From Verrucomicrobiaceae bacterium (GTDB lineage Bacteria; Verrucomicrobiota; Verrucomicrobiia; Verrucomicrobiales; Akkermansiaceae), in contig JAIYDP010000152.1 of the NCBI GenBank assembly GCA_027487435.1, positions 1 to 64,000 of the forward strand: a stretch of DNA of 64,000 bases, written 5' to 3'. The notes under the pieces are model-generated. The model did not search any database and was not told the origin of the DNA. It saw nothing but the letters and a program-made list of their open reading frames with translations. A program made the position numbers and the translations under genes. Below, one piece after another: positions 1-64,000 of this stretch. The stretch's first letter is position 1; each line of letters starts with the position of its first letter.

Positions 1-47
1 TATTTTTAGAAAATGTTTTGAAGACGGAAATATTTTTCGAAAAATTT

Positions 48-369
48 GTAACGTGAGCGCCGTGTAGACATTGGCATGTGAGTAAACATCCCCCTCACCT
101 AAACCCTAAACCCTAAACCCAAAACTTTACCCTTACCTCAACCCCATAAAATCCAAACCCTAAACCTAACTTTAGACCCGAAACCCCCGAGTAGACATTT
201 TGGAAAAGATTTGTAACTGATGCAGACATTGTCTTTCATGACCATTCTGCTCATCTTTACCTTGCCTGACCCTCCGGAACTGTGTGTAACTTGAGCCCCG
301 CTTGGACGTTGGCATGTGACTTGATATTCCCCTCATATTTAAACCCTTACTCCTTATCCAAAACTTTAA
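48..369. repeat. Degenerate 84-bp direct repeat with telomere-like CCCTAAA units
   Basis: Two copies of about 84 bp (48-131 and 286-369) align without gaps. Both start with gtaac-tgagc, share ttggcatgtga in the middle and end with ccaaaacttta. The first copy contains three tandem CCCTAAA-type units at 99-120, and another aaaccctaaac lies at 155-165; in the second copy these are eroded. No gene is visible in 1-546. This looks like decayed subtelomeric or interstitial telomeric DNA, or a telo-box-bearing intergenic repeat. Confidence 0.6.
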
Positions 370-546
370 CACACATTGCAACCGTTGCATACTGGCCGAT
401 GATGATATTTCTAGCTTCACTACTTCCATTACATACATTTCGGTTCTTTCAAATCGTTTGAGTTGCCACGACTGCCCCACCCAGCGAGAAGACATCGTGA
501 CAGGGCTCACAGCAAATTCTCTCTTGTCACACCTTGACACATCAAC

Positions 547-2570
547 TCAAGCTAACTTTTCAGAACGCCCCGCGTGCTGGGCCTTAAGCTGCACTATCTC
601 TTCTTGAGCCTTCAAGAGCTCAGCTTGAAGCTCAAGGACACTGCCATGTCAATACGTTTGAGTGATCGCACACCGGAGCACCCCGCCTTGAGATCGCAAA
701 TCGCTGACTTCGTTTTCCAAAGTCTAAAAATTGTATTAGCACAATTCCAGACAAAAATACTCTGATCACGACGGCAGCCTCAGACGCTAGAATGTAAGAA
801 AGTATCGGGATAAAGCAAAACCGCGGAGTGTAGCTAGCTGCTCTTTTAAACTGATGGATTCGTCTGCAGCAACTTGCAGCATGTTCTCACAATCCTGATC
901 ATGTCACAGTGAAAGGAGTCAAATCACGGCGCATTTGACTTGGAGAAATCTATTTGCCTACTGTCATGAACAAATGAAGAGGAAATAATGACTTCTTCCA
1001 CCCTCCTCACATGATCGACGAGAAATTGTGCTGCTTCCCGTTTGATTGCGTCATCACCAGAGGCAATCTTGAACATTAAAGAGCCTCGAAGCCAAAACCT
1101 CAGTAAACTTGGTGCGCGCCTCATCAAGCCGCTGCTGCAGCTCCATCACCTCCTCCTGAAATATTTCCAGCCGGTGATTTGATGCACGCTCAGTCTGTGT
1201 GCATCAGTGACAATCATTCATAACTACATTCCGTAATTCTTCTCTAGTCGACGATAGCTCGTCTGACAGCTCTTTCCACTTGCGTTCTGCATTTGCTCCA
1301 CGTCTCTCCTCGGTATTTAAGCGCTAAACTTCAAAGGAGGCTAACCCATTCATCGAGCTGCTTCCGAAGATCTACAATTTCTCTCGAAGCGTCCGACAGA
1401 GCTTTTTGTGGGTCAGAGGGTGCACACAAGGGAGGCGCGTCTGCTGCGTCGGGTAGCCGCAACGGTTCTAAACTGGAAATGCCCTTCTCATATCTAACGA
1501 CTGAATCCCCCAATTGGACTTCGTCTACGGAGTCATAACAAGAGGAACGAACTAACCACGGTCTTCAATAGTACCAAACTCTTTCATTTTCTTTGGATGG
1601 GAATCTTTATGGAATGAAGACATGTGAGGCTTTTGCGCAGGCGCACTGATGGGCCTAGGTCGAAAAGGCCGCCTTTAAACAAGGTCAGATGAAGATGTAG
1701 TGTTCACCTTGAAAGTTCTTGTTCGAGCTTCTCTTCTTCTTGCAGAAGCCGTTCGTCAAGGTCAAGGCTACTTCAATGACACTCACTAGCCCTATCCTTA
1801 CTTCGGGGGTATGAAGTGAGCATCAAACAAAGGGGGCCGTGTTTGCTCTCTGCCTGATGTAACTTTACGTTCAAGCTCTGAAACTCTAAAGAATTAGAAA
1901 CAAGAAAAGGGGGAAAGCACTTCAGTTGCAGTTCTGAAACTATTGCACGGGTAGCAGGCGGCATGTCGACATGTGGAGGGGATATTTCTCTTTTCGACTC
2001 CACAATTCTTCGTTGGCTTGGAGATTCTTCTTCGGAGCTTGGGCCATATCCCTTGCAATAAGAAGCGAAATGAAAAAGGCACATTTCCAAAACCGAGAAC
2101 GAGCCGATCCGGTTTTGGATTCTGCACACCAGCGGGTCGCACTGTGAAGTGAAAAACTACAAACTGGACTGACTTGGTGATCCCGTAGATGCTCTTGGTT
2201 TATCTAGTCGATACGAATTGGGGCCTGTTGAAGTCAGGAATGAGGCTTCCTGGCAACAGTAGCCGAATCGAACTACATCACCAAATTCGAGAAGTACTGA
2301 TCCACTGACGATCCTCCCTTCGTTGACGAATGTGCCATTTCTAGAACCAAGATCTTTAAGACAAATTGACCCTTCTTTCGAGAAAATTACAACTGCATGA
2401 TAGCTAGAAACGCTTTTAGACTGCACAGTGACACCAAAACAGAGCACACGAACTTGCAAAACCAGCATGTTATCTGGCGCCCTTCCTACTGTTGTCTCCG
2501 GCACAACAAAGGAATGCACAAGAGCACTAGAGTTGATGTCACGGAAAACTGCAAACGCTTCTTTGGCCAT
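547..2570 (-). CDS. FHA-domain coiled-coil protein
   Basis: The N-terminus is a forkhead-associated phosphothreonine-binding domain: VGRAPDN, SVSSYHAVV, LGSRNGTFVNEGRI and LLEFGDVVRFG are the classical FHA strand motifs. A 33-nt intron (2421-2453) splits it in frame; removing it restores normal domain spacing. Downstream, several short exons joined by 20-40 nt introns give heptad-rich helices such as LQLKVSELERKV, LDERLLQEEEKLEQEL, DLRKQLDEW and EVMELQQRLDEA, ending near LLKAQEEIVQLKAQHAG and a TGA at 547-549. The layout resembles SLMAP-type FHA plus coiled-coil proteins, but FHA alone does not prove orthology. The FHA exon is certain. The chain of 3' exons between about 800 and 1100 is only partly resolved, and one proposed intron near 2142-2160 would be only 19 nt. 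Confidence 0.75.
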
Positions 2571-2839
2571 CAGAATTTGAGTTTATTCGTTAAAAATAGT
2601 GTCATCTCGTTTGAAAGAAATGCATCGTTGGATGAATCAGAGCCTGCGGGCTTTGACTAAAGCCAATAAATTACTTTTTGGAAATAACTGATGCTACATC
2701 GTTGCGATAGGAGCACAACTGAACATGGAAAGTTGCGGGCTTCCCAGCCTCTCATTGATGGGTGGCTTTCGCAAAGTTGCTCGTGTGGCTCATATAAATT
2801 TGTGGACAAGATTCTTTTGCGTCGAACCTTCCGTGAAGA

Positions 2840-5320
2840 ATGTCCGTGACACGAAATCCTAACCTCGAGTACCACTCTGTTCTTTCGAATCCTCTGAAGC
2901 AAGACTCTCTTTGCACGGATGCTCTTTCAGACAGTGCAGTTCATTGGGAGTGGACTGGCAAGCCTCCAGTGTATGGTCTCTGTCCGGGAGTCTCGGAAGA
3001 CGGAAAGATTTCATCGCTTCCTCATTTGAACCTCGATGTCGTCACTCTTCAGCAGTTGCTGGATTACTTTGACAACACTTGGACACTTACCGAGGTTGTG
3101 TTTTCTTCGATTGCCTCGGAAAAAGCGATCTTCTATCGCCAGCCGTACCATCAGCTACGCCATCCCATGATTTTTTACTACGCTCACCCAGCTGCTCTGT
3201 ACATCAACAAGTTCCGCGTCGCTGGACTCTTGTCCGAGCCTGTGAATGAGCATTTTGAACAGTTGTTTGAGACTGGAGTTGATGAAATGTCCTGGGACGA
3301 CCTCTCTCGGAACGAAACTGAGTGGCCTGATGTTCACTTTGTGACGCAATATCGCGCTCAAGTGTACAAGATTGTATGCGATGTCATCAAGAAAGCCGAA
3401 CTTTCTGGTGGTATTAATATGAACAAGAAGGAATGGGCAATCGTGATGGGATTTGAGCATGAGCGCATTCATATCGAGACTTCGTCGGTCCTTTTGAGAG
3501 AAGTGTTCGGTTTTATTTTATTCTGATCTTTCAGCTCCCTTTCCATCTCGTGACGGTTCCAGGGAACTTTCCTGCAATTTTTCCTTTGTCCAACGACGAT
3601 CCGTCAGTTCCTATTCGCGTGAACAATGAATTTATCACTGTTGAAGAAGGAACCGTGGTCCTCGGTAAGCAAGAATCATTTCCTTCGTTTGGATGGGACA
3701 ACGAGTACGGATCGCTGCCCATGTTTGTCCCTCGGTTCGAAGCTTCCAAGTACCTCATCACCAACGCTGAGTTTTTCGATTTCATCAGGAGCGGGGGCTG
3801 TTGTCGCCGTTTTTCTTTCTCTGACCGCTCAGATCGAGACCGGAAGTTTTGGACTGAAGAAGGCTGGGATTGGCGGACGTTTCGAAATGCGAAATGGCCA
3901 TGCTTTTGGGTGCCTGACGGTCCTGCCGGTCTGCATCGCTATAAGCTGAGGACTACATTTGAGATTGTACCGATGCAGTGGAAGTGGCCAGCTGTTGTTA
4001 ATTTCCACGAAGCTCAAGCTTATTGCAAGTGGCTGTCCGTCACGAAAGGATTGCATCATCGGCTCCTCACAGAAGCAGAGCATTGGGCCATCCGAGGTCC
4101 TCAGTCACGCGTGGACTCTGTGATGCATTTTGATGGCCCTTCTATGAAGCAGGGAGCGATCAATCTTAATCTTGCATATGGTTCTGAGAGCGCGGTTGAT
4201 GCTTCCTCGCCGTCTTCATTAGGATTTCACGATGTCATGGGGAATTTGTGGGAGTGGTGCCTTGATCATCAAAGTGCGCTTCCTGGCTTCAAGATTCATC
4301 CTTATTATGATGATTTTACTCTTCCTTGTTTTGACGGTCGTCACCACATGATTATGGGCGGATCTTTTATTTCGACTGGAGACGAAGCGTCAACATTTGC
4401 TCGATTTCAGTTTCGACCCCACTTCTTCCAGCATTGCGGATTCCGAGTTGTTCGTGGTTCCTCTCAGCCTACCTTGTCTTGCATGGAGTCGCTTGGCCCA
4501 TTCGTAGGTACTTCACCATGTTGTCAAAAGCCGAGCCCAGGAGTTGACGGTAATATTTACGAGACAAAGCGAATGCTTGATGAATATCTACTTTTTCACT
4601 ATGCTTCTTTGAACGAACTTGCTCCTTACTCTTTTGCTCCAAAGGATGCGTGGAACTTTCCTCAGCGTGTTGGCATCGCTGCGAATACGGCTGCGCAGCG
4701 ATATGGAATTGAAACAAAGTCCGCTCTTGATCTTGGGTGTGCAGTCGGTGCCACTTCGTTTGAGCTCGCAAGGGTTTTTGATTCTGTCCTTGCCATTGAT
4801 TTGAGTCACTCCTTTGTTGATGCTGGCAACGACCTTGTTTGCAGTGGTCGTCGATCGTACCTGCGGAAGGATGAAGGCCTTTTGTTTACCGAGCTGCAAG
4901 CTGTCGTTGACCCAACTATCGACCGAAGTCGTGTCCGTTTTCAACAAGGCGACGCATGCAATTTATTGAGCTCAATCGGTTCTTTTGATATTGCAGTGCT
5001 CGCCAACCTTCTTTGCAGGTGACCTCGTGCCTTTGTTGAATTCACTCCACAGAACTCCCAATCCAAGGGCCGTGTTGGCACAAATGGCTGGGCGAAATGT
5101 CGTGAAGCGGGGGGGTCTGTTGGTCTTGACGACTCCATTCACTTGGATGGAAGATTTCACGCCCGTTCAGGCCTGGCTTGGAGGCTACGAAAGGGACGGT
5201 GTCCGGCAAGATAGTTTTGAGGGGCTGAAATCAGAGCTCATTGGTGACTTTGAGCTACTCGTCAAAGAAGAAGTATTCGCTGTGCTCGTGCAATCTGACG
5301 TGGGCAGATGCCTTTCTTAA
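2840..5320 (+). CDS. ovoA: OvoA, 5-histidylcysteine sulfoxide synthase / methyltransferase
   Basis: OvoA makes ovothiol A from histidine and cysteine: its iron oxygenase half joins the cysteine sulfur to the imidazole and its C-terminal half N-methylates the product. Three exons are joined by introns at 3503-3534 and 5020-5052. Splicing the second converts an apparent stop into LLCRTPNPRAVLAQMAG and runs on to TTPFTWMEDFTP, a hallmark of the methyltransferase end. Domain order is an N-terminal DinB-like helical domain (YHQLRHPMIFYYAHPA and EHERIHIETSSV supply the iron-ligand histidines), a central FGE-sulfatase fold (SKYLITNAEFFDFI, DVMGNLWEW, MIMGGSFISTGDE, CGFRVVRG) and a C-terminal SAM methyltransferase (LDLGCAVGATSFELA). 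About 800 residues, full length for the family. The product is a redox-protective thiol known from trypanosomatids, diatoms and marine animals. The gene converges on the small minus-strand gene at 5366. Confidence 0.95.
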
Positions 5321-5365
5321 TTCGGGAGCATTGCAGAAAATTTCAGTGGTCTGTGGCGCTTCTAA

Positions 5366-5814
5366 CTATATGGCGTCGAAACTAATGTACGTCGATTGTC
5401 CCTGATCTTCCGATGTTAAGAAGTAAACGTCTCTGAGCGGTTGGCTGAATTGTGCGTCTGTCTGCTTCATTTTCTCTTCGTGAACGCGGTACTTTCTTCC
5501 GCATGCAGATTTTGGATTTCTTACTTCGAAATTACCGGCGGATGAAATAGAAATGCACTTGGACGGAAACAGGAGAATCGGCTGTTGCTGTGAACTCGCA
5601 ATGGAATGCAATACTCTTTGAAGGGGCACATGTAAGCGGCAGAGGGGGCTGATGGGGCGGCAGGTGGGCACGAGAGAGGGCCATGTTTTAGCCATGATCT
5701 GCAATGCAACTTCTCGAGGCTTCCGAATATCTAATGAAGGACAGCGGTGACGAAAGGCGACTAGAAAACACCCCACTTGGCTGCCACTGCAGCCCCCGCG
5801 GTTTCTCGCCACAT
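5366..5814 (-). CDS. Small unknown protein
   Basis: Not recognised. The only sensible ATG is at 5814. A 41-nt GT-AG intron near its start joins a short first exon (MWRETAGAAVAAKW) to DIRKPREVALQIMAKTW. A second, in-frame 42-nt intron inside the ORF is likely. The C-terminal half, with charged KYRVHEEKMKQTDAQFSQ and ending in STYISFDAI, has normal protein composition. The gene fills the gap between ovoA (46 bp away, convergent) and the TXNDC15-like gene (35 bp away, divergent), the spacing seen for real genes here. No signal peptide, membrane segment or catalytic motif is visible. Confidence 0.5.
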
Positions 5815-5849
5815 CCCGCTGCTCATCCCAATCCGAAATCTTCTCAAAG

Positions 5850-6604
5850 ATGAATTACTCGTCTCAAGTTCGTACGCGCTTAGTCTTTATGGGGAAGGGA
5901 TCTTTTCTCGCCCTCTGCCTATGTTTGTTGGCATCAGCGGCGCAGAGAACATGCTCAGATTGGTCATGGGTTGCGCCGGGGATCAAAGTTGTAGCTTAAA
6001 CGGCTCCCTGACTTTTAAGGTCGTTTCTACAACAGAATTTCACGAAATTTTAGTGAGAGACAGACTACAGCATGCCTGTATTCGTTTTGCCATAGTATCT
6101 TGAGTCGAAAATGTTTAATTTTTCAGTTCGTGTCCCAGTCGTGTCCTTGGAGCGAGGCTGGCGTCAATGCGTTGCTGGGCACGTCTGGAGCGTTCCCAGA
6201 CATCTCCTTTAATGTTGTAGTTACTACGTATTAATTTCAGCAATCTTTTCTGAGCAATAGATATTTGTCCCGATTCTGGACTCCTGGAACGCCTTCACTT
6301 GTAACATACGTTAACGGAGAAAAGAGATCGCGATACCATGGCACCTTCTTCTTCGAAGATTTGGCAATGTTTGTCTACAACCACTCGGGTATGATGTCCT
6401 CCTTCGTGGTCTAAAGTGTGAGGATGCAACGCACTTCCTGATTCTGCCGTTTTTAGTCAGGAAACCAGAGCTCATTTGTTTGACACGATTGCTTCATACG
6501 TGCCTGTATTTGACGCTTTCTTTGCAATGTCTCTCTTTGCTGTTGTTGCCGTTGTTGTTCAGGTAGCCGTGCGAGGTTTCCCGCAGACATTCCATTGGCA
6601 ATGA
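5850..6604 (+). CDS. TXNDC15-like membrane thioredoxin-fold protein
   Basis: Assembled from several short exons with 24-70 nt introns; none is apparent as one long reading frame. The N-terminus has a signal peptide (MGKGSFLALCLCLLASA). A thioredoxin fold follows: the strand IRFAIFVSQSCPWSEAG holds a CxxS-type active site, then cis-proline TPGTPSLVTYVNGEKRSRYH and FFFEDLAMFVYNH. The C-terminus has one membrane segment (FFAMSLFAVVAVVVQVAV) and a short tail ending FHWQ. Signal peptide, degenerate thioredoxin and C-terminal TM match TXNDC15/TMX-type ER proteins; TXNDC15 is linked to cilium formation in animals. Only one active-site cysteine is present, so a classic dithiol oxidoreductase is unlikely. 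The last splice (into ETRAHLFDTIASY) uses the second of two nearby acceptors, chosen to keep frame. Confidence 0.72.
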
Positions 6605-6718
6605 GGATCTATTGGGCTCTCGGTACGAAGTATTCGAGTTCTCGATGAATTTATTTCTACGGGTGAACTCCCAGCAGAAATATAGTTTGGAGTCATTCTC
6701 TGTAAATTTACAAGAACG

Positions 6719-7984
6719 ATGCTTCAATTCCATTCGTCAGCCAGCCTTCAGCAGAAACTGAAGGCCCTGTCTGAATGCCTTGCTCATCTGCGCGCCAATC
6801 ACGCGTCAAACGACCAAAGTGCAAGCAAGATGAGGGAACACGTGGCCTTGTGCCTCATTTCATTGACCCGAAAGATCGAAGAACAGCTTCGAATCATGCA
6901 GCTCGGTGGTGGCATTTTTGACGTCCAGATATCGAAATCGATCGGATTTTCGAAAAGTTGGACTGGCGCTACCATTGATATAGATCCAAACCATGTCATC
7001 TCGATAATCTGTGCACTTTCTGAATCATTGATTCCTGACAACGTAGCGCCTCAGTTCTGCGAGTCCTTTTATGCCGACGAGATGTCGTGCATGGAAGTGA
7101 AAGATGATGTGATGTCGTTTAGCTACGACGGCAAAAAATATTTGTTGCGGGGTTTGTCAGAGGAAATGAAGGACATGTTGCAGGCCCATATCGACAGTTT
7201 AGAATTTAAGAGAGCGAATATGGTCTGTTTTGCTCCTCTGTTCTAATTTCGGTTAGGTGGCTCATCTGTCGTCTCTATTCAGGCTAGAGGATATGCAATT
7301 TCATTTCGACTCCGAAGATGACCGAAGCCTTCTAAGGAAGCTATGGGAGCTGGTCTTTCCTTCAGAGCCATGCCATCCAATGACTCCATCTGAGCTCTCA
7401 TCCGCAAAAAGAGGAGGCCAAAATTTTGCTGTCGATTGGAGTTATTTGGGGTTTCAGCGGCCAGATCATCCTTCAAGCGATTTGCGATCCTCTGGAATGC
7501 TTGCTATTCATCTTTTAATCTACTTCGCCTCTGAGAGAAATCAATTGGTTTTTCTTTTCGTCTACGGTATCTCAGTTCGCAGGTAAAGAGTTTTCTGGAA
7601 GCCCAAGCAGACAGAAGCCTAAGTTATCCTTTTGCAGCTGCTGGAATCAATATTGCCAAGTTTTTGACATCGCAGCTGCGTCGTTCTCCTAGTTCTGCAG
7701 AATTAGATGATTCGTCTCTCCTTCGATTCTTGGTGCACGTTCCTCTTACGAAGCCTTTCGAGGAATTATTTTGTGCGTGTTTCGTTCTTCTGGAGCATGT
7801 GTGGGTTATGTACGACGCAACCTATATGGACTTTCCAATCGTTATGCGGATATTTACGGCGTACGTTGGTGAGATCATTACAAGGAAGAAGTCAAGTCTT
7901 GAGCCGATTCTAAGTCACGAACCTATGCTGCTAGACATTGTCGAGGCCGAGAAAGCAAAGTCTACTGCGCTTGGGCGACGTTAG
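6719..7984 (+). CDS. ELMO-domain protein
   Basis: The C-terminal half is an ELMO (engulfment and cell motility/CED-12) domain: WSYLGFQRPDHPSSDLRS, GMLAIHLLIYFASE, then SYPFAAAGINIAKFL. This corresponds to the conserved W-x-x-x-GFQ-x-x-xP-x-x-D-R-G core and the YPFA-x-x-GIN motif. Introns at 7223-7256 and 7548-7582 are well supported because splicing rebuilds both motifs. The N-terminal ~165 residues are helical (KLKALSECLAHLR, EEQLRIMQLG) and not recognised. In ELMOD proteins this domain stimulates GTP hydrolysis by Arf-family GTPases; in ELMO1-3 it works with DOCK to activate Rac. Length (~400 residues) without PH or armadillo regions fits the ELMOD class better. The catalytic arginine of ELMODs could be the one in SSDLRSSG. 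Confidence 0.88.
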
Positions 7985-7993
7985 AGAGTTCTT

Positions 7994-8428
7994 TCAATGA
8001 ACAGTTTCGTCATCGTCTCCCAAGTAGTGCTCATGCGTCGGCATTTTGACATTCTTGAAGAGATCTTCAACTTCCATTGGCTTTGACTGCTGCAAACGGA
8101 GAACCCGTCCTCGGATATGCGATTGTATGAGTTGAAAATACACATCCCAGAATGTGTCCTAGGGGTTCAGTGCTAGGTGTCACTGAGTAACATCTGCTAG
8201 AACTCGTGGGCAGAGCTCCCTCCTCATATTTGAAAACAGAGTAGACCGAGAGCATATCAGTTTCGCGTGGTTTTCCTCGGCTTGCGTCCACTTCCTCTCT
8301 GTGCCATGAGAAACGTTTCATCAACAATTTCCTGAGTTCTTCACCCCTGGAAACTCCGATATCGTTTCTTTTGTGAGCCCATTAACAAACTCGAGGACTT
8401 CATCTGTGACCTCAAGAGAGTCTGCCAT
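7994..8428 (-). CDS. BSD-domain protein
   Basis: A small three-exon gene. Spliced protein: MADSLEVTDEVLEFVNGL, then a 48-nt intron, RKWTQAEENHAKLICSRS, RRELCPRVLADD, a 31-nt intron, and TFWDVYFQLIQSHIRGRVL. Splicing the second intron creates the diagnostic BSD pattern LCP-x-x-V-x-D-x-x-FW-x-x-YF, in which the FW pair is the family signature. BSD domains occur in TFIIH p62/Tfb1, BSDC1 and DOS2-like proteins. At about 120 residues this is little more than the domain plus an acidic tail (HEHYLGDDDETVH). The start is only 25 bp from the ATG of the divergent glycosyltransferase gene, so both promoters must be tiny or overlapping. Confidence 0.8.
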
Positions 8429-8453
8429 TGTTCATGTAAAAGTACCCTTCAAA

Positions 8454-10283
8454 ATGAACGTTTGCCATGCGGTAATATTTTCTCGCGACAGGGCTAGCTT
8501 CCTCAAGATCTTGCTGTCTTCTATGTCCGTTTTTCTTGATTTCAGAATTTCTGCTTCGATAATATGGAGGTCAGAGCGCCGGTCAAGAAGTGAGTATCTC
8601 GAACTATCAGCCACATATCCTTCCATGCATTTCTTCGAGCAAGTAGAACAAGATGACGTCCGACCCTCTCTGTCTCGTGTGTTTGATATCACCTCTGTCA
8701 GCTTGATTATGTTCCTTGTTGATGATGCCTTACTTTGTGGTCCATTGTACCTGGAGGAAGCAACCTCCATACTGTTGACCAGATGTGATGTAAGTGGCTT
8801 TCAATTTCGCTTGAGTCCATCCGTACAATACAGTTGCAATCGAATGTCGTCATGTATGCCCCCAAGCCTTGAGAGGATATCAGACAACTTCTTTGCAGTC
8901 GACACAAGTTCCCCTGTCTTGGAGTGGAATTATCCGTTTGACATTTCCTCCGGTCTCTATCGTCGAGAACTTATCCATTCTATTCTTGACTTATGTAGTC
9001 TTGAGTCTTCATCCAAATCTTTTGGCCCGAACCGATTTGAACTTGTTGGAAATCGGGTCCTTCATCAAGGAGTCATCATCGCCGGTCCTTTGGTGCGCTG
9101 TATGGTTGTCCACAACATCGATCGTGTCCAGTCTGAGTTTGCAAATCCGACTTCGAATATTCCAATTTCTATGACGAGTTCCACCTTGGTGGACCATGAT
9201 GCGTACCTCGCTTCCTCCTCCTTTGCTGCCCACGCTGCCATGCTCTGCCTCGGTAAGTCAATAGAGCCCTCTGGCGTCCTTGTCAGTGTCATTCTTCCTG
9301 TGTATAATATGAGTGAGTTCGTTGTCGAGTGCATCAAAAGCGTCATGATGCAATCCTATCGTAACTTTGAGTGCATCATTGTTGATGATGGCTCAACAGA
9401 TTCCAGCTTTGCGCTTGCCTCTGATGCTTGCGCTGGAGATCCTCGTTTTCGGATTGTTTCGCACTCTCGCAACATGGGAATTGTCGGTGCGCTCCACACC
9501 GCCCTTGCTTCCGTCAACCCCTCAGCAGGTCTCATCGCACGCATGGATGCAGACGACGTAATGCATCCTGACCGGCTGCGTCGGCAAGTTCTCTTTCTAA
9601 ATGCGAATCCATCAGTGGTGATATGCCATTCCTCTGCTTCAGTTGGAAATCACCATCGAAGCGAGATTGTTGTTCAACCGATGGCATCTATCGCTGCTTT
9701 ATGGACTTGTATTTTTCATTGCCCTGTTGCACATCCTACTGTGTGCGCAAGGAGCTGGTTTTTTCGAATGTATCCGTATCGGTCTGGGTGCGATGGATTT
9801 GAAGATTTTGATGTGTGGACTCGTGTTCTTCTCTCGGACTTTAAGAAGAGAGAATTTTCGTTTGGTGCCCTCGGTGATGTGCTTTTGCATCATCGTGTGC
9901 ACGCAACGAGCACGACCTCTCGATTTGGAGCGATGCAGCGATTTCACAGCCGGGTGCTCGTGCAAGAGCTTCTTAGGAAGACGATTGAAGAACATGTCGA
10001 TCTAACCGTTGTCGAAGCTTTGTCCTCCAGTCCTTCATCTAAATCTTGCGAACTGATTGAGAAGGCGATTGATGTGATTGCAAAATGGTACCAAGTCCTG
10101 TCTAAGTTTCCAATCAGCTTTGAGGATCATGCTTATCTAAAAGAAGACTATCGCGGCCGCGTCGCTGCGCTGCTGCATGAGGCCTCCGTTGCTGATCCGG
10201 ATTTTGGGAGCCACTGGGTCCGCCATGCACTGTGCCTCCCGGAAGGATCCGACATTCTGAAGTTGCTGACGACTGGAAGGTGA
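8454..10283 (+). CDS. Tandem GT-A glycosyltransferase (GT2-like)
   Basis: An uninterrupted 1.8-kb reading frame, unusual here. The C-terminal two thirds is a canonical GT2 domain: VSVILPVYNMSEFVVECI, IIVDDGSTDSSF, the DXD-containing ARMDADDVMHPDRL, and GFEDFDVWTRVL as the acceptor-site ED motif. The N-terminal ~230 residues look like a second, diverged GT-A fold (VIFSRDRASFLKILLSSM followed by LIMFLVDDALL, with VDD where a DXD would sit). The ATG at 8454 begins MNVCHAVIF, which reads directly into that fold, so I prefer it to the more upstream open frame. No signal peptide or TM is seen, suggesting a cytosolic or peripherally bound enzyme. Donor and acceptor are unknown. Intronlessness and bacterial-type layout are compatible with horizontal transfer but do not prove it. 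Confidence 0.88.
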   Translation: MNVCHAVIFSRDRASFLKILLSSMSVFLDFRISASIIWRSERRSRSEYLELSATYPSMHFFEQVEQDDVRPSLSRVFDITSVSLIMFLVDDALLCGPLYLEEATSILLTRCDVSGFQFRLSPSVQYSCNRMSSCMPPSLERISDNFFAVDTSSPVLEWNYPFDISSGLYRRELIHSILDLCSLESSSKSFGPNRFELVGNRVLHQGVIIAGPLVRCMVVHNIDRVQSEFANPTSNIPISMTSSTLVDHDAYLASSSFAAHAAMLCLGKSIEPSGVLVSVILPVYNMSEFVVECIKSVMMQSYRNFECIIVDDGSTDSSFALASDACAGDPRFRIVSHSRNMGIVGALHTALASVNPSAGLIARMDADDVMHPDRLRRQVLFLNANPSVVICHSSASVGNHHRSEIVVQPMASIAALWTCIFHCPVAHPTVCARSWFFRMYPYRSGCDGFEDFDVWTRVLLSDFKKREFSFGALGDVLLHHRVHATSTTSRFGAMQRFHSRVLVQELLRKTIEEHVDLTVVEALSSSPSSKSCELIEKAIDVIAKWYQVLSKFPISFEDHAYLKEDYRGRVAALLHEASVADPDFGSHWVRHALCLPEGSDILKLLTTGR

Positions 10284-10332
10284 CCAATCCCTCGTTTATC
10301 GCAACGATGACTAAATTTACAAGAGGCATCGA

Positions 10333-11447
10333 CTAGATGAAGTAGAAGTTGCGGGGTATTGACGGCTGTGGCTGCGCTTGTCATCGTAAGATAGCTGAGA
10401 TAACCGTGTTTTGCTGGACGTCGTGGAAGATCTTGAAGTCTCGATTTAAATTCTCATCAATCGATAAAATCGCAGCGACATTTCCACAGCGGTAGCAATA
10501 GTTTGGAGCAGACCATACCGTCACGAGACTCTGTTCTGGAAACATGTATTTGAAGCCTTCCTGCACTAACTGATGTGCGCGGCAGACCAGCTCAAGGCCA
10601 TTGATATGATTGAACTGCAATGATGAGTCAAAAAAGTACAGAGACACCTCAGCCGTGACATGGCTGCCAAAGAGATAGCCAGCACCTCGAGGGCTAACGG
10701 TCCACCCTTCAATGTCTTCAGGGTCCGACCACATTAAATCTTTTGATGTCAAGCCATGACGCCCCTCTATTACCTGGAAATGCCCCCTCATGAGGAATCT
10801 CTTGTTTCCTTTCAATCAACCGGAATTTGTCAATCGTTGGCAACGCAGGGGAGAGCCCCCCATGAACGCACAAAATGCGCCCGTCGATGAGCTGCAACAA
10901 ATTATATCTTAATCACTTCAAGTATACCGCAGCTAAATTGAGATAGTCGAATACCTCAGTGCAGTACTTCCATACGTTTGGATTTCCGTACTTTCGCGTG
11001 CACTCGTCGTAAAATCCGTACACTTGAGTGATTTGACGGCTTTCGTGATTGCCGCGAAGAAGAGTGATGTTCGCAGGGTAGCTTCGCAGTCAACAATGGT
11101 CTCACAAACCAACTATACCGAACTTTCAACAACATCAAGAACGTGAATGTCTCCACTGAGTTGTATCCGCGGTCGACATAGTCACCCATGAAAACGTAAT
11201 TGGTTCTTGGCACTTCGCCACCAATGCGAAAGAGCTCCAGGACGTCGTGGAACTGGCCATGAACATCGCCACAAATCGTAACTGGAAGAGGAACAGGTTG
11301 CACGTTGCTCTCTTCAACCAAGATATCTTTTGCCTATTCTCTAAGATATCCCCAACGGTAATTTACCATCTGGCAGAGCGATTTCATGTTGTCTTCAGCG
11401 AGCACTTCGCCCTTTCGCACTTGTTCAATCCAAGCATCCACGTTCAT
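10333..11447 (-). CDS. PPP4C: Serine/threonine protein phosphatase 4 catalytic subunit
   Basis: Seven exons with 33-37 nt introns (for example 10372-10404, 10615-10647, 10740-10773, 10892-10927, 11082-11118 and 11334-11366). The spliced ~305-residue protein has the full metallophosphatase set: [49 protein letters not shown], and [36 protein letters not shown] and [18 protein letters not shown] follow PP4 rather than PP2A or PP6. PP4 acts with R2/R3 subunits in DNA repair, centrosome and splicing control. The last exon is found only by splicing; it ends in RNFYFI, where the family normally ends YFL. The start [16 protein letters not shown] aligns with the PP4 N-terminus. Confidence 0.94.
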
Positions 11448-11520
11448 GGGACCAGATGACAAGCGTCAATCACAGTCAAATTCTATGTGGTACATTTGAC
11501 TGCCCTGTAAGAATTTGAAA

Positions 11521-12164
11521 ATGGACGAGCTTCGTGATTCGATTTTCAAAGTACAGGCATCTACTACGATCTCATGATAGCAGCCCCGATTTTTCCTGCC
11601 ACGCACTGTTGCCTCAATGGGAATCGTGGACGAATATTCTTGTGGGATTGTCTTGCAAAATTATGAAAGCATTGAAGCCTCACTTGGTCCCACTATCAAA
11701 AGGCCATCTGGCCCTTGCGAGCTTTGCAAAAATATGGAATGTCGACTTCTTGCAGCTCAAGAAGAGAATGTTTCGCTGCTGGAAGAATGCAACAGTTTGC
11801 GCGAAGAGATTTTGAAACACTCTAACCAAAATGACGAAGACAAACTCTCCTGTCAATCGCTTGCGCACCGTGAGACTTCTACATCTGGACTGCACTCCTC
11901 ATGCTCTGTTTTCAAGAAAAACCATCACGGCTGCGAGGATAAAGAGAACATGGGCCTAGCAGTGAGCCAAGAGCTTTTGCGAGAGCTTTCTCGAACGAAA
12001 GAGGAATTGGAAGAGCTTAAACATGCTAAGAAAGAATCTGACGACTCACTTCAGCAAGGATTGCAGCGGGAGTTACTTTGAAGCAGATGTCGCTGACACG
12101 CAGGGCTTCCTTGCGGATGGAATTAAGAAAGCTGCGCCGTCAGTTTGCAAATTCAAGGAGGTAG
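11521..12164 (+). CDS. Coiled-coil protein, unknown
   Basis: Three exons. A 10-residue first exon (MDELRDSIFK) is joined by a 30-nt intron (11551-11580) to the main exon, and a 32-nt intron (12072-12103) leads to a short basic helix ending in QFANSRR. The main exon has a Cys pair (CELCKNMEC), then heptads LLAAQEENVSLLEECNSLRE and, near the end, LRELSRTKEELEELKHAKK, predicting a parallel coiled coil of about 150 residues. No recognised domain. The true C-terminus is uncertain because a further 77-nt intron starting at the stop region could extend it to about 12324. Confidence 0.55.
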
Positions 12165-12359
12165 ATATTCCATGTTTACTCTTAACATTTCACGAGGATT
12201 GCCAATCCAACTGCATGGGACTCGATGCAATCGGCAGAAGAACAGCAGCGCCAAACGGTATCGCATCCGCTTGGGAGAGAGAAACCCGGCTGCTTTTCGT
12301 GCTTCCAATCGATGGCAGGCAATAGTAACGCATAGGAAAGTTCAAAATATATACTAATA

Positions 12360-13967
12360 TCACACGTTTGCATCAACAGGCCCCGCTTTGTGGAGGTCTT
12401 TGAAAAACTCCTTTGCGTCTCCTTCAATCCCATGCACTGACTTGACGCGCTTGCTGCTCTCTGAAATGTAACTCGAAGTAAAATTATGTGGTACCAGTGG
12501 TGGTGCTCGTAGCAGTACTGCCCCCTTTTCCATGGTCCACTACATTCTCAGATCCCGTCGCCTTGCCGTCGTGATCTGCCGATTCATAACGACTGTCGGT
12601 GTCTGCAAAGTTACTTGAAAATGAATAAGAAGAAAACAACTGCGGTGCCTCTCGTCATCGCCGACCCCTTTTCCATGGCCTTCCATGTGTTCAGTTCTCG
12701 ACGCCTTCTCGTCGTGATCTGCCACTTCATGATGCCCAGAAGCGCCCTCGGTTTGAGTTGAGTTCTCAACTATATGGTCTTCCATGACACCGTGATGGAA
12801 GTCCTCGTGACGTTCCGGTTCACTGTCATCAGCAACGTGCACACTGTGTTCTCCTTCATGAACTCCCTTGCGATGTTGCTCACTTGGATTCTGTGGATCC
12901 TCGATATGCGTTAGATGATCGTCATGGCCTGCAAGATCGTCCGGATGACTGGAGCCATGCTCCACTGCGAGGCCATCTTTTCTTTCCATGACTTTGCCAT
13001 GACTTCGATCGTCACGATGATCGTTATCGATCTGATGCTCCGATATGTGTTCAGCGGAATCGTGCTCGACAACGTTGTGCAGTGAACTATCATCAGGCTC
13101 GTGAAGGCCTGCAACGTTACACTCAACATGGGTTCTCATACTTTTGGCAGGTGCCTCTTGAGAAACGGTCTTTGATTTGGAACCATCCGAGTGTGTGGAG
13201 TCCTCCTCATGTTCACCCGCATGTAACGACTCGTCGTCATTCAAGTCCGCATCAATATGATAATCCTTTTCTAAGTCATCAATCTTCTTCAGATCAGCAA
13301 GATGATATCTGCACGATAAGATGAGCCGAGAAAAAGTCACACTTGTTGCGGATATCATCGACAAGATGCCTGTACTTTTCTTTTTCCTCAACGAAGTCGT
13401 CGTCCCCTCTCGCGAGCCTCTTTTCAAGGGAAATGGTCTCATTTAGCAATGCATGCTTTTGTTTTTCCAATTCCCCAATATACGCCTCCGTCACGTTGCT
13501 GTGATGTTGCAGATCAAAAATCTTCTGCGTGTCCTCCGCGAGCTCATGTTGAAGGCGACTTGTCCTTCACCATGAGAACTATCTTAACATAACGGACTCA
13601 TTCTGGAGTTCGTGCCCTTTGTACTCCAGTGTTTCGCCCATAATCTCGGCGACATGAAGCCTCTCATCGCATGCCTCTCTTTCTGAGATTGCTGCATGGA
13701 CCTCTGCATGGCAAGCTTCAACTTCGCTAAGGCTGACGTTTATCAGTCGCTGCAATCTGCCAATTTGGGATCGGAGCTCGGAAATATGATTAGAGAGATC
13801 TGCTTTGTCTTGTTGGAGTTGCTGGACCTGCACAATTATTGCTTTACAAACACAAAAACCTCAGGAGAGACCTGTTTGGAGGAGGAGTACGAAATTGCCA
13901 GACTAATGAGGGCGAACGTGAGGAAAAAGAACGCCCCGACCTTCAGAATTCTGCCTCCATCAACCAT
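12360..13967 (-). CDS. Type II membrane protein: coiled coil plus His/Asp/Glu-rich lumenal tail
   Basis: Six or seven exons. The N-terminus has a short basic stretch and one membrane segment (VGAFFFLTFALISLAISY), then about 150 residues of coiled coil (VQQLQQDKADLSNHISEL, TSRLQHELAEDTQKIFDL, EKQKHALLNETISLEKRL, EKEKYRHLVDDIRNK). A ~230-residue stretch follows that is exceptionally rich in His, Asp and Glu (repeated HEE, DDHLTH, HHEVADHDE, MEGHGKG units), and a short end KEFFKDLHKAGPVDANV. Introns such as 12461-12494 were placed because they carry the composition through. Single N-terminal anchor, coiled coil and acidic tail resemble GOLM1/GOLIM4-type Golgi proteins. The acidic His clusters could bind divalent metals. 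The function is inferred from architecture only. Confidence 0.75.
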
Positions 13968-14289
13968 AGAATAAACAATAAAACCCTAGTTTCTCACAAG
14001 AAAAGTTGTTTCGTTTAGAAACAGAAACCTCAAAACGGCTTTGCTAGCGCGTGGGGAATAGATATGTGCAGCTGAAAAGGGGATAGGAAGAATTTGTTTG
14101 TACAAAAAAAGCTCAGGATGACAAAAAGGAGTTTGAGAGAATGGTTTTTCAATCACTGTGATTACATGGTTTCTCCTTTTTGTTTTTTTGTGGGCAACTT
14201 GCCCAAAGAGGAACGTCAGTTGGCACTCTCCTTCGGGAAGATAACAAACTTGTTAATTTCTAAAAATCTAGTTCCCCTTTTGGCAGAAA
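13968..14289. other. Divergent intergenic region, 322 bp
   Basis: Lies between two divergently oriented membrane-protein genes. It is T/A-rich with a run of seven T near 14180. An open frame crosses part of it but has no protein-like composition and runs out of frame with the tetraspan gene. I see no RNA gene; it is probably the shared promoter region. Confidence 0.4.
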
Positions 14290-14942
14290 ATGTCCCGTCC
14301 TCGTCTCCCAAGCCACCGAGCCGTTATTGGTCTCAATGCTACAATTCTGGTCTTTGATTAGTCGGCTTTCCTGATGTACTAGATTCTTGTTTCAGTCGCT
14401 GTCGGTGTAGCAGTATTCACTGCACGTCACTCCGCACATATCGTGGGCTCTTGCTTCTTCTTACTGTTCTACCTTGTTGGTCTTTGTGGTGCACTTAGGG
14501 GCAAGTCTGCTTGCTTGCTCACTTTCACCATCTGGTCCCCATTTGCTGTGATGGCTGCTGCTGGGCATGCCTTCCGTTCCTTCAACGTCTACGTCGATTG
14601 CTATGACCATTGTGGCCACTTCGCTTTCCTTTCTGTTGTTTGCGCACTTGTCGCCGTTCTGAACGTACTGCGTCGATCATTCTGTCTTACTCATTAGTTT
14701 ATTGCGATTCCTGTTGCCGCTCATGTGCTCCTTTTCGGAGAAACAAGGATTTGTGCGTGTACAGCTTCTCTCATTATTTTTTTTACATGACAGGGACTCG
14801 GCGCCGCCAGGCTGCCGGAACAGCAAGCGCGGAAGGTGACGATGTTCCCCTCGCGAATGTTGTGTACACCGGTACGCCATATGTGGCACAGCCTGCCTCT
14901 GGAGAATACTATGGTTCTCCTTCGCACTCTTCTGTGTGTTAG
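14290..14942 (+). CDS. Four-TM (MARVEL-like) membrane protein
   Basis: Four exons with introns at 14350-14382, 14665-14697 and 14753-14793, all needed to keep one frame. After a short basic N-terminus (MSRPRLPSHRAVIGLNAT) there are four hydrophobic segments: ILILVSVAVGVAVFTA, IVGSCFFLLFYLVGLCGAL, LLTFTIWSPFAVMAAAG and HFAFLSVVCALVAVLNFIAI. A ~50-residue hydrophilic, probably cytosolic tail follows, ending in Tyr/Ser-rich GEYYGSPSHSSVC. An extracellular loop has two closely spaced cysteines (DCYDHCGH). Topology and size resemble MARVEL/tetraspan vesicle proteins, but no family signature was identified. Confidence 0.72.
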
Positions 14943-15063
14943 AGTTTTGTATATCACTTCTCAGGCCTTGAGTAAACTGTCACTGCACATGAAAATTGAT
15001 ATGGTGACTCTTCCCAGATTCTGTATTTTTGTTATTCAGACAAGTTACAGAAGCATTTCTGTC

Positions 15064-17316
15064 ATGGTGTCCTTTCCTCGCAGTAGCAAATCCTCATCCT
15101 TGCTAATGAAAACCTTCATATTGAACAATCGATGGTTGATCGAAAATTAAACACTGACTGACTCTCGCAGGAAACAACTCACTTTCCGGAAGTTTGGTTG
15201 CATCCCTTGCTCTCACCAGACAGCATTCTGAAGTTGCGAAACATGAAGGCCAAGAAGAAAAGCTCATTCCGGCTGCAGAGAAAGAACACAAGCTGACAGC
15301 TGAGGAGAAGAAACGTGAATTCTCTGCACTGGCTCGTTTCTGGCCAGTCACACTCCGCTCTATTCTAGCCGGAATGCTTATTGGGGGCGCTGTAGCTGGT
15401 TGAATTAGATCCTCGCTGCATTTACGTTACAGCCATGAACATCAATTTCGGTCTTAAAGCCGGATGGACGCAAGGAGGATCTGTTCTCGCGGCCATTCTT
15501 AGCATAGCCTTCTTCTCGTCCGTGAAGAGATTCCTCACGCTCCCGTTTTCAGAGGAAGAAGCGAATATTGCCCAGACAGTGGCATCGAGCGCTGGCACAA
15601 TGACAAGCGCTGCGGTCACCTTTTAACTTTCCAGCGATTGATATGTCCAGGGACTCGTCAGCTCTATTCCTGCCCTCAAATTGATCTCACCAGACGGAGA
15701 TAAGTCGATGGGAGAACTCATGGTACATTCTTACGCCTTCCATGCTCATTCCCCCAAGCTATGGGCATTTGCAGTTGCGTTTCTTGGTGTTTTCTTTGCT
15801 GTTCCTCTTCGCAAGCGCTTGTTGATCAAGGATCGTCTCCGGTTCCCGTCTGGAACTGCGACTGCAGAGACGATTCAGTCCATGTTTGCCTCCGGTGAAG
15901 ATGCCACCCGACGAGCAAAAGTGTTAGGGATTTGGGCCCTCGTGGTTTGTCGAACATTTCGCTGTGTCCTAACAGGACAGTCTGCCGCGTACACTGTTCT
16001 TATTTTCTTTATTCCAATCATAGAGCACCCTCCCCTCCTCGAAGCAATTAAACTTGGAGGAGTTGCCGAACTTGGCTTCGGGTTGTTTGTTGACCCCATG
16101 CTCTACGGCGGTGGCGTTCTCGCTGGATTCCCAGCCGCATGGTCCATGTTTGCAGGAAGTGTGGTTGGTTGGGGAATCATCGGTACGATTGCTAGGCAAA
16201 ATCACTGGGCACCAGCCCCTGTCATGGTATGAGTCCGTTAAGAACCTAATTCTCTCAGAGTTTTGAAGGCGGCGTTCGTGGTTGGATTTTGTGGACTGGC
16301 GTAGCTATCATGACTTTCGATGCAATTATGTCGCTGCTCCTAACTGTAAATTGGAAGTCACTGTGGGCCATCGTGACACGGAAGCCCGTTGAGGATTTAC
16401 AGCCAGAGGATGACTTGCCTGATGAGCAGCAGATTCCGCACTCGTGGTGGATCGGCGGGTTGATGGTCTCAACCACTTCTACATGCCTCGTCCTCTATTT
16501 TTACTTTGGCATCGCTGTGTGGCAGGCTCTCCTTGCAATCCCTATTTCATTCCTTCTTGCTTACATTGCTGTGAGATGCGCAGGCGAAACAGACATCAAC
16601 CCAGTTGCGTTGCAGCGATACATCTGACTCTGCCTTAGGTCGGTGGCATGGGGAAAGTCACGCAGCTCGCCTACTCAGGCATCGCTCCTGGCAGCACAAC
16701 AACGAATCTCATGGCGGCAGCTGTCGCAGCAGCTGGGGCATCACAAGCTGGGGACATGATGCAAGATCTCAAGACTGCTCACATCTTGAGGGTGTCTCCG
16801 CGCCCATCCTTTTTCGCGCAGTGCATCGGAATTCCAGCTGGAATCGCAGTTTGTGTCCCAATTTACAAACTTTTTGATTCCGCTTACCAATTTGGTTCGA
16901 CAGAGATACCTGCCCCTGCAGCCATGGCTTGGAAAGCCGTTGCAGAGGTGCTTGCTGATGGCCTCTCTACAATCGACGTAGTGACGCCGAAAGCACACTT
17001 TGGCGCCCTCGCTGGTGCTTTGTTTGGCATTCTTCTACCCATTTTGCGAAGAGTGTTGAAGGACACTCGTGTGCGTCCATTCATCCCCTCCGGTAGCGCA
17101 TTCGGCCTTGCTTTCATTATATTCCCGTATCAGTCCTTCACAATCTTTCTCGGAGGAGTGACCCATCTCATTTGGTCGAAAGTACGGCCAAAGAGCTGTG
17201 AGGAATCGTCGTTTTCGTTTGCTTCTGGGCTCATTGCTGGGGCTGGACTCTTTGGCGTGTTCAATGCCATTCTAAAATTATCTGGGGTCAAACCTCTTTT
17301 CCCTCTTGATGGTTAA
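15064..17316 (+). CDS. OPT-superfamily oligopeptide/metal-chelate transporter
   Basis: Seven or more exons (introns include 15399-15432, 15615-15650, 16227-16258 and 16604-16638) encode a ~650-residue polytopic protein. OPT hallmarks are present: MNINFGLKAGWTQGGSVL (the family's NIYFGLQTGW-like motif), EEANIAQTVASSAGTM, GLVSSIPALKLIS, GGMGKVTQLAYSGI and PFIPSGSAFGLAFI. OPT/YSL proteins import peptides or metal-chelates with protons across the plasma membrane or vacuole. The N-terminal cytosolic part is charged (AKHEGQEEKLIPAAEKEHKL). The start is the least certain part: the ATG at 15064 joins in frame if an 88-nt intron (15083-15170) is removed. It ends 22 bp from the stop of the convergent tomosyn gene. 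Confidence 0.9.
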
Positions 17317-17338
17317 ATTTGGGTGTCAAGTACATATT

Positions 17339-20300
17339 TTACAACTGGTACCACTTCTTGCTTCTCTGTTTTGCATTGTATTCCCGCAGCCGCTCCGTCA
17401 TCCCATCGGCTGCAGCTTGCATTCCTGCCATGCGCTCCGCCAGCATGTTCAGTTTCACTCCCCTCTCCTCCAACATCTGACGTTTCAACGAGCAGAGGGG
17501 TGTAGGACCTTCTTCGTGTCACCAATAACCCCTGCCGTACCCTTCGCTTCCCCTTCGATTCTTTCAGCAGCCGATTGAGCACCACTAGTGCGCTTGTCTG
17601 CTACCTCGCCACCTCTAGTCGCAACTTGAGCGTCAGGCAGATCTCAAAAAGTCCAACAGAGCTCCGACAGCTCATCGCTAACAAAATTCCCGATTTCAGG
17701 TTTTGACAGCAGCGCTTTGAACCCGGAGGGAGGTCTCGGCTGTTGCGGCAGCGTCGGCGCAAGCAGCGTGCCGTCAAAAAGGACGCAGCGGCTGGTCGGG
17801 AGCCCGTATCTGGACGAGTTGGGTTGCACTCAAGACATTACTTACAAGCGCTCGGCTTTGAATGAGCTGCAACGAAATAGATGCCCCCCTGCGACAACGC
17901 AAATCCGTCCATCAGGGAGAATGTCAACGCGGAAGTTGTCCGCGGATCTGGCACTTGAGCTCCTTGCTTTGTAATATCTAATGACAATCGAATCAAAGAA
18001 ATCAATCAGTGATGAAAAATATGAAAAATGCTCACGTCATTGCTGGCGCAAGTTGGGCGACGAACATCGACGCAAGCTTATCAAACTTTGGCAGAGAATA
18101 ATAAATAAGCTCCGACATATCCGTCAGGGCCACGACAACTGCTACATCTGATAAATTGATTAGACAACAAGCACAGCGGAAAACCATCAAACGCAACACA
18201 TCTCGCGTCCAAAATAGATTCATCGACATGGCGGGAAACGACTTTGGCAGCTGTCAATCCCTCCACTTTGGCTTTTGGCGCTAAAATACGGAGGACCCCC
18301 CCTTTGTACGCTACAAAAACAAACTCAGCGTCCTCAATCTCGTCGACAGGATGGAGGTCGCTGGAGAGCGCGGACATCGCAACCACCGGCGACGATCTGT
18401 TGGCCGTTAAGTCTACGAGGAGGTGGGGAGGCACAGCTTCTTCGGCTTTGATAGAAACCCAAGCTAACGGGTCAGGGGGTGCCAAGACTTGCGATTAACG
18501 TCGGATCCTGTCGACGAATCAAACGCGAGGATCTCGCCATTGGCGCATCCGACGGCAACGACTCGACTGTCTACTTTTTTGAGAACTTGCAGTCAGGGAC
18601 GACTTCGAAAGTTTGAATTTGAGAAGGCGATCGCGCAAGTCGGTGGGGTCATGGTCGAAAGTTTAGCAACTGCGGTCCCGCAGGAAATCAGATACGCAGC
18701 TTCAGCCGTTTGTGTGACAAGTCTGGCGACGTGAGAGCTGCTGAATCGAAGCGAACGAATTGCTGCCGTCATCGAAGAACGCAGACTTGACTCCTTCAAT
18801 TGAAAATTCGATGGCGCAGCGAAATCCGCAGCCCAAATCGACAGGAAGCTCGGCGGGATGCTGAGGCAGGTCTGGCGTTCCACCCAAGCCATCAATCTTA
18901 TGGTCAGAACCACTCGGAGGCTCTTCTTGTCCTCCTTCGTCGCTGCCAGTACCTGTCCCGCTTTGAAGTGGTGCCCCCCCCTCGTCTGATGGCTGTCGAG
19001 TTGCGGTGGGAGCGTGGAGAGAGAGACGATGTGTGGCACTGGCGAAGTTTGGCTTCAAAACGCTAACCGAGTCTTTTTGAACAACAACGATTGCACCGGA
19101 GGATGAGAGGGCTATTGACAGCGGTTGGGAGGGGCACTCAACGGCACCGACGCGCTGAAGCGAAGGGAGCGTCGCGTCGTAGATTACAATTTTTCCATTC
19201 TCACTTGGCTGTCAATTTGCATGACACGACTTGAACAAAGTCATCAAAAATATCGCGTCTGTGACAACGGCCCCTTCCGGTGAGCTGCCCACGTCGCCGC
19301 CAAGCAGCTGATCGCATCAAATGACAATCAGAAGAGAAAGGGGACAGAAGACGCTGCAGGGGGGGGGGTCGCGTCGAGGATGGGCAGAGCAGATGCGACG
19401 GCGACAGCTGCGGCGCACAAGGGGGACTGGAGGGAAGGCGGCAAGGGGGATAGTCGGAGGGGCGGGGCCCTAAGATGTGAAATGGCGAGGACGCGCTGAA
19501 CGGAGGCGTGTCATCGCAGACGTCCACTAAATAACAGCCGCAGCTGGTAGATACGATCACGTTGCGCAACGGATCGTCCAGGTCATACAGCGCCGCAACG
19601 GGGGTGCACGCCGAAATATCTTCTGCGCAGAGAATCAAAATGACATCGCCGACCCGAACCTTGAAACGCAATCGTCTTTCGCCGCTCAAACTTCTCTCCT
19701 GAAATAATGATTATGGCGGCTGGCTCCATGTCAGCGGATGTGCCCCCACAAACGACAATTCGGGTGCGCCGCTTCCCCTTGGCGTCTCTGTTCAAAATAA
19801 AAAATAAAATTGAGCCGTTTGCAGTACGGAAGCGAGCGCGACGCAGAAACAAAAGAAATTGGACGGCGCAGCCCCTGAGCTGGGGTCACTTAACAGATGT
19901 CAGATGCCGCTAGTTAGTACGCGAACAAACGAATACTTGCTCTGGTTTGCTCTCATCCTTGAGGGCGAATAAAAACAACCGGCCATCTTGGCCCCCCACG
20001 TAGAGCTTTCGCTCCCAGTCGTCAAGAAATAGGGAGGAGGGGGGGGATGTCATGCCGCGAAAGCTTCGCCTCACGACTTTCGGGCGAATGTCGATTTCAA
20101 GGACGAGGCCATCGCTAAAAGCAGAATATAAAAGGCGGTTGTTAAACTGTGAGGTTGCAAGAGCAGTCACTTCGGCGTTGGAGTCCATCTTCCTAAAGAC
20201 TAAGGGGAATGGGAAGGGGAGCGCACGCAGTCAATTCGGTGTGAGATATGGAGTAAAGGGAGATGTCCATGCGGTCGATGTTAAAGCACAGTATCTTCCC

Positions 20301-20810
20301 TCCGTCTGTGCCCACAAATAGAAGGGATGTGGTGGGAAGCCATGCTATGGCGGTGGGAGCGTCCCGAAGGAAACAATTCCTGGCACGGGTCCTTTCATAA
20401 AGGTCCCAAAAGACGACTTCACGATTTGAGTAAAACGCGATTAGGATAGGCTGAGGATTTAGAGAGGGTGAGAGTGAATTACAGTGAAAGGGCAAAAGAA
20501 CATGAACACAACAGCGGACGAGGCCTCGCTGCAGACCAATCGATCTTCAACACCTTCCTTTCCGAAACTGAAAACTTAGATATTTTCTGAAGAGGGAATA
20601 CATGACGACGGTACCGTCTTCAGCTCCGACAGCGATAACTCGTTGAATCGGGTGAAATGCTAATGCCGTGATTGTCATAGGTAGCCCATTTTCAATCACG
20701 ACACGTGGCTCAATGGACGCTGAGTCGACTTCTTGAGCGGGGAGTTTGATAGAGGCTGCGTCATCTTTCTTTGCCGGTCCTTTGCTGAGCAACTTGCTGA
20801 AGAATGACAT
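17339..20810 (-). CDS. Tomosyn / lethal-giant-larvae family protein with R-SNARE tail
   Basis: The N-terminus MSFFSKLLSKGPAK is followed by WD40-type strands of the Lgl/tomosyn propellers: VVIENGLPMTITALAFHP, IAVGAEDGTVVMYS, FYSNREVVFWDLYER, IAWLPTTSLLFVGTDGGK, and later FVAYKGGVLRILAPKAKV. The C-terminus is decisive: after a 33-nt intron it forms a SNARE helix, MLEERGVKLNMLAERMAG, with the zero-layer arginine in EER, and ends QRSKKWYQL. Animal tomosyn (STXBP5) ends in the nearly identical KDKKWYQF. Tomosyns bind syntaxin/SNAP25-type Q-SNAREs and restrain exocytosis; yeast Sro7 and Lgl1 lack this tail. Many short introns interrupt the middle and I did not resolve every exon between 17.6 and 19.7 kb. 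Runs of G near 19362 and 20040 lie within it. Confidence 0.88.
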
Positions 20811-20940
20811 AGTCAAAAGTACATTACGGGGTACAATGGAATGACTGGCCAACTTGTGCTCTTTGTTTTGGTCATTCTCCTCACCATCCGTGCAGAGTCT
20901 CTATATTAGTGTGTGGTTGATGATGTAGGCACTCGAGCCC

Positions 20941-23571
20941 ATGTTTTCGCTTGAGCGAACACGGCTGGAGAGACTCGTTTTTGTCTTGTGTTCGTCATTT
21001 AGCGTCCAAGCGCGATCATGGAGCCCGATCAGCCCGATCGGAGCTCTCTCGTTTGGTCCAAGAGCTGAACAATTATCCCGTCCACAAGATCAAACAGTAT
21101 TTTTCAAGCTGCGATGACTCCCTTTGGGCTCTTGCTGAACTTAGTGACAGTTTGGCATCTCCAGATTCTTTGAATGGCGTGTCTGCCATCTGTCTCACAA
21201 TTGATCGATCCTTTGACACTATCCTCCGCCTCTCAATCGCCTTTCGTGAAAAGAAAGCACTCAACACGACCTCCAGGCTGTACAACCTTTTGATCCGCCA
21301 CTACGTTAGCCACACCGTCCCCTCTCCCATCATCTCACTCTGCCACTTTCCAATCCTGACATCTCAGCCAGCAGCCTCTCGGGCCCACTACAGCTTCGGC
21401 AATTTTCTCTCAGACGCCGGCCGCCCAAAAGAAGCGGCCTTTCATTTCGCCAGGGCCTTTCGGCTCTCCCCTCGAGGCGACCCTGGCGTCCTCAATAACC
21501 TCGGCACAACGCTCAGGTGCCCTTTCTGGTGCCGCGCTGATGTGACAGGGCCCTTGGCCGATTGGATGAGGCTGTTGCTGTGTTCCGCCTCGGCGCTGAG
21601 ATGTTTCCTCAAGAGGTGATGTTTCCTCTCAATGAGGCGCAGGTTGGGTGGCGCATCTGCCGCGCTGACGCGTGAGGTCCATCAGCAGCGACTGGATGAT
21701 GCCGAAACGCTTGCAGCGACTTCTCGTGCGATCGCGATAGATTCTAATTCGCATTACGCCCTCATTTTGAGAGGGGGGCTACATTATCGAAGCAAGGACC
21801 TCCCTGCAGCACTGCAGGACTTCCGCGCAGCGGCAAAGGGGGGTCACCCTTTGGCGCTGCTCAACGTCGCGAACACATTGGGCGACATTTATAGGTGTCA
21901 TCGACGCCTCTTATTAATGATAATGTAGGGCCCAAGAGGCAAGCCTTGCAAGCGCGAACATAAACGAGTTGGAGGCGCTCTATTCTGAGATGATTGGCAT
22001 TTATGATGCCCTCGACAAGGCCAACCCCTCCGTCAGGAGACATCCATCAAATTGACGTGACAGGACACAAGCGCTTTTGAGCAAGGAATCTGGGCGCGGA
22101 AATACGTTTGTGATTGGGATGACATGCCTTCACGTTTACGCCGCCTCGTCGCCATCATCCACCAAACCCCACCGCCCCAATCGTTGGCCATCAAGCCATT
22201 TTTTCTCCTTGCCTTTCCAATCGCTCTCAAGACGTACGAGATCGTCGCAAGGACAGCCGCGCGGGATGAGGCTGCCAAAGCTGCTGCAGCCTTGCGAGGG
22301 CGCACGTTTTTGTACGCCCCCCACAAAGGCGTTGTTGTCGCCTACGTTTCGCCAGATTTGGGTGATCATCCCGTCGGCCACAACGCTTGGTTTCATGTCC
22401 ACAAGCGATTTAAGCCCCTCGTCATCTCTCTTGCAAATGACGGGTCCGCTGTCGCAGCGGACATTCAGCGGCGCGCGGGCTCAAATTTTGTTGACGCGAA
22501 GGGAGCGTCTGCGCTTCAGCTGGCGGAACTCATCAACGGCCTTGACGTCGACGTCCTTGTGACCATCACTGGCACGACTGCAGGAAATCAACTTGCAACG
22601 TTGGCGATGAGGCCAGCACCTGTTCAAATTGCGTACATGGGCAGTCACGACACAACGGGCCTCAAACAAATCGATTTTTTGATATCCGACCCCATTGCAA
22701 CCCCCCCAGAATTCGCGCCATTTGTTGTCGAGAAGCTGGCCCTGCTTCCAGCCTCCTTTTTTGTTAATGAGTATCGCCAGTCAAGAGGCGAGGCTCGGAA
22801 CCTGGCTCTCGATGCCGCCAGTCAGCGCAGATTGCATAGAGCTGCCATGGGGTGTCGTGCGGACGTTGTGATGTGCAATTTTAATCAAGTGAGGGGTTGG
22901 CTGTTGGGAGCTTACGTTTCCTCAGCTTTTTAAGTTGGACTCGGCAACGTTTGATGTGTGGGCCAACGTTTTGCGCCGCCACTCCTCGGCTGAGCTGTGG
23001 CTGCTAAAGTAACGAAATTTGAAGAGGGTTTTGATGGTTGAGGCTTCCGAGGCTGGCGGAGAAGTTCGTTCGAAAAGAAATGCGTCGAAGGGGAGCAGAA
23101 AAGTATTTGCGCTTCTTCCATCGTGGCGACTTTGCGAAGCACTTGTCAGTGAAGGCGCTGGCGGACGTTGCCGTCGACACGCCCGTGTTCAACCACCACA
23201 CATCCGCATTGGACATTCTGTGGGCGTCGGTGCCATTATTGACAATGCCAATGGAGACGATGAGCAGCCGCGTGGCAGCATCGATTGTCGCGGCAATGGG
23301 TTTGGAGGAGTTGGTGGGGGGCCGGGAGGAGGGCTTAATGGCGCAGATTGCTCGAGATTTGAGAGATTATGAAGCGCTCTTGAGTTTATTGGTAGGCAGG
23401 ACGGGTAAGCTAGATCGATTGCGAGAGCGAATGATGGAATCGGAGGGGGGGGGTGCTGCTTTTGACACATATGGGATTGTTGACAGATTCGAGAAGGCCA
23501 TCATGATGATGTATGACATGATGTCGACTGAACGGTACGCCATGAAGGTGCATGACGGCGTGAATAAATGA
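20941..23571 (+). CDS. GT41 O-GlcNAc / O-fucosyl transferase (OGT/SPINDLY type)
   Basis: The N-terminal ~330 residues contain TPR-type helices (SYGNFLSDAGRPKEAAFHF-like repeats, GVLNNLGTTLRALGRLDEA, SNSHYALILRGGLHYRSKDL). The catalytic region is GT41: VVVAYVSPDLGDHPVGHNAW, LDVDVLVTITGTTAGNQLA, MRPAPVQIAYMGSHDTTG, IDFLISDPIATP, then spliced CNFNQLFKLDSATFDVWANV, and DVAVDTPVFNHHTSALDILW, VPLLTMPMETMSSRVAAS. These match the HPxxH, FNxxxK and DTxxxNGHTT-like elements that bind the UDP- or GDP-sugar. Nuclear/cytosolic enzymes of this family add GlcNAc or fucose to Ser/Thr. Sugar specificity cannot be decided here. At least six short introns are present. The start codon lies upstream of, or near, 20941 and is unresolved, because the clear frame begins without an ATG. 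Confidence 0.88.
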
Positions 23572-23633
23572 AATCAGCATATTGAACCTGGCTAATCCTG
23601 TAAATGGCTTTAGCAAGACAAGCACAATTACAT

Positions 23634-24779
23634 TTACACGAGGGCCTCGCCAGAGAGAGGGCACCCCTTGTCGAGCGGGCCATTCTCAATGCCGCAGGCG
23701 TCAGTACCGCGCTCGATCAGGAAATAGCCCTTGTCGCCCCAGCTGGTGCCCCATGAGTTCTGGACGATCCAGAATTTGGTGGTCGAGTTGGGGGAATCCT
23801 TCGAAGAGAAAGCGGACTTGCAGCCCACAGGCTTCTCACCGGACTGATCGCCACAAGTGGAAGCGTTGGCGCAGCACTGGTACTTGTTGCACTTCTTTGT
23901 GAAGAAAGTGTCATGGGCGCAGCAGCAAGTGGTCGCATGAGGGCACATGTAGAGACCCTTGTGGGCCGAGTCGCAATCGACGGGATCGGGAGTGGTGATC
24001 TCGCCATATCCAACGGCCTTGACTGCGTGGTAACCAGCCAACCCAGATGAGGTGTCAGGCTTGTACACACCAGACTTGTACGAGAAGAAATCCTGATAGA
24101 CAGCGAAGGCAACAGCAATGGGGCCATCCTGAAGAGCAGCGATCATAGCAGCCTCACCAGCAACGTACTTCCAGCTCTTGTACTTGTAGAGAGTCTTGGC
24201 AGAGCCATCCTTGCACTTCGCAGGGCACGAGGGAACCGCACCACTACCAGAGACGTAGGGCTCGCAAGAATCAGTTGGGATGCCGGTGCTTTGCATGTAG
24301 TCAGCGGCATTCCCAGGCCATCCACCTCCGCAAGCCAACTCCGTCTTGTCACAAGACACAAGGTCTTGAGGAGAGAGAACAAAGTTGAGGGCACCATTCG
24401 AGGCAATCGCAAGACGGTCCGAGAGAACCTCAGACGCAGAGAATGCCCAGCAGCTTCCGCAGCTCTGTTGATCGCGAACAGGGTGAACAAATGTAGGCCA
24501 CTTTGTGCGACCATCGAAGTTAAGAGGATAGTCGTTCACTTCAATAGAAGTGTTGTGAACGCAGGAGGGAGCATTCTCGGGAATTACGACACCGAGAAGG
24601 CGCTTAGCATCGCGGACAGTAAAGCCCTCGAAGCGATCATTGCGACCGGCGACCCAACCAAGGTGCTGTGAGTTTATTTCCTCAATATGCTTGTCGTTCA
24701 AGACTAAGGCATTCTCGTCAAGAGGAGGGACAGGGAGAGCTGCGGCGACAGCCAGGACTGCAAGAACAATTCCGTTCAT
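23634..24779 (-). CDS. Secreted cathepsin B-like cysteine protease with Cys-rich insert
   Basis: Intronless, ~381 residues. A signal peptide (MNGIVLAVLAVAAALPVP) precedes a cathepsin B-type propeptide (INSQHLGWVAGRNDRFEG). The mature C1A peptidase has QQSCGSCWAFSASEVLSDR (oxyanion Gln and catalytic Cys), GGGWPGNAADYMQSTGI, GYHAVKAVGYG (catalytic His) and WIVQNSWGTSWGDKGYF (catalytic Asn). Between His and Asn sits a ~60-residue segment absent from ordinary cathepsins, with CPHATTCCCAHD, KKCNKYQCCANASTCGD and more cysteines, resembling a granulin-type module. A typical occluding-loop HH pair was not seen. Likely lysosomal/phagosomal or secreted digestion enzyme. Confidence 0.93.
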   Translation of the reverse strand: MNGIVLAVLAVAAALPVPPLDENALVLNDKHIEEINSQHLGWVAGRNDRFEGFTVRDAKRLLGVVIPENAPSCVHNTSIEVNDYPLNFDGRTKWPTFVHPVRDQQSCGSCWAFSASEVLSDRLAIASNGALNFVLSPQDLVSCDKTELACGGGWPGNAADYMQSTGIPTDSCEPYVSGSGAVPSCPAKCKDGSAKTLYKYKSWKYVAGEAAMIAALQDGPIAVAFAVYQDFFSYKSGVYKPDTSSGLAGYHAVKAVGYGEITTPDPVDCDSAHKGLYMCPHATTCCCAHDTFFTKKCNKYQCCANASTCGDQSGEKPVGCKSAFSSKDSPNSTTKFWIVQNSWGTSWGDKGYFLIERGTDACGIENGPLDKGCPLSGEALV

Positions 24780-24866
24780 GGGCTTTGCGGGGATGGTAAA
24801 TTCATCCAATTATTTGGTCACTTTTTAAATAGTGCGATCTTGTTAGGTTTACTTGAGAGGAGCAAA

Positions 24867-25955
24867 TCACATTCCACGACATGACTTTGTCACTTGCACC
24901 GTCTTTGGGCAAAAGGAGGGTGGGAGGAAGATGCTTGAATCGAAGGATTCAACCTCTTTGGCTGTGAAAACAGTCACCAAACCCTCAGACCCTTCGACAT
25001 GGCGGTACGGTAAACAATGCTCGTCTGCTTCCCAGCGCATGCCGTTGGTAGGATTTTCCCAAACTTGGAACACTTCCTTGCCTTTCGTGAAGTTTCCAGC
25101 AAATAACATCCCGTTTCCGTACGACCATGGGTAGAACGCGTCTGCACCGTAGATTTCGCATGAATTGGTCGTCATGAACGCAACATACTCCGGCGGGCCA
25201 TGAGCAAGGTCAGTGTAGTTCGTGATAAGAACAACGTGGTCAAACGTCGCGTTAGTCAATGCCCCCCAGCGATCCCAGCGAACAAGTTGATCAACTGCAT
25301 CGTAGTAGATGTGATGATTGATGATTCCATTAGGAGTGATGGACCTCCCAACTGCCTCCCAACGAGAAGGCGAAACGCACGAGACGTGGTCATAGAATTG
25401 ACCTGGCTTCAGAGATTTGTCAACCGGATTGGAGACTTCGGAAGAACTTTCTGCTTCCACCACTTTGACATCTGCGCAATTGTAGAATATGGCATCGGTG
25501 TTGTTCTTTGGGTAGATCTCGAGCTCATTGAAGCTGACATAACGAACGCGAATAACAGCATGATCCGACGCTTGGTTAGGCACATTGACCAGAAAAGTAA
25601 AGTTAGTCTGTGCGATCATGTCAAAAGCCGGAAAATCGTCGATCTTGTCCATGACATGCCATTCCGCGTTGATGGCATCGCCGACAGCGTTGTACGAAAT
25701 TGCGACGTCGATGAAACCATGCTTGTCAGATCGCCAATGGTTAAGATTTTGTTGAACAGAGATTTCTGCAACGGAGCCAGCAACAAGTGAGTGCTGAGGT
25801 TTCTCAGCCGGAATCCCGCCACAATCGGCAGTCCTTCGAAAACACGTATGATCACCTGGTCCAGAAAGCGAAAATTCTCCTCGCTGCTTTGGAGATATGA
25901 GACAGATGTGAGCGTAGCTCGACGCAATTAGAATCGCAGCAACAAAGCTTCTCAT
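24867..25955 (-). CDS. Secreted LPMO/BIM1-like copper protein
   Basis: Intronless, 362 residues. The signal peptide MRSFVAAILIASSYA is predicted to be cut directly before a histidine (HICLISPKQRG), placing His at position 1 of the mature protein. A copper-binding N-terminal His is the signature of lytic polysaccharide monooxygenases and of the related X325/BIM1 copper proteins. CFRRTADCGG supplies the paired cysteines seen in such protist proteins and NLNHW a candidate second ligand. The C-terminal half (FYDHVSCVSPSRWEAVGRS, DRWGALTNATF, CEIYGADAFYPWSYGNGM) is not recognised. There are several NxS/T sites. Role could be polysaccharide oxidation or copper binding; the family call is by motif only. 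Confidence 0.65.
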   Translation of the reverse strand: MRSFVAAILIASSYAHICLISPKQRGEFSLSGPGDHTCFRRTADCGGIPAEKPQHSLVAGSVAEISVQQNLNHWRSDKHGFIDVAISYNAVGDAINAEWHVMDKIDDFPAFDMIAQTNFTFLVNVPNQASDHAVIRVRYVSFNELEIYPKNNTDAIFYNCADVKVVEAESSSEVSNPVDKSLKPGQFYDHVSCVSPSRWEAVGRSITPNGIINHHIYYDAVDQLVRWDRWGALTNATFDHVVLITNYTDLAHGPPEYVAFMTTNSCEIYGADAFYPWSYGNGMLFAGNFTKGKEVFQVWENPTNGMRWEADEHCLPYRHVEGSEGLVTVFTAKEVESFDSSIFLPPSFCPKTVQVTKSCRGM

Positions 25956-25979
25956 GCGAACTAACAGAAAATATTTTTG

Positions 25980-27332
25980 TTATTTTAGACCATGAATCTT
26001 CATTGCGTCTGCGTACGCCTCAGCGATTTCTCGGAAACGCTCCTCTGCCCTGGGTTGTTACCGCTTGGTTCCAAGCGCTGACATCTGCTTATCTTCGTGT
26101 TTGTCCGGGTGCCATTTTAGAGCGAGCTTGTGGTAGGCTTGGCGTATCTCTCGCGCAGACGACGTTTTAGAAATGTTCAGGATTTGGAAAGGATCTTGTT
26201 TCTCTGACATTCCGGAAGATTCCTGTGACGTTAGACTGGCAGGAGGCGTCCATACTTCTCTCTCTGCTTTGACTTCCCTGAACAACTCGCTCCTTGCCCA
26301 CAACAGAGCTGCAATGATGTCATCGCTGCTGTCATCTTCTCTTGCTGCTGAGCATCTTTGGAAGCAATCGTGAATATTCTTCAGCTGCAGCGTCAAAAAA
26401 CTTAGCTGATAGCCTGCCTTGTATGAAATCTTGCACGACACCCTCATGAGAACGAAATGCTGGGGAAGACATCGCCCGCTTGCAAGTGCTAGCACTACAC
26501 GCATAATAGAATCAGCTTCAGATAAGTTCCCATCGTTGTAACATTCATATGCCCTTTCAAACAAAACCTGCGCAGCTGTCAAACTTGAGGGATACTCTGC
26601 CCAGTCCTTCCTACGACATGAAAAGAGCTTCCGCTATCTCACTCAGCAAGGTCCACAATCGACATGCTCCCCAAGCTCATCGTTGTTTTCAAGCTCTCGC
26701 TAGCAGAGCTGACAATCTCATCGACAACTGTGTTGCGTGAGCGCCGTGGATCAAAAAATGTGGCCGCGAAGAGAACTTTGGCCCAAGAAGAGAATTCTTT
26801 CGAAATGCTGATATGCAAGGGATCCACGGAAATGAAGCCATCCGCTTGCAAGCTGCAAATAATCCCCAAGAGTGTGGATGAATTCGTTTGAATCAAAAGC
26901 TGCAAAATCGCATCCTGGCGATCCGAACGGTCTTCTATCACAATCTCGTAAACGAGTTTCAAAGCCCTACCCCATGAGTCGGCAACCCCTTCAGTTCCAT
27001 CAGATGAAATGTTCACCGCAGAGACGTTATGTGTTAGTGACATGACCAATCGAAGATCCGACCGGCAGGAAGACTCTTCTAAATGCTGCATGATTGTGCT
27101 AAGTCGGCCGAACTTCTTCGATCGAATAAGCAGAACGGCTAGGTTGTATCTACATATGGGAGCATCACATTCTGTCAACATTGCTTCTGCCTCCACAAGT
27201 CGTCCAGATTCCATTGCGGCAATGGCGCTATCGGATAACTGCAATGAAGCTCTGCGTTGTCAGAAAACTAATGTCAGGTCCGAACTTGTCGGCTTGTCGA
27301 AAACAAGTCAGAGCATGACGGGGTTGAAGCAT
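25980..27332 (-). CDS. TPR-J domain co-chaperone
   Basis: The C-terminus is a J domain: FQILNISKTSSAREIRQAYH, LALKWHPDKHEDKQ with the HPD that triggers Hsp70 ATPase, completed after a short intron by AEERFREIAEAYADAM and ending KIHGLK. Upstream are TPR-like helical repeats: CFRQADKASLQLSDSAIAAM, GRLVEAEAMLTECDA, YNLAVLLIRSKKFGRL and VLFERAYECYNDGNLSEAD. A 34-nt intron (27252-27285) joins MLQPRHALTCFRQADK to the next exon. TPRs followed by a C-terminal J domain is the DNAJC3/DNAJC7 layout. No KDEL or signal peptide is visible if translation starts at 27332. The same reading frame is open upstream into the C-type lectin gene, so a longer fused protein is possible. Confidence 0.85.
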
Positions 27333-28361
27333 TGAGTCTCTGCCGTTGCTGAAAGCTCGAGATGAAGCAAATGGAGTCGATGCCAGAAGAAAGTCCAGTG
27401 ACGATAATTTTGAATCTGCCAGTCTGAACTGGCAAACCATGCAAGGAATTTCTTGCTGTGGTGGGGCAAGAATCCACCCAACTGGAGCCATGTACACGCC
27501 ATAACCAACTGTTGGAGATTTTGAATACCAAATACTGAACTTATCTCTCGATCCCGTCAATCGACGAATATCAGTGCGCTGGTTGGAAGGTAATGTCTCC
27601 AACCCAATCCACGCTGACAGGCATCCTTTTTCGGCCATGCTCTGCACAATTCCAACGTGCTGCTCCCAAGACCGTGGCGCGGCCAGAACTCCACCTTGCT
27701 GCTCACAAAATCTTGCTGCTGCTGGGTACAAAGAGGCATTAGGAGATGTGTAGACTTTCATGCATTGCCCGTCCATGATTTCTCCTGGACAATTCATTTC
27801 TGCCGCATGAGGAATTGTCGACGCCAAGTGGGAGTACCATGTGAGCACCAAGCATGGCCAGGACGGCAAATGCACTGATGCGTTTGGGCGTTGCAGTATT
27901 CGCTTGAGTCGCAGCCACCACAGAGACTGTGCGGTGCTTCCTCCACATGAAACGAACACAAACTGCAACCAATATCCCTAGAATTCGGGTTGTGACGGTG
28001 CAACTGGCCTGCCCGAAGTACCAAACCATCCATGTCATGATCTATCCAAGAAGCTGACAGCGGACAACTCACTTCGTCAATTATCCTTGAAAGCGACTCA
28101 ATGTGGTCAAAATGAGCAGAAACTAGATGCCCCCCTCGCCGCTCACAGTATTTCTTCGCAAAATCTCTTGTGGAGAAAAATGTTTGCACTTCAATGCAAA
28201 CATCGTCGAAGCTGTAGCCATCACAGCTTTTTTCTCATGAGTCAGAGAGGATTGGAAGAAGTCAGACCAATTGAGCAATTGAAGCCTCCAAACCTCTTGG
28301 GACATTTGGAACACAAGCACAACACCGTGCAGAGCACACAGAGAACCAATGGCCTGCTCAT
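27333..28361 (-). CDS. Secreted double C-type lectin-like protein (3' end unresolved)
   Basis: The signal peptide MSRPLVLCVLCTVLCL is followed, after an intron, by a first C-type-lectin-like domain (FSTRDFAKKYCERRGGHLVS, ending CSLCSF), an EGF-like Cys cluster (CGGCDSSEYCNAQTHQCICR), a 39-nt intron, and a second C-type lectin domain (CPGEIMDGQCMKVY, ARFCEQQGGVLAAP, SAWIGLE, ending IPCMVCQF). Cys spacing and the CEQQGG/CERRGG motifs are typical; an EPN/QPD sugar-binding triplet is not evident, so carbohydrate binding is uncertain. After the second domain the frame runs on without a stop into the TPR-J gene's first codons at 27332. Either a small intron ends it, or the two are one gene. Confidence 0.68.
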
Positions 28362-28406
28362 ATTCTCATGCTAATTGCCTTTTAAAAGTTTTGGTTGGAG
28401 TTTTGA

Positions 28407-29995
28407 ATGGAGACCTTTGTAGACGTCGACAATGCGGTGCAGCTAGCTCTCGCTTCTATTCAGTCATCATCATCAAAATATGGTGAGGCAAGGCTTGCGG
28501 AAACCGAAGCTGAAAAGCCTTCTTTGTCAGAAGCAACGAAGAGAAAGTTGGTCAGAGTATCGTCGGCTCTCTCTGCTGAAGTGAAAGCTTCTTTGTTGAA
28601 ATCTGAAGAAGCTGTTCGAATAGCTTTACAGAAGAACCGCATTTCAAAACAAGAATATGAGAGGCTATCAAGGTCCTTTGCTGACAGCGCTCAGCTCAAT
28701 GCTGGGCTCTCTGTAACCGCCCCCAATGCAATAGCTTACTTCCTAGGCTCAAGTGCAAGAGCTACAGTCTATAATTAATGTCTTGCGGCAACAACTGTCT
28801 GAATCAATGCAGGAAAAGGATATGAAAGCCAAAGATGCTGCCGAGGAGCGCAGGAGGATGGCAGAGCAATCTAAATTATTTGAATCAGTTCAAAACGACC
28901 TTAGTATCAAAATAGCTGAGTGCGGTCAATTGTCAGGACTCTTGAAGAACTCTGAGGCCATGGCATCTAATCTCTCTTCGACACTGGCACAGCTTCAAGC
29001 TGATTTTGATGGCCTGTTTACGAAACACAAGTCCATGACAGAAGAACTGGAAACACAGAAGAAGTTGAGCTCAAAAACGTCCAAGACCAATGCTGGATTA
29101 AAGGAAATAGTTGCGCGAGTCACCGCAGATAATCTTGTCTTCCTTGGCAAAATCAAGTACTTGGAGAATAGCGCAGCTCAGGCGGAGAAGGAGACGGTCG
29201 AGTTACGCATTGCTTTGAAACAGAACGATGTCAAGTGGTTTGAACACATGAGGAGAGAGATGGAAATCAGGGCAAGAGAGCAGCTAGAGGTTTCCGAGAG
29301 CTTCGATGGGAAACTCGAAGAGTTGTTGCGGCGGCATGAGAGTGAAATCAAGTCCTTTGAGGTCCGCCTTGCGGAGATGCGGGACAGCCTCAATGCCAAA
29401 CACTCGGAGCTCGATGAGAAGACTCTTGAAGCATCTGAACTGATGGAAGAATTGCAAGAAACGAAGAAGATGCTCGATGAAAGCGTGGCCATCACTGAGA
29501 AGATGTCCGGAGAGAGAAGCAGAGAAACCGAGTTGGATAAGCTTCGAACAAGTCAATTCGAGGAGCATAGCCGCGCTTTGGCTGAAGCCAGGGCTGAGAT
29601 TGTTGAGCAAAGAGAGCGCCTTGAGACCTTTTCGACGTAACGTGCAAGGCAGTGGTTTGCTGATTTCGCAGTGAGCTCTCGAAGCTTATGAAAGAATATT
29701 CCGTATTGCAAAGGGAATTGCGTGACTCTCAAGAAAGCTTTGCACATCAGTCTGGAGTGAACGAGGTTGTGATAAGAGAGAAAGAGGCCGTGGAAAGACG
29801 GCTCTACTCTGTCGTTGCTGAAAAGGCATCATTTTGTGTGTTTCTCGCTAATTGTGACAGGAGAAACTCCAGAAGGACTTTGCTGAGGCCCAGGCATCAC
29901 TTTTGACTGCGAAAGCAGAAAAGGAACTCTTGTTGAGACAGCTTACGTCTTCGTTCAGCAAACACGCAACCATGCAGGGTTTACCTGTCAGCTAA
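28407..29995 (+). CDS. Long coiled-coil protein
   Basis: Introns at 28713-28746 and 29637-29671 join exons into ~480 residues, almost all heptad coiled coil: AQVQELQSIINVLRQQL, FESVQNDLSIKIAECGQL, MEIRAREQLEVSESFDGKL, LLRRHESEIKSFEVRLAEM, ELMEELQETKKMLDESV. A third intron before EKLQKDFAEAQASLLTAKA seems to use a GC donor (AAG|GC...ACAG), giving an uninterrupted helix; a GT donor would break the heptads. The N-terminal ~100 residues are Ala/Ser-rich helices. No motor or head domain is attached. Golgin-, tether- or basal-body-type scaffolds have this composition, but nothing decides among them. Confidence 0.75.
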
Positions 29996-30213
29996 TTTGT
30001 TGTGCCGTGCTTGTACAATTAGTAACGACGTCACTGGGTGTCCGCCCTTCAAGGTTTTTACAGAGAGGAAGCAAACTTCGTTCAACGATCGGTGCACTAA
30101 CGGAGAACCTGAGTCTCCAATGATTCCCTGCTGTACATCTGGTGTCACTGTGCACAAATCCACTCCGCAGGTTGACCGAAGGAGCTCCATTTAACAAATA
30201 TATCATTGTGCGA

Positions 30214-31216
30214 ATGTGGGTTGTGAGAAGAAATTTCCAAGCGTTTCGGATTCGAAGCTTCTCTGGCCATTCGAAATGGAAGACTATAAAGCACAGGAAA
30301 GACGCTATGGATCAGAAAAAATCGGCGGTGTTACAGAAGATATCGGCCAAAATTCGCTCTGCTGTGCTGAGTTGCCCTCGTTGGGATCCGCTGACACGAT
30401 CAAGATGGTGGACCGAATCCAGAGATGAATATTTTGTTGCAGTCTTACATTGTAATCCTCTTTCTCTCGAAAACCCTCATGCATAGCGTCAAGCAAAGGA
30501 GTCGAGTGTCCCAAAGGAGATCATTGACAAAGCCATTAGTAAAGTACAATTGCGTGGTTATTTGCATTCTCACAAATAGGCGAGTAGTGCAAAGTCGGGA
30601 GAAGCTGCCACTTATGAAGGACATGGACCTGGTGGTGTCGCTTGCGTGGTCCGTGTGTTCACCGACAGCAAAAACAGAACTACGTCACATCTCAGGCATA
30701 TTTTTACAAAATTCGGGTCAAAGCTGTGAGTTTTTTGCTGATCTTGTAGAGGAACATTAGATGCAAGCGGCAGCGTGATGTGGAAGTTTGAAAAGCGTGG
30801 CGAGTTGCTCATCAATGGGACGACGGAGACCCAAGTCCTTGAGGTAGCAAATGCTTCGTGCGTAGTGAGCCGGATAGATGCTGGACGGAGTCTCTGACGA
30901 TCCCCTGTTGGATATTGTCGAAGTGACTGAAGATGGTGACGCGAAAGTGTGAATGGAAGAGGTTTTAGACTCACTCCGACTGCAGATTGTTTGCGATGCG
31001 CAGAATTTGAAGCGAATGAAAGACCTTTTTAAAGGACTGACCGTACAAGAAGCAAAGATCGTTTTGGCGCCCAATTCCCGTGCGGAATGTTTTCTTGTCG
31101 GTCCTGATGCCCTAGAGTTTGAATTGCCTGAGGAAAAGCAAGATGTGTTTGGGGCCTTCCTTGAAGAACTTGAAGAAAACGATGACGTGGATGAGGTCTT
31201 CCACGACGCAAAGTAA
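30214..31216 (+). CDS. TACO1/YebC family mitochondrial translational activator
   Basis: The N-terminus MWVVRRNFQAFRIRSF is a basic amphipathic transit-like peptide, followed by the YebC signature SGHSKWKTIKHRKDAMDQKK. Further exons give RQAKESSVPKEIIDKAIS, SGEAATYEGHGPGGVACVV, RTTSHLRHIFTKFGSKL, GTLDASGSVMWKFEKRGE and LRLQIVCDAQNLKRMKDL, ending with the family tail ELEENDDVDEVFHDAK. Introns of about 33-36 nt separate these and each splice restores the family sequence. In mitochondria TACO1 helps ribosomes translate COX1. One junction, after AKIRSAV (about 30360-30440), could not be joined with canonical GT-AG sites without a frame jump. Confidence 0.88.
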
Positions 31217-31311
31217 ATCTACCGCTTCATCTTCCCTTCGTCACGTCTGCAAGCCGTCAGAGTAACCGTGCGTGCGCCCACTTCTCCATCCGCTTTTTGT
31301 TTCTGGGCTAA

Positions 31312-32689
<1,378 letters not shown>

Positions 32690-32719
32690 TAAAATTGTAC
32701 TTTGAACTACATTGTTAGC

Positions 32720-34249
32720 ATGGGCGATGCTGAAGTGACACAATTGACCGCGGACGAGGTGAGCAGACTGAGACAGCATTACGCAAATTCCGAGAAACGA
32801 CGAAAGGATCTTGAACGTGCTCGTGACGAAGGAGGAGCAGGAGTCTTCGAGTCAGAAAGATCCACCTTGTGTGGCGTGGGCCTTGCTCTATCGTCTGAGG
32901 AAAGTGGTTATTTCAGCGTTGTCAGCTTTGTGGATAGCGAGGAGCAAGTTCTTCGCATTGGAGATATCATTCTCGAAGTAGGTGGAGAAAATGTTGCCGG
33001 CATGACAGCACATGAGCTCTTGTCACGACTGATGGGACCAGCGGACACATACATTGAAGTCGTGTTCAAGCGAAGAGGAACCTACGAAAAGAGGAGAACT
33101 CGCCTCCGCCGGCATCTTCCTCGATCTGAGATCAAGAAGAAAGCTGTCGAAGTCGCTTCGAACCAGTTCGAACGTGTGCGGTACTCTCCCAGCGAGTCCA
33201 ACATCCTCGGCAAAGTTGTAACAGCGGGCCACCCTTTGCTCGAATTCACTATCTTTCTTCGTGCAGCTTTGTTGAGGGCGAGGTGGAAAGGAGAAAAGGA
33301 CGGATGTCAGGATTGGAAAGCGACCATCCGCCTCGAAAGCCATGGAGGAAACGTTTATGACTTCAAAGAGTACCACCATGCTGAGTTTTCTGAGGTGCTG
33401 CGCCCATCGTGTCGCTCACGCCATAGCTCCGATCGTTGTTCAATTTAAGCTTTGACCATTATGAGTCTGTCCTGACGGATACGTCGTTTCCATTCCGCTA
33501 CATCGGCACATCTGGCATGAGCGGCTCATTTTTCATGTATTCCGGGGATGGTCGATTCATCATCAAATCCATTTCCAAGTCGGAGCGAAAAGTCCTTGCG
33601 TCGATAATGTCTCCCTACGTGACCCACTTAAGGAACTACTCCAACTCTCTTCTCCCAAAGTTTTGCGGGGCGTATCGCTTGCGGTCATTTCGTGGAGAGT
33701 TGGTTCGCATTGTCATCATGGACAATCTCTTTTGCACGGAGGACGCCATTCATACTGTAATCGATCTCAAAGGATCAACAAAGCGCCGGGCAAGTGCATC
33801 TGAGTCAAATCGTAGGATTTTGACGGATGTGGAGTTGCGACAGGCGCACATGACCCTGCGCTTTGTCAATCAAACGCGAGCAGATCTTTTGCAGCAGATC
33901 GCACTGGATGTGAACTTCTTGCGGTCTTGCGGCCTCTTTGACTACAGCGTCCTCATTGGGGCGCATTTGAAAAGCTTCGAGGACAAGCGACAGCGGCAAG
34001 TGCAAATCGGCTCTTCCGTTGTACGGTCTTGGTTCATTCCGACTCTGCTGTATCTGACAATGAAGGGACTCGGAGGATGGGTCCGCCAAGTATTTTATCG
34101 GCATCGTCGACATCCTTTCTCAATGGGGCGCAGTGGAGGAGGTGAAAAGCTTGGCCGTACGAAGCGTGCGCGGGAATGGTGTTTCGTCCCGACGCCCTGC
34201 GTTTTATGGGGCCAGATTGATGGAGTTTATTCATGAAATATTTCTTTAG
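32720..34249 (+). CDS. PDZ-domain phosphatidylinositol phosphate kinase
   Basis: The N-terminus has a short charged helix (SRLRQHYANSEKRRKDLERA) and a PDZ domain: GVGLALSSEESGYFSVVSF, VLRIGDIILEVGGENVAG, MTAHELLSRLMGP, YIEVVFKR. A linker leads to a PIP-kinase catalytic domain: RYIGTSGMSGSFFMYSGD, FIIKSISKSERKVL, PKFCGAYRL, IVIMDNLF, VIDLKGSTKRR, DVNFLRSCGLFDYSVLIG and KYFIGIVDILSQWG. Splicing of introns near 33391 and 34019-34065 rebuilds F-x-E-LRSLF and the final IVDIL element. PIPKs make PI(4,5)P2 or related lipids at membranes; type I versus type II cannot be fixed. I know no standard PIPK with an N-terminal PDZ. It stops 2 bp before the convergent phosphoesterase stop. Confidence 0.9.
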
Positions 34250-34251
34250 AA

Positions 34252-35355
34252 TCAAGGGTGCATGTCCGAAAACGACAAGTGCTCAACAGAAGTCACACGC
34301 CACAAGCCGTGGACAGGCCGCGACAGCCTCAGGATTGCAAATCGCTTTTGTCTGCGGGTTTAGTCGATGGAACAGCTACTGCACGCAAGAGCGCCGGGAT
34401 TGACGACCGGAATGTCCTGGACGTAAGCAAGGCCACATGCGGCATGGGTGTGGCCGTGGACGTTCGCAATGATACGATTCTGAGGGTCATGTTGAGTGGA
34501 ATGGAACCAACTGATGACTTCTTTGACAATTCTTCGTAAATAATTGATGAGCCGGAAAAAATGACGCCTTCTGCATCTTTTCGGTCCTCTGTTGTTGCTA
34601 AAAAATGAGAGCGGCGTCATCGAACCATACGGCAATTAGAAGGACCCACATGCGTTACGAGGACAACAGAGTCATCTGAATTCTGAGGTTGTCAGATTGC
34701 AAAGCAACTCAGACAAAATGTTGCGACTCCATGAGAAGCGGAATCTGCGCGTAGACAGTCTCGTCTCGCCAAGGATTTCCTGGGAGTGAGACAAGCACAC
34801 AAAAGAAAAACCTTGCCATCTCAGTGCACCATTTTGGTACGCTGGGTGGCTGCCTCCAAATCCGACAAAATATCTTTGAGTTAACAAGTCGAGAAGAACC
34901 TGGTCAAACAAATTTTCAGCTACTTGACAACTCCTGTTGTGGAAATTCACAGAAAATGATGTTAGTCGAGGTGGTTCTGCAAGGAAAAGCGAGCGTGGAT
35001 CGTGCTGCGGCGTAAGGGAAGCAAATCGGACCTGCAAAATACATTGCCAGGTATGTACAATATTCTCGGAGTAATGTTTTCAAGAGCCGTGAGAACAGAC
35101 GAAACTTCGCCCTCACTTGCAGAATTCTTGTCTATAGCGGTCAAAATTTAGGGGGAGTGGCCTTGACAAACCCATGTTGCCGAAATCGACTTCTTTTATA
35201 TCTGCTATGTCACCGGAAACGACAATCAGTTGAATTTGGATGCTTCTGCTAGCCAATATCTCAGATACTCGTACACACTCATGAATGCTGCAATGAGTGT
35301 CGGAGACACAGAGGACAGAAATGCTGTTGACAGAACCAAGCAAGAGATGGGCCAT
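34252..35355 (-). CDS. Calcineurin-like metallophosphoesterase
   Basis: Five or six exons. Metal-binding blocks: ISVLCVSDTHCSIHE (D-x-H), IQLIVVSGDIADIKE (GD), ILYIPGN|HDPRSLFL (GNHD made by removing a 38-nt intron) and IIANVHGHTHAACG (GHxH). A 33-nt intron near the 3' end joins PVVNPGAL to AQKRFAILRLSRPVHGLW, a normal C-terminus for this family. The central part (AENLFDQVLLDLLTQRYF, VGFGGSHPAYQNGALRW) fits a cytosolic phosphodiesterase of the type seen in transmembrane-free protist and animal MPPE/239AB-like proteins. Substrate unknown. The gene sits tail-to-tail with the PIP kinase. Confidence 0.85.
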
Positions 35356-35375
35356 TTAATTGAGTACTTTTAACT

Positions 35376-36196
35376 TTACTGCGTCTTCAACTTTGCAACT
35401 CCCAAGCGGCGCTTTCGCTCTGCTAACATTTCCGAATACAGGAATGGAAATCCAGGAATATAGAGTGCAAGGAAGAGATACGTGATGGATAAAAAATCGT
35501 AGCTGAAATTGTAAATGTTGGGCAGCCTAAGCGCGCATGGATGGAAGATAGGCGGACAGGCGCCGGCAGCGATAGATGAGTATGATGCATAGATGGTGTA
35601 GAGCTCTGCAGCCACTCCTGTCGGATAGAGAACTATGAACGCAGTGTAACTTAAAACTTAGAGAAAACCTGGAAGAAGCAAACCGAAGCCAGTTCAACAA
35701 AGAGGGAGCTTCTCCAAACAACTTCCACAAGTAGAAAGGATATCGAATACACTCTGTGACCCCCCATGCTATGAGGCAGACAATAAGTCCTAGATGCTTT
35801 GCTTCCGAGGAAGTTGAAGAAGAAGAAAAATTGTAATCCATGTAAAGCCACATGATCGCAAGTCTAGAAAACACTTGAATGGAGGTTCGTCCAACTGGAG
35901 ATCTAACAAGACCTGGGCGCTTAAGTTCGAACGAAGTGAAATACCGAATGCAGCATGAAAAATCTTCAAGGTTAGCTATGTATAGATCGTAACGAGACCT
36001 CTAAAACTGCAAGACTTTGAGCGATCTTCAAATGAGGTTCGACCTGCGACCACAAAGCTTTTGACTGGTCTGATTGTAAGCATTGTACCAAAACGAAAAG
36101 AGTTTGCGCCCTAGTGAGTGAACACACTTTAGAAGAGAGTAACCATTTGAAAGTGCAAGCTAGGTTGTACACGGCCAAGTAGAGCTTGACGAACAT
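35376..36196 (-). CDS. Very-long-chain 3-hydroxyacyl-CoA dehydratase (HACD/PHS1)
   Basis: ER membrane enzyme of fatty-acid elongation, removing water from 3-hydroxyacyl-CoA. Spliced segments match the PTPLA/HACD family: MFVKLYLAVYNLACTFKW (TM1), LRSIHS...FEVFHAAFGI-type region, GLIVCLIAWGVTECIRYPFYLWKL, NWLRYTAFIVLYPTGVAAEL. The last contains the catalytic Tyr and Glu of the Y-P-x-G-x-x-x-E motif, and is completed by a 34-nt intron removal. The end, FLSITYLFLALYIPGFPFLY, is the last TM followed by a basic cytosolic tail EMLAERKRRLGVAKLKTQ. It starts 67 bp from the divergent PP2A scaffold gene. Confidence 0.88.
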
Positions 36197-36262
36197 GGCT
36201 GCGAAATATAACAAACTCAAAAATAATCAGTTATTGTTGACCCCAACAGACACCTGGACGTG

Positions 36263-38307
36263 AGGCATGTCAGTCGGTTTGTCTTGTGGGGGATTTTGCT
36301 CACTTTTCAAGATCCGCTCGCTCTCTTTGTAGACGACATTCAGCAAGATAGTGTCGCGAAGAGGGTGGAGTGTCTTCAGAAGCTGTCGCTTGTTGCTAAA
36401 GCGATGGGCGCAGAAAGAACGAAGAGAGAGCTCCTGCCCTTTTTGAAAGGTTCTACGATGTTGACTCGTGTAACTCTGAAGACAAGATCATGGATTTCGA
36501 AGATGAATGCCTCCTGGCCTTAGCTGAGCAACTGGGTCATTTGGGTGATGCAGTTGGCGGTGGTGATCAAGCTGTTGTGTTACTTCCATTGCTGCAAAGT
36601 CTTGCCGAAGTAGAAGAGACTGTTGTTCGGGAGAAGGTTGTCTTCATCTACTTTGGATAACACTGAAGGCTGTGGAATCGCTCCGGACGATTGGTTGTAA
36701 GCTCAGCAGCACAGTCGTGAACGACAGCTTCATTCCAGTGCTGAAGACGCTCTCTGTCGCAGAGTGGTTCCCGCCGAGAATTTCCGCTTGCGGGCTATTT
36801 TCGATTGCATACACAACAAATAATCAGCCAATGCGAGCTAATTTACGAAAGTATCGTCTTGATGGGTCACTCTGAGCCAGCAGAATGTTCGTACAGCTCA
36901 CAGTCGATGAGATGCCACTTGTTCGAGCAGCCGCATTTACAAATCTTGGAGTGCACACCGACGTCCCTTTCTTACTTCAAAGGAATTCGCTACCAAACTT
37001 GACAAGGCCAGTGTCAAGGCTGAGCTGTTGCCTTGCTACTTGAAGCTTGTTGGCGATGAGACAGACAATGTTCGCCAGAGCGCCGTCAGCTGCTGCGTCG
37101 AGCTTGCAAAAATCCTTGTCGGCGACGACGCGTTTTCTTCTATTATTGCCTCGTTTTCAGCTTTCTCTGAAGATCGGTACACTCGCGTGCGATCTGACAA
37201 AGCCAAATTCTTTGGAGAAGTGTTTTCATGAAAGAATTTTTGTTGACGAAACCAGATGGCCAGGATTGTTGGGGCCGACACTGCGCGTAAAGACTTTGTG
37301 CCACAGTACAATCGACTCCTTGTGGACTCGGACGGCGATGTCCGAGCGAATGCCCTGAAAAACGCAAGCGACTTGATGAAAATAGTTGGCACGGAGAAAT
37401 TCATGGATGCGAGTTTCACCAACCTCAAGGATCTTGCCGGTGACTCAAATCTCTCCGTCCGAAGTAACTTGCTGCTTCTCTATTCGTTTATGACGCAGAT
37501 GCGTTCGCCTCCTCTATTGTTGCCGTGGGCGTGCAGCTTTCTCGCGACCAATGTCTCTCCCACGTCATCCCTCTCTTTGCGCAGCTCCTCAAGGACGCGA
37601 GCAGTGAAGTGCGCTTGTACGCAATCACTGCGTATCCGCTCATTGTCGAAACGTTTGGTCCTGATGGAATGGGATCAACTCTTTTTGCAGCAGTCTTGGC
37701 GCTCTTCTCCGACAAGCAGTGGCGCGTGCGTCATGCTCTGATGGAATCTCTCAGCAAGGTTGCAAAGCATCTGGTACTGCATCCTGTTGGATACCCTTGA
37801 TTCTTCAGACTGCTGGGCAGTTTGAGACGTCGTTTCTCTCTCTTGAGCTGAAGGGATTTTGTGACTCTGCTTGTGCAGTTCGCGAAGCGGCGACTGAGAA
37901 TTTAAAAGTTTTGAGCTCTCTGTATGGGAGCTCATGGGTGACCGAAAAGGTCTTGCCGGCCGTTGTCTCTCAGTCGGAGAGTGGCCATCCCTACCTTCAG
38001 CGCATTTCTGCTCTGAAGAGCTTGGCGGTATTTCTTTTTATGGTCATCTCCAACGCGGCAGGTGATTGCCAACTTAGCGTCGAGTCCTTCCATCACCTCT
38101 TCGATCATCTCCGCAATCCTGTCGAGCGGGAAAGATGGCGTCCCCAACGTGAGGTTTGCAGTGGCAACATCTCTTAGTCAAATCGCTCAAAATGTTGACT
38201 CGGCGCTTGCGGCAGAGAAGGTGGTGCCGTACTTGTCGGACTTGCAGGCGGATCAAGACAAAGACGTACAGTTCTTCGCAGCGCAGGCAGTGAAGGCTTT
38301 CTCGTGA
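36263..38307 (+). CDS. PP2A 65-kDa regulatory (scaffold) subunit A, HEAT-repeat protein
   Basis: PR65 is the HEAT-repeat scaffold holding catalytic and B-type subunits of PP2[38 protein letters not shown] and ELLPFL match repeat 1, then [19 protein letters not shown]. Later repeats include [73 protein letters not shown], and the end [20 protein letters not shown], close to the canonical QDQDVDVKYFAQEAL terminus. About eight short introns break the gene. The first exon is unresolved: the ATG at about 36267 does not join the first HEAT exon in frame with a canonical site. Together with the PP4 catalytic subunit, two PP2A-family components lie in this window. Confidence 0.87.
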
Positions 38308-38418
38308 TTCAGTCAAGTTGTTATAATTGTGTACTACCTCTTCAGCGATTTGAAAAGTAACATAACGCAATGCAAGATTTAACAGTTTGTTAATTTAGAT
38401 TCCATGCGAACCTAACGC

Positions 38419-41400
38419 ATGGAAGACTTGGCAGAGAAAAAAGATTCACGCGTGTCATGGTTTGAGCACCAAATCGTTCTGATTGTCTCCTCTCGCTCTG
38501 ATCGTTCGGCCTCTCACAACCTCACGCTCGAGCAGAGGTCTCTCCTGACAGCCAATTAACCTAACGCTCCTAGGCGAACGATTGTGGACTTCCTTGAGGA
38601 CCCAAATAAGCGCGTTGTTTGCGTCTCCCTCGATGCTCAGTCGAAGGTTGCCATTCAAACAGACCTTATGCTCTTGGGTGCTCAAGTTGGAGGGGCATAC
38701 TTTATCAAGCGCTCGCATCCAGTGCTGAACGAGAACATCGATACCTTTTTCATTCAAGGGCTTCTGTCGCAAGAAGCGTTGAAGCAGCTGAACGTACTCT
38801 GCAGAGACGTCTTCCTCCCAATCATGCATGGGTCGCATTCGTTGAGAGGGCAAAAGGAGCTACTGGCAAGCGTTCAGCGCTTCATTGCAACTCTGAGCAT
38901 CACAATTGGCCACACAGAGGGCCAAACAGTGCTGCCTCTTCCCGCGATTGATGAAAACATCAAGTTGGAGCAAACGGCGAGTCACGACGTTGAGCTTGAC
39001 CCTGACCAAAAGGAGCTGATCCACTCGCTTGAGGGGACGATTGTGCTTTGGACTAAACAGATCAAGGTTTGCAAGCATATTCGTGGCGAATTGACAAAAC
39101 AGAATGTCCTAAAACTCGACCCTGAGACGTCCATGAAGCAAGGCCTGAATCCAAGGCCCATCAAAGAGATACAGTTTTGGGAGGGGAAGGCCGTGAACCT
39201 GGACTCCATCCAAGCACAACTCTCATCCGACTTCGTCAAGAAGATCATGCGGGTCCTCGAAATGGCTAAAAGTACGTACGCACAACCATTTAGTCGCCTC
39301 TGCAAGGAAGTTGCACTTGCTCGGGTTGAGGCCATTGAAATTATGCGATTTTTGGATGCGTTGCTCCCCCATATCAGAGTCCTTGAAGAAGTCGCCTTTG
39401 AGGGCGTTGTCGTGCACTTCCGGTCTCTGTTGGTGGCATCATTCTTCGTTTGGAAACACTCAAAGTATTACAATACTCCCTCTCGCATGGTGCTACTCAT
39501 TCGCCAATTCGCCAACGAGCTGATTCATCTTGTTTATTCGCCATTCTCCCTTGTCTGACCCTCTAGTCGCGAAAATACATTCTGCAAGACCCAGTCTTCT
39601 CAGCCGAGCCGTCAGTTGTGTCGCAGCGATTGGAGCAGTCGTTGAGAACTTGCTTACAATTCAAGACTGCATATTTCGACGTCAAGGCAAAGGCGGCAGC
39701 AGAATGTCCGAACAATCCATGGAGATTCCAGAATAGCGCACTATTCACGAGGTTGGATATGTTCCAAGAACGATGTCATGACGTGCTCGACCTGATGCAG
39801 ACAATACATCAATGCCGGAACCTGAGCAGGATTGAGATAGGAGGAACAAAGGTGAGAGGACTTGAAGCTGGCCTCATGAAGCAGGGAAAGAGTCTTACCA
39901 TAACAATTCGACAAATCCACTCTGATTTCGAGAATTCGGTTGGAATTTTCAAAGCATCCGGATACGACGTTATCGACATTGAGGAGAAAAAGTTTGACGA
40001 AGATTTTTATCAGTTTCGGTGCAGCGTGAATGAGATGGAGCGGAGACTTGCGTTTCTTCTGTTTTCGTTTCAAACTAACACGGCAGGTCCATTATAATTC
40101 AAGCCTTTGACGACTGCACTACAATAGAGTCCAAATTTAAGCTCATAGATAGCTTCGAAGGAATCATTCAAAGAGAGATTGTCCACACCGAGTTCGAGCC
40201 GAAGCACAAAGACATGATCAAGGCCTTCATTTCCGAATTGAAAGTCGTTCAAGACATCTACTTCGGCATGAATGAGAACCCTCCACTCTCTTCCAACATG
40301 CCTTTCTACTCAGGACGTGTCTCATGGAGTAGAGGTTTGCGTACAAGGATTCACGGATCCATGGAAAAAATTAAATTGGTACTTTCGACTTGTTTATTTG
40401 CTGACACGCAGCTTCCTTTGCAAGTTCTGCAGAGTGATGATTTTAGAGATGCATCGAGACTCTATGAGCTCATTGTGGCGCAACTCGTTGGATTTGAGGA
40501 GAAAAACATTTCAGAGTGGAGCCAAGAAGTGGAGAATGTCTCTCAGGAGAAGCTGAAGCAAAACTTGCTGGGTCGGTCCCAGCAGCAATTCCTTGCTGTT
40601 AACTTTGACCCTGCTTTGGTTGCTATGCTTCGAGAGGTGAAGTACTTTGTCCAAGATGGGGTACAAGTTCCTGATGCTGCTGTTCAGTTGTTTAAGAAGG
40701 CCGAAATGTTTCGACAGCAGATCGGAAACCTAGACTTGATTGTGCAGACGTACAACCGGATTCTTCTAACTCTGTTGGATGTGGAGCGTCCGCTCTTTCA
40801 AACCAAAATGGAAGCCCTGGATGCTATTGTTGTGAAAGGAATCACCCAGTTGACATGGAAAAGCCATGGCATTAGCGAGTTTATCCAACAAGTAACTGCT
40901 ACTGCAAAAGAATCCTTTGGTATCCTCCAGGTCATCAAAGGGAATATGTCTTTGGTTGAAAAAACGCTCAAAGTTTGGGAGGACAATCTCATGATCGAGC
41001 GGCGTGCTGGGAAGACGTACACGGCTGACGAGTTCCAGTCCGTCCATGAGCTACTAGTCCGACAGCGCTATGATGATGTCAAAGCTGGTTCCGATGGCAT
41101 TCAATCACTTCTTTTAGGAAGTCTCAAAGCTGTGAAAGCGTCGAAGGGCTCCCCTGCATGGAGGAACTACATCGACTTCGTTTCAACCGTCGTCCGACAT
41201 CACCTCAGCGAAAGCGTTATTGCATCTGCAGCCTTTCTGAGCAATCAAATTGATGCTAACTACATCGCAAGCCACGACGTGACCGCCCTTATTGAAGTTA
41301 AGTTGGAGCTACTCGGATCCGACATTGTGTTTGTTCCAGACATTGGCTACAATTCAAACAACTCCGTTGGCGTTGCGGAGGGGTGGGTTCGTGATTTTGT

Positions 41401-44400
41401 CAACGTCGCTACCTTTATGCAGCGTGTGGACGGATCGGAAGGAGACCTCTTGTTCGACGTGCAGGAGGACCTCAACGTCAAATTCAGTTGCAATGCCATC
41501 AAAGGTCATCTGCAGCGCAATCGCGAGGACTGCGAAGAATTCCGAAGGTCTTACAACAAGTACTCTTTTCTTTGGAATGACGACATCGCGGGGGCATTCC
41601 TTCACTTCATCTCCTCTCAATCTGTAAGCGACGTTAACTTGGATGCATTCGATGAACGAATCAGATTCTATCGGTCGCTCGAAGACGAAATTAAGGAGCT
41701 TACAGCAACAAAGACCATTGGCTGGCTCAAGATCGACGCCAAACCCCTAAAACAGGCTCTCTTCACTTGGGTGTCCAAGTGGCTCTTTGCTTTCAATCAA
41801 TATCTCCTCAGATACCTCGAAAGTGAAGTTTCTGAAGTGTGTGAGTTCATTGACACTGCTTCACAGCGATTAGACACCGTCGTCACAGACATCCCGACTC
41901 TGTTGCCAGTGCTCGAAACTTGCAGGTCCATCAAGCTGAGGGCTGAGACATTTGAAAGCAAGACTACTCATTTGAATGCTGTCGTTTCTCTGATTGCCAA
42001 GTACGGGACGAGCCCCATGGACTCCACTGTTGTGTCACTAGAGAACCTTCCCGCCCACTGGACTTCGTTAAGGAAAAAGGCAGTTTCGATTAAGGAGAAG
42101 TACGCAGCCTTTCAGCAGCAAGGCGCAGAGGAGCTACGCGGGTTGATTAAAGGACTCGAAGACAGAGCGTTTGAGTTCTCAAAGAAGTTTCTTATTGTCG
42201 CTCCTTTTGATTCATCGGAAATATCTTGTGATGAGGCCTATCGCATGATTGATAAGCTGTTTTTCCGTGGTGGTGCGTTCGAAGAAGGAAGCGATAGTCT
42301 AAATGACCTTGAAGTGGACGTCGAAAGGCTATTCTATCTCTCTCAGATTTATGACATCAGCTACGGAGACTTCAGAGACATTAGATCTTGTCGACAGCAG
42401 CTCGTGAGTCTCAAACAGATGTGGGACATCGTTGCCCTCGGTCAAGATACGATGTCCCAATGGCGTCTCAAAGACTGGGAATCGCTCTCTCTCGGCGTGC
42501 TGCAACAAGTGATTGAAGGGGTGAAGGACACGTTTGACACTTTGGACCGCAATAGCCGGCGCTGGGGTGCGCTGTGCAAATTAAACGACGCTCTTGATCG
42601 CGTGAGCTCTGTTATGCCCATGCTGGATCGGCTGCGCACTGACTTTGTACGGGACCGCCACTGGAAGCAAATCATGAGGGTTGCCAGTGTGTCCATTAAT
42701 GTCAACGCGAAGCTGTCCCTTGGCGATATCCTTAACCTCAACCTTCATGAGCACTTCGCAGAGGTGTACGATATTCTTGATAGAGCAGAAAAAGAACTCG
42801 TTGTAGAAAAGAAACTCAAGCATATTGAGGAGGAATGGGACGTCCTCGAAGTCACCTTCACCGCCACACCCGACGGCTCGGCCTTCTTTATCGTTATCCC
42901 TCAGACTGTCCGTGAATGTATTGCCGATCACAATGTCATCCTTACGACAATCGCTGACACTCCTGTCGTTTTGGCAAACTCTAACTTCTTGGAGGAAGTG
43001 ACCAAGTGGCAGCGGCGGCTGGGCGTCATGGACGAGCTATTTGGGCTGTGGTTGGGAGTGCAGAGTAGATGGCAGTGCTTGTACACGATCTTTGTCGGCT
43101 CATCTGATGTGAAGAACCGCCTTCCTGATGACTCCCGACGCTTCGACATGGTTTCCCAGCAGTGGAAATCTTTCATGCGAGAGGCTTCTTTCATCACCAA
43201 TGCGCTCGAGACGTCATCCTCCGAATCTCGACGAGAAAAACTCGAGGAGGTTGAACGCGTCCTTGAAAAGTGCGAAAATGCCCTCGACGGGTACCTCGAG
43301 ACCAAGCGACGACAGTTTCCTCGACTCAATTTTCTGTCAACGTCCGATCTTGTTGAGATGCTTAGCAAGGCATCCACCCCTCAGCTTATTGTGAACAGCA
43401 TTCTGAGATGCTTTGAAAACCTGATCAAACTCGATTTCACTTCCGGCAAAGACGGGGCGTTTAGAATAGTCACGGCTGTCCATTCTTCTGACGGCGATGT
43501 CCTCTCACTTGCAGCTCCTCTGTTGCTCGAAGGCTCGGTGGAAAGCTATATGGGCGATCTCCTTCGCACCATGCAGCAATCGATTAGAAAAGCAATCTTT
43601 AACGCGTTTGACTCACGCGAAGAAAAAGAACGGTCTGATTGGCTTCACGACAACTGTGGTCAAGCGGCAGTAGTCACGGAGCATTTGGCGTTCAGTCTTG
43701 ATCTTAGCGCCGCCCTGGACGATTGCGAATCAGGCTCTGACCAACCGTTACGGGACCTCGTGAAAAACATTGATGACGACGTCCAAAAGCTTGTAGTAGC
43801 CGTCTCTTCAGACGAAGCTGCTGCGAAGATCGTCGCTGTCATGACCACAAGATTGCACCAGCGCGGCGTCCTCGAGTACCTCCTCTCTAAGCGCTACTTC
43901 AGCGAAGGCGCAAACTTTGAATGGGCGGGCTTGCCAAAGCTTCGTGTGGGAGACAACAGCGAGATCACCGTCTCAATCTTCAACTTGGCATATGCCTACG
44001 GTTGTGAATTCTTTGGCACAAGAATTTTGACGGAATGTCCTTTCAGCGACGGCAGTATGATTGCTATCTCAACCGCCTTTCACAGCAAGTTCGTCTCGAT
44101 GGTTATGCCGCAAGCCACGCCAGCTTCGTCCTTTGCTGCCGCTGCACATTTCTCAGGTTTTTCTTGCATCTCTGTGCAGCCTGTCTCAAACATGGACCCT
44201 ATCCTCAAGGCAATTGCAGGAAGCGGATGTTGGATTGAGATGCAGTTGACTGTGCCTTTCGATTTAGAGATTATATGTTTGGTTGCTTCTTCCTTCGTTG
44301 AAATATTTGCCGCACTCCAAATTGGAGGAAGGGAACTCATCCTCCGTGGATCCGAAGTTAGCCTCTCCAACAGCGCGCACCTGGCCCTTGTTTGCAACCC

Positions 44401-47400
44401 GCACATCCTCTCCTCTCATCTTGACCTTCGCATACCTTCCGACCTTCGATCGATTATACGGCCTGCAATCGTCGGAAGCCCCTCGATGGAGGTCATGATC
44501 GAGATTCTTCTCTCTTCAGTTGGAGTTATTGGTGCCAAATCACTGTCGAGAAGAATCTCTTATGCAATTACTGCTGTCAACAACATGATCCGGGCAATAG
44601 GCACTCGTCTGCTGTCGTTTGAGTTTGTGAAGTCTGCGTTGTCAAGATTTGACGCGAACGGTGTCGAATCATCGAATGTTGCAGCTGTTGTGACGAGTCA
44701 CTTGAGAAGATATCTGTCGAGTCAGCTTGATGGAGCGGACCTTGCCCTTGCGACGACAATTGTTGAAACCACCCTATTGCAAAGCTCTGAAGCAGCGAGC
44801 AACTTTGTTGGAGCCGTCTCCGAACACCCATCGGCTGCCCTCACCAAGGTCCTCTCCTCGTTTGCATCATTTGACGATAGCTTTGAATCCAAATGCAGCG
44901 TTACTCTTGAAGTTATTTCCTCGAATCGAGTCGTCTACATCGTCGGTCCCACAGGGACAGGTAAGTCATCCCTTGTGACTGCCTGCTCCCGAGTTTGGCT
45001 CTCATCTGGATCTGGACCGAAGGACGCTGTCTGCGTCAGCCCTTCGGCGATATTTTCACCCCATCAGTCGCACGACCAGCAATTGTCTTCTTTGGTGCAC
45101 CTCCTTGACGACAACCTGCATTCTCATGGCGATCATGTTGTGGTTTGGTTTGATGGCACTCTTGCGATTGATTGGGCAATGAAAATGACGTCGGCTTTTA
45201 GAGGAGGAGTTGGCCTCACGTTGTCCGGTGAGCGGCGAGTGCTCCCTTCCCTCCTCAGGTTTATTGTTGAATGCGAACACATTCACGATGCGCCTCCTAA
45301 TCTTCTGAGCACTGTCGGATTCGTAGCCATGGGGAATGATGCCACACCTTTGTCTATCGTAATGTCAGCTGTAGATGGGCTTGGAGTCAGCCTCCAACTT
45401 GCGTCAAAGCTTCGTGTAGTCGTTCAGAAGCAATTCACAGCCCTTCTATCCGAGGTGGCTGCGTCTGTCCCTGGGTACAACCTTCGTGTGGTTGCCAGCT
45501 CGTTCAACAGCCTCTTGTCGGGTCTTCTTAAGGTGGCACTCCCCCGTGCTTCTGAAGACGTAACAGAGGACTTCGTCCGTGCCCTTGAGTCAATGGTTGG
45601 GTATGTCAGCTTTGGAGTCGGTTGTGTCCCATTCATTCACGCGTTTGACAGTTGGGTGCGAAAGTGGACAGAATCCAATCGAGCTATGAAGCTTCCTGAC
45701 GGATGCACCATCGCCGATGTGGCTTTCGATCCGTCTGGCCTCCGATGGGTCCCCCTTTCTGAAAGCACTTCCACGTATGTAGTTCCATTCACTGACACAC
45801 CTGCAGGAGCAGTGCTGGTCCCCACCCCGCATACAATTCGCTCCTCGTGCATCCTCGACATCCTTCTAAGTGATCCGCGTCTTCCAGCCATCAATGTCAT
45901 TGCTCCCCGCGCAAGTGGCAAGACTCTACTTGCGCTGGAGAGGCTGCGGCTTTTGGACCCTGAAGCCACAGTATTTTCCGTCGTTTGTACAAACAGTGCA
46001 ATCTGGGCACATCAATTTTTCACCGCCATCGCCGCAAAGCTTGAAAAGAAATCTTCTCGTGTCATGGCTCCCCCATTGTCTAAGCGCCTGACTCTCGTGA
46101 TCGACGACCTCTCTGCAGGACCTTCTCTTGGGGAAGCTGAGGTCTCCCAGGTTGGCTTTATACGATTTCTGAAGGAGCGCAAGGCCTGGTTTGATGGGAG
46201 CCATGGGCTTTCCATTGAGATCCAAAATACGACCACACTCTCAATCTCCACTCCCGCCCCATCACAGGACTACAACTTTAGACTTCTTCGACCGCAAGCG
46301 CTGGTAGCACTTATTCCGACCTTGGACCTGCTGCCCTCAATCCTTGTCACATTGATTCGACACCATTCGTCGTTTCCTGATTCTGCTCCATTTGTCAAAG
46401 CACCATTCAAAGTGGCAGCCGCGAGCGCAGACGTAGTCAATATGACTGTAGAGCGATTTCAGGCTGCAATCGATTTCCGATCTCACTTTTCGCCTGTTCG
46501 TGTAGCCATCCAGATTGTCTGCGATGTTTGCTCTGCGTCCTCTCAAGTCTGTGACCTGGGCGTGTTGGTCAAACTGTGGGCATTTACGACCCATCGTCTG
46601 GTTTCTTGCCGGTTTCCTTCGGTTGAGGAACGCCGCCGCTGCGCAGACGTCATCCGCGAGGTCGCTCGCCGCTATTTTGAGGACGTTCCAGTCGACTCAA
46701 TAATTTCTTGCAACGTTTGGTCTCCGCATGTTGACAGTGAAGGAATCGTCAAGTTGGTACATTCTTGTGGCCTCGAGGAGTGGAGGGGAACTCTGGGTCG
46801 TCGACTCCGCGAACGTAATGATGTTGGGGAGCAAATTGTAGTTCCGCCCACTGACGTCGTGGCTGACTCCGTCACTGCTGCCGTCGCTGCGCTGATTTCG
46901 AGGGTTGGCCACTTGTTTCTCACTGGCGATGTTGGCGTAGGCAAGCACACGATTGCGTCCATCAGTGCGGAATTGCTTGGACTTGATGCTCATGAACTCC
47001 CAACATCATCTGCGTCTTGCAGCGCAGAGATGGTTGTATCGGAGTTGATGGCTTCTTTCATCAAGGTTGGGTGTCAAGGTGTTCCAATTGTGTTAATTGT
47101 CAGACTGGATGAACTCACCAATGATGCGGTTGCTGCACTGGCTCAGTTCGTTAATGGCAGCGATTTCGCTCAAGTTTTGTGTGGAGATGACATTGAGCTC
47201 ATTGTGTCAGCAGTCCGAGACGAAGTCAAACGGGCGGGTCTCATTGAAACTAAGGACAGCTGCATCGACTTCTTTTTCTCCAAAGTCCGCCAGCACCTCC
47301 ATGTTATTTTCTGTTCTACTATTGCGAGCAGCTACAACAACGAACGCGGAACCCTCTTGCGCTCTTGCCAGCGCGCATGCGTGACGTTAGCCTTGAGCGA

Positions 47401-50400
47401 TTTGGAGGGAGACGCCTTTACGTCATCGGCTTCACAGATTTTATCTGAATCTGATATTCTGCGGCCGTACGTCGACGCCGTCTCATCTCATTGTGCTTTT
47501 GCAGCAGAACTGTTGCGCTCGAAGGCAACCAAGACTGGTGCGTTGTCTTCTTTCCCTCTCGTCTGCAACAGGTCGTTTACTGACGGGCTCAAGCTCGTTG
47601 TCGACAAGTGTGCGACCAACACGACATTTCTTTCCAACCGAATCAATCACATTGAAAAGGCATTGCAGCAGCTGTCGGCGATTGAATCGAGTCAGAGCGA
47701 GCTAAAACGGCAGCTAGACGAGGAGACCCAAACGCACGAGCGGCTACGTGCAGTCGTGGAGGATACGCGCACTCGCATCGGGCAGCTTCGAACTGAAGGA
47801 GAAGATGTGCTGGTGAGGCTGCAAGATGTTATCAACACAGCGGCTTTGCTGAAAGTCCAGTCCGACTCACTTCAAGATTTGGTCAACAAGGAGTCAGCTG
47901 ATGCCGACCCGCTCTGGCGCGACGCGGAGAACTGCCTGAATAAGATTGACAAGAAGGCACTTGTGGACCTAAAAGCTGTCTCCAATCCGCCTGCTGAAAT
48001 TCAGGATGTGATTGTTGCTGCCCTAATACTCCGCTTTGGTGCAAAGGAAGGTTCGTGGGCTGCTGCCAAGAAGCTTTTCGCTGCGCCCGAAAAGCTTTTG
48101 AAAGATTTGCGGATGTTCGATCGCTCGCCTTCGTCGGAGCCCAACGTTGATTTGGTCGAGTCGACGTATGCGTCAAAGGACTCTTTCTCCCCTCAAGTTC
48201 TGCGGATGCGCAACGCTACAGTAGCTGAGATGGCAGGATGGGTTCTGCTCACGTGCAGGGCATTCCGGTCTATGTCTCGCTGCTTTCCAACGCGAGCCAA
48301 GCTTTTGGAATGCAACAAGAAGTCTGAAGATCTATCAGCGCATAAAAGTATGCTACAAGAACGGAAATGTGTGATTGAAGAGAGCGTTGTGTCACTGACA
48401 GCTGCGTTCATGGCTGAGACGGAGGCTAAGGGCGACAGTGAGAGAAAGCTTGAGGTTCTTTCGACGTTGCTGGCGACATCAGAGCGGCTAACCGTTCTCT
48501 TAGAGAGTGAGAGAGAAGTGTGGAAGGACGAGCTGAGGGCGCTGAAGGAGCGGCTCCATCGCGTTGTTGGCGATTCAATTTTAGAAGCGCAGTGTGTGAA
48601 TTGGTTTGGTGTCATGTCCACCAGCGAGCAGCCTTTGATTCTCGCTGAGTGGCGCAACGATTTGAAGGACAGAGAGATCCTCTTCTCCTCACACGTCTCG
48701 CCCTTGGCTAAGACTGACGCTCGTCTCCATCACCTTAAAGCTTGCCTCCCCGATGACCCTGCATATCTCCAGGCTGCCACCATTGTAGCCGAGTCCCCTC
48801 GCACGCCCTTGCTCCTCGACGATACCCTCATCGCCGTCGAGTGGTTGCGACGGCAAAGTTCGTCCGTGCGATTGCACGCCAGTGCTTCAAACTTTTCTTT
48901 TTCCTTCGAGGCGTGTGTTCAAAATGGTCTCGCCGTCGTCGTTGACCTCCTCGATGACATACCTCCCCTCCTCAACACATTCTTAACTCGCCGATGGGTC
49001 CGCCGAGGGAGGGCCACCGTCTTCAAGCTCGACGATCGCGAGGTGGAGATCGACCCGGCATTTCGCCTCTACCTCCGCCTCCCAACCGCCGTTGGGCTCT
49101 CGCGGCGCGCGTTTGTTTGGGCCAATCCTGTCCGCTTCAGCGCAAGTCTCGACGTCTTGCACGATCTTGTCATTCTAAAGCTGGCCCAGGGCTCCGACCC
49201 CGTGGCCTTCAATGCGTTTTCTTCATCCGTCGCCGATAAAGTTCTAAACGAAATCAAAGTGGTGCAAGCGGGGGATGCAATTCTGTCCGCCCTTGCCTCG
49301 GCTGAAGCAGCTTGTGTCCTCGACGACCCCGTTCTGGTCGAGCGGATCGAGAACGACTTCTACGACGCCGCTGCCAGAGCGGAGGAGATTCGCCTCCTCG
49401 CCTTGTCTGCGGCGCCGTTCGGCGCGATGAAGAGTGCTCTTCGTCCGGAGGCAGTTAAAATCGTCGCTGCGGTTGAGGCGTTTTGTGAGATGCGCTTGTC
49501 GCTTGGTCAAAGGGTCGAGGTGGGGGCGGCCATAAATTTGATCGAGCCATGCATGGCCTCTCTCGTCGACAAAGCCGAGGTCTTCCCCTCGTTTGTGCAG
49601 CTCCTCTCTTCATCTCTCCCTGCGTCGTCCCGCACGGCCTTCATTTGCCTCGTCAAGCTCCTCCATGCCGTGGCCTCAAGCGAAATCTCCGCCCAAATGC
49701 TCAATTTCATTCTCTCCGCTTCTTCTTCGCCCACTCCTCCAATCCCCAACCCCGTGCAAGATGTCCTCTCCGACAATGTCTGGGCCTCCCTCTCTGAGCT
49801 CTCCGCCTTTGCCCCATTCGAGCCCCTCCAACAAGACGTCGAAGCCGCTCCCAAGCGCTTCCGTGACGCTTTTGACGGGGATTTCCCCGACGACGCTGCG
49901 TTGCCGGGGGATTTTCGAAAGCTCTCAGACCTCCTGAGGTGCTTCATGTTCAAAGCCTTTCGTCCTGACAGACTCATCCATGTCTTGCAAGCGGTCGCCG
50001 TCAAGTTCGTCGGGAGGACCCCTTCTGAAATGTCTTCACGCGAAGCTATCGTCAACACACTGGCCCTCACGCCCATGGCCATCATTCGCTCCCGCGATGC
50101 TCTCGTCGCCGACGACGCGGTGCGCCGTTTGTCCTTCCGCCTAGGCCCGTCGTGGCCACTACAGTGGGTGGACGCCGCAAACTCAAGCCTTGATATCGTG
50201 ATTCAAGAAAAGATCGGGTTAGTGGTTCTGTTCAATCTGAGATCCTGTGTTGACACGGTCCTTGCGAGAATTCTTGCGCTACGAGAGACCCTCCTCGCTC
50301 GCATCGGGGAGGGGGTCGTTCGGTTCATCCTGGTGGACAACTCCTGCGACCAGTCCCTTCGTGCGCTGGAGGGAACCTTCGTTTCCATCAACGTTGACGC

Positions 50401-52004
50401 ATCCGACAGCTTTGAGGCTGCTCTCGCGCTGCGCCTTCGCCTCGTCGAAGAGACGCTCGCACAGCCCCACCTCTGTCACGACCTCCGCACATTCCTCATC
50501 GGCGCGTTGGCCGTTCATGCATTTTCCTGTCACGACGTACGTGTTTTGAAGCTTCTCTCATTTCCTCACAGGTTCCATCCGTTGGAGGCGCTTGCGCGGA
50601 CGCTCAAGCCTTGGTTGCAGGGGCGATCAGTTTTGCTGCACGAATGGAGGAATTCTCCCTGGATGCGGTGTCCAGTTTCTCCCTTAAGTCTCTTCTCCTT
50701 CATTTCCCACAATCTCTCATCCAGTCTAAATCCCTTGCTGCCGCCGCGAAGGTACCCCCTCCTGTCGTCCCCCCTCATGCGGCAGGCTGTCTTCTCACCT
50801 GACGTACTCGAGCAATCGCTCTTCAACGAGGCCCTTGCAGCACCCAATGCACCAAACAAATTCATTCTGTTTGCTCGGCAACTTGAGCAGGAACCTCCGC
50901 CTGCTAGCCTCAACCTGTTCGGCCATGTTGTTCGCACCCGCTCCCGCCAAGACTCGTCCATTGCGAGTCTTCTCGAAGCCAATGCAAGGGCACTCCCAAA
51001 CGTTGTACCGCTCCGATCTGTCGAAGAACTGGCGGGAGAGGCAATTGTCGAGCTGCTGGTAGATATCCCAACCTTCGTGGCGTAACGCTGCAGGACCGCA
51101 TCCCCGAGAATAGTCTTGCTAGCCCGTCAGAGTCGGATGCTGAAGAGGGTCCTGTAGGTGCGGCGGTCGGGCGGGAGATTGATGGCTTCAATGGGCTGCT
51201 CGTGCGAGTCCGTGAGGACATAGATGCTGTCGATCGAGTTCTCAAGGGTGAATCCGACATGACACCGTCGCTGCGAGATTTAATTCAAATCCTGGTGGGC
51301 TTACATAATCATGCCATTCTTATCCCGCAGGCGGACAGGAGGCTCCCACCGCATTGGACTCCTCTCCCATATGCTTCCTGTCGCTCCCTCTCGGATTGGA
51401 CAAGCCGCCTTGCGGCACATGCCAACTCATTAGCTGATTGGGTTGACGACCCAAACTCTCCAAGGCTCATCAATGTCGCACTTTTGATGCGCCCCGAGGC
51501 ATTCCTTCAGGACTTCCTCCACACGACCGCCACCAAGTGCGTCGATCAAAGTATGAGCTGACGCCGAAGGTCCAACGCAGACCCTTCCGAATGGGGCCTC
51601 GTGTTTGAAATCCTGCGCAAAAGCCCAAATGAAATCACCACCGCTGCCCGCGACGGTGTTTTCATTTGTGGGGTACGGGTTGTTGGGGCGGAATGGGAGG
51701 ACAAGCAAATGAATCTTGAGCGGCCGTTGGCTGCGTCTCATGTTTGATGAATTGAAGTTGGGCTGAACCCCTCAGATGGAGCCGATGCCTGTTATTTTGT
51801 TGCGCGCAGCACCTCTTGCAGAGGAAGAGCGTAGCTCGCTGGATTTTTCTTGTCCCATTTATTTAACAAACGTTTGGTTGACAAGGCGCGACGCTGACTG
51901 CTCAGGCGACCACCCCCCTGTCCTTCTCCATTCCGCTACGGACGCGCGTGAGTCCGCTGCTTTGGGAGGCTGCGGCGGTGAAGGCCGTGTTTGATGGGGT
52001 CTGA
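38419..52004 (+). CDS. Divergent dynein heavy chain with degenerate AAA1
   Basis: About 4,400 residues; one uninterrupted exon covers 40.1-51.1 kb, with short introns only near the ends (38538-38573 first). Tail: MEDLAEKKDSRVSWFE, WRFQNSALFTRLDMFQERC. Motor: the AAA1 region starts FEWAGLPKLRVGDN and ends VCNPHILSSHLDLRIPSDLR, but where Walker A should be there is ECPFSDGSMIAISTAF (about 44035-44080) and where CFDEFNR should be, CWIEMQLTVPFD (about 44230). AAA2 keeps GPTGTGKSS (44946) and WFDGTLAIDW; AAA3 has APRASGKT (45903); AAA4 has GDVGVGKHT (46927). A stalk and microtubule-binding domain follow (KALVDLKAVSNPPAEIQ, MAGWVLLTCRAF). The C-terminus is standard after splicing: LPPHWTPLPYASCRSLSDW, DGVFICGVRVVGAEWED, CPIYLTNATTPLSFSIPL. 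A cytoskeletal motor-fold protein, probably not an active motor in the usual sense. Confidence 0.93.
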
Positions 52005-52062
52005 GTTTCGACCATTGCTCTGTTGTATGCTAGTGAACGTGTCTTTCATAGGAACCGAGGCG

Positions 52063-53190
52063 TCAACAGGACTGCTTGCTCTGCGACGCGGCATCACCAG
52101 AGGATAATGAGGAGTGTTTGCGCTCTGCTGGCTGGGAGATTCGTTGGGACAGCGGGTGCTGCTCGCCTTGGGCAACTGCATCGTCAGTGTTGACAACTTG
52201 ACTCCGACTCAATTTATTAAACGACGCCATAAAGCGAAGGGCGTTGGAAACCTTCTCCGACGGGACCGACGAAGGCGGCGGCGCAATGTGGGTCATGTCT
52301 TCCACAGCTTGAGCGAGTTGAACCGACCGCGTGGCCGTAGCTAAAAGCTCCTGCCGAATCGGCACTTGCAGCTCGTCAAGCTGTGATGTGAGTTGCGCAA
52401 GACGAAAGCCAACCATAACTCCAATTTGATTGCGCTGCATCCCAACCTCCGCAACAACTCTTCGATACTCCTCAGCGAGAGACTCCAGAGTCTCCAAGTC
52501 GCGTCGAATAGACAGAGTCAAGTAGTTCAAAGCTGCTACTCGAACTCGCCGTTGGACAAGGTTCTCAACCGCGTGCTCGCAAGCCCTCTCCACGTACCGC
52601 CGCAGTTCAGAAACACGTGCGACAGCGTCGTCGATAGGGACATTCTCCGATACTGTAGAAGCAACGGGCACCACGTCAATGTCTGGTTCGAGCTCTTCAA
52701 TGAGATTGGCTTCGAGCTGCGAGGAAGTGTCAGAATGGTCCCCGTCTTCGCCTCGGTCTACGTCCGGTTGCGAAAGGTGCTCGAGGGGCAGTCCCCTTGT
52801 GCGCATACTTTTTCTTCTGTTGTACAACTCTATAGTGCTGGAGACAGCGTCAGAAGACATCACCCCCTCTGGATCGTGAGAGTCTGAATTGAGATCTCCT
52901 TCGTCTCGAACATCCCGTTTTCTGCTGGACCTCAGGGGAAAAGAATTCATCGACTTTGATCTAGAATTTCCCCTTCCTCGAAGACTGCCATATCGTCCGT
53001 TGGCACGTTTGTTTCGACGAGGTACCGAAACGCCACGTCGAGGTCTCTTGACGCCTCGTGAGCTTCCCAGGATCACCTCCGCCACGTTGCTCTTCCGCTT
53101 AGATGGAGCATTTCCTTTCGGGGCGAACGCAGAATATTCTTCAGAGCTTGAAGAGATTGAGACTGCACTATCGTCTGAGAAATCATCCAT
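52063..53190 (-). CDS. Basic, probably nuclear protein of unknown function
   Basis: An uninterrupted frame of ~375 residues, ATG at 53190. The N-terminal third is acidic-serine then strongly basic and low complexity: SDDSAVSISSSSEEY, KRPRRGVSVPRRNKRANG, LRGRGNSRSKSMNS, typical of nuclear/chromatin proteins with nuclear localisation signals. The middle is acidic; the last 180 residues are helical (VARVSELRRYVERACEHAVE, RRDLETLESLAEEYRRVV, RQELLATATRSVQLAQAVED). No domain recognised. The stop is 58 bp beyond the convergent dynein stop. Confidence 0.7.
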   Translation of the reverse strand: MDDFSDDSAVSISSSSEEYSAFAPKGNAPSKRKSNVAEVILGSSRGVKRPRRGVSVPRRNKRANGRYGSLRGRGNSRSKSMNSFPLRSSRKRDVRDEGDLNSDSHDPEGVMSSDAVSSTIELYNRRKSMRTRGLPLEHLSQPDVDRGEDGDHSDTSSQLEANLIEELEPDIDVVPVASTVSENVPIDDAVARVSELRRYVERACEHAVENLVQRRVRVAALNYLTLSIRRDLETLESLAEEYRRVVAEVGMQRNQIGVMVGFRLAQLTSQLDELQVPIRQELLATATRSVQLAQAVEDMTHIAPPPSSVPSEKVSNALRFMASFNKLSRSQVVNTDDAVAQGEQHPLSQRISQPAERKHSSLSSGDAASQSKQSC

Positions 53191-53844
53191 CAAAGCAGAT
53201 TAAAGAGTAATTAGGTAATCGGAATTTGAGAAAGATTGATGATGGCATGATTCGATTCCTGTATTGAGGGTTTAGGGTTAAGGGTTTAGTTCTACAGTAA
53301 ACTGAGGCTCAGTGATGCTCTGCGGCTGGCGGCTTGCTCCAAAACTGCATCGTCAATCGCTTGTCAAAAGCAGCATTGCAACAGGGGAGGGGGGGCATTC
53401 CCGCGACGAGTCTCAGGACAAGACTTCAAAGTATTTATTGCACCCTGGGATCTGTTTTCATGCATGCATTCAAACCACTCGCACCCGTTGAAGGCTTCTA
53501 AGCCGTTGGGAAGCCCTTCGTCAACTCAAATTCTCCGCTTAGGTCCACCACGCCCTGTCGGGGCCGGTGTCAGCACCGCCTTGCTCCCTCTCGGAAGACG
53601 CTACCATCCTATCGATTTCGGAGATTTTCTTGCTCGCACTCGTTGTTCTCCCCTTTGAAAGACACAATGTCAGAGGACGTCCAGCGGCGGCGATTGCCAC
53701 CTTGGGTGCGACCATTGTGTCCACGTGCTATCCTTTCGCGTGTATCTAACCCGATTTTCTCGACCTACTTCAAAAGTACTCACAAAAATCAAAGCACAAG
53801 AAGAGAAAACTGTCAATGAAGGACAGTTTACTAATTCTTGCCGA
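53191..53844. other. Intergenic region with telomere-like motif, no firm gene
   Basis: The longest gap on the right side. It holds an interstitial TTTAGGG-type tract at 53266-53289 (two TTTAGGG-like units and a GGGTTTAG), a G-run near 53384 and small open frames on both strands. One possible tiny minus-strand gene (MVAPK joined to GRTTSASKKISEIDRM and ending GRGGPKRRI) can be spliced near 53420-53720, but it needs a 25-nt intron and I do not call it. Confidence 0.45.
53266..53289 (+). repeat. Interstitial telomere-like / telo-box motif
   Basis: The stretch reads gaggg-tttaggg-ttaaggg-tttag, with TTTAGGG, TTAAGGG and a partial unit in tandem. It is the complement of the CCCTAAA units at 99-120. 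It lies about 75 bp upstream of the minus-strand nuclear-protein start (53190), a position where plant-type telo-boxes act as promoter elements, but it may equally be a relic of telomere repair. Confidence 0.55.
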
Positions 53845-54305
53845 CTAAGATTTGAAATACGTCACTGCCATCGCAGTCAGAGAGATCGCGACAATATCAT
53901 GGCCCGCGTGGATAAGGACAGCGTTTCTATGAGTATTTTCGAAGGCGGCATGAGTAACGAACTTCGGAAGAGCAAAAAATGCCCACGCAATGAACACTGC
54001 GGCGTCAGATAACGTCATCGCTTGGGACTACCAACGACAGCAGCTTGGCAGACGGAAGAAACTGGAATATGATGGAAAGTGATCAGGATGCCCAGGGTTT
54101 GAAATGCAGAGCAAAGAAGTGCGATGGTCATTGCTGGACCCGGTTGCCCCAGCTGATTCTTCCTGACACCCAGAGCATCCATCCAAATCTTCCCAAACAC
54201 AGAGAGATGATACCAGAACGAGCCAACGATCATATGAATGACCATTCCGACAAATATGAGACCCAAATCCGCGAAGGTGATAGGAAAACTATTTCCTGCT
54301 GCCAT
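53845..54305 (-). CDS. DUF1761 membrane protein
   Basis: Two exons. The first has a hydrophobic helix LIFVGMVIHMIVGSFWYHL, then SVFGKIWMDALG, the W-Y-x-x-x-x-FGK-x-W-M motif of DUF1761, and a second TM (MTIALLCSAFQTLGILITF). A 35-nt intron leads to SQAMTLSDAAVFIAWAFF, TM3, then the HAAFENTHRNAVLIHAGHD motif and a final TM (IVAISLTAMAVTYF). About 140 residues, four TMs: full length for the family, which is mostly bacterial and fungal and has no known function. The start ATG is 152 bp from that of the divergent BTB gene. Confidence 0.85.
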
Positions 54306-54456
54306 GACGTTAAATAACAATTACTCAAATTTCAACAAATGTTCAACAAAGCAATTCTGCCTGGTTTCGTCTTATTTAGGACTCGCCCGTGGCAAAGGCA
54401 ACATTCCAATTGATCAAGTTTGTTTTCACAAGATTGTTTCCCGGGCCTACTTGTCG

Positions 54457-56218
54457 ATGGCATCGGAAATTGAAATTTTTGAATCGGGGTTCTTGTCTGA
54501 TTGCTCCGTTCTCTATGCTGGAAGGAACATCCAGATACATCGATTTGTGCTGATAAGAGAGAGCCAATGGTTTTATGATCGCGTTTTCCAGAATCCTGAC
54601 AGCCAATCGTTCGATCTACGGAAGGTCCTGAACGTGTCTCTCGCGAACTTCCAATCCCTTCTAAAGCTTTCGTATCAATCAGTTGCAGATGAAATTGTTG
54701 ATCCTGAGAATTTCTGTATTCTGTAAGGTCAGCTGCTATAGCACTGATCACGATGCAGACTGACTGCAGCACAAGAGCTCCAAATGAAACGCGTCATTTC
54801 ATCCCTCTCCCATTGGTTCTCGGTTCATTTGGACATTTCGACGAGCTGTGTTCTACTCAATGTCTGCCAAGTGGCTTCCATGCGCTCACTCTTTGAAGGA
54901 GTTACATCGACTGCAACGAGACAACCCCATGTTCGCAGCCGCACGCTCTTTCGTCATCAGCAACTTTGCCGCTATCTCTGGCTATCAAAAGGTCATTTCA
55001 GCATTGCAGCTTCCAATTCTGCGGCTCATCTGGGGGGATTTGGTAGCAACTGGTGTTGCAGCTGACATCCTCGAAAAGGCAGCCGTCCTTGTTCTCGAGC
55101 AGTACGAGAAGACTGGTGCTCTCACAAGTTTTGACCTCTCTGACCAAATATCCAAGTTCACTGAGCTGTGCGCAGACAGTGCAGCACGGTTTGCGAACCT
55201 TTGCTTTAAGTTTGGGGTGAGGGAGCAGTACCGTCGGTGTATCAACATTGCCGCTTTGAAGTTCGACGAATTAAGTTCAGCTGCGTTCGTCTCAATGAAG
55301 CCTGTTTCAGCTTTGGACCTTCTGTCGTCCCCAGCTCTCAAGTACAACCATGACAATATGATTGAGATGCTGCGGTTCTATATTGACGAAAAGAACAAGG
55401 ACAAGGAAATCAAAGAGAGCGCGACGCTATCGGCGCAGATGATTCAGATCCGGTTCGAGCTCTCCATGATCCTCAAGCGGGTGGTGAAAGACATCGATGA
55501 GGACACTAGCAAGAATGACGGAAAGGTTGAGTTGTGGATTCTGCTTTGACGTCAATAGGACCGAGTGTTGCTTCTTTGCAGTGAAAAGTCATCTAAGTTC
55601 AGAGACGATGTCGTTAATAAGTTGTACGCTGGCGGTATTGGAGAGGTCCATCAGCAAGACGTTGGCGTCGACATCCCTGAGGTGAGCATGATGGTGAAGT
55701 ACACGGCGGTGATCCTGTTCACACATGAGCCACTGGAAAAAATCAAAGAGTTGTCAGACGCTGTGGCGTCTGTCGTTGAGGCGGGGGTTGGCGTTGTCCT
55801 TGCTCTGTACGCGATTGAGGATGATCAAGACAGGGGGCTCTGTGGCCGGCTGATGAACGCGTTATCGCCTTGTGGAGTTGGGCCAGTGAAATCTGGGAAA
55901 GAGTGCCACATGATTGTGGAGGGAGAATTTCCCGCTGAGTCCTTTGAAGCTCGTGTGGTGGATCGACTAAAATCGTTTTCAGGTGGGCCAGAGAGCGTCC
56001 ACTGTGAGCTGTCTGTGAGGATTGGGGCCTCCGTTGTGTGCTGGTGGTCTGACGGCCAGCCTCTCGTCCTTCAGCGGCGTCACAAGAGTGGGGGCCGTGT
56101 GGTCGTCTTGAATGCACGGCCGATCTCAACCGACGCAAGCCCGTTCGGATGGGATCGTAGTTCTGAGGGTATGCGACTGTTGTCAAACATCGTGTACGCA
56201 ATTCGTGATTGTAAATAA
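54457..56218 (+). CDS. BTB-domain protein with C-terminal Rossmann-like domain
   Basis: The N-terminus is a BTB/POZ fold: FLSDCSVLYAGRNIQIHRFV, IRESQWFYDRVFQNPDS, then via a 36-nt intron (54723-54758) LLTAAQELQMKRVISSL. A helical BACK-like middle follows (KELHRLQRDNPMFAAARSF, DILEKAAVLVLEQYEK). A 33-nt intron near 55527 removes an in-frame stop and joins SKNDGK to DRVLLLCSEKSSKFRDDV. The last ~210 residues then look like an alpha/beta Rossmann or class-I glutamine-amidotransferase-like fold: TAVILFTHEPLEKIKEL, VVEAGVGVVLALYAIED, VVCWWSDGQPLVLQRR, GGRVVVLNARP, and RLLSNIVYAI, similar in pattern to ThuA/GATase1 proteins. No catalytic Cys-His pair is evident. Confidence 0.75.
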
Positions 56219-56290
56219 CTGCATCCTAGTTGGAATATATAATTATACACTGAGCGCGGGATATCATAGGGTAATTCATGACAACGTCGA

Positions 56291-57913
56291 TTAGTCAGAG
56301 GCACCCGCAGCATCATCGGCGGGGGGAGTGGATTGTGTCTCAGTGAGATTCTTGACTTGCTCCTTAAGCTGTGCATTCTGACCCAATAAGGTACGTCGAA
56401 GGAGAGCACAAACCTCGGCCTCGAGTTCTTCAATCTTCTTGAGAGCCTCAGCCAACGACATGGCGGGCTTCATTGCCGGCTTCGCCGTTGGTGACATAAC
56501 AGGGGCGGCAGCAGGCTTCGTCGTCGTGGAGGCAGCGGCAGGTGCAGCACCTGCGAGGGGGGGATACTTGCCATCATCGTAAGTTCCATCACGCACGGTT
56601 CGAGCCCCGGGGCGCAATGAAATCATCTTTGGTGGCTTGTTGGCTCCCGAAAGCCATTCATCTGCGGAAAGAGACGGAATGCCAGCGTAAGTATCGCAGT
56701 AGATGTCCTCTTGGAAGTTATCACCCTTCAACATGAGCGAATGACAACTACCCCCTCCAACCTTGCGAGGAACTTCAAACTTCACTGGCTGGACAGAATT
56801 GTCCAACACGCGGAGGAAACGCGCGATCTCGGTTGTGCTGACATCAACACTTCGCTTCGGCATCATGGCACACCCACGTTGCGTTTCCTTCCCACGGAAC
56901 TCCGTCAAGAAGTACTGGTATGGCGCTTCGTCCACCATCTCAAAGTACTTAATGCTAGTTTCACCCTACTGCATCAGAGACCGCAGCGGCGCGCATACTT
57001 TGCCAGCCAAGAAGAGGATCCCCGTGTCGCTGTCGTAGAAAGGCATCAAGCTTCCAGCGGAATTGTCAATGTCCGTCGAGTAGAGGGGCGACGAAGTATT
57101 ACGTTGATCCCACAGCATCATCTGACGATACGCCGTCTTGGAGAACCCAACCGTCACAAGACGAGGATTGTTGCCGAGGAACAATATACGACTTGGCTTC
57201 GTTCCCTGGTGGCCAGCGAAAGTATCAGCAAGTGAGCCGCGAACATCAACGATGCGGATGTTCTTATCCTTGCAAGTAGTTGCAAAGAGACTCCCGTCAA
57301 AGTTCCAATCGAGGCATTGGATGAAATCCGGGTGAGCGTCGAAGCTCGTCGCAACAGTCTGTTTAGAGAGATCCCAGATTTTGATACTCAGATCAGCTGA
57401 AGTTGACGCAAGGATGCTGTCTGCTGACGGATGGAAGACAGTATGCAGAATCTTCTTTTGGTGCGCAGAGAGCGTCGCAGACGCTTGCAAGTCCTCTTTA
57501 AGGCCTCCGTCGGGAAGATTGTAGATCTTGAGCGTAGTATCCTCTGAACCGGTGACAACAACATCCGAATTGAAGGGGGAGAAGTCAAAGTCAATGATTT
57601 CGCCCGTATGGCCAGTCAACATAGGAGGCTTGCTGCCAAGGTCGAGGCGGCCATATTTGTCATAGGAGCTCACATAAAGCTGACCGCCCCCCCCTCGCCA
57701 GCCTACAGCAAAGTATTTTTCAGACGCTTTGATCACGTTGTTGTCAGACGCTCCAATAGCAACTTGAATGTTCTCGTAGCATGACTCTCTCTTGAATGCA
57801 GTACCAAACACATGACGGTACTAGAGCATTAGAACCATACAGAGAATGAGCAAATTCTGTTCGGAGGGACAGTCAGAGAAGCGTACCTTTGAAGCTCGGA
57901 CAATCTTCGCCAT
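56291..57913 (-). CDS. Coronin
   Basis: Actin-binding WD40 protein. A 9-residue first exon (MAKIVRASK) is joined by a 66-nt intron (57821-57886) to YRHVFGTAFKRESCYENI, the classical coronin opening. Seven-bladed propeller strands: YFAVGWRGGGGQLYV, LTGHTGEIIDFDFSPFN, VTGSEDTTLKIYNLPDGG, SADLSIKIWDLSKQT, DWNFDGSLFATTCKDK, FAGHQGTKPSRILFLGNN, MMLWDQRNTSSPLYS, FLAGKGETSIKYFEM (spliced at 56966-56998). The family-specific extension (GCAMMPKRSVDV, EIARFLRVLDNSVQPV, FQEDIYCDTYAG, WLSGANKPPKMISLRP) follows, then an Ala/Pro linker and a C-terminal coiled coil (LAEALKKIEELEAE, NAQLKEQVKNLTE). About 510 residues, a normal short coronin. It regulates Arp2/3 actin networks in motility and phagocytosis. 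Confidence 0.96.
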
Positions 57914-57961
57914 GCTGTGGTGGTGCCTTGTCAAATCAAATCAAAGTCAAATCAAGTCAAC

Positions 57962-58642
57962 ATGCAACGAAAAAGAATTTTGGAAGAACTCCAAAGTTTT
58001 CTTGCCATGTGACAATTTTGACCCAAAAGCGCAAAGGTCCGATGCGGAAGTGCTGTCGGCAACTTGTAGCCTCTTGGAAGCATGCAGAGTGAACAATTTT
58101 GAGAGGATTGTCCAGCTACTCTGTCGTCAAGGTCAAAAACCGTCACAGCAGGTGTAATTTCTTTCTCATGTTGTAATTTGACAGGAACTTGATGAGGGCC
58201 TTCGAATCGCGTGTGAGCGAGGAAACATTTTTGTTGCAAAATTTCTTGTCAGCTACGGGGCCAGGATTAATGACCAAAGTGGATCTGTTAGAAGACCTAC
58301 TTGTATGTTCTCATCCTACAGATTCAATCCACTGCGTTGCACCATGCCGTCGCTTCGAAAGATCAAGATCTTCTGGAATACTTAATTGAGCAAGGTGCGG
58401 ACGTGAATGCTAGGGACCTCTCCGGAAATACCCCATACGACCGCGCCATTGTTCGTGGATACAAGCGAATTGCACAATTCATCCAGAACCATGGAGGTCT
58501 ACCGAGCAGAGCCATCATCCCGCCAGTTGTCATCCAGAGGGATGTTGTGGACTTGACAGTGGACCACACGGTGGCACGAAGCTTGCATGGAAGCGTTAGC
58601 CTACAGAATGTGCCAAGACAGTTTCAATCCTTGGGGTATTGA
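57962..58642 (+). CDS. Ankyrin-repeat protein
   Basis: Four exons; introns at 57996-58029, 58155-58185 and a 37-nt intron ending before IQSTALHHAV. Spliced repeats: SLLEACRVNNFERIVQLLC, GLRIACERGNIFVAKFLVSY, STALHHAVASKDQDLLEYL with IEQGADVNARDLSGNTPYD, and AIVRGYKRIAQFIQNHGG. At least three or four ankyrin units plus a ~50-residue non-repeat tail (DVVDLTVDHTVARSLHGS). About 190 residues. Binding partner unknown. It starts 48 bp from the divergent coronin gene. Confidence 0.85.
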
Positions 58643-58845
58643 GAATCCTTGGGACATGTGTCACTTTGAAGAGCCGCCATCATGTTTTGATGCGCTGCTT
58701 ATTATTGCATTGATATTGCGTCGTGGGTCGTGAAGCTGAAAGGAAGAAGATACACTTTCGACTGAACTGGTCGGTGCTGTCGACAGATCAAGTTTAAAAG
58801 TAAAAAGCTTTTTCCAAACTTTCGAGTCAGATGAGGTAGCAACAG
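58643..58845. other. Short intergenic region
   Basis: About 200 bp between two plus-strand genes. Open frames on the minus strand here have no support. No RNA gene or repeat seen. Confidence 0.4.
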
Positions 58846-61800
58846 ATGATCGCAATAGCTGCCCTCTTGCTTTCGTTCACCCTCATGCAGGGGTCCTGCT
58901 CAACTCTGTCTGAAAAGTACCGCCTTGCGCGTTGTCGCGGATGAACGTTCAGGTACGGTCCCGTCGCAAACGCCGTTGCGGATGTCCTGCAGAGCGCCGC
59001 GTGTCGAACTCTAGGCGCCTCCAGATCGCTATTTGCCAGCTGCGAGTCCCTCGTGACGTTTGATGAGGTAGGGGCCTTCTTTTTGCCGTTTCTGAATGCC
59101 GTCGGTGTTCGCGGTGCTCGAGCAGCGCGGCGTGTTCACCATCCAAGAGAACGTCAGCTTTTCTGAGCTTGCAGCCTCCAACGCTCAGCTCATTGAGGGC
59201 ATATTCAATGACCTTGCCGGCATCGTCAATAAGCATCGGGAATCATTGGAGACATCGTTTGAATCGAGTCCGACGCTGGGTGCCCTGTCCTGACCTTAAC
59301 AGACTTCGTGATGCCAGACATTTATCTCACTGGGCTCGATTCGCTCACGCAGCAGCGACGCGCATGCATCAAAGCCGGAAATTCTTCTCAGTCTTGTTGG
59401 GAAACCTTTCAACCCGATTTCTCGTCCACGTCAAAGCGATTCCTACCAGGCGCAAGCAACATGACCTCCCGCCCATTCAACCGCATCTTTCCGACAGAGG
59501 TTGGCAAGGTCCGCGTCAATAAACGCGCAGGTCGCTGAAGACATTTCGTCCGTTCACTACCCGTCCAGTGTCGACTACGAGGAGATCTGGCTGTCGCGGC
59601 TGCTAAACGCCTCCTTCCCCCTTGAAGATCTGTTCAAAGGAGTTCTCAAATCAAGGGCAGATATCCGTTACCAGCGGTTCGTGTCATCACGCGGAGGCGC
59701 GAGGGAGTTCCCCGGCCATTTCCGCAGCCGGGACGAGGACCTTCGCTTCAGCGCGACGTACCGCAGCGCCTCCTCTGCTCCAAAAAGCGTCATCCTCATC
59801 ATCGACACGTCATCGTCCATGCATCATGAGCAGAAACTAACCATCGCTCAAGTTGTTGCCCTCGGCTCTGTCTCACCCCTCGCAGAGCGTCGCAGCGACA
59901 ATCCTCAAGTCCCTCTCACCGGCAGACCTCTTCGGCGTCATCTCGACGTCCCTTGACACGCCGCCATGCAGCTCGTCAGTTCTTGTCGCCGCCACAAGCG
60001 ACGCCATCGCAAGTTCCACTCAGTTTCTCCAATACTTGGCTGCTGGCAAAGTTTCGTCTCATGAAGCGGCGATATCTCGTGCAATCTCCCTCATCGACGC
60101 AACAAAGGTCGCACTTTCCGGACAGGGCGGATTTCTGCCTCATCCATTTGTTTTCGTGATATCGGATGGGTCATTTTCAGTGACAGATTTCAGCTCCTTG
60201 ATGGTGATAGCAGCGCCAGTCTGAAAATAATGCCGCAGCGGCTGCGCACCCTTTTCAGCCCATCCACGTACTTTTTCTTCGCAGCCGTTGGCCTCGTCGC
60301 CAACGACGCCGTCATGCGCGACTTGAGCTGCTCCCAGGACGGTTACTTCCTCCGGTACCCCCCCACCCTTTCCATCCCATCCTCACCATCGCCAGTTTCG
60401 ACAAGTTCTTCCCCCCCACACAACTCAACCCCTACTACAACCTCCTCGACCCCTTCTTTCAGCTCGCCGCTGCCGCGCTGGCGTCTGACGGCACTACGCC
60501 GCCGCTTGCCATCGCATCCCCCCCCAGCATGTTCGACCGCGAGATCGTACTCACCCTCTCATCCCCCGCATTCGCGATGAAATCGCGCCGCGTTCCTCTG
60601 TTCTTGGGCGTTGTGGAGGTTGATGTCGTGTTCGCCACTTTCGCTGCGTATTTGGGCGATGAGAGCGCCGGCATCGACGCGAACAGCACCCTCGTTGCGC
60701 GAATCGTCGCGCTGCCCAAGTTGCCACATCCTGTCAAGAAGCCCATAATTTTCTGCGATGCGGGGGATGTTGGTGCTGTTATTTTTAACTCCGAGATATA
60801 CGACGCGTATTTTATCAGACGCGAGGACATCATGCAGACGATGGCAGACATGTCGAAAGTGCGTGCGATACGTCTTGCTACCTTTTTTCTTCCAGATCAT
60901 GTCATTGTTTCATGTGGTTGTCATTGGAATGCATGAATGTGACCGAATCATTTCGATGTGAGGGCTCAATGCCAGTTGCAGCGCCATCCCTCACGCCGCC
61001 ACAGCACCAGATCATATCCGCGCTCTTCCCCTCGTCTTTTTTCCTCCCGCAGCATGTCCTCAACGACCTCTACGTCGCCTCTTCCGCCTCACGCCTCCAC
61101 GACGCCGCTGGCACCGCCGTGTCCGGTGACGTTGCGTCCGCCGTTCAGTTTGTCCGCTTCGCCTCAGTCGGTCTCACTGTCGTCTACGTCATCGACACCG
61201 AGGCGTTTGCGCTCGAACTTCGCGACAACGCAACGTTTGGCCGCTTCGATGCTATTTTCGACGGCATTGGCTTGGACATGCTCTGCCCCTTCCCCTACGC
61301 CGACGCGTCCACCCCTTGCGCCTTGCCACCAACGCGAATCCCTTATGCTTCTCTAACGAACGGAACGGATTTCAGTTATGTCGAAACGCCGCCGCGGCTG
61401 TTTGAGCGCCCTGAGGACATCATCCAGCTGCCGACGTGCGCTAATGATTCGGATTGTGCCGCCTTCCGCAGCGTCCGCGATGCCGTTGCGAACATCTCAT
61501 GTTTGATGTCTGCAGCGTGCCCCAACGTCATCGCTGGGGGCCTTGAGCGCGACGCTCAACAAGGGGTACTGCTCTCGTCGTCCATGGCGCCGACGCTTGT
61601 CGAGCTCCTGAAAGCGTCTAAACGCAGCTCCCTCCCCTCATACGCCGTTGGAGTCTTCTTGACCGCATCAGGCGTGCATCGCTTCGTTGCTGACGGCTCC
61701 ATGCAGGGCCTGTCGGTCCTCTTTGACTCCATTGAGAGGCCGAGCATTCGGTTGGCATCGCAAGTACCAGACACTGTCTTCGTCTCCGCTGGGACATTCG

Positions 61801-62965
61801 ACGCTGCAGATATCGCCATTTCGATGGCGGCGAACACAGCCCGTGAGCCTTTTGTTGAAGTCAACGCCGTTGCACACGCAGAGTTTGCCTTTGCAGCCTT
61901 TGCGCAAGGAGTGAAGGACCAGATCGTGTTTGCAGACGCGGAGATATCCATCCACGTCGCGTCTCGGTTCTGTTTGGTCGAGAGGACGCCAGACTTGCGG
62001 TGCTACGTCCTAACCCACGATCTCAAGGTCGTGCTGTCGGCCGAAGGGAGCGCCTTTGAAGACTTCGGGGCTGTGGAGCCCTCAATTTCAACGGAAATGA
62101 TGCGGCGTGGTCTGATCAGGGCCGAGGTTGCGAGAGATGCGCTGACTCGCAGCGCAACGACGTCGTACGTTGCGGCGGTCGGGGAAGAAGTCGAATTTCG
62201 CACGAGCAAGGTTGCACCGTCCAAACCCCCTCTAATTCGAGCAGGGGCACGTTTGGATCAAGCCCATCGAGAGCATGAACATCATTTTCGTCGCGATCGA
62301 GTGGACGAAAGGGGCTCCAGTGGTGCCGCTGTTTTGCCTCGTTCCGTCGGGTGACTGCGGGTTGCTGCTCGCCCCGTTCAGCGTCGTGGAAGCGCAAGCT
62401 TGCTCTGCTGGATTGACGCCAAGGAATCCGTTGCGAGTCATGCGGCGGCCGTTTGAGGTGGGCATGTTGGAGTTTCTGCGGAGCGTTTCGATCGTATGTG
62501 TCATTGAAGTTCCATTCTATGTTAAGGTAAGAAATGTCTGAGTAGGCGCTGAGACAGAAGGTAGCTGAGATAGTGGTTGCTCTTTCATTAGTGATGGTGG
62601 CTCTCTATTTCTTCACGTCTGGATTTGTTGGGTTGCATTCGAATCAGAAGAGTAGGAAAGAAACCCGAAAAAAGAAGGAGAAGGAACTCCCTATGGGAAT
62701 TGATGATCTTCGGGTAGCTTTAAGCGCACATGTGGATGCTATGAGAGCAGTAAGTAAGTCACTGTTTCGGGAAAGGGAACTGCAAGAGTCTTCTGTGAAC
62801 TTAGCGATGATGAGAGCACTTCGCTTGAAGGACGAAGTCGAGGAGCACAAAGAAAGTCTGGATAACTTGAGCACAGTATTGAATGGGATCCAAGCGGTCC
62901 AAACAATTTGTTCTGAGAACATGCGGAAAGTTTCCTCCGTCCATGAAAAAGCTTTGTACAAATGA
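58846..62965 (+). CDS. VWA-Cache single-pass membrane protein, Ca-channel alpha2delta-like
   Basis: The signal peptide MIAIAALLLSFTLMQG is followed, after a 36-nt intron, by KYGPVANAVADVLQSAAC and a VWA_N-like helical part. A VWA domain has SVILIIDTSSSM (MIDAS DxSxS), DLFGVISTS and FVFVISDGSFSV. A Cache-type sensor follows (KSRRVPLFLGVVEVDVVF), then a large Cys-containing extracellular domain (QHVLNDLYVASSASRLHD, SLPSYAVGVFLTASGVHRF). Near the end there is one TM (IVVALSLVMVALYFFTSGF), a basic stop-transfer (KSRKETRKKKEKE) and a ~95-residue cytosolic coiled coil. SP-VWA-Cache-TM is the layout of voltage-gated calcium channel alpha2delta subunits, but the cytosolic tail is not. Exon joins between 59.3 and 60.9 kb are only partly resolved. 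Confidence 0.78.
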
Positions 62966-62983
62966 CTTTGTTAAAATTCAGGA

Positions 62984-64000
62984 ATGAATCCTTTCGCTCG
63001 AATTTTGACTGCGACCATAGCTTGTGGAGTACCCGCGCTCCTCATTCTTTATTTCATCATCGGGACTGATGGCAGCACCATTGTTCGGTTCTCTATCGGT
63101 GTGGTGCTCATCCTCGTGGTCATTCTCCTCGTTGGCGTGCTGTGCTGCAAGTATCTCGACAAGAGGCCTTTTTCGGATCTTGGTTTTAAGGTATGCTTGT
63201 AGTCTTTGCGTCTTACATGTACCTGTTATATGATTTTCGATTTAAAATGCCCCATTCGCTTTATTTATTCGCAAGCTTCGACGCCACACGTTTTGGCTCG
63301 ACTTGATGTCTGGAGCCATTTGTGGCTCCACGGGAATCCTCATTGCTCTCTCCCTCATCTCGGCGTGTGTACCAATGCAAATTTACGCTCAGTCCGTCAA
63401 CAACACGGACCTTCCGCTCTCCATTGCGATTTTAGTCGGAACTGTCGACTACATCGCCATCGCCATCTACGAGGAGGGCGCATTCCGTGGCTATTGGTTG
63501 ATCAATTTGATTGAAGGTTTTGTCTCGTCAACCTCGCGGAGGCTATCATCGCGCGCAAGAAGCCGCCTCGCACTCTTCGCATCCCCTCTCATCTCTTCGA
63601 CCGCTTTCATGGCCTATCACGCGCTTCTCGGCGGTGCCTCTGCCCTCTCAGACGCCCTCATCATCGTGTACGGGACTATCCTCTGCGTATTTGCAATCAT
63701 CTGCGGCGACTTAGGCCTCGCCATTGGCTTCCATTTCGGTTGGAACTTTGCCGAGTCGCTCATTTTTGGAATTCGAAACAGCGGCATGCCCCCCTACGCG
63801 GCGCTGCTGACCGTGTCCTACGGCGACGACGCCCGTTGGTGCACAGGAGGTGCGTTTGGAGTGGAAGGAGGTCGGTATCTGAGTTTCCGAATTATTTACT
63901 TCTCGCAGGATTGGCAGGCGTTGTTGGCTTTGCGAGCGCGTCGGTCGTTGCGCTGGCGTTTCAATATTTTGTCCAGCGCAGGCGAAAGTGCGTCCATCGA
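62984..64000 (+). CDS. CPBP-family intramembrane metalloprotease (CAAX protease), truncated by window end
   Basis: MNPFARILTATIACGVPA opens into membrane helices (LILYFIIGTDG, VVLILVVILLVGVLCC). An intron at about 63190 joins DLGFK to LRRHTFWLDLMSGAICG. The CPBP (ABI/CaaX) motifs follow: AIAIYEEGAFRGYW (EExxxR), FMAYHALLGG (H) and GFHFGWNFAESLIFG (FxxxN-H), the glutamates and histidines that hold zinc in the membrane. Further TM helices occur to the window edge (GVVGFASASVVALAFQYF), so the C-terminus lies beyond 64000. CPBP proteins process prenylated or peptide substrates, or act in bacteriocin immunity. The substrate here is unknown. It starts 18 bp after the alpha2delta-like gene, on the same strand. 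Confidence 0.85.

Follow-up and report, generated by a model that had tools for sequence, protein, structure and literature searches.

To our knowledge, hydrolysis at the AAA1 site is the engine of every force-producing dynein. The locus considered here encodes a predicted dynein heavy chain whose AAA1 carries neither catalytic motif, and the question it raises is what such a chain could do. The gene lies on the forward strand, as do all features given below, of the window, by which we mean the whole 64,000-nucleotide stretch that was analyzed.

Gene model and domain organization

The predicted gene extends from an ATG at 38419 to a TGA ending at 52004, and its eight exons encode a putative outer-arm beta-class dynein heavy chain of 4452 residues. 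The introns were placed by hand at GT-AG sites and the exons join without a frame break. An independent coding-potential model recovers six of the seven introns. All are 20-36 nt long: intron 1 (38538-38573, 36 nt), intron 2 (39532-39566, 35 nt), intron 3 (40067-40086, 20 nt), intron 4 (51059-51093, 35 nt), intron 5 (51537-51569, 33 nt), intron 6 (51742-51775, 34 nt) and intron 7 (51872-51905, 34 nt), the last of which is read through by the automatic model. The AG is preceded by CTAAC in introns 1 and 3, CTGAC in introns 2, 5 and 7, GTAAC in intron 4 and CTGAA in intron 6. The initial annotation described a single frame of about 10.9 kb. That frame is indeed open (40214-51085, 3623 residues), but it is only part of the gene, with exons on both sides; those upstream cover positions 1-305 of the Pfam DHC_N1 profile.

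The model contains the expected parts of a dynein heavy chain, namely tail, linker, six-AAA ring, stalk with microtubule-binding domain (MTBD) and C-terminal domain, and we assign its predicted product to that family. The DHC_N1 tail domain (39019-40882) spans introns 2 and 3. Its Pfam score is 186.2 bits in the open frame, and two exons score 121.6 and 108.1 bits. The tail is followed by a conserved DHC_N2 linker (42383-43603; 304.9 bits by Pfam, 311.6 bits by genome search). Within the ring, the P-loops of AAA2 (GPTGTGKSS, 44945-44971), AAA3 (APRASGKT, 45902-45925) and AAA4 (GDVGVGKHT, 46925-46951) are retained, each at the homologous place in the alignment, as had been claimed from inspection; the AAA3 Walker B reads LTLVIDDLS (46088-46114). 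The ring profiles AAA_6, AAA_7, AAA_8, MT and AAA_9 match the open frame at 46.3-75.9 bits, all of them weak, and AAA6 can be aligned but has no profile match among the best 25 of 30 Pfam families listed. The stalk and MTBD are recognizable at 47864-48622 (Pfam MT, 64.6 bits, open-frame residues 2551-2803). The C-terminal domain, also expected from the outset, is present in the gene but is recognized in a downstream exon (51094-51536; Dynein_C, 55.8 bits), and Dynein_C is not among the best 25 of 30 families listed for the open frame itself.

The suggestion that this is no ordinary pseudogene holds up: one frame runs through all eight exons, the AAA2-AAA4 P-loops are kept, and no frameshift, in-frame stop or lost splice site is found across the gene. 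The 2411 motor codons contain no in-frame stop, compared with about 64 expected from codon-position composition. Synonymous codon bias is weak in this gene, too weak to judge the frame.

The AAA1 catalytic motifs are lost

The AAA1 core (43916-44416) lies between flanks that align as first proposed, FEWAGLPK (43916-43939) and LVCNPHILSS (44387-44416), and neither Walker A nor Walker B is found between them, so that AAA1 appears catalytically dead by sequence. The position of Walker A had to be revised. In our alignments the segment originally taken for it, ECPFSDGSMIAI (44033-44068), pairs with TPLTDRCYxTL, a stretch upstream of the P-loop; the true position is 44105-44131, where MPQATPASS replaces GPAGTGKTE and the domain is seven residues shorter. 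Walker B had been placed correctly, at CWIEMQLTVPFD (44228-44263): CFDEFNR becomes IEMQLTV, with the DE replaced by QL, whereas seven canonical paralogues carry [CD]FDEFNR. The AAA1 of a force-producing dynein has a Walker A of the form GxxxxGK[ST] and a Walker B with DE, and the chain has neither. Pfam AAA_6 still recognizes it, but at 59.7 bits and confined to profile positions 57-327, compared with 459 bits over positions 1-327 for the canonical paralogue C430.

A six-frame scan of 43700-44700 finds neither a P-loop ([GA]xxxxGK[ST]) nor FDE, and there is no GT-CTRAY-AG intron of 20-60 nt in 43800-44700. On these scans we rejected a hidden frame or plausible intron that would restore a normal AAA1.

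The chain groups with outer-arm beta dyneins

The best match is the Chlamydomonas beta chain at 1050.7 bits. The seven top-scoring groups of matches to solved chains range from 1050.7 to 635.5 bits and consist of outer-arm beta or kinetoplastid chains, the latter labeled just "dynein heavy chain, putative" and counted as beta by our own reading; the first non-beta chain scores 493.3 bits. In a linker tree, the window gene joins the paralogue C201 (support 95/99), and these two with four beta references stand apart from eight non-beta paralogues (100/99). Taken by itself, the AAA1 region does not point to beta in particular: it scores best against a gamma-labeled chain (85.6 bits, with Chlamydomonas beta at 54.1). 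By its tail and linker, then, the predicted chain belongs with the outer-arm beta heavy chains (Chlamydomonas ODA4, animal DNAH9/DNAH17, and the Tetrahymena and kinetoplastid beta chains) and is no orphan. It shares with them the tail, linker, ring order, stalk/MTBD and C-terminal domain, but differs in lacking both AAA1 Walker motifs and in having a strongly diverged ring.

Kinship with DNHD1, raised in the initial annotation, is not supported: in a comparison set without DNHD1, the outer-arm beta class leads clearly in the tail scores, and DNHD1 was rejected as nearest relative on these match scores. No chain of that name is among the best 60 of 90 matches listed.

Paralogues and unequal divergence

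Conventional dyneins, whose presence it had been suggested to check, do occur in the same assembly: seven of the ten modeled heavy-chain genes have a canonical AAA1, among them the gamma chains C430 and C214. The other three have a degenerate AAA1, namely the window gene, its sister and nearest relative C201 (beta), and C266 (gamma). C201 and C266 lie on other contigs, and their AAA1 domains have degenerated in different ways; C266 retains the AAA2 and AAA3 P-loops.

AAA1 identity to canonical paralogues is 19-24% in the three degenerate chains (20.0% in the window chain) compared with 58-66% (58.5-65.6%) in three canonical yardsticks. The linker is fairly conserved in all three, at 25.0% in the window chain versus 31.8-34.1% in the yardsticks. 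In the window chain, every ring module has fallen to about 15-21% identity. Its stalk/MTBD is 18.5% identical, versus 29.7-33.7% among the yardsticks, while that of C266, at 27.3%, is nearly as conserved as theirs.

Host, searches elsewhere and structure prediction

The bin mixes a bacterium and a eukaryote, and the host is a flagellate protist, co-binned with a bacterial metagenome-assembled genome and partly recovered. A eukaryote is expected to have 14 proteasome subunits and eight CCT subunits; the assembly has five proteasome loci and two Cpn60/TCP1 loci, one of them perhaps bacterial. Since the host genome is this incomplete, a missing normal beta chain proves nothing, and we rejected the idea of a protist without one. 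The short introns resemble those of Blastocystis, given as about 32 nt in PMC3129679, which is a lead only.

Scans for relatives of the tail gave 24 pattern matches in the genome contig collection and 50 in the viral contig collection, none of them confirmed, nor were any of 52 viral matches to canonical AAA1 patterns. DHC_N2 was found in none of 37 other relatives and none of 385 other genomes of the order. In the genome contigs, the scan for canonical AAA1 patterns gave 152 relatives, of which 80 were kept: 70 short P-loop matches and 10 counted as dyneins (L048-L057). The Walker A region is canonical in nine of these ten, and the tenth begins past it; this control is biased towards canonical chains because the scan patterns were PAGTGKTE and an FDE motif. 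No orthologue or close relative of the window chain was found outside the assembly in the genome and viral contigs or the genomes of the order, and the dead AAA1 is therefore known from one assembly. In an open-access literature search, no listed paper was seen to describe a dead AAA1 in an outer-arm heavy chain.

Two structure predictions are both of low confidence (pLDDT 54.8, pTM 0.37; pLDDT 52.4, pTM 0.45), too low to be read in detail. All 50 matches listed for the second model are long dynein or axoneme chains (E 2.3e-09 to 7.4e-07); it lends weak support to a kept AAA fold, since its alignment included canonical dyneins.

A candidate pseudo-motor and its alternatives

We favor, with a probability of roughly 0.6, the reading that the window gene encodes an outer-arm beta-class heavy chain turned pseudo-motor. 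Such an AAA1-dead subunit is probably retained for outer-arm assembly or passive linkage, as a structural stand-in that is no motor. An AAA1 that binds no nucleotide would give neither a power stroke nor ATP-driven release from the microtubule. The tail would still dock in the outer arm next to a gamma heavy chain, and the docked chain would act as a scaffold for assembly, a spacer or a passive linker; its ring may also maintain contacts between arms, with the force coming from partner heads. In known arms, IC2 touches the beta motor domain of the neighboring arm (PMC11496786). The role of dimer partner, also suggested initially, is plausible because tail and linker are beta-class and outer arms consist of beta and gamma chains (PMC12338079). 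A diverged ring, including an MTBD at 18.5% identity, is also compatible with slow decay.

Two known cases offer a comparison. The Chlamydomonas strains oda4-s7 and oda2-t, as described in PMC12338079 and PMC11496786, likewise have an outer-arm chain that cannot drive sliding and keeps its tail, but they are laboratory mutants without the beta or gamma motor domain, whereas the window chain is the product of an evolved gene with the whole ring and, by its sequence, with AAA1 catalysis alone lost. DNHD1, an animal orphan "ghost" chain, is likewise thought to be no ordinary motor (PMC8754002); unlike it, the window gene falls in a named class, outer-arm beta, in a comparison set without DNHD1.

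The gene could instead be a duplicate that is being lost: released from motor constraint, it would decay slowly, its frame open for now only because truncation would do harm, the "ghost gene" notion proposed for DNHD1. The low identity throughout the ring and the long branches in the linker tree (1.27 for the window gene, 2.4 for C201, 1.77 for C266) agree with this, and PMC8754002 describes DNHD1 as a ghost gene that is perhaps becoming a pseudogene. We nevertheless regard loss in progress as unlikely: 4452 codons run without a frame break, tail and linker are conserved, P-loops persist in AAA2-AAA4 here and AAA2-AAA3 in C266, and the same pattern recurs in three separate chains with frames intact where sequenced. 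More speculatively, a dead beta chain (the window gene or C201) and the dead gamma chain C266 could form an entirely motorless arm. Such an arm would act as a spacer, a bridge or an elastic link at chosen doublets or regions, with ordinary arms containing C430 or C214 alongside.

Somewhat more doubtful still is a nucleotide-independent tether or brake, in which an empty AAA1 would leave the head apo-like and tightly bound, crosslinking doublets and thereby dampening or determining the waveform. Release of the MTBD is driven by ATP binding at AAA1 (PMC7215579), the stalk/MTBD of the window chain is recognizable, and that of C266 is close to canonical in conservation, but the MTBD of the window chain itself has diverged, and a head bound permanently in every arm would oppose sliding. 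Co-option of the tail to a role away from the outer arm, at the basal body, in the cytoplasm or as an assembly factor, fits the long branches but is very improbable, because from DHC_N1 through the linker the tail is that of an ordinary outer-arm beta chain. That a normal AAA1 is masked by assembly error, chimera or hidden splicing can practically be dismissed, even for a predicted gene model from a mixed bin: the six-frame and intron scans are empty, the degenerate sequence aligns along the whole AAA1 with its single seven-residue shortening, and two further chains, on other contigs, have degenerated in different ways.

Pseudo-forms are known from other enzyme families. If the pseudo-motor reading is true, an evolved full-length chain would separate the structural need of the outer arm for beta from its motor need, a question so far addressed by truncation mutants such as oda4-s7. 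Degenerate beta and gamma chains together would suggest that pseudo-motors are workable parts of an axoneme.

Gene structure and genomic context

The window covers the first 64 kb of contig C355 (101,158 bases), one of 506 contigs in an assembly totaling 9,391,796 bases, and contains the dynein heavy-chain gene. The gene's open frame at 40214-51085 encodes 3623 residues, and the flanking sequence reveals that the gene extends past it at both ends. Manual GT-AG splicing predicts a gene of eight exons at 38419-52004, encoding 4452 residues in a single frame. The upstream exons match DHC_N1 (profile positions 1-153 and 156-305), and one exon downstream of the open frame matches Dynein_C. The seven predicted introns measure 20-36 nt, and ahead of the AG every one has a box resembling CTAAC, CTGAC, CTGAA or GTAAC. 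An automatic codon-score model recovers six of them and reads through the last; two extra introns at ~50.5 and 50.8 kb, proposed by that model only, were not adopted. Nearly all modeled dynein genes (window 38538-51905; loci L029-L037) have such very short introns, most of them 28-40 nt long, in which a CTRAC-like box stands just ahead of the AG. In size they resemble the introns of Blastocystis, at ~32 nt (PMC3129679).

The assembly is a bacterial MAG with eukaryotic contigs, the window among them. The gene has ordinary eukaryotic neighbors: an OPT transporter piece (15681-16232), PIP5K (33436-34236), and on the minus strand a WD40/DUF1899 gene (56291-57811), probably coronin. The prokaryote-labeled MAG measures 9.39 Mb, versus 2.9-4.4 Mb for nine congeners, in none of which DHC_N2 was found. 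The eukaryote is only partly present, with five proteasome loci and one or two CCT loci where 14 and eight subunits are expected, and a canonical beta chain may lie outside the bin. At least 10 dynein heavy-chain contigs reside within other bacterial MAGs (L048-L057, seven labeled rumen or RUG); these are co-binned eukaryotes in public genomes. One of them, the sheep-rumen contig L052, was found via the canonical motif and served as an outside beta control; it has a canonical AAA1 and comes closest to Tetrahymena beta, at 474.6 bits. No relatives of the C355 tail were found in the genome-contig and viral-contig collections scanned.

Class of the C355 chain

Among the solved chains listed as matches, the open frame scores 1050.7 bits against Chlamydomonas beta, 832.3 against DNAH17, 786.2 against DNAH9, 652-656 against Tetrahymena beta, and 669.3 and 635.5 against two kinetoplastid chains, whose beta identity is our own reading; the next listed chain after this beta set scores 493.3. 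In a linker tree of 14 rows (10 paralogues and four beta references), C355 groups with the C201 chain at 95/99, and a split at 100/99 sets these two and the beta references apart from the remaining eight paralogues. Within the beta group the branching order has weak support (61/51); the C201 branch is long and its composition odd. The class signal is gone from the AAA1 region of C355 taken alone.

The AAA1 site

The initial annotation described a heavy chain that lacks Walker A and B in AAA1, the main ATPase module, and this holds. Alignments with paralogues and solved dyneins place MPQATPASS (44105-44131) at the P-loop position, and IEMQLTV replaces [CD]FDEFNR at Walker B. The Walker A string originally proposed instead aligns upstream, at the ITPLTDRCY segment. 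The module is seven residues shorter than in canonical chains, with a gap whose placement varies among alignments, and the sensor 1 Asn is still present (CNP for MNP). Across all six frames, 43700-44700 contains neither a P-loop nor FDE, and 43800-44700 holds no typical intron. The P-loops reported for AAA2 (GPTGTGKSS), AAA3 (APRASGKT), and AAA4 (GDVGVGKHT) are indeed retained. A strict P-loop pattern finds three matches (AAA2, AAA3, and one in the tail, which is a chance match), versus 0.12 expected from the shuffled protein; a looser pattern matches AAA2 and AAA4. Structure models of the chain are poor.

The open frame had also been taken to argue against a pseudogene. This stands in that eight exons join in one frame, although the open frame is not the whole gene. 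The 2411 motor codons contain no stops versus ~64 expected from codon-position composition, which is not a full neutral model. The chain with a dead AAA1 is real and, as far as can be judged from sequence, not an ordinary pseudogene.

Other heavy chains in the assembly

The AAA_6 profile returns 13 rows in the assembly. Ten heavy-chain loci were modeled; the fragments C130 (broken) and C66 (without AAA1) were left out. C130 (L038) carries at ~2200-3200 a garbled AAA1 fragment in which FDEFNR runs into unrelated sequence; the gene may be broken or the assembly wrong here. Seven of the 10 modeled chains have a canonical AAA1 with GPAGTGKTE and [CD]FDEFNR: C430 and C214 (gamma class), C332 (DNAH10 class), C167a (DNAH2 class), and C269, C167b, and C207, taken for putative single-headed inner-arm chains. 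The other three, C355, C201, and C266, are degenerate. The beta-class C201 chain (L034, C201:1-7000; contig ends after AAA1) reads GPGGGGKKE and LDGLSN, and the gamma-class C266 chain (L035, C266:22000-39000) GAASSGKAT and FGGLSA. C266 has lost the AAA4 P-loop and keeps those of AAA2 and AAA3. Both retain the Walker A Lys and therefore may bind nucleotide at AAA1. Judged by these motifs, AAA1 loss is the most complete in C355.

Mean identity to canonical paralogues was compared with that of three of the seven canonical chains (C430, C332, and C269, respectively). Linker identities are 25.0% for C355, 23.1% for C201, and 26.9% for C266, versus 31.8, 34.1, and 34.0%. For AAA1, the values are 20.0, 18.9, and 23.8%, versus 58.5, 62.4, and 65.6%. 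In the microtubule-binding domain (MTBD), C355 has 18.5% and C266 27.3%, versus 29.7-33.7%; the C266 domain is well kept. These identities therefore indicate that the arm-assembling part is kept and the added catalytic constraint is gone.

Functional implications

The MTBD opens its grip when ATP binds at AAA1, and the stroke draws its power from hydrolysis (PMC7215579). Without nucleotide binding at AAA1, the chain should not stroke. Chlamydomonas outer-arm formation requires the beta and gamma N-termini, and arms still assemble in mutants without one motor domain (PMC12338079); IC2 of the next arm touches the beta head (PMC11496786). The expected lack of a stroke, the assembly of arms in mutants without one motor domain, and the IC2 contact together suggest that C355 would be a beta subunit with a structural or regulatory role, its head possibly acting as a spacer or tether. 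To our knowledge, an evolved outer-arm heavy chain that is full-length but whose AAA1 is dead is an undescribed variant, and here one genome carries such a chain along with two partly degenerate companions.
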